Shown: positions 1 through 64,000 of the stretch, piece after piece | How positions within the stretch are numbered: position 1 is the first letter of the stretch | How the letters are laid out: each line of letters starts with the position of its first letter | Assembly (NCBI GenBank): GCA_964017195.1 | Contig: OZ024889.1 | Span: forward strand, 54,220,711-54,284,710 | Direction: 5' to 3' | From: Siderastrea radians | Taxonomy: Eukaryota > Cnidaria > Anthozoa > Scleractinia > Rhizangiidae | Length of the DNA stretch: 64,000 nucleotides | Made by a program: the position numbers and the translations under genes | Notes under the pieces: generated by a model | Told to the model about the DNA's origin: nothing | The model's database searches: none | What the model saw: only the letters and a program-made list of their open reading frames with translations

Positions 1-109
1 AGGCAAACGTCCTTGGGCCTTGACAGTTGTGGACCCTGGCGGAAAATCTTCCTAGTAAGTTTTGAAAGAGCAGATTGTGTTAGCGGAGTTTTGAAAGTCC
101 CTGTGTTAA

Positions 110-545
110 CCCTATTCAACCCGGGGGGTGGGCCAATTCTGCCCAGATTTAAAACGTTTATGACCTTTTTAATAAGCAAGCAAAAGCCACCAGACGTGGT
201 CACTTTCCCAAAATTTATCTGGGAACAATTTGGTATAGCATGTCCTTGTTACATTTTATTGATTTCGATCACCTCTTGATCAATTTTGGTGCTTTTTGGA
301 GGTTTAAAAAAAAACAAGAAATCCAAGTTGGCGGATCCAAGATGGCCGCCGTTTAAGAACATGACTTTATTCTGACGTCATATGACGTCATTAGCTAATT
401 TTGTGGACCTCAAAGGAAACGTTTTCTGACGTACTATCTTTCCTCTAGGTTTCGTTGTCATAGTTTAAATATTCTCTGAGTTAAGGAGACCAAAGACCCC
501 CCAAACGCCCCCCTCCCCCACAAAAAAAGCCCGGTCTGAATAGGG
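110..545. mobile_element. TTAA-flanked MITE (piggyBac-like)
   Basis: A TTAA tetranucleotide lies on each side (106-109 and 546-549). The inside ends are inverted: the left begins CCCTATTCAACCCGGG and the right, read in reverse complement, begins CCCTATTCAGACCGGG, with one mismatch. TTAA duplication with CCC ends is typical of piggyBac-like elements, although Kolobok also uses TTAA. There is no coding capacity, so this is a non-autonomous copy. It contains closely spaced TGACGTCA-like sequences near 377-391. Confidence 0.75.
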
Positions 546-549
546 TTAA

Positions 550-2189
550 GAGAGATCTCAGTTATCTCTACTACTGTAACTTTCAAGCAGGAATGACAAC
601 GCGCAGTCGTATAGATTATTATTATCCAGGGTATCCATATGGTTACAATAGTGTTGAGATAACCGTGTTAAGGTTCATGATACTACCACTTGTTACAATT
701 GTAGGTGTTCAGTATCGCCCTCTGAGAATACCAGTCAAACAGTTGTGTGCTCCATTTAAGATTAATAAGTTTTTTGTCAGCTAAGATTAACATATTTATG
801 AGATTTTTATATTATTTGGTTAAATGAAATAGCAAAAACACGAGGGGTATTTGAATGAGATCTGAAACCATACAAGCAAGTCACTCTATAAGTAACCATT
901 TGGTTTTTTAGTCTGCATTATATGCCTCCTAAACAGTGTTTAGGTAAGACAATTGGGTTGACCCGTTATACCCTGTTCAAGTGTCGTATTTAAAAAGAAA
1001 ATCGCTTTTATGACTTTTCATTTGCACCGAAGAGGACATACCAGCTGAGATTTCTGATAAATTGGGGCCCTTTTAATTTCTGAGTAATGGGCTTTTTCAA
1101 AACATTCTGAAAGTCATTATCTGTAGCACCTCGTTAGGTCACCTTCATCGTGATCGAACAAAAATGTCAGTTATACACCTAAAAACTCACTAACAAGTGA
1201 CTGCAGTCAGTTCTGGTTATTTCAAGGATTAGTTTTTGTCGCAGTGTGCTTGCACCGTTTCAAGTTCCACGCCAGGCTGGCGGAATATTGTTTTTTTTTT
1301 TGAATTTCAATTCCACCCTGATCTGAGACAGGCTGGTACCGATTGAAATGTTTCTTAATATTCTGCAACCGTTTTCCGAATTTCCCGCATTTGTGACAAT
1401 GAAAAAAGGTATCAGTGAAAACCAAACTGTTTTATCAGAAATATAACGATTTAGGCCCCACCAGTACAACCGAAAAATAAGTGCACGTCCCAGGTGAAGT
1501 GGTCCTCTTGGGTATCAACCTTTGCTGAAAATTTCTGTTACAAATCAAATGGAACATAAAATTAACGGAAAAAAATTCCGAGTACCTCCAGAGGTATGTT
1601 ACCTGCTTCCAGCAGGCTTCTTTGTGTTGTGTAATATCTCACCGGTGTGCGTACGTTCAGGTGAGCTTATAAGCATTCAGAGGGGCCTATGAACAGTAAA
1701 AAACAAAACGTTCCCTCTGTATAGGGCGTATGCACGTGATATCATCGCCACCATGTTAGTGTTAACAAAAGGTTTCTCATTAGTTCCTTTTGTTATTGTA
1801 TACCAAGCCCCCGGGGGGCACTTCACCCATGTTTAGGTGTAAGGCCTCTGCTGAGGATCTGAAACCCTGACCCTGTCTGGGACAAAAGAGGCCTACATGT
1901 GAATTTGTTAGACACGCCGTGCGCTGGGGGAGCTGTATTTCAGTGATCCGGATTTGATATCGGCTAGTATGATCAACCACTTTTTCGACATCCTATGACG
2001 ATGGCGTTCTGGAAGCAAATTTGAAAATTCGCGGCGTCACTTTTGGTCGTTAAAACCAAGCGGATTCAACGATGTTTGGCACGATCTTCGAAAATTATCT
2101 GGCTTTCATTTGCCGGAGGATAGATGGCGAGTTACGGGTGGAAGTGGGTGAAAATGGGCAAAATCGAGGAGGCCGGTCGGCTCGGCCGG
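550..2189. other. Non-coding stretch, no gene seen
   Basis: Only short open frames occur, without splice signals, family likeness or length above chance. A GC-rich patch at 1800-1960 looks like a fragment of an unclassified repeat. Near 2120-2200, just beyond the LINE 3' end, there is another GC-rich patch. Confidence 0.5.
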
Positions 2190-2499
2190 CCATCGAACCT
2201 GCACGCCTTGTCTTTCTCCTCTGCGTTTGTACGGGGGAGCCAGCGGTGAGCGACTTAAAACGCCATAAAATTGCATTTTGAGCAGTATCTTTTGCCTCAC
2301 TCCACGTAAGCCCTCTCTCCTCCACCTCTGACATTCTTGTGCGCCTCCAGGGGTTTTGGGGTCTACCTGTCTTCCTCTTCCCCTGCAGGTTCCACTCAAG
2401 GGCCCTCTTGGCCACGTGTCAAACTGTTCTCCTCAGTGTGTGGCCAATCCAACCCCACGCTCGTTGTTTTATCTCCTCCTCTATCGGCCGCTGCCCTGT

Positions 2500-4325
2500 T
2501 TGTTTCCAAAGCTCCTAATTAAAGATTCTTCTTGGCCACCAAATCCTCAGAATGCTCCTCAGATGAACAGCTGCAACTTCTCGAAACTTCTGCTTCAGTT
2601 CCTTTGTCAGTCTCCAGGTTTCCGAACCATACAAGAGCACCGCCTTTACATTTGACCCAAAGTCTCTCAACATGGTCCTCGCTGTTAGTGCTGTAATCCG
2701 CCATATTGGTTTCAGCATCGCGAATGCCTGCCTCGCCTTTCCAATGCGTGCCTGGATGTCCTCATCAGTTCCTCCCTTCTTGCTCACAATACCTCCGAGG
2801 TACTTGAACTCCTCCACCTCCTCTATCCACTCCCCTGCAATCAACACACACCATCACCATCTTTGGTACCGATGTGCACCAGCTTTGTCTTTTCGGCATT
2901 GATCTTCACGCCCACCTTTGCATCCTGTTCCTCCAAAGCCCGCGTCTTTTCCTCATGTTCTGTATTCTGTGTGACAGTAGGGCCAGATCATTAGCAAAGT
3001 CAAGATCTTCGAAGGATGTCATGGAGGACCACTGGATACCACGCCTCGTGGCCAAAGCTGTCTTCGTCAACCAATCCAGGGCGACCAGAAACAGCAAGTG
3101 GGATAGCAGGCAGCCTTGCCAGACCTCAGTCCTCAAGCTCAACGATTCGGTCTTTTGTCCATTATGTACCACCTGTGCGGAAAAACCCTCATAAAGAGCT
3201 CTGATCGTAGTGACTATGTTCCTAGGTATTCCATAGTGCTGCAACGACCTCTACAACACCTCTCTGTTGATGCTATCGAAGGCCTTTTTGAACACTAAAG
3301 TTGATGTACAAGGAGGACTGCCACTCGATACTCTGTTCCACAATGATCCTCAGTGTCGCTATCTGATCAGTACAACTCCGACCAGCTCGAGACCCCGCTT
3401 GCTCCTCTCTCAGCTTCTCGTCCAGTGCCGTTTTGATGCGCTTCAAGATCACTCTGCAGAACACCTTACTTGCTATGTTCAGCAGCATGATGCCACGCCA
3501 GTTTTTACAGTGGCTCAGATTGTTTTTTGGTGGTTTGATTAGGAGACCTTTCTGCCATTATCCGGTTGCAGAATTCCAAAAGAACCTCCTCTGACACCTC
3601 ACCTTCAGCCTTGATTGCCCTGGTGGTGTATTGTCGTAGCCTGCAGCCTTCCCACCCTTTAACTTCTTTATAGCGCTCTTGATCTCGACACGTGTGATGT
3701 GACCTGTCCTGATGTTTAGTTCTTCACCTGGCTCCACCTCCGGGGGGTTGGGTGGCTCCTCATGATTAAGCACTCTTTCAAAGTGTTCCCTCCACCTGTG
3801 CATCTCCTCCTCCGCTGTCCTGAGCAGCACGCCTGCCTCATTTCTCACCGGCTTACACGTACTCTGGAATCTCCCACTCAGCCTCCTGGTAATCTCGTAC
3901 AACGTCCTCACATCATCCCTTCCTCCAGCCTCCTCAGCTCTCTCCGCCATTGACTCCACATACACCCCCTTGTCTCTCCTACAGCTTCTCTTCACCTCCC
4001 TTTTCAGCTCCTGCTGCTTTCTACTCGCATCTCTTCTCTGATTTCTCGTCCTGGCCATTTTCACCACATTTTCGCCTCCTTTCCTTGCTCAGCTGTCTCC
4101 CAGGTCTCCTTACTGATCTACTTCTTTTGATTTGGCTTGTTCCAGCACCTTCTCACAGGTCTCCACATAACCCTGCTCGATCTGTCTCCACTCATCATCC
4201 GCGGACGGTTCTTCCTCCTCCATCTGCTGCAGACCCTCGAATCTGTTGTGCAGCTCCAGCTTGAACGCGTTCCTCGTCTCTGGGTCTCTCAGCTTGCTGA
4301 CCTTTAAGCGCACTCTGCCACTCTC
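2500..4325 (-). pseudogene. LINE reverse transcriptase and linker, broken
   Basis: The minus strand shows a basic linker (4325-3800), the HRWREHFERVLN block (near 3800), the KLKGGKAAGYDN block of RT motif 1 (near 3640), a QAGSRAGRSCTDQI block (near 3400) and the block VWQGCLLSHLLF (near 3100). It then shows the catalytic box as FANDLALL (near 2990) and a thumb/C-terminal region with EFKYLGGIVSKKG (near 2800). The usual catalytic box in this family is FADD, so the second catalytic aspartate reads as asparagine. At least four frame changes separate the blocks. The domain once copied LINE RNA into DNA at a nicked target and is dead here. Confidence 0.82.
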
Positions 4326-4329
4326 CCCA

Positions 4330-4757
4330 GATATCCAGATATTATCCTTAACTCGCTTGGTTGGGACAACGTATTGATTAGAAGGACTAAACAAAAGGCT
4401 CACGTTATATACAAGTGTACTAATAATCTCGTCCTAGCTTATCTCTGTAATTTGTTTGCCCCGAGAATCTCGAATTATGATCTTCGCGAAGCCAAGGGTA
4501 AATTATTGCTTCCGAAAACAAGACCTGACTACCTGAAGCGTAGCTTTAGCTACAGTGCGCTCTTCTATGGAACAATCTTCCTGAGGAAGTACGTACAGCA
4601 GATTAATTCCTTAGATCTCTTTAAGAGAAGTATTCATAGATGGTTTTCTGGACAGTACTCCCACACGGCAAATATGTAAACCAGTTGTAGAGAATTTTGT
4701 ATGTTTTTTCTATGTAAGACTGATATTTTTAATCGTGCATATTTAAAGTTATCATTC
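4330..4757 (+). mobile_element. 5'-truncated LINE 3' end inserted in the first LINE
   Basis: The plus strand encodes about 100 residues typical of the extreme C terminus of a cnidarian LINE reverse transcriptase: an LGWDNVLIRR start, YLCNLFAPR, KLLLPKTRPDY and the KRSFSYSALFYG block. A stop is followed by a short 3' untranslated tail ending in an ATTC-type repeat at about 4750. It lies between the endonuclease and linker of the minus-strand LINE, in opposite orientation, so it arrived later. No clear target duplication could be read, and boundaries are accurate to perhaps 20 bases. Confidence 0.75.
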
Positions 4758-4774
4758 ATTCAGTCCCCTTCCTC

Positions 4775-5545
4775 ACTTTGTCAATCTTTATCCTGACGTT
4801 TGCCATCAACAGGTGGTGATCTGACCCAATGTCCGCCCCACGCATCACGCGAACGTCCTGCAGCGAGATCCTCCATCTCGTGCTGATGATCTATCTGATC
4901 CTTGATACCACCATCGGGAGACATCCAAGTTCGTTTGTGGGGGAACAGCGTTCTGCCGATCACCAACTCATTTGCCTGACAGAGGTCAGCCCACTTCTCA
5001 CCATTTTCATTCAGTCTCAGCCCCTGCTCCTTGTCTACTCATCACCTCCTCTCTGCCTGTGTTGTCCGTCCCAACCTTAGCGTTCATGTCTCCCATGACA
5101 ATCTTCATATCTCTGTACGACACCTGTTCCATCACCGCCTGCAACTGCTCATAGAAGTTATCCTTCTCCTCCTCCGTTGCCTCATTTGTGGGGGCATAAC
5201 ATTGTATGACTGTGACCTACTGCCACCTCGATTTGAACCTGGCCCTGATGATCCTCTCTGACACCAGTTCCCATTCTAACAGACTTTATACAGCGTCTTT
5301 GGATAGGATTAAGCCAACTCCTCTCTATTGGTCTTCTCCTTCATCCATTCCAGAGTGCAGCATAGTTTCTCCAGTGGCCGTCACAGGAGTTTCATCTCAT
5401 TTCACTCAACCCCAGGATGCTGATACCATACCTCTGCATCTCCTTAGTCACCTGGGCACACTTGCCCATTTCGAGCATTGTCTTTACGTTCCACTGCCGA
5501 TCTTCACACACGCTTTTGGCGACAGCAATTTCATCGGCGTTTTAA
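4775..5545 (-). pseudogene. LINE endonuclease domain, broken
   Basis: The minus strand encodes a start resembling the WNVRTM..GK motif (seen as WNVKTMLEMGK near 5490), followed by the EMQRYGISILGLSEMR block near 5420. It later shows the SPDGGIKDQIDH block near 4910 and the SDHHLLMANVRIKI end near 4800. These are the conserved blocks of APE-type endonucleases that nick target DNA for target-primed reverse transcription. The tryptophan expected after SEMR is a TGA stop, and the blocks lie in different frames. The product would have been the N-terminal half of the LINE polyprotein. It is inactive as it stands. Confidence 0.75.
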
Positions 5546-5860
5546 GCGTCATTCTTTGCTTCACATGCTGATCCAACTGGGCATGGACATCTTGTACCTG
5601 ACTGCTTTCCCACAGTAGGGCGTACTGGCAACACTAGTTTCTCTTTCTGTAATAAGCAGGTTTTATGGGAGCGGGTTATTAGCCCACCGCCTAGCTCCCA
5701 GGCTGGAGGGCCAGGGGATCACTCTTCGTCTGGTCTCTACCCTACGACCTTTTCGACATGGGTGGCCCTACCAAGAGTATAATACTCCCGCCGACATAGC
5801 TCTAGGGGTCCTAGAAACACACAAACTATCCCACTGCCGTAAGATAAAGATCCCATCGGG

Positions 5861-6964
5861 ATAGGAAGACATAAGGTAAGCTAACATTGTTCATCTTGTT
5901 TATAGTGCATCACAATTTGGGATCGTAAAGGTGTAAAATTCAGTATTTTATGGAGCATTTCTCCCGATCACTTGAATCTAGCCGAAGGCAGCCTTTATAG
6001 AAATTACAATAAATGTATGAGATCAAATAGCGTGTCTCGACGTCACGCTGCCTTGAACACTCCAGATGGTCCACCTGCGGTGAAATCGGGGTTTTGTTAA
6101 AAAAAACCGCCATAAACTTAAACAGTGTTAAGTTTCACACTCAGAAATCTGTTTAATCGTGCAATCACTCGATCCAGATTTCAACGAAAAAATAAAATTC
6201 GTGATTTAGGGTCTGTATGCATCTCTGTTGATCTATTACGCATTAAAGTTCAGTTGCATGATGAAATTTCTTCGTTATATAAGAGCAATGTTTGAGTTTG
6301 GGCTTCTGGGTTGTGTTCGTTGAATCGAGGATTCGTTATGCCGGGTTCTGCCTCATACATCTCACTGTAACTTTGGCTGGGTGAACGAATATCGTTCTTT
6401 TTACGGGTACTTCGTTATAAAGGGTTTGTTATATCGGGGTTGAATGCGGGCGTGTGTCATCCAACGACATTCGGCAGACCCTGGGAGGGGGACTCCCTTA
6501 TAACAGTGATGGGGGTCATCGTCATCAAAGGTACCAGAATCTCATTTTGTGGGTGTGGTTTGAATTCGTTTTTCCTCTGAAAACTACCAATTTTGAAACA
6601 ACATATGAACTGATGTTTGACAAAACGGCTTCCTGTCGTGCGCGTTTCTCGAAAGTCCCCACTACTTTTCGTCTTCGAAAGGCCAATTGCAAAAACATGA
6701 ACCTCTCATTCTACAAAGCTGTTGTTTTAACATGTCGTTTAGGTTAGGAATGTTTAACTTGTAGCAAAGTTTCAGGCTTAAAAACCTCTTTGCTTACGAG
6801 ATACAGCGTGAATTTTAAAACTGGCCCGAAATCGGCCAGCAAAGTTTCTGGGCTATATTGAGAAACGCACGCCCGCCAGATCCCTAAAAGGTACCGAGAT
6901 AACGCCGACGGTGGTATATTAAGAGTTAAACACGAGCCAGACATCAAACAGCTATATCATCCAG
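5861..6964. other. Non-coding stretch with GTTATA-type repeat motif
   Basis: No gene is seen. Between 6310 and 6445 the motif TTCGTTATA followed by a G-rich triplet recurs several times in degenerate form, like a decayed minisatellite. The longest open frame (about 6454-6747, plus) has no splice context or recognisable family. Confidence 0.45.
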
Positions 6965-9900
6965 ATCACACTCAAGAGCACTTAAAAATTGCCTTTTACG
7001 TGAAAGGCTTTCAAAATGCCTTTAAAATATGCTATCCATACACTTTATTTCGAGTGGCTGAATAATGAGAATAAAAAATTCTCGATGACCACCCTTTTGT
7101 TAACAGGGAAAGTAACGAACAAGTTCAGCTCATGCGGGAAGAATCGTACTAGCGTGAAATTGCTAATTTAATAAACAGAACAAGGGGCAAGAATAAAGTT
7201 TCAGGTTTTTTAAAATCAAGTTTCAGGGTTTTTTGCGTGGTTCGTTTAGAAAAATCTATAGATGATATTTGGTAACTGAATCACCGTACAAGTTACAACA
7301 CACTTCGTACATAAGCAATCCGAGCTACAACAGCTAACAAGAAGAAAAAGCACCCACAGCAAAAGTGAAAATAACACCGCACAAAGCACATCACACCTAA
7401 GCTCAAACAGGATGTAATTTGAAATTGTGTGAATCCATGTACAGGGATGCACAAGAGGTAGGAAGAGTGAATTTGACAAAAGACGATACAACAGCGCTAT
7501 GAAGATTAAAATGTACCTCACAGCTCTATCTATAAACTGTCTAACATGTGCGAAGCGTGAGAACATGTCCAGTATCGGAAGACATTTTCCTCATATTGAT
7601 CATGATACGAGAAGTTCATTGTGCCCCCGTAAAGCGATGTTGCACACGACGTAATACGTAAGCTGTGTACACTGAAACGCTTCAGTTTATATGGATGCAC
7701 AGTCAATGATTAAATGATTTAGAAGGTTTGACCTTTATTTAATCATTGAAGCAAAAAGTACTTTGTAGGGACCTGAGAAAAAGCGAGAAAACGTTTCTTT
7801 CATCAAATAGTGACTAATTTCTTCTCACCAGAAAGCACAATTTGCTGCAATATGTACTGCTGTCCTGATAGTCAAGTGCCAGTACCACCGGTGGAATAAA
7901 ACTGCTTGACCGTGGCCAGTAGATGACTTAGGTCGAAGACAGGCTCCTGAAATTGTATTGGTATTGTATTTTCCACTATCGTTTTTGTCATGCATTGCTT
8001 TTGTTATACATAAATCTTTTGGTTCAATTACACTTCTCAACACCGACTTTTATAAAACGTCTCCTTTAATGCCATTGTGTTAATGAGTTGTACAGAGCCG
8101 AAGATGTAAGAACGTTCGGTCTCTTTCAGATTGGCTGCTATTTCCTCATTTGCTCGGGCGGAGAGTGCCTGACTCACCTGGGTTTCATAAACTAAATCAT
8201 TCTGCTTTGTGACTACGTGAAGACCGAATGGATCAAACAGGATAAATTTTCGTGCAGTCAAGGTCGAACAATGCAACGAAAACTTCCTGTTTTTATAGGC
8301 CAAGTCTTCGTTTTATAAGATAATTATTTGCATATGCAGACGGGATGAATTTACTTTGGAATAAGTTTCCAGTGAACACCTGCTTTGCAGAAGCATTCGA
8401 AAGTTAAGTGGCTAAGATGTATGTAACTCTAGTTTCATGGTTGTAAACGGATGTGAGCCCTTATTTTTCCTAGCTAGGAGTTTGTCGATCGAATTCATAC
8501 AAAGGGTTTGTTGCTGCAAAATAATATGTTTTTAAACGTGGTTCTTTGCGACTTCAAAATAACAGTTTTATTTTGAAAAAATAAAATGATATGTTTGAAG
8601 GCTTCAAGACAATATTTTTTCAGAAATCAAAATTTCCAGAAATTCGTTATAAAAGGCAGACATCGAGGACAAAGATCTTGCCCGCATTACGTAAACATGT
8701 CTTGTCAAAAGCATTTCATACAGACTGATAAACGATTCATGATCTCGGGAAGGTTGCTGGTGGCCTAAGGGCTTTTAATCAATACTTTCTTAAAAAGATT
8801 TACAAAGGGTAATATTGTAAGCCTCCCAGGCAACACAGAATAACAAGTTGAATAAACGGCCGATTCGCCAATGTTGGATCTTCACGATCGTGCACCATTG
8901 AATGTGATCTAATGGACGGTCGGGAGGATTTTCATAAAGTAAAGTCAGTGGGACGTTTGCCTTTCAAAATTTACATAAAAGGATCAATTAGTTTCTGTCA
9001 ATTGACTTTTATTAGTTGAATTAAGCTAACCTACTGTACTTGTATCCCTTGTTCTTACTTTTAAACAAATTTAACATTGTAGCTGGAAAGACGTTTTCTT
9101 CTTCCACCGAAGACTAATGCGATTATAATTCAGTCTAAAAACGTCTTTTGCTTGAAGAGTTGACTAGTGCAAGGTATCAATTCCATTTAATGAATAAAAA
9201 TTAATGTAAAAAGAAAAATGCTTTTTGTCGTCAACTTAACCGTATCACATAGCTGCCTGAGCGTTGTTTGATTTTATTTTCATAGAGGGAGAACGTGGCA
9301 ATCTTTTTTTTATTTGGTTTCAGTGCAGATAGTCTAAAACTTCGGCCTCATGAGAACGGTTGAGAAAAATTTTAGCTGATGTGGATAAGATAATTCTGCC
9401 GGGTCCTGATTGAATAGAGACAATTTTCTCCCCGAAATGTTTTTGTTGTTTGTTAAGTTATAACTTTTTCACCAACTTTATTTTCCCACATAGTTGCTCT
9501 ATTAAAGAACTCCCCTTTAGTGAATCTAGTTAACCCAATTTTCTCTGCCGAGTTTAATTTCAATTTCGCGGAGCGTTTTCACGACTAAAAAAGGCAGCAA
9601 TATCAATAAAAATCCGTTTTCCACTTTATGTAAATAGTGGTAAGTGTGCCGTTTATCTAAGAAGGGAAGTACATACCTTTCAAGGTTAAACAAATCACTT
9701 TGGCAACCAAAACAAATAGATGAGAATAAACCACGGGGAGCCGTTAATGTTTCCTTTAAGGACCCGTCCATTACCAAAATTTAAATTGTAGAATTTAAAC
9801 TATGATCGCAAAAAGATATTTATCAATTATAACGATTCATAAGACCACTCGAAGCGTAAACTTGAAGAGAAAGCACGCAATACATTTTCGGTTTAAATTT

Positions 9901-11095
9901 ATTCAAAGTAATACCTTAGTGTTTTTGACACTCTTTTCTTGTATTGAACGGAGTTCTATTTTATTTTTCAACAAATCTTGAGTGTACTACATGTGCATCC
10001 GGTAGTTGTACTACGCTTTAAATAACAGAATCATAACAAAAAACAAAAAACATTCCCTACTTCTAAAAGCAATAAGATTGTACATTATACAATCGTGTAA
10101 ATTTCTATTTTATTTCATTCAAAGCTGAGGAACCTCTTATTTTAGAGTCATGAACACAGCTGTGAACAAAATAAAGCAGGCGTTCTTCTCTTGTATTTTC
10201 ACTTTAACTGTCGAATAGAGTGTTATTTTTATTTTTGACCACATCTTGAGTTAACTGCGTGTGCGTTCGGCTGTTGTATTACGTGTACGTATTTAGTAGC
10301 AGCCATTGATATACTTGGTCAGTCTTTGTAAATTCGCGTAGAAATCCGGCCGGTCAAAACGGTGAAGTAATATCAAGGGTACACGCGCGACAACGCTGTT
10401 TTTAAATTGGTGCTTGTTCTTGAATAAATTGGTGCTTGTACTTAAATTGGTGATTGTACTTGAAAACCGTTTAGCACTGTTTATTATAAGGGTACCAGGC
10501 TTACGGGAATCGGTTTTGCTTGAATGCCCTTACGTCGCACTCTTTTAATCTACACGGGAACCAGCCTGTTTGCCAAAAAGATTATTTGATAGATAGAAAG
10601 GAAATAGGATCTTCAACTACATACAATGAACACTTTAAACTAAATGAAACTGTTTTTTAATGAGCTTTTAAAAATCCTTTAGAAAGGCTTTGTTATTTTT
10701 AAAAGCAGATACCTTCATTCATTATCATTGCTTTATTCAAATAAATGAGCACACACCACCGCTAATGATCTTGTCACAGCTGCTTGACTTGACGCATGAG
10801 ATCCAATAACGCGGTTTACACGCGCTGAAGTATGTTTAGTGTTAACTGATTATTCGAGTTTGCTCACAAAAAGAAACAGTAACAGTGCATCTGGCCGGCA
10901 TTAGAGAGTACGTGGACGAGAGAACTGCAATGCAGTGCTCAAAAGCAAGGAAGCCGGTAAAAGTAAACGGTTTGAAGGTTCGAATCACCAAAACCTATAT
11001 ATTATGCAAAATCGGCTATACCCATGGCCAATCTCCCTTTCATTGTAAAGCCGTGTTGAAAAGATGGTCGTATAAAACTGGTCAATACTAGAACG
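6965..11095. repeat. Segmental duplication, copy A
   Basis: This segment is colinear and in the same orientation with 17405-22420. Anchors include CGAGTGGCTGAATAATG at 7053 against a match near 17530, GAAGCAAAAAGTACTTTG at 7749 against 18425, AAAACTTCCTGTTTTTA at 8280 against 18862, and GGGAAGTACATACCTTTC at 9664 against 21117. The last anchor is a CAGTG.TCAAAAGCA block at 10933 against 22256. The copies are clearly diverged with many indels, so the duplication is not recent. No conserved reading frame is shared between them, so it appears non-coding. Confidence 0.8.
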
Positions 11096-11249
11096 TTTAG
11101 TTGGAAAATGCCATATAATTGGATTTTTTGCCAATCAAGGTTAATTAATCAGTCCTGCAAGCTACCCTCGTAACTGTCAATTGCAAGCCCGGGATTGCAA
11201 GGTCTAAAGAATCAAGTGTTACCCCCAGCATGAATTACGAACGCGAATT

Positions 11250-12470
11250 GTAGCTAACTTGTCGGGTATGGGATGAACTTGAGTATGGTGGAGAGAGAAA
11301 GTCTGATAGCTTGGCGTGGCCATTCCATTCTGGTTGGGGTCCAAGACCTAATAATAAAAAGAAATGCTTCCTGTCTCGACTGGGGAGCTGTCTGTGAGGA
11401 GTAAGGAAGGGATCTTTGTGGTCCCATTCTCTTCATGTCAGCTGACCTCTTGAGTTGAAACGAAAAGCCTTTGCAATCAAAGCCTTTCCTCAGCACATAA
11501 CGCAAGTGATAATTCTCAGTGTTGCTCAACAAAATTGGGTGCAGCAGGACGCCAGTACTAGCAAACGAGGAACAAAACCTGTGGAGCTGGTGTCTTTAAC
11601 GCCAGTCCAGCATTACTGCAAACCATATCCTAGATCCCTGGGGAAGCGATAGCAGTTTAGGCTTACACCCTCGACTGGGCGATGCCTGAAACAAGATGAT
11701 CATCAACAACTTCCGAAACTGATATTTATAGCTCCAGCATGGGAGACCCAGCCTTGATATCCGTTACGTCATGGTCTTTCCTCGACTGATTTCTCAACCT
11801 ACGATCCGCTGACGGCAGAGGAAAAATCATCTCCGACTCGCCTTCAATTGATGCTAGGTTGGGTTGCCATAAGCCGTCTGCATGACGAAGGAATCCCTCT
11901 ACTGTTTGTGGCGGGCTGGCTGTGATAGTCAAAACAAAAGTGATCCCCTTGCAGCTCCTTCGTCACTAGTTCTAGAACTGGTTCCATACATAGGAGCTTC
12001 ATTTGCAAGGCTTATAGGCGAATTAATGTCGATCATCAGCAATGCAATATCCTGTGGTCGTCAGGTCAGTAAGGCAGTTAATGCCAGAGTTCCACTTCCA
12101 TGATATATGCAAACTTGGAGGCTGATCTGCTTTCAGGCAGCAGAGTTTGTTCAACACCAGCCTCCTTAACTAACCCAACAGGCATGGAATTGAACGTCCT
12201 GTCGAAACCTCTTGTCATTCCAGTTTCAGTTCCTCCAGTGTAAAGATGTACGTGTCGATCTGAGTGTCTTAAAGGGTATGAAAGGCATATAGAAACCATG
12301 AGGCCAATTGTACCATACCAAACCCTACCCCAATTGTGAAATTCTATCCAGCATTTGCCTCTACCGCCCAATACCATCTTCCCGGTTTGCTAATTAGATG
12401 AAGGAAGGCCCCGGCAGCAGAGGCTTAGATTGCCACAAGGTGATGCAGTCACCTCCGCAGTTGAGGCAGC
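11250..12470 (+). mobile_element. Decayed DIRS-type retroelement (RNase H and tyrosine recombinase region)
   Basis: Translating the plus strand with allowance for frameshifts gives a DASCLDWGAVCE block near 11365, the usual start of DIRS/Gypsy RNase H. An IAPAWETQP block near 11735 follows, typical of the sequence between RNase H and recombinase in DIRS elements. Then comes a DPLAAPSSLVLEL ... NAIS block at 11943-12045, matching the N-terminal part of DIRS tyrosine recombinases, and a RVPLP.YMQTW block near 12100. Stops and frameshifts break every domain. No catalytic RHRY set, termini or intact ORF could be found. The family call rests on motif order alone. Confidence 0.55.
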
Positions 12471-12874
12471 TACATCTTTGTCTACCATCCTTACCATAGA
12501 AGATGGGGTGCACCTAGGTTTACTATCGTCCAAATTGGCTTCGGTGTCCCAACCAAGTGAAACAATTCCGAAAAGGAGCCTATAATGTCTTCAAACGGAC
12601 ACTGTTACAGGGAGGCGACTGTTCTGAGGTAAAATCACAGATAATGCAAAATCCTGCTTGCTGCTGTGGTGTAAAACGAATTGTAACCCATTATTTTATT
12701 TTAGCTTGTCTTTTGTTGTTAAAAATACATAACGTATCGCAATGTATTATGTTTGGAGATGAATAATAATAAGGAGATAAAGAGGTAATATGCCTCAAGT
12801 GAAACCTGAGACAAGAGTGATGATTTTCCCCAATTTTGACGAGGAAAAGTCAAGAGGACAGCCACTGTCCTGTT

Positions 12875-12908
12875 ACTACTATTGTAAACACTTGTTTACA
12901 ATAGTAGT
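12875..12908. repeat. Perfect 16-bp palindrome
   Basis: Arm ACTACTATTGTAAACA (12875-12890) is followed by a 2-base spacer and its exact reverse complement (12893-12908). A duplicated site of this length without mismatches in decayed flanking DNA suggests recent origin or selection on the hairpin. Confidence 0.9.
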
Positions 12909-13577
12909 TTACTCGAAGTTGTTGTGGAGAACAAGCTCCTTTGGGACTACGTCGCATGCCCAAATGCTATGTTAACACTGACCTTTAGGTCTTTGGAGCG
13001 ACTATGAAAGTTGGCAACACATGTTCATCAAAGGGCTTTTATTAAACTTGTTAAGCCAGACAGAAATACCTTAAACTATTTAATAGCAATTTTTAATGAA
13101 CCCCTTAATTATAACTTAGCTCTAAGTGTTTCCCCCTTGCCCACGATATTGACATAATCTAAAGCTTTAATGTACGAAAATCCTTTGACTTGACTACTTT
13201 AAAACCTTTGACTTGCTACTTTAATCCTAATTTGTGCCTGTTTATTCACCACTGGTGAAATATAGTGTTCTTGAGGATCTTTTCAGTTAAAACTGTTTTT
13301 GAACTTCTGTTGTGGAAGGCTATAACGACTCCCGCAATAGCCATTTAAATTAGCAACGTGCGTTGTCAAAACATTACGACGTGACTGAACGCAATGGTTC
13401 ATTCAGAGATTTCGGCCTCAGTTACATATGTAAATCTGTTATTCAACTGAACTATGATAATCCTACGTTACAAAATTTGAATTAAGCGTCTTGAGCTCCT
13501 TTTTCGCCCGAATCGCCAGAAAAGTCAAGTGCAATTATGCAAATGCTCTAATAACAACTGAAAACATGTTTTCATTG

Positions 13578-13760
13578 GCCCGATTTATACTAGAGACGGA
13601 TCATCCGTCTGGGACGAACTTGAGCAAAGAACGGTAGTTCGTCTTATAATTCGTCTGTGTATAAATACGGGCTTTCAGACGGATCATCCGTCCAGACGAA
13701 TTATCCACGGTAGTTCGTCTGTCAAGACGAACTACCGTGATAGTTCGTCTGGACGGATGA
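13578..13760. repeat. Compound hairpin, MITE-like
   Basis: Two structures are adjacent. At about 13578-13672 the ends GCCCGATTTATAC and the inverse of GTATAAATACGGGC make a ~95-bp MITE-like unit. At 13684-13760 a left arm of 37 bases and a right arm of 36 are nearly exact inverse copies around a 4-base loop (13721-13724); the innermost 13 bp, CGGTAGTTCGTCT, are perfect. The submotif GACGGATCATCCGTC is itself palindromic and occurs twice. Confidence 0.8.
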
Positions 13761-13806
13761 GTACAGATATACGTGCCCCGTTGAGTACAGATATACGTGC
13801 CCTGTT
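13760..13806. repeat. Tandem 24-bp repeat, two copies
   Basis: GAGTACAGATATACGTGCCC occurs twice, 24 bases apart, directly beside the compound hairpin. Confidence 0.85.
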
Positions 13807-14386
13807 ATTACAGTTAAAGAGCAAACCGATTTTCTTTTTGGCGCTTTGAGGATAAACAGCTACAGAGTAAATCAAATTATAAGTTTTACCTGAAATGTTC
13901 CGGATGGGAAAAAATACGTTATTCTTTTTCCTGCCAGGATAATAATTTATTATTTATACTTATGAACAAAGTAAGGAAAGGAAAAATAGAGATGCAGCAT
14001 GGTTAATAAATCAAGAAAACGGTACTAGTGTTTTTATGTGACTGTAGTGTCTTGGCGATGTACCACAGTACATTGGCAATAATTTATGGTACCAATAAAT
14101 TGCCAAGCTGATCACGCAATTAGCCTTCTACGCGTTTTGACGTATGTAAACAGTTGCACACAAAAGAAGCATAGTTTTCTTCTGCTCTTGCACTTCGACT
14201 TTTTCCTGCTCTTGGTCGACTGACAAGTGAATTGATCAGTTTCTTTCTTTTCTTTTCAAAGAAACTTACGAACTTACTGCCACATCATTGGAATTCTGGC
14301 ACGTAATTTACACTGCATGAATTGGATAGCGCAACTCTGAATCAGTAGCTAAAGCTACCATGCGTAGTTTGTGAAAAATGTCAGTA

Positions 14387-14758
14387 TTAGACAGAAAGAG
14401 GGCTATTCCATGTGAATCGCTCAAACCCTTCAAGTTCCTCAGTGCTAAATTCACAACTAGAATATCGTTTCAAATGTCTCATTTCTTTTCTTCTCTGTCT
14501 CATTTCTTTCCTCAAAGATGTTTTCTGACAAACTCTCTGAGCCACGTGCGCTTTAACCGTTGATTTCTTTCGTCGTTCGAAGAAGCACAAGCCGCAAGCC
14601 CACCAGAAGTCCTCTTCAGCAGTTTTGAATCCATTTGCTCTTCTTCGTCCGCTGCTTGTGCAGGTAGTTTTTCGGCTCATAAGTTTTAGTAGAACTGGAA
14701 TATCCGGCTGTTCCACGACATAACGAGTGCGAATATCGCGATTGTAGTGAGTTGATAC
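14387..14758 (-). CDS. Exon 6 (last) of unrecognised Cys/His-rich protein gene
   Basis: This is the 3' exon of the six-exon gene running to 22994. It opens after an acceptor TTCTTCCAG in phase 0, matching the phase-0 donor of exon 5, and ends in TAA or another stop at 14387. It encodes 123 residues. The notable part is WWACGLCFFERRKKSTVKAHVAQRVC, which carries a C-x2-C, a histidine and a final cysteine. That is compatible with a C2HC or atypical C2H2 zinc-binding site but is not a canonical finger. A very basic stretch (RKEMRQRRKEMRH) follows and could act as a nuclear localisation or nucleic-acid contact region. The last residues are acidic to neutral. No family could be named; intactness suggests a functional gene. 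Confidence 0.7.
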   Translation of the reverse strand, partial: VSTHYNRDIRTRYVVEQPDIPVLLKLMSRKTTCTSSGRRRANGFKTAEEDFWWACGLCFFERRKKSTVKAHVAQRVCQKTSLRKEMRQRRKEMRHLKRYSSCEFSTEELEGFERFTWNSPLSV

Positions 14759-15349
14759 CTGGAAGAACGGAAGAAGTCCATGTCAGTGAAACAGCATAAT
14801 ATCACAGATTTAAGAACGTCAAAACGACAACAGATTTGACCCATTTGCGACGGGTACGCCTTTAGTCACGTATCAGACTGATTCCTCAATCAAAAATTTC
14901 AACCAAGCAAGGCTTTAAACCATGGATATCAATCAGTTTAAAACTAAAATGACAGAACCTCATTACCGAATTTTTCATTTTTAACAGTTCAACAATGATA
15001 TCTAAATTCCAAAAGAATAAGTAAAAGCTTACTCTCACGTTGTCAGTTCGTCTAGCGCCTATCGATACTAATTGTCTGATTCCAAAGAGGACCTTTGCCG
15101 AGTTGGGGGACCAACCATGATGAACATCCAGTCAGAGCGAGAGAGAATTTGGCGATAAGTCATAACGAGTAATACAGCATGAGACTACGAGGTCGAAAAC
15201 TGTCCGAAAGTGTTACGGATCGAGCAACTTTTTTAAATGTCGGGCGCATTTGGGAAAGGAAAGTGCTTTAGCCCCAAACACTGAGAGAGTCACACTAGAG
15301 TGTATTTTATGCAGATGGTGATATGAAAAGTCGTTTGTTTGCCACGTAC

Positions 15350-15525
15350 CTTTTTCTTATCCAGTGTTGTATCTGGTCGAAGAACGACTTTACCGAGAAC
15401 AAGGGGATCTGTCCTGAAGACCGTCTGAGTTGGACTGGGAATTTCGTCGTGCAGATGAACCTTTGCAAGTTCGTGACGAAGCTTTGACGCTACTCTGTTT
15501 ACCACGGCATGTGTATCAAAGGATT
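15350..15525 (-). CDS. Exon 5 of unrecognised Cys/His-rich protein gene
   Basis: The acceptor TTTTTAAACAG precedes the exon, and a donor GTACGT follows AAGAAAAAG at its 3' end. It enters in phase 1 (a G from exon 4 completes GAA) and leaves in phase 0. It encodes about 59 residues, including VNRVASKLRHELAKVHLHDE, which looks helical, then a DPLVLGKVVLRPDTTLDKKK segment ending in lysines. Phase agreement with both neighbours supports the exon strongly. Function is unknown. Confidence 0.72.
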
Positions 15526-15666
15526 CTGTTTAAAAAGACATACATTTTATCCTTGAGTATCCCTGTTGCTCAGTGATTAGCAACATAGTTCAATTGGCCA
15601 CAGACATTTGCCCTACAGAATACGTTCACTATAAATGACTAATTTGCATACTATGTAAGGACGCAC

Positions 15667-15762
15667 CTTCTGGAATTTCTGAGAAATGGGAACTTGTTGC
15701 CGAGTAATTCGCTTCTTCACAGCAATGTGAGGGTACCCTCTGCACGTCATCTTCGCCGGCAT
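15667..15762 (-). CDS. Exon 4 of unrecognised Cys/His-rich protein gene
   Basis: A 96-base exon encodes 32 residues, with acceptor CCTTGTTAG and donor GTGCGT. It is phase 1 at both ends, so it could be skipped without shifting the frame. The peptide is acidic and serine-rich with a Cys-Cys pair (VPSHCCEEANYSATSSHFSE), which suggests a flexible linker. It is too short to be seen without the flanking exons. Confidence 0.65.
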
Positions 15763-16018
15763 CTAACAAGGAACCAAAACACTGTAAGCCATACTGCGTT
15801 AGCAAAAATAGCGGGGCTCAACACTTGACAGTATGCAAGGGCCTTGTATTTCCCTGATCTTTTCAGTTTTAATGCTAACTCATTTTACAGTAAAATGTAT
15901 TAGTTATGTAAGAAGAACAAGGTGCTGATTATGTTTGAAAATTAATTTTTTAAATGGTTGTCTTCATAAACTAAAACCAAAATACGTGTTATAATAACTC
16001 GCTAAACTTTGTACTTAC

Positions 16019-16282
16019 CTGAGGTGTCATGTTCCGGAGTATTGTACATCTGACTCGTTCTCGTAGTGATTATGAAAGGTTTTGACTTGACTGTGGTGAT
16101 GACTCCGGTGCGAAAACCAATTATAATAACCAGCTCCCACTCATTTCTCTCCGTGATATCAGCCTTCTCTAGTTGTAACGCCTCGTTGCCTTCTTCGGTT
16201 CTGTAGACCGAGCCTAAATCTACTGTGAGAACAGTCTGCGAGTGGTCGTGGTGCTGCAAATCAACTTCTAGCTCAACAGGAC
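16019..16282 (-). CDS. Exon 3 of unrecognised Cys/His-rich protein gene
   Basis: Acceptor TTTTACACAG and donor GTAAGT bound this exon, phase 1 at both ends. The 88 encoded residues are rich in alternating hydrophobic and polar residues (ELEVDLQHHDHSQTVLTVDL, then WELVIIIGFRTGVITTVKSK and PFIITTRTS), which predicts a beta-strand-rich fold. Together with exon 2 this forms one likely globular beta domain of about 170 residues. The pattern recalls immunoglobulin-like or p53-like DNA-binding folds, but no signature residue set was recognised, so that is only a suggestion for structure prediction. Confidence 0.75.
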
Positions 16283-16586
16283 CTGTGTAAAAGGTGAGAA
16301 AATTAAAGTTCAAATAAATTTAAGTGCTCCAAAGACGACAATACCTTTACTAGTTATTTCTAGTTATTTCATATTACATAAATGGCAGCCTAAATTTCTT
16401 CTTCTAAGAACTAGACAGGTTAGTACTGGCTGTAAGACTGACAAATTGTTGTGTTTGGGGTCAACTCCTTGAAGTGTGTTAGAGATGCCTAGAATGTCAG
16501 CGTGTTTCAAACGTTGGTATCACAATAGGTAGCACAATCTAGCCTGTAATGTTATGCATGTAGCCTCCCTGCACTTTGTAACATAC

Positions 16587-16859
16587 CTGTTGTGTCTTCT
16601 GTTCTCACTTCTGCTTCAGGGCATCTTTGGAGGAATACTCGAACTCTCTTAATTTCCTCGGCCGCATGGGCCACAATAGTTACTTCTGAAGGTCCCAGTC
16701 GATATTCGTAATCTTCGGACATTCTCATTATTCTTTTATCATAGATGTCCATAAGGTTAAAAATTTGAACCCGTACGTCGGGCCGAAAATCTTTTGAGTA
16801 AGGGTTCTTAGAGGGCACGTTTCTGTTGAAACCACAAGGAACCGGGAGACTTGCCTCAG
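16587..16859 (-). CDS. Exon 2 of unrecognised Cys/His-rich protein gene
   Basis: The acceptor is a good pyrimidine tract ending TTTGCACACAG, and the donor is GTATGT. Entry and exit are both phase 1, and the entering CT joined to the G of exon 1 gives alanine. It encodes about 91 residues with the order PCGFNRNVPSKNPYSKDFRP, VRVQIFNLMDIYDKRIMRMS, then EVTIVAHAAEEIKRVRVFLQ. Mixed hydrophobic and charged strands point to a folded domain continued in exon 3. The match of splice phase across four consecutive junctions is the main evidence that these exons belong together. Confidence 0.75.
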
Positions 16860-17404
16860 CTGTGTGCAAAGAAAACAAACCTTGTGGTTGATACACTTTT
16901 CAAACAGTGAGAACCATTAAAATATGTAATAGCTAGTTCGATGAAGTTGTTTTTGTCAAGACTATTATTTCTTTGGTAAGAAAACAAGGACTGGAGAATC
17001 TCTGATGTTGTGTCACCAGTCACTGGAAAATTCCGGTTACAAGTCGTAGATTGAGGGGGGTTATAGTTTATATTCGGAAGAGCCCCTCTCGGGGGAAGAG
17101 GGAGAGGAGCACTTCTGACATTAACTACTCCTAGCTTCTTACTCTACGCACTGAGTTCATCGACATGGTTACAATAAACTCAATCTTAACTAGTGTTAAA
17201 CTATACAAACCAATTATTGTCACTTTATATTATAAAGTCAGGGGAAAAGGGCGAAAGGAGAGTGTGAGATTATATCCGAGAAAAACGTACAAACCAGCCT
17301 ACGCATAGGAAGGCTTGCTAGTAGAAGGGCCTAGAAAAGGAATTTCAGTGGTTTCCAAGATAGGGAAAAAGCATGCAGTTCCTTCTTTGCAACTGTTCAT
17401 TTTT

Positions 17405-20400
17405 TGAAGTCTGAGTCAAACACCGAGTATCCATGCAGACCACGCTCACCAAAAACGTTTCCGCTCTGCTTTGTACGTGACAAATCTCAAATGGCTTTCG
17501 ATATTGGATGACTGGCGTAGTTTATTTCGAGCGACTGAATAATGGAAATGAATTTTGTTGATGTAAGCTTCGACCCCTCTTTTGTTTCACAGCGTTTAGA
17601 CCGTAGTGTACATGTTCAGTCATGCTTATTTTGGTCAGTCCCCACCGGAAAACTCATACTAGCGTAAAGCTGCTGGATTCAATTATCTTCAGAACATGCG
17701 ATAACAAGTTTGAGGTTTTGAGTCGAATAAAATAACTTTTAAGAACGTTTGCTTTACTTGTACCAGAAAACAGAAAGTCTCTAGATGACATTTCGTAGTA
17801 ATAATCTCAATCCAAGCTACAGTAGCTAAAAACTAAGAAAAAATAGCCTGTGAACGGGCTTCGAAGTTGTCCCTCTGCCCCACTGAGGAGTCTGTTACCA
17901 GGCTAAGAGGAAAAAAGAAATGGCGAAAACAACACCGCTCCCAGGCTGAAACCGGATGTAATTTGGAGCAAACTGGACAAAACATTTCCAGAAGCAACGA
18001 AACATCCATCAGTTCTAGAAATATTACAGTGTACATCGCAGCTCCAGCTTGATTTATTTTTCAAGCAGATTTATGTTCTGTTATGCAAATTCAGTGTTGA
18101 ACACGAAGCTTGTTTAGTTATACCTCGCACCATCAATCACATCACCTGCAATATTATTGAGCTGCATGAGTCATGTTCTTCCGCTAGGCGTGGGCGAGAA
18201 CTTTCGTTCTGCTCAGAACTTGTTTTTTCCTTGGTAGATGTACCTATTGGTGAACGTTTTCTTTAAATTGATATCCATGATTTCGAAAGCTTCTGGTGCA
18301 TTATGTAAAGCGATGCTGTAGTTCACATTACAGACTAACTGCGCTGGAACGTTCCAATTTTAAATATTCCTTGTGCCTCTGTTCAAAGCGCTTCGAGTGG
18401 GTTTACCCTTTTTCAGGTCATTGAAGCAAAAAGTACTTTGCAGGTAACATTACAAAAAGGGAAATTGCATCAAATGGTGATTTATTTCTTCTCGCTGGAA
18501 GGCACAATTTGCCTCGCTACTGCTCTCATAATGAAGTCAGTGTCTTGGGAATACAACTGCCTGTACAGCAGAAAACACTACATCGAAGACACGCTCCTGA
18601 TGTTGTATTGATACTATGTTTATCACGATCTTTCTTAGTCATGGATTATTTCACGTATACATAAATGCTTAGAAATTAATGATAGTTCAAATAAGGCGAG
18701 TTCAAAAAGTGGTTTGATTCCCATTGATTGCTGACTCCTTCTTCAGTGGAGTGACACACAGTCTTCGCATACCAAGTCCTTCTTCTTAGTCGTTTACGCG
18801 TGGGATGAATGGATCTAGCAGATTAAATTTTATAGGTGGTCAAGGTCGAACATTATGAAGAAAACTTCCTGTTTTTAGGGCCAAGCCTTTGCTTTAAAGT
18901 AATTGCACATGATGACGGTACAGCCATATTTAGACTATGAATAAAAGCTTGAAGTTCTGACATTCAAACTTACAAAGGTGCCCTGGACGTTTCTGATGGA
19001 AATTTAAGAATGAACTGAAGGAGAGAGAAAGTACATTTCCCGACTAACGTCGTTAGACGTGTTTCATTTTCATGTAGTATATATATATTCCATAAAAGCA
19101 GTTGCCTAGCAAGACGTTTATAGTAATCCTATTTTTGTAATATTAATGAGCACCTTCGAGCTAACCGTTCCTTTTTCCTCGCTAAATTTATCTTGCATGA
19201 AATTCAATTTCATTAAAAATTGGATCAGCGTAGAATAAGAATTGGCCTCTCAAGAAAACATACCGTTGTTCAGTAGTTTTAATTAGATAATTCAGAAGAC
19301 CTAGGAGCAACAATCGTTCCGCCATCGAGATCAATTTCAGGTGCTCTCCTGGAGTCTTAATTGCATGCTACATTTAGAAGAAGTTTAAGAGACGTTTAGT
19401 CTTCTTCAAACAAGACCTTTGTGGAACAACTAAAAGTTTAATAGTTGTTTAACGCAGCTTTAGTTTAATGGTTTTACTGATGTTAAGACAGTTCTCAATT
19501 TTCCTAACTGTACATGTGGTGGCATGCTAAATTCCCACGGAGTAGAATGTAGATTATATTTTAGTGTTTTTTTAGAAGACAATCTTTGCCGAATAACGTT
19601 TAAGATTCAACTCTGACTTCAAAGGTTCACAATATGAATAACACACGGTTAGCAATTTTTCTAACTGTGGCTGTCGAATGTTAAATTAAATTAATACGCA
19701 GTTTGCTTTTCTTTGTCGTTCAGTAGCAAAATAACATGTCTGTAAGGTTTGAAGTCAAACCTTTTGTCATGAACATAAGCTACTTCTTGAAGAAGTTAAA
19801 ACCTCAGGCAATTCTTTGCAACAGGAAGACGTCAAGGACAAAGACCCTGTAAGCGCTAAGTAAGCATGTCAATGCTAAACGCTTTTTACCTGATGAAGGT
19901 AACTGAAGGTAATGACTCATAACATGGCCGCCATATTGTCAAGGAACGGTTGCCGGTGGCCTTAGGGCTCTTAACTAACTTGTTTTTCTATCAGTCGTTT
20001 CCAAATTAGCTTTACAAAGAGTGTTATTACTAGTGCTTTCAGATAATAACGAATAATTACCAACAGTTTTAATTGTCTGTCTCTTTTGGCCGATAATCGA
20101 TCCTTGCACGATTGTATGATGGATTTAATGCATGATGGATCATTACCATCTTAAAGTATTCTCGGGTTGTTTTGCTTATTCTTCAGTCCGCTAATTCTTC
20201 AGTACTGTTCTTCATCGGTAACTGGTGGTTTTTCATGTCTTTTCCTTTCAAATTTACTAGAAATAAAGCAACCACCTTCCTATCACTCGGTGACTGGTTT
20301 GTAGCTTTTATTATTTTATGTCCAGCTTTCCCCCGAGTTTGGTGTATTCCTTGTTTTCGTTCTCAATTTTAAGTTTATCCTAAAAAGATTTTATGTACTT

Positions 20401-22420
20401 CAAAAACCCGATTCGCTTATAGCTCAGTTTTAAAACTTTTTTTGCTTAAAACGTTCAATTACATTGTTAAGATAAAAGGAGAGAGAAACTAATCCATTTT
20501 GTCATAAATTAACAATAAGTCAGTTACCTTTTCATATGTGTTTTCAAGAGCCTTCTCAAGTTGATATCCATCAAAGCCGAGACAATCAGTTCTCGTTTTT
20601 GAGTGTCCAGTGCAGGTAGACTAGAATGTCGGTCCCATTGAACGGCTGCTTTTTTAAAAGTTCATAGCACACATATGTTCCTTGAAATTTTTTAAACTGA
20701 TGTCGATGTGATTGACAATTAGCTTTTAACTTTCGAAAAGAATCTGCCTGGTACTGTTTTAACAAAGACCAACATCTTCCGGAGTGATTTTGTTATCTCT
20801 TTAACCCTATCTTTTCTATTCTTTTTTGGTATTCGTAGGACATTTCTTTGACTTTGTCTCTTCCAAATAGGTGCTTTTTTGATGCTTCAAAAGCGTAGAC
20901 TCTCCACCATTATGAAATACAACGAGTACGATTAACTGCAACACTACTGTCATGTTTTGCATTGAAATGTCAAAACTTGTGATCTTCTCTGCTATGAATT
21001 CAATCAAGTTGCCTTTCTGTGAGTTCAGTTTTAGCGCTTTGCAAAATGAATAACAAATCTTTTCTCTTTTTTAAGCTTTTTGTAAATTGTGGTACGTGTG
21101 CTTCTTATCTAAGAAGGGAAGTACATACCTTTCAAGGTAAAGCAAGTCACATTGGCAACCAAAGCCAATAATGGGAATGAACGAGGACACTAATGGTTCT
21201 TTTTAAGACCCGTCCATTACTAAACTTAAAATTGTCAATTTTAACCAATGATGTTTTTAAAGAGAGCAGAAAATTTTTTAGAGGCCATCTTAATTATTTA
21301 TCAATTATATCGATGTACAAGACCACTCGAAGCTTAAACTTCAAAGAAAAACACACACATATATATTATCAGTTTAAATTTCCTGAAAACAAGGCCACTT
21401 AACTGAAAGCGATATGATTATACATAACACCCTTGTTTTTATTACTTTATTTGGTAAAATCAGCTTTTGCCCAGAACCGATTCAGAAAGCTGTGGATATC
21501 CTTCCGTTTAAGTTATGAAACGGACTTATACTTGGAGCATGCCATAAAAAGTGTCTGATTTCGAGATTTTTAGTTTTAGACGCGGTTCTCATGTATTTTT
21601 ATGAGAAATAGAGCGTTTTTTCTTAACCAATCTTTCCAGGTTAACTGCATGTACGTCCAGCAGCTGTATTGCGCGTTAATTGCATCATCAGCCACAGAAT
21701 TAGTTTTCTAGGTGAAGTCACCTTAAACTCCGCTCAAAATGGTGGAAAATCATTGAAAACATAAACGCAATAACGCTATTATTCATATTGACGCTTGTGG
21801 AGCGCTTGAAAGTTAGCTCGCACTTCGTATAATACGAGAACCAGTTTATTTTTCTTTACGTTAATTGTCGCCAAACAGATAACATCAACGGGAAGGAAAC
21901 AGGATCTTTCAATTATATAGACTGATCGCTCTAAACATTAAACGAAACTGTTTCTTCTCCTAACACATTATAAAACCCTTAGGAAAGGTCTGCCACTTCA
22001 TGCTAACAATAAAAATACTTCTATTCAAAATCAATGCTACAATTCCAATATTCAATAGCGCACACGCCTCCGCCAACGCTCTTGTTTCAGCTGCTTGACC
22101 CATGAGATCCAATAAAACGGTATTATCATTTCACATAAAACGCGGAAAGTATGTTTAGTGCCAATTGATTATTCTAGTTTGATGACAAAGAGGAAAAATA
22201 ACGGTGAAACTGGCCAGGCATCAGAGAGCACGTGCACGAGAGAAGCCGCGCGATGCAGTGTTCAAAAGCATGGAAGCCGGTAACAGCGGAGAACTGTTTC
22301 GAAGAGTCGCTACGGAAAAACACCAAAACATGTCCATTATAATCGACTATACATGTACCTAACTATATGCGTACCTGTTTTGTTGTAAAAGCTCTACGAA
22401 ACGTAAGTAAGTCGAATTAG
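17405..22420. repeat. Segmental duplication, copy B (inside intron 1)
   Basis: This is the partner of 6965-11095 in the same orientation, lying wholly within intron 1 of the 14387-22994 gene. It is somewhat longer, mainly through small insertions. No exon conserved between the copies was found. Its position suggests that copy A was intron 1 of a former neighbouring paralogue whose exons were lost or replaced by the LINE and DIRS elements. Confidence 0.78.
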
Positions 22421-22819
22421 GTAAAGCACCTAACGCGTGTGGTTGGAAGATCTGATACCGATGTACTTTTTGTCAGACGTGAATTTGGCAGTTTAATGGT
22501 AATTTAACTGAAATCCTTTTTTTTTTTACATATAATCCTTGATGAATTTATCCTCCCAAAGCCGGGATCAGCTGCATATTACTTCTTAAAGTGATCATTT
22601 TGAAGGAAAAAACTTTATTTTTGCAATCGAAGCGAAATTTATTGTCGAGACGTAAAAATAGGTGGATTCTGTGTACATAACTCCAAGCTCACTTCATAGC
22701 TGTTTGCCACGTATCTTGGGAAAGTTGTGAAGCTGGTGCATCCTTCAGCTTTCCGTGCCAATTCATGCTTTTTCTACCGCCCGTTAGTGCCTTATATATA
22801 AACAAACTCTCAGACCTAC

Positions 22820-22994
22820 CTTTTATGTTCCAGGAGCTAGACGGCGGTGGGACTTCCCCGGCAGTTTGTGAAGGCAAAATCCACTCGCTCTGATCAAACC
22901 CGTCAGTTAACTCTTCTCCACATTGCGACCTAATAAACTCGTCTATGTCATTTAATTTTTGCTCCAGTTCGGGATCGAAAGCGAAAAGACTCAT
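22820..22994 (-). CDS. Exon 1 of unrecognised Cys/His-rich protein gene
   Basis: The chosen start is the ATG at 22994, giving MSLFAFDPELEQKLNDIDEF. An upstream in-frame ATG at 23054 is possible and would add 20 residues. The exon ends AAAAG followed by a perfect donor GTAGGT, leaving phase 1, which fits exon 2 about 6 kb downstream. With all six exons the coding length is 1356 bases and the protein 451 residues. The N terminus is acidic and helical, then proline/serine-rich (EVPPPSSSWN), reminiscent of an activation region. Intron 1 is unusually long and contains duplication copy B. An extra exon inside that intron cannot be excluded. Confidence 0.6.
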
Positions 22995-24398
22995 TTTCTT
23001 CAAAACCAGTCCGTCGATAGAGACACGAGTACTGCACTTCGCGTACTGCTGCACCCGGGAGGAAGTCGTTCCTTAAATTCGTTTTGCAAGAGTAGCTAAA
23101 TCTATGTGATAATGAGTAGGAGGTGTTTCCGGTTCAGATGTCTAACAAACGGGAATAAAGTGACGTATGTGGCCTTTGTTTCCTTCCCTCGCGTGGTTTC
23201 CGGTTGATTGTTATTCTTGCTTGTACTCTCTGCACCAGTAACTAACGTAGTTGACTCTTGATTTTGACTTTATAATTAATTATCGCGTTGTTCACAGATG
23301 TGCCTTTACAATGGCTAGTGAGAAAAATCGTCACATGTGATTGAATCTTTGTGTGTGTATGTACTTATAAAATAATTTTGTCGTCTCAAATCTTCACGTA
23401 CCCAAGACTACATCTTAAAACATCTGAACTTCCTGTTATCGGCTGTTTTATTAAACGTCCAAGGCATAACAACGTCAAAATTGTAGCATGCTTCTGTCAA
23501 GCAAATCGTGGAAGTTTTTGAAACCGTTTCTAGTTGGTTTCCACAAATCCAGCCGATGTAATTATATATTTTTTTTAATATCACCTGTAACACATTTTAT
23601 AATTGCTGGTTTGCATGTGACGTCATAAAATTGTAAAATCAAAACTCGCTAGGCCTGCTGAATTTTTATCGTCAAAAGGTGTAAGATGACATAAAATATA
23701 TCTTTTTACAAGTTTCCAGCTCGGTAGCGTCGTTCGTTTTTAAACTAGAGCATTTTGAATTTTCGAGTTCTCCCCCGTACGTGACATCAAGATGGCGCCG
23801 TGACAAAGCTGTCTTGTTTGAAAAAAAGGCCTCTCCTTAGGATTTTTAGCAGTTTTAACATTTCAGGTATTAGGTGAGGTGCTAACGTGAAAATATACTA
23901 GCTCACGAGCGAAAAGTAATCGCTTTCATAGCAAAAGTGTATTCCAGATGTATTCTTTGATATCCGGCCGCCATATTGGTGTACCATGGTGGTACACCAA
24001 TATGGCGTCTGCATACTGAGCTCTATAAATTTCCGTGGAACGTTTTGGCAGATAACTCAAGAATGCTGTACCGCACAGACCTGAGACTTGGAGAAGTTTT
24101 TTATTTATAAATCTTTGATAACATTTCAAATTCTTGGCTTCTTTTATTGAATGGTTTCGAATTTATTTTTGTATGGCGTGACAGTGCAACCCGGGAATAG
24201 GGTACACAAATATGTTTGCCATGCGACTCGAATCTTGACCCTCAGTGATGACGATAAACAAACCAGCCGCTTACTTCTTGTAATAAACTGTCATCTATCC
24301 GTTGTCGAAAATCACGTATACAACTAACTGTGCTTTAAAATCGCACCTGCTAATATGAAAACTGTTCTTGGTTGAATTTAATGATCTCGCTCTGCTGT
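22995..24398. other. Intergenic region with candidate promoter and a palindrome
   Basis: This separates the start of the minus-strand gene (22994) from the last exon of the next minus-strand gene (24399). The promoter of the former should lie at about 23050-23300, but no clear TATA box is visible. A palindrome occurs at 23971-24005. No other gene is seen. Confidence 0.4.
23971..24005. repeat. Perfect 16-bp-arm palindrome
   Basis: CCATATTGGTGTACCA is followed by three bases and its exact reverse complement. The arm also contains CCATATTGG, a serum-response-like (CArG) core, so both halves present the same motif. Confidence 0.9.
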
Positions 24399-24589
24399 TC
24401 AGATGTTGATATTTAAGAAGCGTTCCAATCTGCATGCAAAAACTGACAGCGCGTCGTTTCCGGACTGCTTTTCGAAAATGGCGCGAATTAAGTCACTTCC
24501 AAAACACTTGAAGTTTTCGTAATCAGTTTGAACCTCTTGATTTACTGTATTTAAAGATCCATCAGAATTCAGGGATTTAACGTTTGCCA
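24399..24589 (-). CDS. Last coding exon of an unrecognised minus-strand gene
   Basis: A strong acceptor (TATTTTCCTTTTTTAG) opens the exon, which stays open for 62 codons to a stop. It enters with two bases, so the upstream exon must end in phase 1. The peptide includes VQTDYENFKCFGSDLIRAIF and a C-terminal VFACRLERFLNINI. It is amphipathic and probably helical, with no recognised domain. A possible upstream exon ends at 24948 with donor GTAGGA in the required phase and would give valine at the junction, but its own 5' boundary is unclear. Confidence 0.5.
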
Positions 24590-24815
24590 CTAAAAAAGGA
24601 AAATAAAGCTACAGAATACATTATTGCAATATAAAATTGAGCGAGCTGCTGTTGATAGATGTTTACTGGTCACGTTAAGTAAAATTAACTCAGTGAGTTG
24701 CAGATCTCGCTCGGCTCAGTCCTAATTTCATATTGTAAAATACCTAAATATTAATACTACTTTGTGAAAGTACTGCTGAAGAGGTTTCATTTGAATGGTC
24801 ACACCAAAGGATTTC

Positions 24816-24925
24816 ATCCACAGACTCGAAAGTTACAACCACTTTAATTGTCTGCATAGCTAACTCTGGGATCCACAGACTCGAAAGTTAGAACCACTTT
24901 AATTGTCTGCATAACTAACTCTGGG
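24816..24925. repeat. Two-copy 55-bp tandem repeat
   Basis: A 55-base unit starting ATCCACAGACTCGAAAGTTA occurs at 24816 and again at 24871 with only a few differences. Confidence 0.92.
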
Positions 24926-24947
24926 AGTGAAAGGGTTAAATTCCTAC

Positions 24948-25003
24948 CTTCGTTGTCTACCACCGATATCGCGACTCGCGTTACGTTGTTGACGTCTCAC
25001 ATA
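24948..25003 (-). CDS. Possible penultimate exon of the 24.4 kb gene
   Basis: On the minus strand an open stretch reading VNNVTRVAISVVDNE ends at a donor GTAGGA in phase 1, exactly the phase needed by the exon at 24399-24589. A stop lies just upstream and no pyrimidine-rich acceptor is visible, so the 5' boundary is a guess. It abuts the conserved TGACGTCA module of the repeated locus. Confidence 0.3.
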
Positions 25004-25034
25004 CCGGAGTACTCTAATTAACCTCTTCACAAAC

Positions 25035-25135
25035 CACAATGACGTCAATGTCACACCTTCCAATAATGCAACATTGCGAAATCTTATGTCACGTCTCTGC
25101 ATGGAGTCACGTCATGTTGGTTTTGCAGTCAAAAC
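25035..25135. promoter_or_regulatory. Conserved CRE-like module, copy 1
   Basis: TGACGTCA (25040-25047) is a perfect cyclic-AMP response element. It is followed 40-60 bases later by GTCACGTCTCTGCATGGAGT and CACGTCATGTTGGTTTTGCA. The same block recurs near 29873-29970, 31036-31140, 45604-45700 and, weaker, 50110-50200, always with the CRE-like site (sometimes altered) about 50-80 bases before the CACGTC half-palindrome. Conservation across diverged flanks suggests a promoter or other regulatory sequence copied with the duplication units. Confidence 0.5.
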
Positions 25136-26870
25136 AAACTCAGTGTAGAAAAGCTGACCAATTGAGAGTCAAATGTGAATAAGCTTTGCGGTTTTGGGGA
25201 CGGCGTTTGTGGTTACAGGGTTGGACAAACTTGTTTGGAGTGAGTGAAGAGAAGAAATGGCACAGCAAAGTACAATGGAACTCTCACGGCCGAACGAGAA
25301 ACTCGGCCTTTACTTAGAGCCTTCTCAGACGAGGCATTTCAGGATACTCTTATCGCAAACTGATTGTAACCGGAAAACTAGTAAAAATAAATTTTCGTGC
25401 TCTTTTGTTTATCCGGCAAAAATAACGTCCTTCCTCAGTTTAAACACCTTTATACTAATCCAGTTCTCTCTCTGTGGGACTGAACAGCTGCGCTGGGAGA
25501 TGAGAGGCGGTTGCGATTCAATCTTTTTCGAAATAATGGGAGAAAGACGTTACTAGCCAACGAGGAGAGAACAGGTGACAGTTTACATGGACAAGCGACC
25601 CATGGCCGGCTGAAGCCTGTTTCAGTAAAACTCAAAAGGGGACTGCGAAAATAACTCTTTTTGGAGTCCCTAACGCGTTTTGTTTTCGCGTTCGCTTTCC
25701 TTTAATATTTCGCTGAACATTTCTACTTTATTGGATTCTGAACACGCTAGGCCGGCCGCAAATTCTCGGCGATTTCACGATGGTAGAGACCGACTGTTAT
25801 TACACTGGAGGCTAGATATCAAATAATGCTGGTTTAAGGGTCATCTTGTTAAAAATGTTTGTCTTTAGATGTCAACATTCCCTGACAAATGCAAAGGAAC
25901 GACATGGACCGGAACAAAGTGTCTCACGCGCGCTAACCTTGGCTGAACTAATCCCATGGATAAAAAGAACAACTACTGTCTGGCTGTGACAGACACTACT
26001 AAGTCGAGTTTAAAAGGTGAATTAATCAATTAGCAAAGAACCAGACGTTTTTGTCGAGAAGGCTTTGCCCGCTTTCGATGAATTATAGCGAGACCAAAAC
26101 TGAAAACAGCTCATCGTTTCAGTCGAGCGCCCTCGAGTGCGCGCACACAATCGATCACAAAAGTCACGCGAGCAGTCTCCATCACTGATTCATCTCGCGC
26201 GGTCTGTACTATCAGTTAAAAACTGAGCCTCTGTTCTTGTAGTTTCTCGTCGTTGTTTTTGCTGTGCAAAGTTTGATATCGTTAATTTTAGTTCAGTGTT
26301 GGGTACAAAGTCGTGGAATTTCAATGAGAGCGACAGTCCAACCAGAATGTCGGCGTCGAACAGTGTGGTGCCTAGCCATTCGTGCATAGCATTTCAATGG
26401 ACAACCGGGTCAACAAATCACCTCCTATTAAAATTACACCAAGTTTCATTTTCTTTGAATATGACTTCAGATTGTATTTTTCGGATGAAAAGGTAGTAGG
26501 GGTGGAAGCTATAATTTTCTAGGAAAAATAAGTCGCCAGTTTTATTTGCGGTCGTTGATTTTCTCAGTACGTGCATATCGTTTCCGGAAGTTTTGTTCAG
26601 TGCACTTTAGAGTGGCGTGCATTTAATTAATTCTCAGCACTTGTGCTTTTAAAAAGTATTTATTAGTAGTGGTTTTATAGGTCGCTAAAGCAGCTTATTG
26701 ATACATCCGCGCTCTGGTGCTCTTTTCAGGTGACTGTTGCGTCATCACACTACTCACTTTCAATCCTTGGCCACATTTGATTTAAGGTGGCCCCATACAT
26801 TTATCGCTGGCGTGGCGCCTGGAAGTGTTGTCTTATAAAAGCTACGTTTTTTTCTTTCTTCTTTCTAATA
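25136..26870. repeat. Duplicated-locus unit, partial copy I
   Basis: The left part matches the sequence following the CRE-like module in the 29.9 and 31.1 kb copies. The right part (about 26450-26760) matches 32800-33090 and 46900-47180, sharing GCAAGTTT-type and AGTGGCGTGCA blocks and the GTGACTG.TGCGTCATCAC end. No complete gene is seen in it. Confidence 0.55.
25257..25380 (+). CDS. Possible first exon downstream of the CRE-like module
   Basis: An ATG in good initiation context (GAAGAAATGGCA) lies about 210 bases after the TGACGTCA module. It encodes MAQQSTMELSRPNEKLGLYL and continues to about residue 41, where a weak donor (CTAGTAAAA) is possible; otherwise the frame stays open for 99 codons. 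The other copies of the module do not retain this ATG exon. There is no recognised domain and no confirmed downstream exon. Confidence 0.25.
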
Positions 26871-26875
26871 GCTCA

Positions 26876-27015
26876 CTCAAAACTACCAAAATGTAACAAA
26901 CAAGAACAAAACTAACAAAATGTAACAAAATGTAACAAACAAGAACAAAAATATGAAACATATGAAACAAACAAGAACAAAAATATGTTCTACAAAAATA
27001 TGTTCTACAACCATA
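26876..27015. repeat. AC-rich degenerate tandem repeat
   Basis: Interlocking units of AAATGTAACAAACAAGAAC and AAAAATATGTTCTACA recur over about 140 bases. The reverse-strand reading of it gives an artificial Cys/Phe/Tyr-rich frame. Confidence 0.8.
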
Positions 27016-27959
27016 AAATAAATAATCATAATCAATTTGAAATAAATACACCCAAAGTCGAGGTTTTTTCAAAGTGTATATGGCTTTGATTTTTATTGTC
27101 TTGAATTTTCTTCGGTGAAGTCTTCCCAAATTTTAACAGTTTCTATTAAAAAAAATTGGGGTCAACAAAAGTAGGGGTTGCAAAGGCAAGTTTTTTTTGC
27201 CTTTCAGTTGCAACCTTGTGTTTTTTGCTTCCACATTAAAGTTTGTCCTATGATCATTTCCCTGTCAATTTACGCCCCAAGTAGAGCGAAATAAGTCTAA
27301 TCTTTCTGCCAAATGTTAGGGAATTTCACCAAAGAAAATTTGAGAAAACCCAGAGAAAAGTTTCTACTTTTTTTCCTGACAACACTATGTCATAGAGTAG
27401 AAATTCCCCAGAATTGCTGTTTGAACATGCGTGAAATTCAGAACAAGCGGATTCTTCAGTGAGATTTTGACGCGGAGCGTGTCAACTTCGAAAACTTATA
27501 AAGCAATATTGGGCTTAAAACTTCAAAAAAGACAAGAAACCATGTGTTCATTGTAATGCTTGAAGACAGCTGCTTAAAGGCTAAAATTTGGGTGGTGCTG
27601 TTAATTTTACACTTTTCTGCCTGAACTCTCGTCAGCTCGCGGGCACGGTCATGAAAGTCTTTGGTGCCTCCTTAATATGAGCTGTGCAGCCTTCATTCAG
27701 TCAGTGTCCTTTGTGAACCAGTGTTCTGCTGTGGTCTGCTTAGCCTACCAACAGGGAGTGATCTGCTGGGTGAAATTTTATCTCATGACCGGCTCACGGG
27801 AGGACACGACAACAAGCATTCTATATATGCATACCTTTACAACCTCCTTAGTATTATTCATCTGGTATAGTTACATGAATCAGTACCTTGAATATCAGCA
27901 ATACTTTATATTATGTCACAGATTTGACTGTTCAAGATGACTGGTGGAAGAACAATCCG

Positions 27960-28135
27960 ATTTCTCTTCTAATAGTTTCTTTCTTCCTTTTTTCGTTCGC
28001 TTATTTCTTAGTTTCTGTTTCTTTCTTCTCTCTCCCCCCTTTCTCTTGTTTGTTTGTTCATTTCTTTCTTGAAGATGTAGCTTAAAAAGAAAGAACGAAA
28101 GAAATAAAGAAAAAATAAAACAGGAAAGAAGACAT
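27960..28135. repeat. Polypyrimidine tract meeting a polypurine tract
   Basis: About 110 bases of almost pure C/T on the plus strand switch, after GAAGATGTAGC, to about 50 bases of almost pure A/G. The halves are loosely complementary, so a hairpin or a triplex-type structure is possible. Confidence 0.75.
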
Positions 28136-28344
28136 ACACATTGACACTTTCAGTTGCTACATGTGCGACTTTTTTTGTGAAGAGGTCGCCTGTGCAAACA
28201 AAAACGTGCACGTACAAAATGTAAAGCCTAGTGGAATTGATAAGGTCATTTGAGAGATGACATCATAACATCATCTGAACGTAAAGGATAGATAAACACC
28301 TGATTACTCAACCGATCCTTTCATTTCTTTGTTTTTGTCACCTG

Positions 28345-28560
28345 TCACAGGCCATTGACAAAATTGAAAAGTGGGAACAAACTGGGACTGGTGAATGATT
28401 TTTCCGTTGCAGTTACTTGTACAGCCGTGGGCCAAACAAATCCTACAGTAGACTGCCAAACGGTGGCCTTTTTCTCAATTCGAATCACCAAAAACGCGTA
28501 TAATTGCAAGGCGAAAAGCGCCGCTAAAACGTATCGTTGCTCGCGAGCACGACAGTCCAC
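28345..28560 (-). other. Short open frame with signal-like start
   Basis: On the minus strand a 71-codon frame begins with a basic N terminus and a hydrophobic stretch (YVLAALFALQLYAFLVI), as in a signal peptide or membrane anchor. No splice-linked partner or family is apparent and the frame may be chance. It is recorded because it is the only such start in this 2 kb gap. Confidence 0.2.
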
Positions 28561-28979
28561 GCACGCGGGCCCTCCTATTCACATTCGCCCCTGAAAGGCC
28601 AAATACTTTTTGTTCTTAGGCAGCACGGACTTGCGAGATCACGAACCAACAAACGCAAAAATACGGATCTGTGTTGCAGTCAATTCGCATATTTAGTACA
28701 GTCACCTAATGTAAAACAAAACTTATATCTGGTATTAGAGTTATTTACGGTTACATGTATTGTATTTAAAATGTGCAAATCTGTACAAAAAAAAGAGGTT
28801 CACAAACAACAATAAAGAATACAAACAGAGATACGACTGCTGTAACATACAGGCTATGAAACAGCCAGTAGTTTTTAATACTAGAAATTGATGGTTCCTG
28901 GTGAAGAATATCGGTTCAGTGCATATCTGTTACTGACCAGGACTCAGGCAAACACTGAAAAGCACAAATTATTGGCTGT

Positions 28980-30245
28980 AAAGCGAGTAATAATTACGCA
29001 TACTTTGGTAAGAACGAATAACACGTGCAGGGTCAGAGATCACACCTGCAAGACACTATTTCCAATGGCAATTATTGTCCAGTGGTATAAATCCTCTTCA
29101 TTGGCACGGGGGATAACTAATGTCACAATGTGCAACCTAAAGAGACACGAGGCGTTTGAGATTTAAGTCGCACTGCAGCTGATGTAGCGCAAATTACTAT
29201 AAAAACATGTAAAGCTGTTTCCATCATATCTGTATGCCCCAAAAAAAGAAAAGAAAAAGAACTAGTGTTTTCGATCATCAGTGACTGGTCGCAACTCAGT
29301 TAAGTTAGTAACTTTTCATGAAATAATGAACACCACACGCGCTCTCTAATTGGTTAATAACTCTTTGGAGGCGGTAGCAAATTTATATATATGGCATTTA
29401 GTTCACGAGAGAAATAGAATAATTTTTTCCTAGGTTCTGTTACCTTGGTTCTGTAAACTATGGTAACCCTGGTGCGTTTCCACGCTTTTTCTTGTTTCCC
29501 AAACTACTTTCACTCGTGATACGCATATCGATATGGTTAAACGGACAGCGTTTTCTTTTCCTCAAATGGAAAGATGTAATGAAAATTTACTCTTTCTTTT
29601 GCGAAATATTAATAAAACATCAAAATATTTAATTACGTTTGCACATTTAGTTACGGCAAATTGTATTGTTTATCTCATATATGATTATTTCATATATTCG
29701 CTTCCATTTATTTCATTATTGAACAACAAAAAAAGTCCAGGCATACCACACACTTTTTGATTTGTGTTGCTATTTCTTAATAGGAGAAAGTGAAACTTCG
29801 TACGCGATTTTAATCCTTTTGAGTCATCTTGTTTGTTGATGTCTGGCAACACGAGTGCTGCTGCGCTGATTGATGTCAATGTCACGCTCGACATTGCGAA
29901 ATCTCTAAGCGTATTATTATGTCACGTCTCTGTACGGAGTCACGTCATGTTGGTTTTGCAGTCAAAACAAACTCGTGCAGCGAAATGTTTTGCTTACTTG
30001 CGGTAAAAAACTCAAAAAATTTTAACACTTAAAGATATGCCCGGCTGTGCGGTTTTAAGGAAGACATTTGTGGTTATGCCTTTGATAAAGCGTTTGAATG
30101 TAAGTGTAAGACATCCTGCATATTCCGCAGTCCCTGAATTGACTCGGCGGCTGACTATACAGGGTTGATGGCTGGGAGAGACAGTACTTTGTTTTCAGAG
30201 AAGAGATAGAAGGGAAACGGCTGAATTTTCAGAGTACCTTTGTAG
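28980..30245. repeat. Duplicated-locus unit U1 (short)
   Basis: The block from GCGAGTAATAATTACGCATA (28983), through the GTGGTATAAATCC site (29090) and the CRE-like module, to about 30.2 kb is followed immediately by U2. U2 repeats it from 30253 with roughly 90 percent identity by eye. The spacing of equivalent points is about 1185 bases. A short frame present in both units (29533 and 30744, MERCNENLLFLLRNINK) is interrupted differently in each, so it is not convincing as a gene. Confidence 0.85.
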
Positions 30246-33130
30246 CACTGCAATTATTGTCAAGTGGTATAAACCCTCTGGATTGGCACGGGGAATAACT
30301 AATGTCACAATGTGCGACCTAAAGAGACACGACGCGTTTGAGATTTAAGTCGCACTGCAGCTGATGTGGCGCAAATTACTATAAAAACATGTAAAGCTGT
30401 TTCCTTCATATCTGTTTGCCCCAAAAAAGAAAAGAAAAAGAACTAGTGTTTTCGACCATCAGTGACTGGTCGCAACTCAGTTAAGTTAAAGTAACTTTCC
30501 ATGAAATAATAAACACCACACACGCACTGTAATTGGTAAATAACTCTTTGCAGACGGTAGCAAATTTATTAATTTTATATGGCATCAAGTTCACGAGAGA
30601 AATAGAAAAAATTCTTTTCTAAGTTCTGTTACCTTGGTTCTGTAAAGTTGTGTTTCCACACTTTTTCTTGCTTCCCAAACTACTTTTACTCGTGATACGC
30701 ATATCGATATGGTAAAACGGATAGCGTTTTCTTTCATTCTCAAATGGAAAGATGTAATGAAAATTTACTGTTTCTTTTGCGAAATATTAATAAAACGTCA
30801 AAATATTTAATTACGTTTGCACATTTAGTTACGGCAAATTGTATTGTTTATCTCATATATGATTATTTCATATATTCGCTTCCATTTATTTCATTATTGA
30901 ACAACAACAAAAAAAAGTCCAGGCATGCAGCATACTTTTTGATTTGTGCTGCTGTTTCGTAATAGGAGAAAGTGAAACTTCGTACGCGATTTTAATCGTC
31001 ATCTAGTTTGTTGACGTCTGGCACACGAGTGCTGATTGACGTCAATGTCACGCTTGACATTGCGAAATCTCAAAGCGTGTTGTTATGTCACGTCTCTGTA
31101 CGGAGTCACGTCATGTTGGTTTTGCAGTCAAAACAAACTCGTGCAGCGAAATGTTTTGCTTACTTGCGGTAAAAAACTCAAAAGATTTTAAAACACTTAA
31201 AGGTCCTTAAAGATGTGCCCGGCTGTGCGGTTTTAAGGAAGACATTTGTGGTTACCCTTTTGATAAAACGTTTGAATGTAAGTGTAAGAGATCCCGCATA
31301 TTCCGCAATCCATGAATTGACTCGGCGGCTGAATATACAGGGCTGATCGCTGGGAGAGACGACAGTACTTTGTTTCCAGAGAAAAGATAGAAGGCAAACG
31401 GTTAAATTTTCAGAGTGCCTTTGTAACTTCTTGCACGTACAACTGATTTATATTTTTTAAATTACGTTTTTGTTTGCCAGTTATATACAGTGCTAGTTTC
31501 CATTTGCCAGTTTCTACAGTCTATTGGGACTGTGCCTTGTGGAGCGTATAAAATAAATTAAACTTGCAACGGTTTTAGAGTTTTTTCAAAGCGAAAGAAA
31601 ATGGACCAAGAGAGCTATTTCCAACGCAATATCTGTTTCGACTCGGGGAAATATCTCTGAATTAAATAGTTTCGTGGTTTTCTGTAATTTTGTTATCGTT
31701 GTGTTTTGTAGCGAGATTTTATTTAATATTTGTAAAGTTATTTAAGATTATTTTGTTGTTATTTTCCTTTTAGTCAAACCATATTCTGTAATAAAAGATT
31801 GAGTTTGGAGTTCCTCCGAGTCAGTAGTGCAATAACCTTTCTGTAAGCTTTTGAACTGGAAGCGTTAAGTAGTTCACAAGGAACTGGTACTTCCACTGAT
31901 CGCTTAATATGCTTTTCGTCTCCGTAACATTGTAAAACGGTTTCTATTTCACGTTTTATCCAAGCTTCGCAAACAGTAACCAGATAGTAATAGAAGTATG
32001 GTGCTCTTAAAGTTTGCTGATACCCATCCTCTTCGGAAGTTTCACAAGTGGCTACGTCAGGCGGTGGTGGCAGCCGATTTACGTTGTTCGAAAATAAGGA
32101 AAACTGAAATGTCCTGTTTAGTTGAGGACATAGAAATGAGACCAAAGGACGGCTAATCTCCAATATACGATAAGAGTTTCAAAGGGCAGCATTTCATCTT
32201 TGACACAGAGAAGTGGGTCCCAGAGGTTTTTCTAGTTTTCTTTTTCTTTCTTTGTTTATGTTCTTTTCTTTGTTCACTCGCAGAACGAGATATACTGAAT
32301 TGTTCTGTTTTTCCCGAACAAGCTTAGTCGATAAGTTACCGTTTGGAGCACCATTTGGCAAAATTTTTTAACTTGCGCGAGCGATACGGATAAATTGAGA
32401 GATGTTCAGATGAAAACTGCGCGCGTCTAGGGCAACCAATCCTCTCCGAGTATGAATCAACACGCACGGAGCAGGGAACTGAACATATGAATGCGTTTTA
32501 GTGTTCTGGGATAAGGCTTTTCCAGTTTATTTAGAGCAACTAATGTCACACTCGAAAAAAAAAAAAAGAAAAGAAAAAAACCCCTCGAAAATCGTACTAA
32601 GGTTAGATTTCACAGGGTGATCGTTTAAAGGTCATTAAATTTTCGCATTCCTTAAGAATTCCTTTGGAAGCGTGGGACAACATCCGGATCAATGTCTCGG
32701 GGCACCAGGCTACTACAATTTGATAGTTCCAATTTGATGGGAACGATCAGTCCATTTTATTAAGAAATTAAACTCAGCTTTCCGGTCTCCGTGATTTGAG
32801 AATGTTTCCAAAATTTGATGAGACGGTAGTCGAGATTCAGGGAACTATTTCTTATCTGAAGACAGATGAACAGTCGCCAGTTTCACTTCCGATCGCTGAT
32901 TCTTGGCTCATGAAAGTACTTTCCGCAAGTTTCGTTCAGTGTTCTTTCAAGTGGCGTGCACCGAGTCATTATTTCTCACCACTTTCGAGCACTCCCCAAA
33001 GCGGAACCCGAGTCGGTGGTAGTGAGAGATCTGGGTGGTCTAGTCAGTTGTCTAGTGGCCTTTTTTTAGGTGATTACTGCGTCATCACATCACGGCAGGG
33101 GATGTGAGTTTGTTAGACTGATTCCATTAG
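30246..33130. repeat. Duplicated-locus unit U2
   Basis: U2 is colinear with U1 for its first ~1.19 kb, then with the region 46.06-47.2 kb for the rest. The rest includes the exon at 31774-32103, the AACAAGCTT.GTCGATAAGTTACC block at 32319 and the TTTCCGGTCT.CGTGATT block at 32779. It is the most complete unit of the locus. Confidence 0.8.
31774..32103 (-). CDS. Last exon of an unrecognised gene, locus unit U2
   Basis: On the minus strand an acceptor (GGACATTTCAG) opens a phase-0 frame of 109 residues ending at 31774. It begins FSLFSNNVNRLPPPPDVATC and continues ETSEEDGYQQTLRAPYFYYY, then VCEAWIKREIETVLQCYGDE and a basic C terminus. The first 25 codons are repeated in the paralogous exon at 46067-46141, where the exon stops at a perfect donor. 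Here that donor is lost and translation reads through. No domain was recognised. Coding conservation between the two copies, including two-codon-compensated changes, supports it being a real exon. Confidence 0.45.
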   Translation of the reverse strand, partial: FSLFSNNVNRLPPPPDVATCETSEEDGYQQTLRAPYFYYYLVTVCEAWIKREIETVLQCYGDEKHIKRSVEVPVPCELLNASSSKAYRKVIALLTRRNSKLNLLLQNMV

Positions 33131-33139
33131 CTGTACTGA

Positions 33140-33247
33140 CGCGAGTAATAATTATGCGTACTTCCAGTAAGAAAGAAAAGCACGTGCATGGTCAGAGACC
33201 TGACCTGTAAGGCACTATTTCCACTGGCAATTATTGTCAAGTGGTAT
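33140..33247. repeat. Duplicated-locus unit U3, left piece
   Basis: This piece matches 28983-29096 of U1 and ends in GTGGTAT, one copy of a 7-bp target duplication. The rest of U3 is displaced by element E1/E2: its next 276 bases are inverted at 39823-40098 and it resumes at 45119. Confidence 0.85.
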
Positions 33248-36200
33248 CACAGGCAGCCCAAGCTCACGCCTCGAGAAAGCGAGGAATTTATTAATTATTT
33301 ATGGTTCTCGAGCCGGGACGTGACCTTCGAGAGAGACCGGTATTGGGTTGCAAGCGGCCGTTAACAATTTGAGACTTTGTATGGGGAATAATGTATCGTC
33401 GATTTCCAACGTTAAATAAAACTAAATTTCAACATTTTTTAGTGAAATAAATAACACTAATTTACCTCTTGCGTCTTTGTGTGTTTTTGGGGCTTATTCC
33501 ATCGTTTTGGGCCTTCTTTGTCGCGACTGTTACTACCTTCATAGACCGGTATTGGGTAACAAGCGGCCGTTGACAATTTGAGACTTTGTATGGGGAATAA
33601 AATATCGTCGATTTCCAACGTTAAATAAAACTAAATTTCAACATTTTTTTAGTGCAGTGAATAAAACTAACTTATCTCTTGCGTCTTTGCGTGTTTTTTG
33701 GGCTTATTCCATCGTTTTGGGCCTTCTTTGTCCCCGGTCTTTGTAACGACTGTTACTACCTTCATAAGACGAAGTCAAGGCACCACACCGTTTCAGGCTG
33801 GAGATTCGAACTTGTGTACTCGAAGGCGGTTTGCAGCCAGAAAATCCATCGTATCGCAGATTTTTTCAGCCAGAGGTAAAGCTCTATGATCGCCACACCT
33901 TGTAAAATGTTCCTTCGCCAAATATCCCCGCGCATTTTCCTGAAAATGAGCTTTTTCTCACTCCATGTCCAAAATCCCTTCTATCGGCGAACGCTCATGA
34001 TTTTGAAAATCGACACGAGGCTTGGGTCCGAGATCAAATCTCTCTCGACCCAGGGTGGTACAGTCAATTCATGTACAGCACTTACCCCATCCCGACAGTG
34101 GCATCACGCACAGCACTTTTGTATCGATCAACCAATGACAGAGCGAGGCGACGCGACGGGATACGGGAGATTAACAAACGGCTGAATTTGAAAACCGTCA
34201 AGACAGTGGTGGTTGGACACGGTTCGCAAAGCATGATGGGGCTATCGATCGATTCGAGCTCAGTTGCAATGAACCTTCGTACTGTGCGGATCTCGAAGAG
34301 CAAAAAAAAATTCAACTACAAGAGCTGGAAATAACAAAGGTGGAAGTTTCTCCGTTTCTTGTGGTCTAATTATCCTTTGTTTACATCTGAATTTTTGATG
34401 TAACATTTTAACGGCTGGTTTCACGCATTGATCGATTGAACGCGTACACGTGGAGACTTCAATCCCGGGTTTATCAGGAATAAGCCTCTTTAGTAACTTA
34501 TATGTGCAAACATCTGACAATGAATAGCCTCTTGGGCCATGAAGGACTTACTTCCATTCATCGAAAGTGAAAACACAGATGCCTGGCTTTGTGAGGTCTT
34601 GTAATTGCTACAGTTATGTGAAATCGTAAGTTTTGCCCGATGGATAAGCGTCGAGTGCGTGTCATGAAAAACCTTACGAATGTTCATTTTATAGCATTAA
34701 CAGTCCTTTAACTTCCAGGGTATCCAAAAGCTTCTGTTTCTCAAAAATTCCGTTGATGCAGGATGTAGTAATCCTGAAGGGCTTGTCTGAAATTATACTT
34801 TCACAGCTTAGCTAAACAAGGCTGTATTAAAATATCATTGTTCAAATTGCCAGCTGTCAATATGAATTAATTAATTGATTTGTTTTGCGTTTGAAAGTAA
34901 CTGATGCTGACAAAGTTAGTCTGTGATTGAACGAGAATTCCACTTTCTTTTGCAGTGGACATGAAAATCTGTCTTTAGAAAATTTAACAGAGCTCTCTGT
35001 TCAGCCTGTAGAATGTGTGACAATATTATATACAGTGCACCCATATTTTTTCTCAGCTACTTTAATAAAAGCATTGACTCATTTACCCCCAAGGATATCA
35101 AGCAGAAAATAGTTTTTACCCCTTAATACAGGGTTGTTGGGCGCTTTGCACTGATTTTCACGACAAAATTATCCAGGTCATAGAAAACCTGTTTAGCTTG
35201 GATCTTTTTAAAACTGGTGAAGCACATTAGAGCAATACATCCAATGTCATTTCTACAAATCTGTCAATTCTTTCAATGAGTAAAGTGATATTTTTATAAC
35301 TATTAGAATGCTGTCCCAGCTACAGAACAAACTCTGACTAAATTTGACCTTTGAGCATTTACCCCTTGAAAACAATGGCCCAGTCCTTCATTTGTTTACT
35401 TCAGACCTCTACCTTGTTGGAATTTCAATGGTGGACCCAGAGGAGGGGCCAAGGGTATCCCCCCTTTTTGTTCAAAATAGCAATATACATGAACAAAACA
35501 ATTACTATTGAGTCATATTTTTACTCCATACTACAACGAAGCAGAGTGCAGATTAGCTTGTGTACAACAGCATACTCCACTCAGAAAGCATCTGATTATT
35601 TTTGTTGATTTACTCATAGTCAGAATATAGTACAGAATAATACCAAGATATAACTCCACAAAAGTTTTGTATTTTGTTGTCTCCCCACACCCACCATTAA
35701 ACTTGTACCCCACCCTCCATGAAAGTCTGGACTCACCACTGCGCACCAAGTCTGCCTGTTAAGTCGAGTAACAGAAACTTTAGGGATGTTTACATAATAC
35801 AGGTTTGAGTTTCATTCCCTCTTATGGCTCTGTATAACTTTGTTTACATGATATCAGGGGCAAAAACGTGTACCATAATCATGTAGACACAGTAAGACCA
35901 CTCATTTTGGTGTGAAATCTGTCTCCTGGAAGACAATTCAGTAGAAAACAAATAAGGATTGATATCAATGTAAAAAAATTGATGAAGAATGCGAAAGTTG
36001 TGAGTTCCATTTAAAAAGGGATATTTAATCAATTCACAGTTCTCAACCCTTTACAGTTGATCCACGTCACGCGTGAACGGAAACCTCAGCACGTGATCCG
36101 AGTCTTCAAATAAACAAGCTACTTTCAGTGACATAACGGAGATCGCAAGGGAAATATTGAAGATCTCATTGAAATTTCCGAAAATGGCTTCTATCTTTGT

Positions 36201-36522
36201 AGAAGCAAAGGGTTGTGACGGGACAAAACTTTGTTTTATCGAGAGACCGCGTTATTTACTGGGTTCGCTTCTCGTCAGTGGTTCAAAAACGTTTTAGGCG
36301 ACTAGAAGGAGGTGAAATTATGTCAATTATTTTGCTGACGCGTGATTCCTGTTTCAACCGAACGAGAACAAACCTTGGAGCTGAACGCTTGTGTAAGAAC
36401 GGTAGCTCCGAAGGAAGTGGACGAAAACCAAGATACATCTGCCGTGTCAAGCAATTACTGATGACAGTTTTTCCTAGTTGCGAGGTTGATTAAAGACAAA
36501 GCCGACGCTTCGTCCACAGTTA

Positions 36523-36945
36523 ACCAAAGCGTAATGTGAGTTGTTTGTATGGAGCTGAAATTCGATCCAAAATGTAAATGGTCAGTATTCCGTGCAAAAT
36601 ACCTAAAAAACGAAATAGGTTTGAAGACCATTACCTGTTGTGTGTTTGCTGTGTTTTTGCCACTTTTCCGAGCTTCTGGAGGCCGTTTGGGGCGATTTTC
36701 TGTTTAACGGTCGATGCGACATTTGTCAAAGTAAAGCCAGTACGTGACAAGACGTCGCTTCGACCTAAACAGAATATCGCCCCAAACGGCGTCCAGCAGT
36801 TCGGAAAAGCGGTAAAGACACAGCAAACACACAAAGATAAGGTTTTTCAAACTCTATTTTGATTTTTAGGTATTTTCCACGGAAAACTGCCGATTATTTT
36901 CAATCGAATTTCAGCTCCATACAAACTCTCATATTACGCTTTGGT
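36523..36945. repeat. Fold-back segment inside the Tc1-like element
   Basis: The ends ACCAAAGCGTAAT and ATTACGCTTTGGT are inverted copies. Pairing continues inward: GTATGGAGCTGAAATTCGAT is matched near 36905, and TGTGTTTGCTGTGT is matched near 36825. The whole 423 bp could fold into a long imperfect hairpin. Confidence 0.8.
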
Positions 36946-37402
36946 GACCTGTGCTTCGTCTATTGCATAACCTACTGCTCAACAATCTTTCGCGATTTTC
37001 CCATCCATATATCCTAGGTTTCGCTAGTTTGAACAATTCAATAAATTCTACATGCAACGTCGTCTGAAAGTTTAGAAGGATAACTTCGTCCCCCTTGACT
37101 GAACGCCTCACATGTACTGAACGTTTCATGATGTCGAATGATACAATAAACAGTGAATAAACAGCGCCAGGAGTTGCACGAGCTGCTGTGGAGATCGCTT
37201 TCGGTCCCTGTCCAGTCAAATAACGATCAACTATTCCTCTTCTCGTTTCCTTGTGGAGAGGCCTACATGGCCTGTTCTTCCGACCTAAGGCATTAACATA
37301 ACCAGGTCTGAACATTTCGAAAAATCTGTGACAGATTCGAAATCTCCTTTCGATTTTCGAAATCCCTCTCTGAATCTCAAGAAACACAAGGCGAGTGCCC
37401 AA
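36929..37402 (-). pseudogene. Transposase-like N-terminal fragment
   Basis: A 157-codon frame on the minus strand contains RPLHKETRRGIVDRYLTGQG followed by PKAISTAARATPGAVYSL. This is the length and spacing of a paired-type helix-turn-helix that Tc1-like transposases use to bind their terminal repeats. No DDE/DDD catalytic motif follows, and the normal family protein is about 340 residues, so this is a truncated remnant. The start codon is uncertain. The right part of the element is occupied by the inverted-repeat insert at 36523-36945, which may have displaced the catalytic half. Confidence 0.45.
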
Positions 37403-38770
37403 ATATGGAGAACGTGACTCGTCACGTTGTTTTGAATTTTAGAGTTTCCGTTCACGCGTGACGTGGATCAACTGTAATAGGTCTCAATAGCTCTAATTGT
37501 TATCAATAACAACTAAACTGACAAATTGAAAGGGATGTTAAATCAATAATTCACAGTTCTCCCTCAATAGCTCTGGATTTTATTTCTTACAGCAGATGTA
37601 CCCCACTAACTTGAACCCAACCACCCTCCCAGCACCTGCTCACAACTAAATTGAAGTGAAAATATTTTTGTTTTCCTTTGTTGATCTTGCTCACTAATTT
37701 ATTATTAGCTATCTCAAATTTTTGATTTCTCAAACAGTTTTTGTTTTCTCTTGCATGTCTAAGATAGCACCCTGAATTTCCAGTCTGAGTTACTGATCAA
37801 TACTGAATTTTTTTAGCTTTCTCAATGGTTCACTGCTGCTTAGGGGATCTTAGGAAACCAATCCACAACAGATGATGTGACTACATATTAAGTCCCTAAT
37901 GCCCAAATAATTTTGGTCATTTCAGCAAACAAAATGTGATTCTTGAAAGTTTGTTGCATACAGGGCAACAGAGCAGACTGATGAATCCATTTTGCCTCCT
38001 AACCTAAAGACAACAAAACAAAGAAGGGAAAACACTCAATTGGGATGCCACACCATACTATTGACACTTGTCATAATTAAAATAAGACGATCACTCGCGT
38101 TAATATTTCGCGGGTAATTTTCACATCTCGCAGCGTGAGAGTAATATTGGAGAGAAAATTCGACAACTTAAACAACGCATAATTCTCAAACTAGAGGAGC
38201 GCTATCGGGCGCTATATGATTTTATAAATTAAAGCAAATTTATCCATCTTAATCTTCGCGTAAAATAAACGGTTTTAGATTTTTGGGTTAGCCTACAAAT
38301 TCTCAAAATGTAAGACCTACTCAAATATCATGAAAGCACACGTTGCTCGATCCACCTACAACGAAATTGTGCTCAAACTTGACTTACAAAAGATGACCAG
38401 ATCCAAAAATTTCAAGACATCTAGATACAAACCAATCCTAATTATTCTTGTTAAATGTAAGTTGCACTGGGGACAAATAGCACGTTAAAATGACAAGAAG
38501 TGAAGCTCACATTCCCGTGAAAGGCCGCCATGTTGATTTCTCGTCCCCGTTAAGAGACTGCTCGTGATTGGCTAATAAAACGATCCACCATGCCTTTCGG
38601 ACCGTGTCCAACCACCACTGCCGTCAAGATATGTTTTGAAATTTATGCTTTTTTTACAATATATATAACTCTCAATTTCTCATAAATTCTCACCCAAATG
38701 CGAATTTGAGTTTGTTTATTGCAAATGGATAAGTTACGATTTCCCGTTTCGCTGCCGCACGTTAACAGAC

Positions 38771-38843
38771 CTTTGCGAGATTTCGCTCTTTTCGGCGAGG
38801 AATCTTGCTCTATTTCGAGAGGTCTCTTCACCTTTGAAAACAT
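38771..38843 (-). other. Exon-like frame with bipartite basic motif (E1 copy)
   Basis: This is the reverse-strand counterpart of the E2 frame at 41077-41149 with the same peptide start MFSKVKRPLEIEQD and the same AAAG/GTCTGT donor. It is retained intact in both element copies. Confidence 0.3.
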
Positions 38844-39822
38844 TTTGTATCTCTCTCGGAAAACCCCGCAGAAATATTCAAATTCAGCCGTTTGTTTATC
38901 TCCCGTATCCGGTCACGTCACCTCGCTCTGTCATTGGTTGATCGATACAATAGTGCTGTGCGTGATGCCACTGTCGGGATGGGGTAAGTGCTGTACATGA
39001 ATTGACTGTACCACCCTGGGTCGAGAGAGATTTGATCTCGGACCCAAGCCTCGTGTCGATTTTCAAAATCATGAGCGTTCGCCGATAGAAGGGATTTTGG
39101 ACATGGAGTGAGAAAAAGCTCATTTTCAGGAAAATGCGCGGGGATATTTGGCGAAGGAACATTTTACAAGGTGTGGCGATCATAGAGCTTTACCTCTGGC
39201 TGAAAAAATCTGCGATACGATGGATTTTCTGGCTGCAAACCGCCTTCGAGTACACAAGTTCGAATCTCCGGCCTGAAACGGTGTGGTGCCCTGACTTCGT
39301 CTTATGAAGGTAGTAAAAGTCGTGACAAAGACCGGGGACAAAGAAGGCCCAAAACGATGGAATAAGCCCAAAAAACACACAAAGACGCAAGAGATAAGTT
39401 AGTTTTATTCATTTCACTAAAAAAATGTTGAAATTTAATTTTATTTAACGTTGGAAATCGACGATATTTTATTCCCCATACAAAGTCTCAAATTGTCAAC
39501 GGCCGCTTGTTACCCAATACCGGTCTATGAAGGTAGTAACAGTCGCGACAAAGAAGGCCCAAAACGATGGAATAAGCCCCAAAAACACACAAAGACGCAA
39601 GAGGTAAATTAGTGTTATTTATTTCACTAAAAAATGTTGAAATTTAGTTTTATTTAACGTTGGAAATCGACGATATATTATTCCCCATACAAAGTCTCAA
39701 ATTGTTAACGGCCGCTTGCAACCCAATACCGGTCTCTCTCGAAGGTCACGTCCCGGCTCAGAGAACCATAAATAATTAATAAATTCCTCGCTTTCTCGAG
39801 GCGTGAGCTTGGGCTGCCTGTG

Positions 39823-40098
39823 CTATCTCCAAAGAGTTATTAACCAATTACAGAGCGCGTGTGGTGTTTATTATTTCATGAAAAATTATTCACTTAAAAG
39901 TTACGTCCAGTTATTGATGATCGTCTAGTTTTTTGTTTTTCTTTTTTTTTTTTTTGCAGCAAACAGATATGACAGCTACAGCTTTACATGTTTTTATAGC
40001 AATTTGCGCCACATCAGCTGAAGTATGCCGCGCGTCTCCTTAGATCGCACATTGTGACATTAGTTATCCCCCGTGACAATGAAGGGAGTTTATACCAC
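39823..40098 (-). repeat. Inverted piece of locus unit U3 between E1 and E2
   Basis: Read in reverse complement this matches 29090-29370 of U1 and 30265-30555 of U2. In native order it should run from GTGGTAT to GAGATAG between the left piece of U3 (ending 33247) and the right piece (starting 45119). It therefore sits inverted relative to both flanks. Confidence 0.92.
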
Positions 40099-43000
40099 CA
40101 CAGGTAGCCCAAGCTCACGCCTCGAGAAAGCGAGGAATTTATTAATTATTTATGGTTCTCCGAGCCGGGACGTGACCTTCGAGAGAGACCGGTATTGGGT
40201 TGTAAGCGGCCGTTAACAATTTGAGACTTTGTATGGGGAATAATATATCGTCGATTTCCAACGTTAAATAAAACTAAATTTCAACATTTTTTAGTGAAAT
40301 AAATAACACTAATTTACCTCTTGCGTCTTTGTGTGTTTTGGGGGCTTATTCCATCGTTTTGGGCCTTCTTTGTCGCGACTGTTACTACCTTCATAGACCG
40401 GTATTGGGTAACAAGCGGCCGTTGACAATTTGAGACTTTGTATGGGGAATAAAATATCGTCGATTTCCAACGTTAAATAAAACTAAATTTCAACATTTTT
40501 TAGTGCAATGAATAAAACTAACTTATCTCTTGCGTCTTTGTGTGTTTTTTGGGCTTATTCCATCGTTTTGGGCCTTCTTTGTCCCCGGTCTTTGTCACGA
40601 CTGTTACTACCTTCATAAGACGAAGTCAAGGCACCACACCGTTTCAGGCCGGAGATTCGAACTTGTGTACTCGAAGGCGGTTTGCGGTCAGAAAATCCAT
40701 CGTATCGCAGATTTTTTCAGCCAGAGGTAAAGCTCTATGATCGCCACACCTTGTAAAATGTTCCTTCGCCAAATATCCCCGCGCATTTTCCTGAAAATGA
40801 GCTTTTTCTCACTCCATGTCCAAAATCCCTTCTATCGGCGAACGCTCATGATTTTGAAAATCGACACGAGGCTTGGGTCCGAGATCAAATCTCTCTCGAC
40901 CCAGGGTGGTACAGTCAATTCATGTACAGCACTTACCCCATCCTGACAGTGGCATCACGCACAGCACTATTGTATCGATCAACCAATGACAGAGCGAGGC
41001 GACGTGACCGGATACGGGAGATAAACAAACGGCTGAATTTGAATATTTCTGCGGGGTTTTCCGAGAGAGATACAAAATGTTTTCAAAGGTGAAGAGACCT
41101 CTCGAAATAGAGCAAGATTCCTCGCCGAAAAGAGCGAAATCTCGCAAAGGTCTGTTAACGTGCGGCAGCGAAACGGGAAATCGTAACTTATCCATTTGCA
41201 ATAAACAAACTCAAATTCGCATTTGGGTAAGAATTTATGAGAATTTGAGAGTTATATATATTGTAAAAAAAAGCATAAATTTCAAAACATATCTTGACGG
41301 CAGTGGTGGTTGGACACGGTCCGAAAGGCATGGTGGATCGTTATATTAGCCAATCACGAGCAGTCTCTTAACCGGGACGAGAAATCAACATGGCGGCCTT
41401 TCACGGGAGTGTGAGCTTCACTTCTTGTCATTTTAACGTGCTATTTGTCCCCAGTGCAACTTACATTTAACAAGAATAATTAGGATTGGTTTGTATCTAG
41501 ATGTCTTGAAATTTTTGGATCTGGTCATCTTTTGTAAGTCAAGTTTGAGCACAATTTCGTTGTAGGTGGATCGAGCAACGTGTGCTTTCATGATATTTGA
41601 GTAGGTCTTACATTTTGAGAATTTGTAGGCTAACCCAAAAATCTAAAACCGTTTATTTTACGCGAAGATTAAGATGGATAAATGTGCTTTTATAAAATCA
41701 TATAGCGCCCGATAGCGCTCCTCTAGTGTGAGAATTATGCGTTGTTTAAGTTGTCGAATTTTCTCTCCAATATTACTCTCACGCTGCGAGATGTGAAAAT
41801 TACCCGCGAAATATTAACGCGAGTGATCTTCTTATTTTAATTATGAAAAGTGTCAATAGTATGGTGTGGCATTCCAATTGAGTGTTTTCCCTTCTTTGTT
41901 TTGTTGTCTTTAGGTTAGGAGGCAAAATGGATTCTTCAGTCTGCTCTGTTGCCCTGTATGCAACAAACTTTCAAGAATCACATTTTGTTTGCTGAAATGA
42001 CCAAAATTATTTGGGCATTAGGGACTTAATATGTAGTCACATCATCTGTTGTGGATTGGTTTCCTAAGATCCCCTAAGCAGCAGTGAACCATTGAGAAAG
42101 CTAAAAAAATTCAGTATTGATCAGTAACTCGGACTGGAAATTCAGGGTGCTATCTTAGACATGCAAGAGAAAACAAAAACTGTTTGAGAAATCAAAAATT
42201 TGAGATAGCTAATAATAAATTAGTGAGCAAGATCAACAAAGGAAAACAAAAATATTTTCACTTCAATTTAGTTGTGAGCAGGTGGTGGGAGGGTGGTTGG
42301 GTTCAAGTTAGTGGGGTACATCTGCTGTAAGAAATAAAATCCAGAGCTATTGAGGGAGAACTGTGAATTATTGATTTAACATCCCTTTCAATTTGTCAGT
42401 TTAGTTGTTATTGATAACAATTAGAGCTATTGAGACCTATTAAAGGGTTGAGAACTGTGAATTGATTAAATATCCCTTTTTAAATGGAACTCACAACTTT
42501 CGCATTCTTCATCAATTTTTTTACATTGATATCAATCCTTATTTGTTTTCTACTGAATTGTCTTCCAGGAGACAGATTTCACACCAAAATGAGTGGTCTT
42601 ACTGTGTCTACATGATTATGGTACACGTTTTTGCCCCTGATATCATGTAAACAAAGTTATACAGAGCCATAAGAGGGAATGAAACTCAAACCTGTATTAT
42701 GTAAACATCCCTAAAGTTTCTGTTACTCGACTTAACAGGCAGACTTGGTGCGCAGTGGTGAGTCCAGACTTTCATGGAGGGTGGGGTACAAGTTTAATGG
42801 TGGGTGAGGGGAGACAACAAAATACAAAACTTTTGTGGAGTTATATCTTGGTATTATTCTGTACTATATTCTGACTATGAGTAAATCAACAAAAATAATC
42901 AGATGCTTTCTGAGTGGAGTATGCTGTTGTACACAAGCTAATCTGCACTCTGCTTCGTTGTAGTATGGAGTAAAAATATGACTCAATAGTATTTGTTTTG

Positions 43001-45118
43001 TTCATGTATATTGCTATTTTGAACAAAAAGGGGGGGATACCCTTGGCCCCTCCTCTGGGTCCACCATTGAAATTCCAACAAGGTAGGGGTCTGAAGTAAA
43101 CAAATGAAGGACTGGGCCATTGTTTTCAAGGGGTAAATGCTCAAAGGTCAAATTTAGTCAGAGTTTGTTCTGTAGCTGGGACAGCATTCTAATAATTATA
43201 AAAATATCACTTTACTCATTGAAAGAATTGACAGATCTGTAGAAATGACATTGGATGTATTGCTCTAATGTGCTTCACCAGTTTTAAAAAGATCCAAGCT
43301 AAACAGGTTTTCTATGACCTGGATAATTTTGTCGTGAAAATCAGTGCAAAGCGCCCAACAACCCTGTATTAAGGGGTAAAAACTATTTTCTGCTTGATAT
43401 CCTTGGGGGTAAATGTGTCAATGCTTTTATTAAAGTAGCTGAGAAAAAATATGGGTGCACTGTATATAATATTGTCACACATTCTACAGGCTGAACAGAG
43501 AGCTCTGTTAAATTTTCTAAAGACAGATTTTCATGTCCACTGCAAAAGAAAGTGGAATTCTCGTTCAATCACAGACTAACTTTGTCAGCATCAGTTACTT
43601 TCAAACGCAAAACAAATCAATTAATTAATTCATATTGACATCTGGCAATTTGAACAATGATATTTTAATACAGCCTTGTTTTAATAGCTAAGCTGTGAAA
43701 GTATAATTTCAGACAAGCCCTTCAGGATTACTACATCCTGCATCAACGGAATTTTTGAAAGCTTTTGGATACCCTGGAAGTTAAAGGACTGTTAATGCTA
43801 TAAAATGAACATTCGTAAGGTTTTTCATGACACGCACTCGACGCTTATCCATCGGGCAAAACTTACGATTTCACATAACTGTAGCAATTACAAGACCTCA
43901 CAAAGCCAGGCATCTGTGTTTTCACTTTCGATGAATGGAAGTAAGTCCTTCATGGCCCAAGAGGCTATTCATTGTCAGATGTTTGCACATATAAGTTACT
44001 AAAGAGGCTTATTCCTGATAAACCCGGGATTGAAGTCTCCACGTGTACGCGTTCAATCGATCAATGCGTGAAACCAGCCGTTAAAATGTTACATCAAAAA
44101 TTCAGATGTAAACAAAGGATAATTAGACCACAAGAAACGGAGAAACTTCCACCTTTGTTATTTCCAGCTCTTGTAGTTGAATTTTTTTGCTCTTCGAGAT
44201 CCGCACAGTACGAAGGTTCATTGCAACTGAGCTCGAATCGATCGATAGCCCCATCATGCTTTGCGAACCGTGTCCAACAACCACTGTCTTGACGGTTTTC
44301 AAATTCAGCCGTTTGTTTATCTCCCGTATCCCGTCGCGTCGCCTCGCTCTGTCATTGGTTGATCGATACAACAGTGCTGTGCGTGATGCCACTGTCGGGA
44401 TGGGGTAAGTGCTGTAATGAATTGACTGTACCACCCTGGGTCGAGAGAGATTTGATCTCGGACCCAAGCCTCGTGTCGATTTTCAAAATCATGAGCGTTC
44501 GCCGATAGAAGGGATTTTGGACATGGAGTGAGAAAAAGCTCATTTTCAGGAAAATGCGCGGGGATATTTGGCGAAGGAACATTTTACAAGGTGTGGCGAT
44601 CATAGAGCTTTACCTCTGGCTGAAAAAATCTGCGATACGATGGATTTTCTGGCCGCAAACCGCCTTCGAGTACACAAGTTCGAATCTCCAGCCTGAAACG
44701 GTGTGGTGCCTTGACTTCGTCTTATGAAGGTAGTTACAGTCGTGACAAAGAAAATCGACGATATTTTATTCCCCATACAAAGTCTCAAATTGTCAACGGC
44801 CGTTTGTTACCCAATACCGGTCCATGAAGGTAGTAACAGTCGCGACAAAGAAGGCCCAAAACGATGGAATAAGCCCAAAAAACACACAAAGACGCAAGAG
44901 GTAAATCAGTGTTATTTATTTCACTAAAAAATGTTGAAATTTAGTTTTATTTAACGTTGGAAATCGACGATACATTATTCCCCATACAAAGTCTCAAATT
45001 GTTAACGGCCGCTTGCAACCCAATACCGGTCTCTCTCGAAGGTCACGTCCCGGCTCGAGAACCATAAATAATTAATAAATTCCTCGCTTTCTCGAGGCGT
45101 GAGCTTGGGCTGCCTGTG
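40099..45118 (-). mobile_element. Long-TIR element E2 (family unnamed)
   Basis: The ends are CACAGGTAGCCCAAGC at 40099 and the inverse finishing CCTGTG at 45118. The terminal repeats (about 40099-41040 and 44295-45118) match those of E1, and the right one has lost roughly 100 or more bases near 44750. The interior is the reverse complement of the E1 interior without the Tc1-like insertion. Flanks are ATACCAC at left and GAGATAG at right. No transposase gene is visible. Confidence 0.85.
41077..41149 (+). other. Exon-like frame with bipartite basic motif (E2 copy)
   Basis: ATG at 41077 starts MFSKVKRPLEIEQDSSPKRA, whose basic clusters (KVKRP, PKRAKSRK) look like a bipartite nuclear localisation signal. 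A plausible donor GTCTGT follows AAAG at 41149; if unspliced the frame runs to 41349. Situated just inside the long terminal repeat, it could be the first exon of the element's own lost transposase or a captured host exon. Confidence 0.3.
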
Positions 45119-47235
45119 GAGATAGTAGCAAATTACGTATTTGGCATTTAGTTCACGAGAGAAATAGAAAACTTTCTTTCCTAGTTTCTGTAAAGTTATT
45201 GTATTAATTCTGGTGCCTTTCCACGCTCTTTCTTGTTTTCCCAGACTACTAAGCGGATAACGTTTTCTTTTTGTCAAATGGAAAGATATAACGACTGTTT
45301 TCTTTTTCTCACCTGTGAAACATTAATAAAACGTCAAACTAGTACTTTTCCACATATAGTTATGTCAAATTGTATTGTTTATTTCATATATGATTATTTC
45401 ATATATTCGCTCTCATTTATTTCATTATTAAACAAAAAAGAAAAAGAACTGAGTGCAGGCATACAACACATGTTGGCTTTTGTTGCTGTTTCTTTAGGAA
45501 AATACTGAAGCTTCGTGCGCGATTTTAACCCGGTAAGCTGTAATTTGTTGACGTCCGGGCAACAGGAGTGCTGATAAGTACCGTGACCTGTTTTCAAAAA
45601 CCGCAATGACGTTAATGGCACGCTTGACATTGCGAAATCTCAAAGCGTGTTATTATGTCACGTCTCTGTACGGAGTCATGTCATGTTGGTTTTGCAACTC
45701 GAGCGGGAGAATGTTTTGCTTACTTGCGGTTAAGACTAAAAACAACTTTAACCCTTACACTGTAGCGATATGATCCGGCTGTGCGATTTTTAGGAAGACA
45801 TTTGTGGCTACGAGGCTTCTGATAAAACGTGTAAACGTAAACGCAAAAAAATTAATTCAGAAGAGTTTGGTAGATAGCCAGGCCGGCACATATTCCACAA
45901 TCCATGAATTGACCTGACGGTAGCCTGTTCCAGGCTCTCAGATAGTTGGGACGGCACGAAAATTAGAAAGGGAACGCGAAAATAAGACGCGCGGGATCTG
46001 GAAAAATGGGGGCAGTGGCGGGGGCTTTTCCCGACAGTGCGTGGAGCCCTTAAGTTTGTTACTTACATCCTCTTCGGAAGTTTCACGAGTAGCTACGTCA
46101 GGCAGCGGTGGTGGTCGATTGTGTTCGGAAAATAAAGAAAACTGATAAGTCCTGATTAGTTGAGGACATAGAAATGCGAACTATGGGACGACTAATCTCC
46201 AGTTTCAAAGGGCTGAATTTTTTTTCTCGGCACAGAGAAGTGTGTTTCCCTCAATAGCAAAGTTATAATCCTTCCACTTTGGAAACGTACCATGGTCCCG
46301 GATGTTTTTTCCCCTTTTCTTAAATGTTCTTTTTTTGTCCACACGTGGACCGAGATTATTGCTCCGCTTTCCCCGAACAAGCTTCGTCGATAAGTTACCT
46401 TTTGGAGAATCTTTTCACGTGCATTCGTTTTGATTTGTAACGGTAAACTTTCGCGAGCGATACGGATATAAACGAGAGATGCTCGGGTAAATAGAATGAA
46501 CGCACCAATCTCGTGCAACCAATCGTACCAGTTCGAATCAACACGCACGGAGCAAAGATAATGAAAAAGTGAATCCCTTCAATCCATGGATAGAACTTGT
46601 CCAGTTGATTTAAAGCGACTAATATCACACTCGAATCGTACTGAGGGTGAGTTTTTCGGTAAAGGTCAATACATAGGCGTATAACAAATTGTTCCTTTCG
46701 AAGCGGGTGGGACAACAATCAATGTTAAGGGGTAACAGGCTACACTATGTACTACAAGTCTACAACTTGTTTTATCGTGGATTTGATAAATTATAAACCT
46801 TGGAAGTGTCCCAATTTGATAGGGACGTTATCCAATTTTATTCAGAAATTACATTCAGCTTTCCGGTCTTCGTGATTCTCATGTCTCCTAAATTTGATGA
46901 AACGGTAGTTGAGGTTGAGGGAACTATTTCTTGCCAAGGGCAGATGAACAGTTGCCAGCCAGTTTATTTCTGATCCCTGATTTTTGGCTCACGCATTTAC
47001 TTTCCGCAAGTTTCGTTCAAAGCACTTTATAGTGGCGGGTACCGAGTTATTAATTCTCAGTACTTTTCGTTAGGGATTTATTAAGTAGTGGTTTTGTAGC
47101 ATTAAAACCCAAGCCACCTTAGTGATGGTATCTGCGCGGTCTAGACAGTTCTCTAGTGGCCTTCTCAGGCGGTGACTGTTGGATTGTTTGGATTAATATG
47201 GACCACACCGAGGGGGCATGTGAGTTTCTTAGACC
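45119..47235. repeat. Duplicated-locus unit U3, right piece
   Basis: This resumes U3 after the elements: 45119-45900 matches 29370-30130, and 46060-47200 matches 32020-33100. It contains a CRE-like module (GACGTTA variant at 45606) and the exon at 46067-46141. An insertion-like block at 45917-46050 beginning AGCCTGTTCCAGGCTCTCAG is a repeat family also seen at 63816. Confidence 0.8.
46067..46141 (-). CDS. 25-codon exon of an unrecognised gene, locus unit U3
   Basis: The acceptor TTATCAG and the perfect donor GTAAGT define a 75-base exon, phase 0 at both ends. It encodes FSLFSEHNRPPPLPDVATRE and then TSEED. The paralogue at 31774-32103 shares this peptide but lacks the donor. Neighbouring exons could not be identified. 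The exon is recognisable only through the pair of copies. Confidence 0.45.
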
Positions 47236-47604
47236 AATTCCATCTCATCACAGCTTTCATCATTGAAAGTTTGCTGCAAATTCATTGAAATCTTCTCTCA
47301 CATGTCTATATGTTTTCCAAATGACAAGGCGATCCATTGTTCTAAAGTTGGCGATATGTTGCAATATTTAGGGACTTTATATTCTAATTCACATTCAATA
47401 AAATATTGCTTTTCTCTATTTTAATTCACGCATATAACCATTTACATTCAACACTTCATATTTATCCAACATTTTCTATTTTGAAATTATGAATATATGA
47501 AGTTCATATATTTGAACTGCGGAATAAAGAAATAAATGTAAAGAAGATCCTCGCAGTTATTAACGCAACTTATGCAGTTGCGAAAAGAAAGCCTGAAAAA
47601 ATCA

Positions 47605-47675
47605 GGCTTGCCGGGACTCGAACCCTGACCTCTGCGATACCGGTGCAGCGCTCTAACCAATTGAGCTAACAAGCC
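47605..47675 (-). tRNA. tRNA-like, array copy 1
   Basis: The cloverleaf has acceptor GGCTTGT/GCAAGCC, a 4-bp D stem GCTC/GAGC, a 17-base anticodon arm and a TTCGAGT T loop. The A box (TAGCTCAATTGG) and B box (GGTTCGAGTCC) match Pol III consensus, and a T-run terminator (TGATTTTTTC) follows. By position the anticodon reads GGT (Thr), but the base before it is C rather than the near-invariant T. The last anticodon-stem pair and one T-stem pair are mismatched, and the stem register is strained. It may be a tRNA-derived Pol III repeat and not a working tRNA. Confidence 0.6.
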
Positions 47676-47851
47676 AACTGGGAGCTGGTCATTAAATTGG
47701 TTCGTAATATACCCGGGAAAGATGAAGATGAAATTATGAATATATGAAGTTCATATATTTGAACTGCGGAATAAAGAAATAAATGTAAAGAAGATCCTCG
47801 CAGTTATTAACGCAACTTATGCAGTTGCGAAAAGAAAGCCTGAAAAAATCA

Positions 47852-47922
47852 GGCTTGCCGGGACTCGAACCCTGACCTCTGCGATACCGGTGCAGCGCTC
47901 TAACCAATTGAGCTAACAAGCC
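47852..47922 (-). tRNA. tRNA-like, array copy 2
   Basis: Identical to copy 1, one 247-base period to the right, with the same internal promoter boxes, terminator and structural oddities. Confidence 0.6.
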
Positions 47923-48098
47923 AACTGGGAGCTGGTCATTAAATTGGTTCGTAATATACCCGGGAAAGATGAAGATGAAATTATGAATATATGAAGTTCA
48001 TATATTTGAACTGCGGAATAAAGAAATAAATGTAAAGAAGATCCTCGCAGTTATTAACGCAACTTATGCAGTTGCGAAAAGAAAGCCTGAAAAAATCA

Positions 48099-48169
48099 GG
48101 CTTGCCGGGACTCGAACCCTGACCTCTGCGATACCGGTGCAGCGCTCTAACCAATTGAGCTAACAAGCC
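48099..48169 (-). tRNA. tRNA-like, array copy 3
   Basis: Identical in the tRNA-like part. The 5' flank differs by one base (GATCATT for GGTCATT). Confidence 0.6.
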
Positions 48170-48345
48170 AACTGGGAGCTGATCATTAAATTGGTTCGTA
48201 ATATACCCGGGAAAGATGAAGATGAAATTATGAATATATGAAGTTCATATATTTGAACTGCGGAATAAAGAAATAAATGTAAAGAAGATCCTCGCAGTTA
48301 TTAACGCAACTTATGCAGTTGCGAAAAGAAAGCCTGAAAAAATCA

Positions 48346-48416
48346 GGCTTGCCGGGACTCGAACCCTGACCTCTGCGATACCGGTGCAGCGCTCTAACCA
48401 ATTGAGCTAACAAGCC
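48346..48416 (-). tRNA. tRNA-like, array copy 4
   Basis: Identical to copy 1. It is the last complete copy in this orientation before the turn of the array. Confidence 0.6.
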
Positions 48417-48591
48417 AACTGGGAGCTGGTCATTAAATTGGTTCGTAATATACCCGGGAAAGATGAAGATGAAATTATGAATATATGAAGTTCATATATT
48501 TGAACTGCGGAATAAAGAAATAAATGTAAAGAAGATCCTCGCAGTTATTAACGCAACTTATGCAGTTGCGAAAAGAAAGCCTGAAAAAATC

Positions 48592-48604
48592 AGGCTTGCC
48601 GGGA
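48592..48604 (-). pseudogene. tRNA-like, truncated copy 5 at the array turn
   Basis: Only the 3' acceptor end (AGGCTTGCCGGGA on the plus strand) remains before the sequence switches to inverted TTAATAACTGCG repeats. This marks the fold-back point. Confidence 0.75.
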
Positions 48605-48754
48605 TTAATAACTGCGCCGATAATAACTGCGAGGATCTTCTTTACATTTATTTCTTTATTCCGCAGTTCAAATATATGAACTTCATATATTCATAATTTC
48701 ATCTTCATCTTTCCCGGGTATATTACGAACCAATTTAATGACCAGCTCCCAGTT

Positions 48755-48825
48755 GGCTTGTTAGCTCAATTGGTTAGAGCGCTGCACCGGTATCGCAGAG
48801 GTCAGGGTTCGAGTCCCGGCAAGCC
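48755..48825 (+). tRNA. tRNA-like, array copy 6 (opposite strand)
   Basis: Same sequence as copies 1-4 on the plus strand, with a T6 terminator after position 48827. Confidence 0.6.
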
Positions 48826-49001
48826 TGATTTTTTCAGGCTTTCTTTTCGCAACTGCATAAGTTGCGTTAATAACTGCGAGGATCTTCTTTACATTTATTT
48901 CTTTATTCCGCAGTTCAAATATATGAACTTCATATATTCATAATTTCATCTTCATCTTTCCCGGGTATATTACGAACCAATTTAATGACCAGCTCCCAGT
49001 T

Positions 49002-49072
49002 GGCTTGTTAGCTCAATTGGTTAGAGCGCTGCACCGGTATCGCAGAGGTCAGGGTTCGAGTCCCGGCAAGCC
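49002..49072 (+). tRNA. tRNA-like, array copy 7 (opposite strand)
   Basis: Identical to copy 6, 247 bases further. The unit breaks off at about 49150 into the AT-rich minisatellite. Confidence 0.6.
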
Positions 49073-49150
49073 TGATTTTTTCAGGCTTTCTTTTCGCAAC
49101 TGCATAAGTTGCGTTAATAACTGCGAGGATCTTCTTTACATTTATTTTCT

Positions 49151-49310
49151 ATTTTCATCCAATATTTTGTATTTATTTAACATTTTATATTCGTTCAACA
49201 TTTTTTACTAATTGAATGTTTCACATTCATTCAGCATTTTATATTCATTCAACGTTTATCCATTAGATTCATTCAACATTTTTATATTAATTCAACAATT
49301 TCTGGTTTAT
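49151..49310. repeat. ATTCAACATTTTATA-type AT-rich minisatellite
   Basis: Degenerate repeats of TTCATTCAACATTTTATA occupy both outer flanks of the tRNA-like array (also 47390-47482). The array appears to have expanded inside one original minisatellite. Confidence 0.75.
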
Positions 49311-50244
49311 GCGTATTGTGTCCTACTGAATATATATTTCAATTCATCCGGTGAGCCATTGACCGTCCTTTGTCAGGGAAATCGAGAGGCCCCTGGTGTC
49401 GAGAACATAACGAGTTTAAGGTCTGCTCAAGCTCGGGAATTCTTAAACTACAAAACCAAAATACTGTTTTGAATCGCTTGGTGATGCCAAAACAATATCC
49501 AATACTCCCAGAGGCAGCGGGTGAATACCCTATGCAACCTCTTCCTAGAGATTCAAAAGACATAAGACCACACAGATATCAGTGATAACGTAACGTGCAA
49601 ACCAAGAATTCGCGGTATATATAACTGGGAATGACGTCGTTGGGGTCAAAAGCCAGGGGTTGGATTCATGGAGACATCCTCAGATAAGATGTGTCCCATG
49701 TATTGTTGGAAAACAAAAGCCTTGTCTTAGGACAGCTTTGTCAATCCTGCCCCTGGTTGATGTGTTCATTTACCAACTTCAAATTGTAGAGAGCAAATGT
49801 AATAGTACTAAACATTCCTCTTCTATTCAGCCATTGAATATAGCATAGTAAATTTGATTAGGTGACCTTATTTGGACAATCAGATTTTATCGAAATAAGC
49901 CAGTTCAGATGACAAAGCTGAAACTGAAAAAATGCTGGAGCTATATGCCCGGCAGCCGGAAAGAATCTTAAGTAGACTGAATGCCGGACACTCGAAAAAT
50001 GTTAATTATCAAAACCTGCTGGCAGGCAAGAGTGATGTTCACAGCCCAATTTATTGCCTACATCACGTCTCCATAAGAATCCTCCGTCCTATGTTGACCA
50101 CTGCCGTTTCAATGACGTCAATGTTACGCGCCCTAAAAAAAATGCAACATTGTGAAATTTCAAGGCGCGTTCTTATGTCACTCTCTGCATGAAGACAGGT
50201 GAAGTAGTACTGCAATCGAAACAGACTCCTACGGGACGATGTTT
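49311..50244. other. Non-coding stretch with distant locus-module copy
   Basis: No gene is recognised. Near 50105-50200 a weaker copy of the CRE-like module occurs (AATGACGTCAATGTTACGCG, then GAAATTTCAAGGCGCG and a shortened CACGTC block), which extends the duplicated locus beyond the tRNA-like array. Confidence 0.5.
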
Positions 50245-50248
50245 TTAA

Positions 50249-50907
50249 GGACGTTCGGGCTCATTGTTTGTGCGCATCCTTACTGCGCACGTAATACACG
50301 TCGCAATGTCATGCCACGTTAGCATCGCGCGCGCACGCGCTGAGTAAGAACTATAGACAAATACAATGGTGGTGGGTATTTTTATATCTATAAACGTTCT
50401 TAACTCTCTTAAATACACGGTGAACCCATATTTTTTTTCGGTAAATCACTTCCTTTACTGGTTATCTGCATTTTGTCCAAAAACAAAAAAATTCTGAAAG
50501 GGAGAAGTTTTAATTTGATTGCTATTTCTACTCAAATACGATCGAATTTTTCTACGAATGCAGGTATACATGACTTACAATTATCCTTCTGTGAGGCTAA
50601 TTTTACCTGAAGAAACGATATTACCTGCAAAAATGTACTAAATAGGCCTATTTGCGATGAAATCAATAAATAACCATTATCTAGAGCCCTCCACGTAACT
50701 TATATTATTCCTTGTAGCAAGAAAGCTGATTTCACCTTACATAACCAAAGCTTCTAAAAACACAACATTTCCGAAACGCTTTATCTCCGAAACGAGCACC
50801 GTGACCCACCAATATTTTTGCTTTTCTGACGAGAGTTGGTCATTATCTAACTGCAGCAAAAGTTTTGAAAAAATCTGAGCGTGGGAAGATTTTGGGCGCG
50901 AACGTCC
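50249..50907. mobile_element. TTAA-flanked MITE, 659 bp
   Basis: TTAA lies on both sides (50245-50248 and 50908-50911) with inverted ends GGACGTTCG/CGAACGTCC. It carries a CG-rich block of TGCGCGC type near 50310-50340 and no coding capacity. It is a different family from the element at 110-545 but shows the same target choice. Confidence 0.8.
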
Positions 50908-50911
50908 TTAA

Positions 50912-51839
50912 GTTCGCATTTCCGAGAAGTGGTTTGGTGACGTCTCATGATCATCTGGCTCCCAGGGAGTCTCCCTTCTAAAAGTAGTGACTTTGAGGAT
51001 TATCGGAGAATCTTTTAAGGCTCCTTTAAAAGGAAGAAGAGCCTTGTTGTTTGGGCGTGGCTCGAACAGGTAGAATTCATTTAGCTTCTTAAAAGTAGCA
51101 GTTCTTTCTGACAAGTAGTCCTTATAGTACCCCAACCTAAAACTTTGAGTTTATGGAGCTAGAAAGCACAATAATTCCGTAATACTGACTGGCTGTTCAA
51201 CCTTCTGACTCACATAGGAGTGGAGGACCGGGTACAATGCATGGACCTTTTTAGCTTTGCTTGTTGTTCCTGATTACCTATTCATTACTCATCGATTACT
51301 CATTGGTGTCATTGATTTCAACGATTACCTTGGTATGCCTGGAGTAATGCAGATAGCTATTTCTACGCAGAGGTTTCCCTCGCTTCCTTTTTCCCTCTGC
51401 CCTCGCTTCTAAAGACGTGGCAAAATGACTGCCATCGTAACTAAAACCAGCGCAATACGCCATTTTTATGATCATACTTTACTCCCGGGTTCACTTAACA
51501 ACAGGACTTGTTAATTCTTGTCTATACGCTATAACATCAACTGTATCCTTACCCATGAGAGCCAGTCTCGCTACGGACAACATGCTTTCCTTAGCACCTA
51601 AAGATGTAACATGCTTCAAATTTTCGGTGTCTGTTGGAGCATTTGTCTTCCCTTTTGCTCGTGTCGATGATTTTCACCGGGATTTACCCCCAATTTTACC
51701 GTGGTTTTCGGTATCTTTATCACATCTGGTCGGCATTTCAAAAAATATGCATAACATCAGTTTACCGATAATTGTTACATGCCGGATACGGATTGAAATA
51801 CGGTTCAAAAACATTAATAATTCATAAGCCCATTAACCT
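50912..51839. other. Non-coding stretch, no gene seen
   Basis: Open frames up to 119 codons exist but lack splice context, recognisable domains or codon regularity. Confidence 0.4.
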
Positions 51840-51844
51840 ATCAA

Positions 51845-52015
51845 ATGATCGATAATACGTCACGTGCATTGACTTTATATTGATAAAAATCTTCTTCCTT
51901 ATTAGAGGGGCGGTAAGGGGGGGTCCTGTGCACGGTTCACGGCTATTAAAAACGACAAATAACGGTTCACGGAAATTAATGCTCCACTTTCACGATTCAC
52001 GGAAAATAACACTGT
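51845..52015. repeat. Left inverted end of the SAP/NHL element
   Basis: Contains CACGTGCATTGACTTTATAT at 51861-51880, a GAGGGGCGGTAAGGGGGG stretch near 51906, and three CACGGTTCACGG or CACGATTCACGG motifs at 51930-52007. Confidence 0.6.
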
Positions 52016-52642
52016 AACCAAGGAGGATTTCAGCTGTGAAGCCCTTCACTTGTCTATCTGTTTTATTCTTTACTCTTAGAATTGATGAGTACAGTGTATG
52101 TTATCTTTTGGGAGCTATTTTTTCTTGTGCCTGACAATAGTGATGAATTTCAGCTGGTGAAAATTGCGCGTATAGACTCATTTGCATTGATCGGACATTT
52201 CTATATTAACATCCGGTCAGACGACGGTGTTTTCTCTCCCAGGACTGACGAGAGATGTAGGGGAAAGGCCTGATCGCAGGCTAGTTTTTTCGCTCAAGTT
52301 GTTACGACTTCGAGAGGAAAGTCATCGTTTCCTCATGGATACACTCTAGATCTACAACTGGAAGTTCTCTACCAGACTCAGTGCAGCTAGTGTGGATGTA
52401 GGATTTAAAAAGTGGTTCGAAGACCGAAAGCTTCCTTTTTTAATTATTTTAATTAGCGAATGCTTTTATGAGGCTTATCATTTTTAGAATATGTTATTAG
52501 ACTCGATGATATACTTTTTAACCCCCACAAATGCTGTAAGTGAAGGTGAAGGTAGTGAAAGTAAATCGATGAAGAATAGTACTTAACGTCAACGTCATTT
52601 GGCCTTCCCTTGTCTCTTACCTTAAACTGGTCTAACGAAAAC

Positions 52643-54489
52643 TCAGAAGAACTTGGATGTGACTTTTACCATTCTTCCGCTACGAGTAGTAACTGCTCGA
52701 AGAAAAGTCATTTCGTCCTCGTTGTCTACTTGATCTTCAATGTCTGAATCTGTGTCATATTCTGATTCCTGTTCACAATCCCCTGTATCTCTGCTACCTT
52801 CTCTTGACATTTCTGCCGCATCCTCTTGTTGTTCGCTCTGATAAACATCTACAGGAGCTTCCGAAGGTCTTGTCTGGAATGTCACTTTCTCGTTTTACGC
52901 AACAGAAGTAGCATACATGTTTAATGGCAGTGTGCCTGCTTTAAACATCATCGTTTCCTGACGCACGGTGCATTGTCTGACGGCCTTGCCGTAGTTTTCT
53001 ACACTCCCTCATCAATTCTTTGTCGCAGCTGTTCAGCTTCCGTATGGGCTTTAGGTGGTTCATTTTTGAAAGAGCATTCAGTGGTGTCATTTGAGGAATT
53101 ACAGGGTAGTACGACTTCTCGTGGGTAAAGTAGTAAGCAGCCCACCGTACAACTCGTTTGATGCTTTCATAGACAGTATTTGCCAAATTTCGAGCATACT
53201 GTAAGCAAGTGGGAAATTGATCCTTAAAATGACCCATAGCGTGGAGGTTTCCATTTGGACAGTAAGGCAAGTGTGAAGATCTACTTCGTAACTTGTGTTG
53301 AGCTCTTTTAACAGCTCTGCGAGATCTTGAAGACCTTTAAGTATCATGCTAACGGACGATTGCGTTTGACTTGATATAGTCCCCTTCACTCCCATGGGTT
53401 TGCATGGTTTGTCAAAGGTAGAAATCACTTCATCTGTTGATCTCTTCAAGTAGCTATCCAGGACTTTCAGGAGCTCTACAGCGTCAGCCAATGAAATTTT
53501 TGCCACCACCTGATGTTTTTGGTGAACGGAGAAGGCTTTGTACAACATCCCCAAATGTTTCAAGAATTCTGCAGTGCCTTTTATTGAGGTGATTAACTTG
53601 ACAGAGCCCGTTTGCGCGTCGGTTACAAATATGTTCCTATCGAGCTTAACACAGATGCCCATAGGTTGAGAAAATGAGGCATCTTTGGCTCTTCCATTGC
53701 AGTTTCCTTCCATTCCACTGCCAGCAATAACGGTCACCTCTTCACCAGGGATTTTTGCTTTGATCTGGCGACCTTCTGTGTCAGCATGAACAATTCCATT
53801 TCTGTAAGCTGCAACGTGGGAACTTTCTACGCAGTGTGCACTTCCATTCTTGACAACCATTTCAACGGTAAGATCAGACATCTTTATAGCAACCACACCT
53901 CCAGGTTCCCCTTTTTGTGAAAGATACAGCACATTTGAGCTCACGCACATGGAAATCACTTCTTTGCAGCCGTTAGGATACTTCGAGAAAAAGGTAACAT
54001 TTCCCTCGACTGCCACTCCATTCAGCTCCAAAGTGATGGTGTAAATGGTTCCTTCCACATCACTGGCACATACAAGAATGGAGTCACTCGCCTTTGCAAT
54101 ACAAGATGGTTCGATGTTTTGAGAAAAGTGCACTTTAGCCAAGTCAACGTTTCGGTCAATATACGATTTCTCTAAGTTCTTCAAAAGCGTACTCAGTCTC
54201 TTTTGCAGCACTTCCACTGTGCCTTCGATAGACCGTCCTCTTTGCTGTAGCTCACTGACAAGTCCCTCTTTCTTCAGCTTCTTGACTTGAAGTTTAGGAG
54301 TGGCAGCTATGGAAACTATCTGAATCCCTGATGTAGGTTTACATACATAAGCAATACCGCCCATGTATAACACTGACTTGGCACCTAAAAACTCTCCAAG
54401 ATACTTAACCTCTGCGGGAACGTGGAGTCTGTCTTGGAAGCATATTTCTTGAGTCCAGTTACGAACTCTAACGCCTTCATCAAGTGTTA
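52643..54489 (-). pseudogene. Exon 3 of SAP/NHL gene, frameshifted
   Basis: The exon opens at acceptor CCTAG in the correct phase after exon 2. Early on there is a SAP-like helix pair (LKKEGLVSELQQRGRSIEGT ... LQKRL, near 54270-54190), a motif that binds DNA in other proteins. Next comes an NHL-like region (VTVIAGSGMEGNCNGRAKDA, then SFSQPMGICV.LDRNIFVTDAQTGSVKLIT, 53750-53600). Helical stretches and an HFKDQFPTCLQYARNL block (53240 onward) follow. The C-terminal part (52885-52643) is acidic and ends TTRSGRMVKVTSKFF. The frame breaks near 53268 and near 52942, and an in-frame TAA lies near 52889. Without these the whole gene would give roughly 800 residues. It is broken in this copy. Confidence 0.7.
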
Positions 54490-54681
54490 CTAGGCCCAGG
54501 ATCTATCCGCGAGTTTCGGAATTATAACGACCAGTTGCAAATGACACCATTTTGCGTACATTTATTGTATTTTCAGGATTTTATTCGTAGCACAAGTCAA
54601 GTGCGAGCCATTAGTCCAGTCGAGCCAAGTCATGTTTTCAGAACTCCCCAGATGGATACCAAGTATCAATCAAGCAAATAC

Positions 54682-54948
54682 CTTGATTAAGTTCTACCAA
54701 ATGCTTAATTTGCCTTTCATTCCTTTCCACATTTTCACCCATCTTTAGTCGCTTTACAAGGTGTTCGTCCTCCACTTTTGTTGCTGATCTCATTCTTTCA
54801 CCACCCGGCTTCCTTTGATTGTTTTGATGACCGCCATGATTCTTTCCGTGTTTGGTCTGGCTCGCTGGGGCTATTTCTTTGCCAGCTACTGTTACCTTTA
54901 TAACGGGGGGATCTTTTGCGAAAACAATTTCTCTCCTCAGGACATTGA
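54682..54948 (-). CDS. Exon 2 of SAP/NHL gene
   Basis: Acceptor ATCTTTTGTAG and donor GTATTT bound 267 bases with phases that match both neighbours (a G from exon 1 gives valine; a G passes to exon 3, again valine). The peptide has IVFAKDPPVIKVTVAGKEIA and then a very hydrophilic, Asn/Gln/His-rich linker (KHGKNHGGHQNNQRKPGGER) and a charged helix. It has no disruption. Confidence 0.65.
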
Positions 54949-55431
54949 CTACAAAAGATCAAACCAGACTAAAATTAATTAAAATATATATACACGGAAA
55001 ACCCTATTACTCATTCATAGGACTACGTATAAAAGAAACCATGTTTCTAGGAGAGATATAGAGGATCTGCGATGTTAAAATTCCCATGGTCTCTCCTTAT
55101 AATTGTGACTTGCCATCGGATGAAAATGTCGAAGATGTATGGTCTTTCGCTTTGCGTTACGCAAATCAGGTTGTGTTACATCCGGCTGGAATAGCTGTGT
55201 GGATGTCTGTAAACAGCTGTATACAGCCAGAACATCTGCCATGAAGCGTTTAAATCTTTTTCAAAAAGTTTCAGTTTTGGGAGAATAAGAGACCCAGGCA
55301 TATAACATTTTCGTAATGGGGAATTGAACGAAATCCCGTCACAAACCAAAAAAGGATGTAGGCTGCTTTGACCTTAGCGTCTTTCAGTGACCATTCACAA
55401 ACACGTGCGAATATTAAAAATAACTGCTCAC

Positions 55432-55779
55432 CTTGTAATGCTGTTGTCGACGGTGACTTTAAAAAAAGAGGCCTCTCTTCGTCCCACTGTGCCTGTGTGT
55501 TTATAGCATACGCTTTGCTGCCCTCTGCGGACTTTACTAACCGGCAGGGTTTTAATTCAATACAGGATCCAAGACCACGCTTTTCCGATTCAGCTTTCAA
55601 ACCAGCATATACTCTATAATGTGCCGCCTTAAAGCTTCTACAGAAGAATGCGTACTGGTGATCGGAATACGGATTCTTTCCTTCCCTCCAAGAAAAGCCA
55701 GAGTTCCAACAGATTTGGGGTCCACATAATAAACTACTCCCTCTAATAACATTTGTTCACTGTCTGTATTGTCGGCCAT
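55432..55779 (-). pseudogene. Exon 1 of SAP/NHL gene, with 2-base insertion
   Basis: The start chosen is the ATG at 55779 (context ACAATGGCC); an in-frame ATG at 55791 is weaker. The donor is GTGAGC after TTACAAG. The exon encodes MADNTDSEQMLLEGVVYYVD, a GTLAFLGGKERIRIP stretch and, in another frame, LKAESEKRGLGSCIELKPCR. The switch occurs at TATATGC near 55615: removing two bases restores both the reading frame and the exit phase needed by exon 2 (346 bases instead of 348). The indel lies in a TA dinucleotide run, consistent with slippage decay, although a sequencing error is possible. Confidence 0.62.
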
Positions 55780-55791
55780 TGTAGCTGGCAT

Positions 55792-56349
55792 ACCTGGACT
55801 GACCCTGACGGCAGTACAAAGGTCACAAATGTCATGCGGAGACTAAGGTCTGCCCAAGGTCATTGGCGTCATCAGAGATTGTTTTAAAATTGAGCTTAAT
55901 TATCACGCGGTCTTCAAAGGATTCAAATAACAAAGCAGAATCCTGCCATTTGAAACTTTAAAACAGGTTAAAAAAAACTCCTGTGAGGATCCAAGAAGGC
56001 CCAAGAACGTTACCACCCATGTAAACATTTGTTGTAAAATTTCTTGCTTGCCTGCCTCTTCTAGGATTTTCGAACATCTAAAATATGGCATTATTGCCCA
56101 TTTTTTAACGGATTTCTACCCTTAAAAGGTCACCTAGAATTTTCGGGAGCCTTTTTCTGGCTAAAATTTTCGAAAAGGTAAGTTTTGATCCCTATAATTT
56201 TCGGATCACTAGACTTTCAGCTAAGAAATCCGAACAGATGAAAAGTTTTTAGGGGATAAAAATACGCCTATATCTACCATTTAAATACTAAAATACGTTC
56301 AATAATGCTAAGTTAAGTGGTTTTGAACTATATTCTCGTTGGGTGCCCC
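55792..56349. promoter_or_regulatory. Upstream region of the SAP/NHL gene
   Basis: The minus-strand gene's promoter should lie here. A run of ATTTTCGGGAGCCTTTTTCTGGCTAAAATTTTCG-type sequence (about 56135-56175) and repeated TTTTCGGA blocks are visible, which look like repetitive, element-internal sequence. No clear TATA box is seen. Confidence 0.35.
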
Positions 56350-56610
56350 TGATGTAATCCATTTTCACGAGAAATATTTCAATCATAATCACGAATATCG
56401 GATAATATTTTTTATGTTTCACGTATCACGACAAGCACAACATTCACAGTTCACGTGTTATAATTTCACACTTTCACAGATCACGGAATTTAAAACCGCT
56501 TGATCACGTATCACGCAAAACCCCCTTTCATCCCCTCTTATTAGTAAGCGGTGTTTTGTCAGATATAAAGTCACTGCACGTGATTTATGAATATTAATTA
56601 TCAACACATC
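56350..56610. repeat. Right inverted end of the SAP/NHL element
   Basis: Contains at least six TCACG motifs between 56365 and 56515, then CCCCCTTTCATCCCCTC and ATATAAAGTCACTGCACGTG (56563-56582), the inverse of the left end with a few mismatches. Confidence 0.6.
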
Positions 56611-56671
56611 AACTGAAACAGCAAATAGAAGGTGAATATTTAATGTTCTTTAATTTACACACACAGTAAAT

Positions 56672-56992
56672 TTACTTTTGTACAAAATTAATAGTACAGT
56701 TGTTAAATACAGATTCAGAAAAATTCTGTATTACATTACTACCGTAATCTGGTAAAGGCATATTGGACAATACATCATCTGAAATTTCGAAATTTAGATC
56801 ATCTGGCAGAAGCTACTCCATGTCGTTTCCCATAACCTCTGCGTTTGACGCTTTGCCCGTAGTCTCCAAATTTTCAGGGGGGCCTAAAATATTACTAACC
56901 TGGTGCTGTTGCGCAAAACTTGATTTTTCATATTTAAACAAGGTATTTGATCGATGAGCTGTTCTCCGAATAGCCCTGGAAGAGGACGCCAT
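56672..56992 (-). pseudogene. Small acidic protein ORF with one in-frame stop
   Basis: Read from ATG at 56992 to TAA at 56672 the frame is 107 codons with a single TAG after MGNDME (about 56813). The N terminus is basic (MASSSRAIRRTAHRSN) and the C-terminal half acidic (LLPDDLNFEISDDVLSNMPL). A weak ATTAAA lies after the stop. Because reading continues in frame for 47 more codons, one point mutation is the likely break. The gene sits just outside the right end of the SAP/NHL element and might belong to it if the element is longer. It is not recognised. Confidence 0.45.
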
Positions 56993-57079
56993 GTCCTCTT
57001 CGTTCAGTTCAAAACACGTGTGAGATTTGATTTTCTTGCATACTAATTTTCGACGTACTATTTTTTTCGTATGCTAATT

Positions 57080-57318
57080 TCGGCAAGAACGTCATGCTAG
57101 CCCACATATAAGGCACTAATAACATTACAATCCTATATGAATATATAAACCAACTGATTAACGCACCTACCTCCACTAACACACACTTTCCCTCACTTGT
57201 ACTCACTTTCCTTCATTTGTACTCACTTTCCTTCATTTGTACTCACTTCCCTTCACTTGTACTCACTTACCTTCACATTAGTGCCTTATATGTGGGCTAG
57301 CATGACGTTCTTGCCCTA
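57080..57318. repeat. Hairpin with 22-bp minisatellite in the loop
   Basis: The left arm 57080-57119 and right arm 57279-57318 are inverse copies around CATGCTAGCCCACATATAAG. The loop contains four to five copies of a 22-base unit, CACTTTCCTTCATTTGTACT (57190-57275). A third, direct copy of the arm follows at 57312-57350 (TATATGTGGGCTACCATGAC). Confidence 0.85.
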
Positions 57319-57443
57319 TATGTGGGCTACCATGACGTTCTGGCCCTAATTTCCAACGTCCACAAAAGCATCGATGTTATGAACTCTATTGGGACACTCT
57401 TATCTAGGAATGTCTTTGAAGCCGTTCAACAAACTCGCAGTTC

Positions 57444-57492
57444 GTGCTTTATCAAGTCTAAAACGCCTCGTGTTTTAAACTTGATAAAGCAC
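57444..57492. repeat. 21-bp inverted repeat
   Basis: GTGCTTTATCAAGTCTAAAAC is followed by a 7-base spacer and GTTTTAAACTTGATAAAGCAC, complementary except for one position. Confidence 0.9.
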
Positions 57493-57940
57493 TCCTGCTC
57501 GTTTATTAAACATTACATAATTCCTCGTAAATGATGGCACCTATGGGCCACCGTATGAAACGATAATAAGGCTTTTAATAACTTTGATGATGATTTTTTT
57601 CTCAAGTCCGAGAGCAGTGTGAGTGTTGGAAGAAAATAAAGTGTTCTCCGCCACGCGTCGCGTTACCTGTCAAAGTTCTATTGTTAGAGAAAGCTGATCC
57701 CTCTCTGGCATCGATCAAAATGTAACACTGGACATTTAGGTCTCATCATTTCAATCACCGACAAGATGCCGCAAGAAATGTATTTTTCCTTTTTTCTGGA
57801 AAGGAAAAATTTGGCGATATATGCGTACGTTGTTAACTCTAAACCACTCAACCAAATCGGCTGAAATTTGGCCAGTTTTATTCCAGATATTTTTTCTACA
57901 AAACCGTTTCTGCGAATTTTAATCTACCTTTTTGTTTTAG

Positions 57941-58032
57941 GGTTACTCCGGACCTTCGCGGGTCCGTATGGCGCGCATACGAATTTTTTCCCGGAGGACA
58001 CGGGAGGACACCCGCAAAGGTCAGGAGTAACC
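57941..58032. repeat. Inverted repeat with inner palindrome
   Basis: GGTTACTCCGGACCTTCGCG at 57941 pairs with the inverse at 58010-58032 with a few mismatches. The loop contains CGTATGGCGCGCATACG, itself palindromic. Confidence 0.8.
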
Positions 58033-58263
58033 TTAAAGGTACAGCTTTTTTCCACACGAAATGCTAATTTATTTGTCTTCTCCGACTTCATCTGCTAATA
58101 AAAGAAGAGCACTTGCCAAAAATCTGAGACACGGTTTTTTTAACCGAAACGGTCAAGAAGCGAATGCAGTGTTAATCGAGTTTCTTTTTTTTTCTGGGGG
58201 GAGTGGAGACTAATTTATGAAGACACGTACTTTTGGGAAAAAAGCTTCCCATTTTCCAAACCT

Positions 58264-58533
58264 AGCAGTCCCTTTCTGGATAATCGAGAGGGCGCGCGAG
58301 ATAGTCGAGAGCGCGAGCTTTCAACAGCGCGGCGAGATTGGAGCGAGGAGAAAAAAAACGAGAAGAGACTGAGAGAGAGGCGCTGGCCCCCATCCGCACG
58401 TTCGCTCCAGGTTTCGACTTTTTCGCTCGACTATCCGGAAAGGGACTGATAGCAGTCTCGCCGCGCTGTTGATAGCTCGCGCTCAAGGCTATCTCACGCG
58501 CCCTCTCGACTATTCAGAAAGGGACTGCTAGCA
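58264..58533. mobile_element. Fold-back MITE
   Basis: The arms (58264-58337 and about 58455-58533) share AGCAGTCCCTTTC, CGAGAGGGCGCGCGAGATAG and CAACAGCGCGGCGAG with their inverses. An additional partial arm copy (ACTATCCGGAAAGGGACTG) occurs at about 58429-58448. There is no coding potential. Confidence 0.8.
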
Positions 58534-58737
58534 GTCTATTAAGATAACAACTGTGTAAACTAGCTGGTCTGTGGTAAGGCAGTACCAAGGAAAGCTAAGC
58601 GCACTGACCACTTTAATCATCAATTTACATTTTTTAACTTAATTATTAGGTTGCCAAAATGTATAGCTTATAGGGTTTTTCATAAAAATAACAAAAGCTA
58701 GTTAATTGAGGTCGGTACGACGATACTGCGACGTTTG

Positions 58738-58777
58738 AATAGAATAGAATAGAATAGAATAGAATAGAATAGAATAA
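58738..58777. repeat. (GAATA)n microsatellite
   Basis: About eight uninterrupted copies of the pentanucleotide GAATA. Confidence 0.95.
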
Positions 58778-58972
58778 TTAACGTGTCTAAAGTGTCTAGC
58801 AGGGGGAAATCCCCCTGCTAATAGGGGACACCTAACTAACAGTTAAAGGTAACTGTAAGATAACTATAATAACAATGAAAAATATAAAATTCGGGCCTAA
58901 CGGTCGTTATTTATGATTTAATTATTCAACAGAAGTCAAGCACTTAAAGGTACGATGAACACCCGAGCACTA

Positions 58973-58988
58973 CCCCCCCCCCCCCCCC
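58973..58988. repeat. Poly-C run of 16
   Basis: Sixteen consecutive C bases; such runs are length-unstable and error-prone in sequencing. Confidence 0.95.
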
Positions 58989-58999
58989 ACATCTCCCGA

Positions 59000-60230
59000 C
59001 ACGGGCATCTACCGGGTTGGCGAAAACGGCGTCTTTCAAACAAGGCATCGTGAGAGGGTCAGAAGAAGAGAAAGACGGGGAAGAGGAAAGACAACATCAG
59101 GACAAGCCTGAAGCTCGCCGACTCCTGGAAGGTAATGGAAAATATGGGTACTATGACTGAAAGAGTCAATTTGGTGCCCCTACCCCTTCTCTCTTTAGGG
59201 TTTTAGGTAGCGTCAAGTCAAATCAGTTCACTACTTGTTTTCTTTCCCCGGCTCGAGTTTTGTGTGGTGAAATGCGTTTGTGTGTGCACGGCGGGAACAT
59301 ACGATGTCGGATGAATTCATGTGGAGTCAACTCATAACTCGATCACGTGACGCGATAGTGTCTCTTCTTAGCGGGCGCCTATCAGCGCATAGTGCCCGCT
59401 TTTGGCAATTTTCGGTGAAACAAATTGCTAGCTCTTTAACCATTTCCAGTGTAAATTATTAGAAACGAAGAACGTGCATTAAAATGGCTTCCGTGTACAC
59501 GTCAATCACCTTGGGGGCTTTCCCACTCCATTTTTCGTGTCATTATAATCGCATTGCAACTGTCAGCATTTTTTTTTCGCTCAAAATTTAGCGTTTTACA
59601 ATAAAAACAATAGAGCCCTTCTATCTCAGGCGCTATGCGTGTTAGGTTTCCTCGGAAATTTGAAGTTCAAACTTCATATAAGCCCTCGAACTACGTTCTC
59701 GGGCTAATACTTGTTGTGAACATCAAATTTCCTTTAAATAGCCAATGAGACAGTCGAGTTGATTTTTCAATTCATAAAAAAGACACGAAGGAGTATTTTA
59801 GTCTTATTGAGTTTAGTTGAGAACTAGGTCATATTCAGAACAAAAATTGTACAAAATTGTACTTTCCAAGGAAGTAGTGAACGATTGTTGATAATCAGCC
59901 AATATGATTCGTTTATTCTCAATAGACTGCAGCCGCGAATGTCTACTAGTAGCGAATAGACAATAACAATCATTCAGCCAGTCAGATTCGCGTATCCACT
60001 ATAGACCACAGTGAATGTCTACTCAAAGCCAACAGACAATGAAGATCGGGCCAATTACACTGCTGTATTCGCAATAATAGTAGACTCGACCACGTTGAGT
60101 GTGTGATCTGCTTAATATTAAAGGTGTATATGAAAATTTAGAATAATTGCTCAGGTGATTATAAAAAGCGCCCGCACTGATTGTTCGAGGATTACGTCAT
60201 ATCTTGCTATAATTACCCTGCGCAAGGTGA
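59000..60230. other. Non-coding stretch, no gene seen
   Basis: Only short frames occur. An inverted pair, AGCGGGC and GCCCGCT, flanks about 17 bases near 59371-59401. Confidence 0.4.
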
Positions 60231-60236
60231 TTATTG

Positions 60237-60960
60237 CGGAGCCTGCGGGCAAAGCCCGCCAGCGGAGCTCCATTGCTAAGGAAATATGGTAACCTATCAA
60301 TCCGAGAAATTTTGGCTGTGACGTAATAGCGGAGCCAGCGCGCTAGCGCGTCAGCGGAGCTCCATTGCTAAGGAAATTTGGTAACCTATCAAGCCAAAAA
60401 TTTTTGGTAGTGACGTAATAATCACGTGACCGTCCGTCCGTACGTCCGTACATCCGTACGTCCGTCCGTCCGCACCAGAGGGCTACCAATACACTTCATA
60501 CACTGGATATAACCCTGTGCTGAATCCCGTGTGTTTTTGGCGCGAAATCGCATGTTGACTCGCGTTGTAGCAAAACAAGCAAAGACAACAAAAGTCAAAA
60601 ACAAATTTGTTAATGGAAAAAAAAAGTTCAAAAGAACACTCATTTGTCTTTTTGGTGGAAGGGGAAAAGTTCAATTTAGGCGAAAGAAATTAGGCGATAA
60701 AGTTCAGGCAAAAAGTTCAAATTTGCCTCGTCGGTTCTGTTCAAACTCGGTCGGCACACCGCTTGAGTTCGCAGCTTTTCGCAGCGGTTTCGACGCCAAA
60801 TATAGCAGAGCTAGTGCTTTTTGGTTTTTTCTGTCCACAACCATGGTTTTTACGGCGTTTCGAACACATTTTGCCAGGAAAAACACAAGCATTTTCATGC
60901 TGATAGGCGGCTTGTCACGAAGAAAGAAATAAGTATTAAAATTAACTTTTAAAATAACGT
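60237..60960. repeat. GTCC-rich repeat module, copy 1
   Basis: A palindromic GCGGGCAAAGCCCGC block is followed by two direct copies of CGGAGCTCCATTGCTAAGGA (60262 and 60354). A CACGTGACC-(GTCC)n tract (60422-60471) and a GGCGCGAAATCGCATG block follow. A 133-codon frame over its right half (60531-60932) is basic and repetitive in composition and is not convincing as a gene. Confidence 0.6.
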
Positions 60961-61214
60961 TAAACGCCGATGGCCTAGTGGACTAGTCACCGGCATCTCA
61001 CGCCGTCGAGCCGGGTTAGACACTCAGCGGGAGCAGGAAATTTTTCGTTTTTTTCTTTTTCTTTTCTATTATTTAACGACTTGAATGAGAGTATTTTCAC
61101 AAATTAATAACTGCCAGCAAAAACAAAAAAACAAAACAAAAAAAAAACAAAAACAAAAAACAGACAAAACAAAAAGGGGGGCTCCGCTTTTAGACTTGGC
61201 TAAATCTATATATT

Positions 61215-61660
61215 AGTCACGTGACCGTCCTTCTGTACGTCCGTACGTCCGTACATCCGTACGTCCGTCCGTCCGCACAGACTCTGTGGGAGGGGGAGGG
61301 GAGTCCCAAGACAACCCGACGGGGATAGAGAATGCCATTTTTTTCTTGGCGGGAAATCGCGCGGTGCTTTAGGGCAACCGGCGTTTTTCTTGGCGGGAAA
61401 TCGCATGACCATCGTCGCTTTTGAAAAAGAGGTTTCTTTAAAAGCTTAAGCTTCTTTAGCATTTAACGATTGCTCGAGAGTACTGAAGTTTTATACTTGA
61501 CAAAAAAAACCATCTAATATCTATAAATGGAAAGAAAAAGTTCAAAAGAATACTGGTAGAAGGCGAAAAGTTCAAGTTACGAAAGCTGCATCCAAAGGAC
61601 TTCATCGCTTTGTTTTCTTCACGGCGGAGAGTTTGCCCTGTTCTGAAACACAACCGAGTA
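61215..61660. repeat. GTCC-rich repeat module, copy 2
   Basis: CACGTGACC-(GTCC)n (61218-61277) is followed by two copies of TTGGCGGGAAATCGC, matching the order in copy 1. Confidence 0.65.
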
Positions 61661-62131
61661 AGTGAAGTTTTTAAAGGGTCTAAGGTACATGATTTCGAGT
61701 ATTACGATGAAAGAAATTACGTTTTGAAATGGAAATTTGATTTATGCCATTAGAAATGTGTTATTTACTTTTGACTTTAAAAAATTATTAGAAAACGCGC
61801 TCAGATTTGTGACAGATTCTTGAATATTTTGCCATGCTCAGCCGATTTCACTCGCGTGGACCGACCTACGATTTTGGAAGTGTAACGCGAATTGCATTTA
61901 AGTATAAACTTACGGGTTTTCGAATAAACGTTTTTCAAAACTGATTTCTCTGTCCATTATTTTGTGTTTGTTTATTCATGACAGTTTATTCACCTTGTTT
62001 ATTCATGACAGGTCTAAGCACAGCCGCAAGACAACTGCACAAGCTTTGCTTTCAATTTTGACTGTCCGGTCCATCTCTTTGTGCAACTGTCGATTTTCTT
62101 GTCCTAGAAGTTTTCAATAGTAATAATCTTT

Positions 62132-62436
62132 TAAGCGAAGCAGTTGTCGGTTTAAAGCTATTTTATCCCAAAAGCTTCCGAAAACAGTTTTGTGCGTTCC
62201 TCAAAGCGCCTAACTTTATATAGGCTTACTTCGCATCCGAAAAACATATGCCGGCATAATAACAATTTAATTAAAGCGTGTTTGGCGTTTCTTTGTTTTG
62301 AATCTTGATGGTTTCCAGTTAGAGAACGAAATATAACAGTTATTTGAAAAACTATAAGCGAAGCAGTTGTTGGTTTAAACCTATTATGCCCGAAAAGCTT
62401 CCAAAAACAGTTCGGTGCATTTTTTAAAGGGCTCGA
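62132..62436. repeat. ~80-bp direct repeat, two copies
   Basis: AAGCGAAGCAGTTGTCGGTT at 62134 recurs with small changes at 62355, and likeness continues through AAAAGCTTCC and AACAGTT. Confidence 0.85.
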
Positions 62437-63800
62437 ATTTCAGACAATTTGCAGACGCGTGGCTAGTTAGCGAATTCATCCTTCAGTCCCACATGTTTTA
62501 AAATTCGTAGCAATATATCGATAGTTAATTTTCGTCGGTGTTAGAATACGTTAAGCGAGCAGCTTCAAGGTGGCCTTCAATGATGTTTTTTTGGGTTTTC
62601 TTGACAACACATGAAAACCAGCAATTGATATAAAGAACTATGACTCAACGCAGCAGGTCACGTTTTATGAGGGACTGAATAACAGTTGTGTCCCGTGTCA
62701 CAGATGACGAAAGTCGCCTTTGCCAATAGCGCCGTCTTACGCGATCTTGTAAACTGTGGTTCTTGGCCAATGAGAAAGCCAGAAATTGTGAGAAATTGTG
62801 GAAACTGGTAATTACAATTGGCATAACCTGGCTTCTGCTCACTTTCACTCTTTATTAATAATTGAGACAAAGAGCGCCGGCAATCACTTCAGAACCCATC
62901 CAAGGAAGGCAAGGACGAAAATGCAACGGTCCGTGGAAAGTCCGTTCGACTGGAAGATGTACTTGGTTGCTGTACTGCATCAAGAGTCGGCAAATTATCG
63001 GACAGCTAGAGGTGATCAATCGTCCGCTGATTTTCCACCAGTCCACAGGCCAAAAGGATGTTATAGCGCCGGAAGGGATGCCGCCGATCCGCAGCAGTCG
63101 TTTACGTAAGAAAAAATGCTTCCGGAGAATGTTGCAGAAACATCACTAGAAGGACGCCAGATGAAGTCTAGAGAGCGATTTTTCACCTTCATCGATGGGC
63201 AAGCGTAGAGGAGCGATTTGCAAGCAGATTGAAAAGGAACTGAAAACAGACGGAAAAAGTTTGAAGGAATTACGTAATAGGTTGGTGCATTGCTACAGCA
63301 GCTATCACTATTCGCTCATGTAACGAAGCTGTTAATTTTAAAGTGACTTATGTTAGGCACATTATGTGTCATAAATAAGTGTTCATTTGATCGCATGTTT
63401 CATGAAAGAAAATAGCATTTGGCCCAGCAAGCGCTACTGAGAAGGATAACGTTTTCAACTGATGCCGACAGAATTAAATTGCCTGCTGACACCTTCCTGG
63501 TTTTTATCGCGCCTTTCAAGAACCTTTGTAATTGGTAATAATCTAAAACAACATACAGTGTGTTGAAAAGAACATTTTTATCCAACTCCTCATACTAATA
63601 TTATTTTCACAAATAAAAAAGTGAAGTGTAAATATTTGCCATATTCATTATTGTTATTTGTACGGAAGAAACTGGTTTGAAAGCATCTTGTTATACCCGC
63701 GCACAACTCTTTATACTTCCTCTTCTCATTCGTTTTTATCACTCATTACAAACTTTGAATTAAAAAAAAAAACGCTTTTTAGAAAAGGCATATTGTACAG
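62437..63800. other. Stretch with overlapping short frames, no gene confirmed
   Basis: Between 62860 and 63330 several overlapping frames occur on the plus strand (for example MQRSVESPFDWKMYLVAVLH from 62920, and MGKRRGAICKQIEKELKTDG from about 63196). They could be a decayed exon set, since charged, gene-like peptides appear in shifting frames. No donor or acceptor ties them together. Confidence 0.3.
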
Positions 63801-63815
63801 TATCGCCATACGTGG

Positions 63816-64000
63816 TAGCCTGTTCCAGGCGTTCAGATAGTGGAGCGCGAGCGAAAAAGAAAGCGAGCGAAAGAGCGGGAAAAAAACGAGGGGAGACTAG
63901 GGAAGAGGACGAGGAACGCCTGTGAAATTAATTTTAAAAAGCTCATGACGGTATAACAGAATCTGGTATACCCTCTGATTGGCCAAATTTGACACCTCCT
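63816..64000. repeat. AGCCTGTTCCAGG repeat family, running off the window
   Basis: It starts TAGCCTGTTCCAGGCGTTCA as at 45917 and continues with a purine-rich stretch (GCGAGCGAAAAAGAAAGCG). It ends near an inverse GGAACGCCTG at 63915, so a short hairpin element of about 100 bases is present. Confidence 0.6.

Follow-up and report, generated by a model that had tools for sequence, protein, structure and literature searches.

Crosswise target duplications around a 276-bp inversion between two nested transposon copies in Siderastrea radians

Comparable inversions in known systems

The closest described system is the Galileo inversion 2z3 of Drosophila buzzatii, a polymorphic chromosomal inversion treated by Delprat and colleagues (PMC2775673). 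In their account, oppositely oriented copies of a long-TIR element flank the inverted segment and have exchanged their 7-bp target duplications, the uninverted sequence has one copy of the target at each site, and further elements are nested inside the transposon copies (PMC2775673). The outcomes of recombination and of hybrid-element insertion are described there as 'strikingly similar', and chimeric Galileo copies decided for recombination (PMC2775673). Galileo terminal repeats are reported at 0.5-1.2 kb, with a conserved 40-bp end (PMC3688188, PMC4168063, PMC3573991), and one of these sources regards terminal-repeat length as unreliable for classification (PMC3573991). In maize, the alternative transposition of Ac/Ds, which uses ends from two copies, is reported to create inversions directly, and inverted inner duplications with non-identical element flanks are attributed in the same source to recombination (PMC8225341). 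A narrowly worded literature search for anthozoans found no paper, and it carries little weight because synonyms were not covered.

The locus described here lies in a window of 64,000 nucleotides from Siderastrea radians, and all positions are those of the window. An anthozoan host is also probable from the 33 relatives of a nearby ORF, three of which have an organism name (two Paramuricea clavata, one Stylophora pistillata). Like 2z3, it has opposite homologous copies with long terminal repeats at the inversion ends, exchanged 7-bp duplications, and further elements nested inside the copies (PMC2775673). The two differ in scale and in the nature of the copies: 2z3 is a chromosomal inversion with chimeric copies, whereas the segment inverted here measures 276 bp and stands between sister copies (PMC2775673).

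Two nested composite elements

E1 (33248-39822, forward strand, 6575 bp) and E2 (40099-45118, reverse strand, 5020 bp) are nested composites. Each consists of an outer element, O, that carries a second element, K, and E1 also contains a Tc1-like insert, which is missing from E2. Over 5014 aligned bases, the two are collinear in opposite orientation and differ by 42 mismatches (0.84%) and 10 indels; the largest indel is the Tc1-like insert (1421 bp, in E1), and nine others are present. An earlier note on this DNA had described E1 and E2 as long-TIR elements. The long terminal repeats, about 945 bp, are indeed there, but the elements are not simple ones, and the nesting of K had been missed.

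The outer element: O is about 2.1-2.15 kb long, consists mostly of two inverted arms of ~945 bp, and is associated with 7-bp duplications. In E1, its left part (33248-34203, forward strand) comprises the ~945-bp terminal repeat followed by the left copy of the 9-bp duplication of K, and its right part (38621-39822, forward strand) is preceded by the right copy of that duplication (38621-38629). The arms align to each other in inverted orientation at 98.3% (33245-34192 against 38877-39825), and a 209-bp tandem repeat is found inside each terminal repeat. The internally repetitive terminal repeats of ~945 bp, together with the 7-bp duplications, resemble those of Galileo and the P superfamily (PMC3688188, PMC4168063). 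Compared by hand with the Galileo target GTANTAC, the two sites of O, which are the only two available, fit four and three of the six fixed letters. In contrast to Galileo and the P superfamily, no transposase was found in O when both of its parts in E1 were scanned in six frames against Pfam, which gave only matches below the cut-off. The pieces 34190-36050 and 37475-38880, which cover K and the O end and were also translated in six frames, likewise contain no transposase and gave only matches below the curated cut-offs. No transposase was detected among 10 open reading frames of the window, five of which lie in E1 or E2, and their sole match above cut-off is a paired-box domain in the Tc1-like insert. 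A non-autonomous O copy would likewise be without a P-type transposase. Two scans of viral contigs for the letters of O found no match. O is thus like Galileo in the length of its duplications and in its long repetitive arms. Since no transposase was recognised in it and its target preference could be read from two sites only, O is not assigned to the P superfamily.

The nested element: K occupies 34204-38620 in E1 (forward strand; 2994 bp excluding the nested Tc1-like insert) and 41301-44286 in E2 (reverse strand). In both composites, one and the same 9-bp duplication, CCGTCAAGA, borders K at either end; its left copy in E1 is at 34195-34203. The genome was searched with the core 34200-36050; 40 of the 208 candidates were scored, and five relatives were fetched. 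What these five have in common with E1 is its interior and not the 945-bp arms, so this interior is treated as a separate element. Wherever both ends of a fetched copy are present (four of four, judged by eye), 9-bp duplications flank it as well, and the fifth copy is truncated. A target duplication of 9 bp is the typical length for Mutator-like elements. No MULE transposase was found in a six-frame Pfam scan of the E1 copy of K minus its Tc1-like insert. K may be non-autonomous, and it is not filed as a Mutator-like member.

The Tc1-like insert: This element (36054-37474, forward strand, 1421 bp) is present in E1 only, and E2 shows the empty site at ~42441-42445. Its TA duplication, its 31-bp perfect inverted ends starting with CAGT, and its paired-box-like domain resemble Tc1/mariner elements. 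A TA duplication, inverted ends, and a paired-type domain are features of that group. The domain lies in an open reading frame of 169 aa on the reverse strand (36932-37438) that matches PF00292, paired-box/PAX-like, at 28.4 bits against a cut-off of 22; the six-frame scan of the insert recovers the same family at 26.5 bits (cut-off 22). Unlike Tc1/mariner elements, the insert has no recognisable catalytic domain, as no Pfam match to a DDE domain was obtained in six frames. For this reason it is labelled Tc1-like only and is perhaps a deleted copy. The alternative that E2 lost these 1.4 kb by deletion was rejected in view of the TA duplication and the inverted ends. The insert is a secondary visitor and stands outside the inversion event.

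Exchanged duplications and the broken unit

Direct reading of the letters at the element edges gives GTGGTAT to the left of E1 (33241-33247), CTATCTC to its right (39823-39829), ATACCAC to the left of E2 (40092-40098), and GAGATAG to its right (45119-45125). GTGGTAT is the reverse complement of ATACCAC, and CTATCTC is the reverse complement of GAGATAG. The four 7-mers, their positions, and their crosswise pairing had all been proposed in the earlier note, and each proved exact. Two random 7-mers of the window match crosswise with a chance of 9.6e-5, for which reason a chance origin was dropped; both matches together would arise with a chance of ~9e-9, if independent. Once uncrossed, both 7-bp target duplications of O are exact (two sites).

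The DNA around and between the two composites represents a third, broken copy of a unit that is repeated in a small array. Two intact units were recognised by alignment: unit 1 (28971-30103, forward strand) and unit 2 (30246-31321, forward strand). The left piece of the broken unit (33126-33247, forward strand) ends in GTGGTAT and is 83% identical to 28971-29088 of unit 1; its match to unit 2 is confined to the final 26 bases (96%), where that unit starts. The middle piece (39823-40098, reverse strand) is bounded by CTATCTC and ATACCAC. When reverse-complemented, it aligns to 29082-29370 of unit 1 at 79% and to 30264-30554 of unit 2 at 77%. The claimed inversion of 276 bp relative to the neighbouring units is borne out by these values, and so is the suggested alignment to 29090-29370. 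The right piece (45119-45840, forward strand) begins with GAGATAG and is 72% identical to each intact unit (45125-45840 to 29374-30103 in unit 1, and 45138-45840 to 30576-31281 in unit 2). From these piecewise alignments, the left piece, the turned middle, and the right piece follow the order of an intact unit.

Both target places are read through uninterrupted in units 1 and 2, which are therefore paralogous empty sites for both insertions. At the first place, GTGGTAT occurs once in each intact unit (2/2). At the second, unit 1 reads GAGGCGG and unit 2 reads CAGACGG where the broken unit has GAGATAG, with no insertion. One target copy per site, as in the uninverted sequence of 2z3, is thus found in two of two paralogous units, with the second target not letter-identical (PMC2775673). 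The uninverted state is accordingly that of the paralogous units (2/2) and not of alleles. The 276-bp middle piece has three matches in the 805-Mb assembly, namely itself and units 1 and 2. A search of the surrounding 200 kb at E 1e-5 with O, K, the unit, and the Tc1-like insert recovered nothing beyond the loci inside the window.

Origin of the two copies and route to the inversion

K is inserted at the same place in E1 and E2 and has one and the same 9-bp duplication there, so both go back to a single O+K element. A 32-base pattern across the 5' O|K junction, searched with up to 3 mismatches, has two hits in 804.8 Mb, E1 and E2, and the same pattern read backwards has none; this search covers one assembled haplotype, the 5' junction only, and copies within 3 mismatches. 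Among 33 other scored K copies, 31 have the K tip (17-19 of its 19 letters) beside unrelated sequence, and two have lost their 5' end. In these 5' flanks, only chance-level matches to O were found (12 and 22 bases, E 0.5-0.65). The 31 tip-bearing copies do not represent 31 independent sites, as 14 of them share one flank. Together with the five fetched relatives, this makes 38 further scored K copies; the 5' end was assessable in 36, and none of these lies inside O.

Between E1 and E2, K diverges by 0.64%, against at least 2.5% when compared with the five relatives; close pairs are not unusual, as two of these relatives differ by 1.0%. At thirty-five K sites, E1 and E2 share a state that no outgroup copy has. 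Of the 19 differences between the two K copies, 18 are private to one copy: polarised by the five outgroup copies, five are derived in E1 and 13 in E2, and for the remaining one both letters are present among the outgroups. From the shared K insertion and the junction search, one copy gave rise to the other, or both came from a lost or unassembled parent. The second O+K copy probably arose locally.

The preferred account, to which we give roughly an even chance, is local copying followed by homologous recombination that turned the middle. A composite O+K would first have inserted into the third unit of the array. A second copy of the same O+K would then have landed 276 bp away in opposite orientation, by local transposition with the donor kept. 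Finally, intrachromosomal homologous recombination between the ~5-kb inverted copies would have turned the 276 bp and swapped the 7-bp duplications. Because E1 and E2 are opposite and collinear, a crossover inside them turns only the intervening DNA, as confirmed by a symbolic check. Recombination between inverted repeats of 5 kb that enclose a short loop should be easy, and local copying with turning is preferred on this ground. We infer both the separation of copying and turning into two steps and the order of these steps.

A possible but less probable alternative is the insertion of a hybrid element, in which a single event copies O+K, inverts the 276 bp, and leaves the crosswise duplications. 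In tentative detail, O+K would be present on both sister chromatids, the 5' end would be cut on one and the 3' end on the other, and the pair of ends would insert 276 bp away. The symbolic check shows that such an insertion gives the exact observed junction order from either starting site, and that two insertions plus a crossover give the same order. The earlier statement that recombination explains everything is therefore too strong. With a hybrid element, E1 and E2 would have been identical at birth, which fits the 18 of 19 private K differences and a composite that, in this assembly, was found at this locus only. The discriminating sign according to the Galileo authors is chimerism, and none is seen here (PMC2775673). 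In the terminal repeats, 0 of 25 variable sites pair the ends that share a duplication, a pattern that sister copies could hardly show in any case; eight sites group by element end, four of them just past the 945-bp repeat (946-950), 15 are private to one end, one groups by present element, and one is three-lettered. Neither these terminal-repeat patterns nor the spacing of the differences between E1 and E2, with a longest gap of 643 bases (P = 0.15), reveals a crossover boundary. E2 has 23 private changes against 10 in E1 (P = 0.035), an imbalance that neither the one-step nor the two-step model predicts. On the other hand, no transposase is recognisable in O, hybrid insertion is expected to occur less often than ordinary local transposition, and a short loop flanked by 5-kb inverted repeats is expected to turn frequently, all of which speaks against the hybrid route.

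The orientation of the middle is read from one assembly, and an assembly or haplotype-joining error would leave both insertions real, with the 276 bp placed the wrong way and the elements truly flanked by matching duplications. Inverted repeats that are 99% alike are a layout in which assemblers err. However, the contig of 71.6 Mb in an 805-Mb assembly of 439 contigs suggests reads longer than elements of 5-6.6 kb, and E1 can be distinguished from E2 at 42 mismatches as well as by the 1.4-kb insert and the nine other indels, which makes such an error unlikely.

The earlier note had proposed two independent insertions and then recombination between the oppositely oriented copies; on the pattern of Galileo, this would mean ectopic exchange between members of a dispersed family. 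The two different 7-bp target sites, the opposite orientation, and the exchanged duplications speak for it, and a transposon-mediated inversion with exchange of the 7-bp target duplications is well supported. The independence of the insertions is not supported, given the shared K insertion with its 9-bp duplication and an O+K junction that was found at no other place in the assembly. Moreover, none of the 36 judged K copies (of 38 others scored) lies in O, and no sign of chimerism was seen at the 25 variable sites. Independent insertions are very unlikely, and they are tenable only if the source copy was lost, has diverged beyond the search, or lies on the unassembled haplotype. Reversed-ends transposition, which for Ac/Ds is reported to be able to invert various lengths, was dropped because it should create new duplications where the inversion begins and ends (PMC8225341).

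The locus is a clean and well-recorded inversion made by a transposon, of a kind already known from Galileo. Beyond the earlier reading, the analysis adds the single parent of E1 and E2 and the choice between a one-step and a two-step route. Crosswise duplications alone are no proof of two independent insertions plus recombination; here, an O+K composite with no further occurrence found in the assembly connects E1 and E2 to a single parent. The intact paralogues supply the original order and the nested elements supply the sequence of events, which makes the locus a compact record of a transposon duplicating locally and turning the adjoining DNA. If the one-step reading is true, a single composite, acting across sister chromatids, copied itself and inverted 276 bp in one natural event, with all junctions still present. 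If local copying and recombination are correct, two inverted repeats still enclose a short loop, so the middle segment would be expected to go on turning and might segregate in both orientations. Should it do so, the locus would be a small natural flip-flop switch between two sister transposons.

Differences within and between the two element copies

The two oppositely oriented copies of the composite element, E1 and E2, differ in one terminal repeat (arm) of the outer element, where 123 bp of the E1 arm are missing from the aligned E2 arm at window 44752, a gap that falls inside the internally repeated stretch of the arm. The Tc1-like insert, present in E1 only, contains an imperfect palindrome of ~440 bp (36515–36953; 83%), which is perhaps a further nested element; inspection of its end sequences revealed no clear duplication.

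Duplicated blocks and tRNA-Thr repeats

Outside the broken unit (the interrupted third unit of the small repeat array), its flanks at 32025–32985 and 46066–47066 are diverged direct repeats (68–79%), and therefore a larger block has been duplicated. Several diverged direct matches in conserved order between 7725–11021 and 18400–22352 suggest an old duplication of several kb. Tandem repeats of 247 bp at 47482–49147 carry six tRNA-Thr genes called with anticodon GGT; the first four lie on the minus strand and the last two on the plus strand. This anticodon is unusual for nuclear tRNA-Thr.

Copies of the nested element elsewhere in the genome

One 5' flank, identical over its last 40 bases, is common to 14 copies of K, the 3-kb nested element (L030–L039, L045, L046, L048, and L049, on contigs C94, C392, C420, C316, C42, C53, and C64). 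On C94 and C392, these copies recur with a period of ~28.7 kb, and thus K forms part of a tandem array that is long and located on small contigs.
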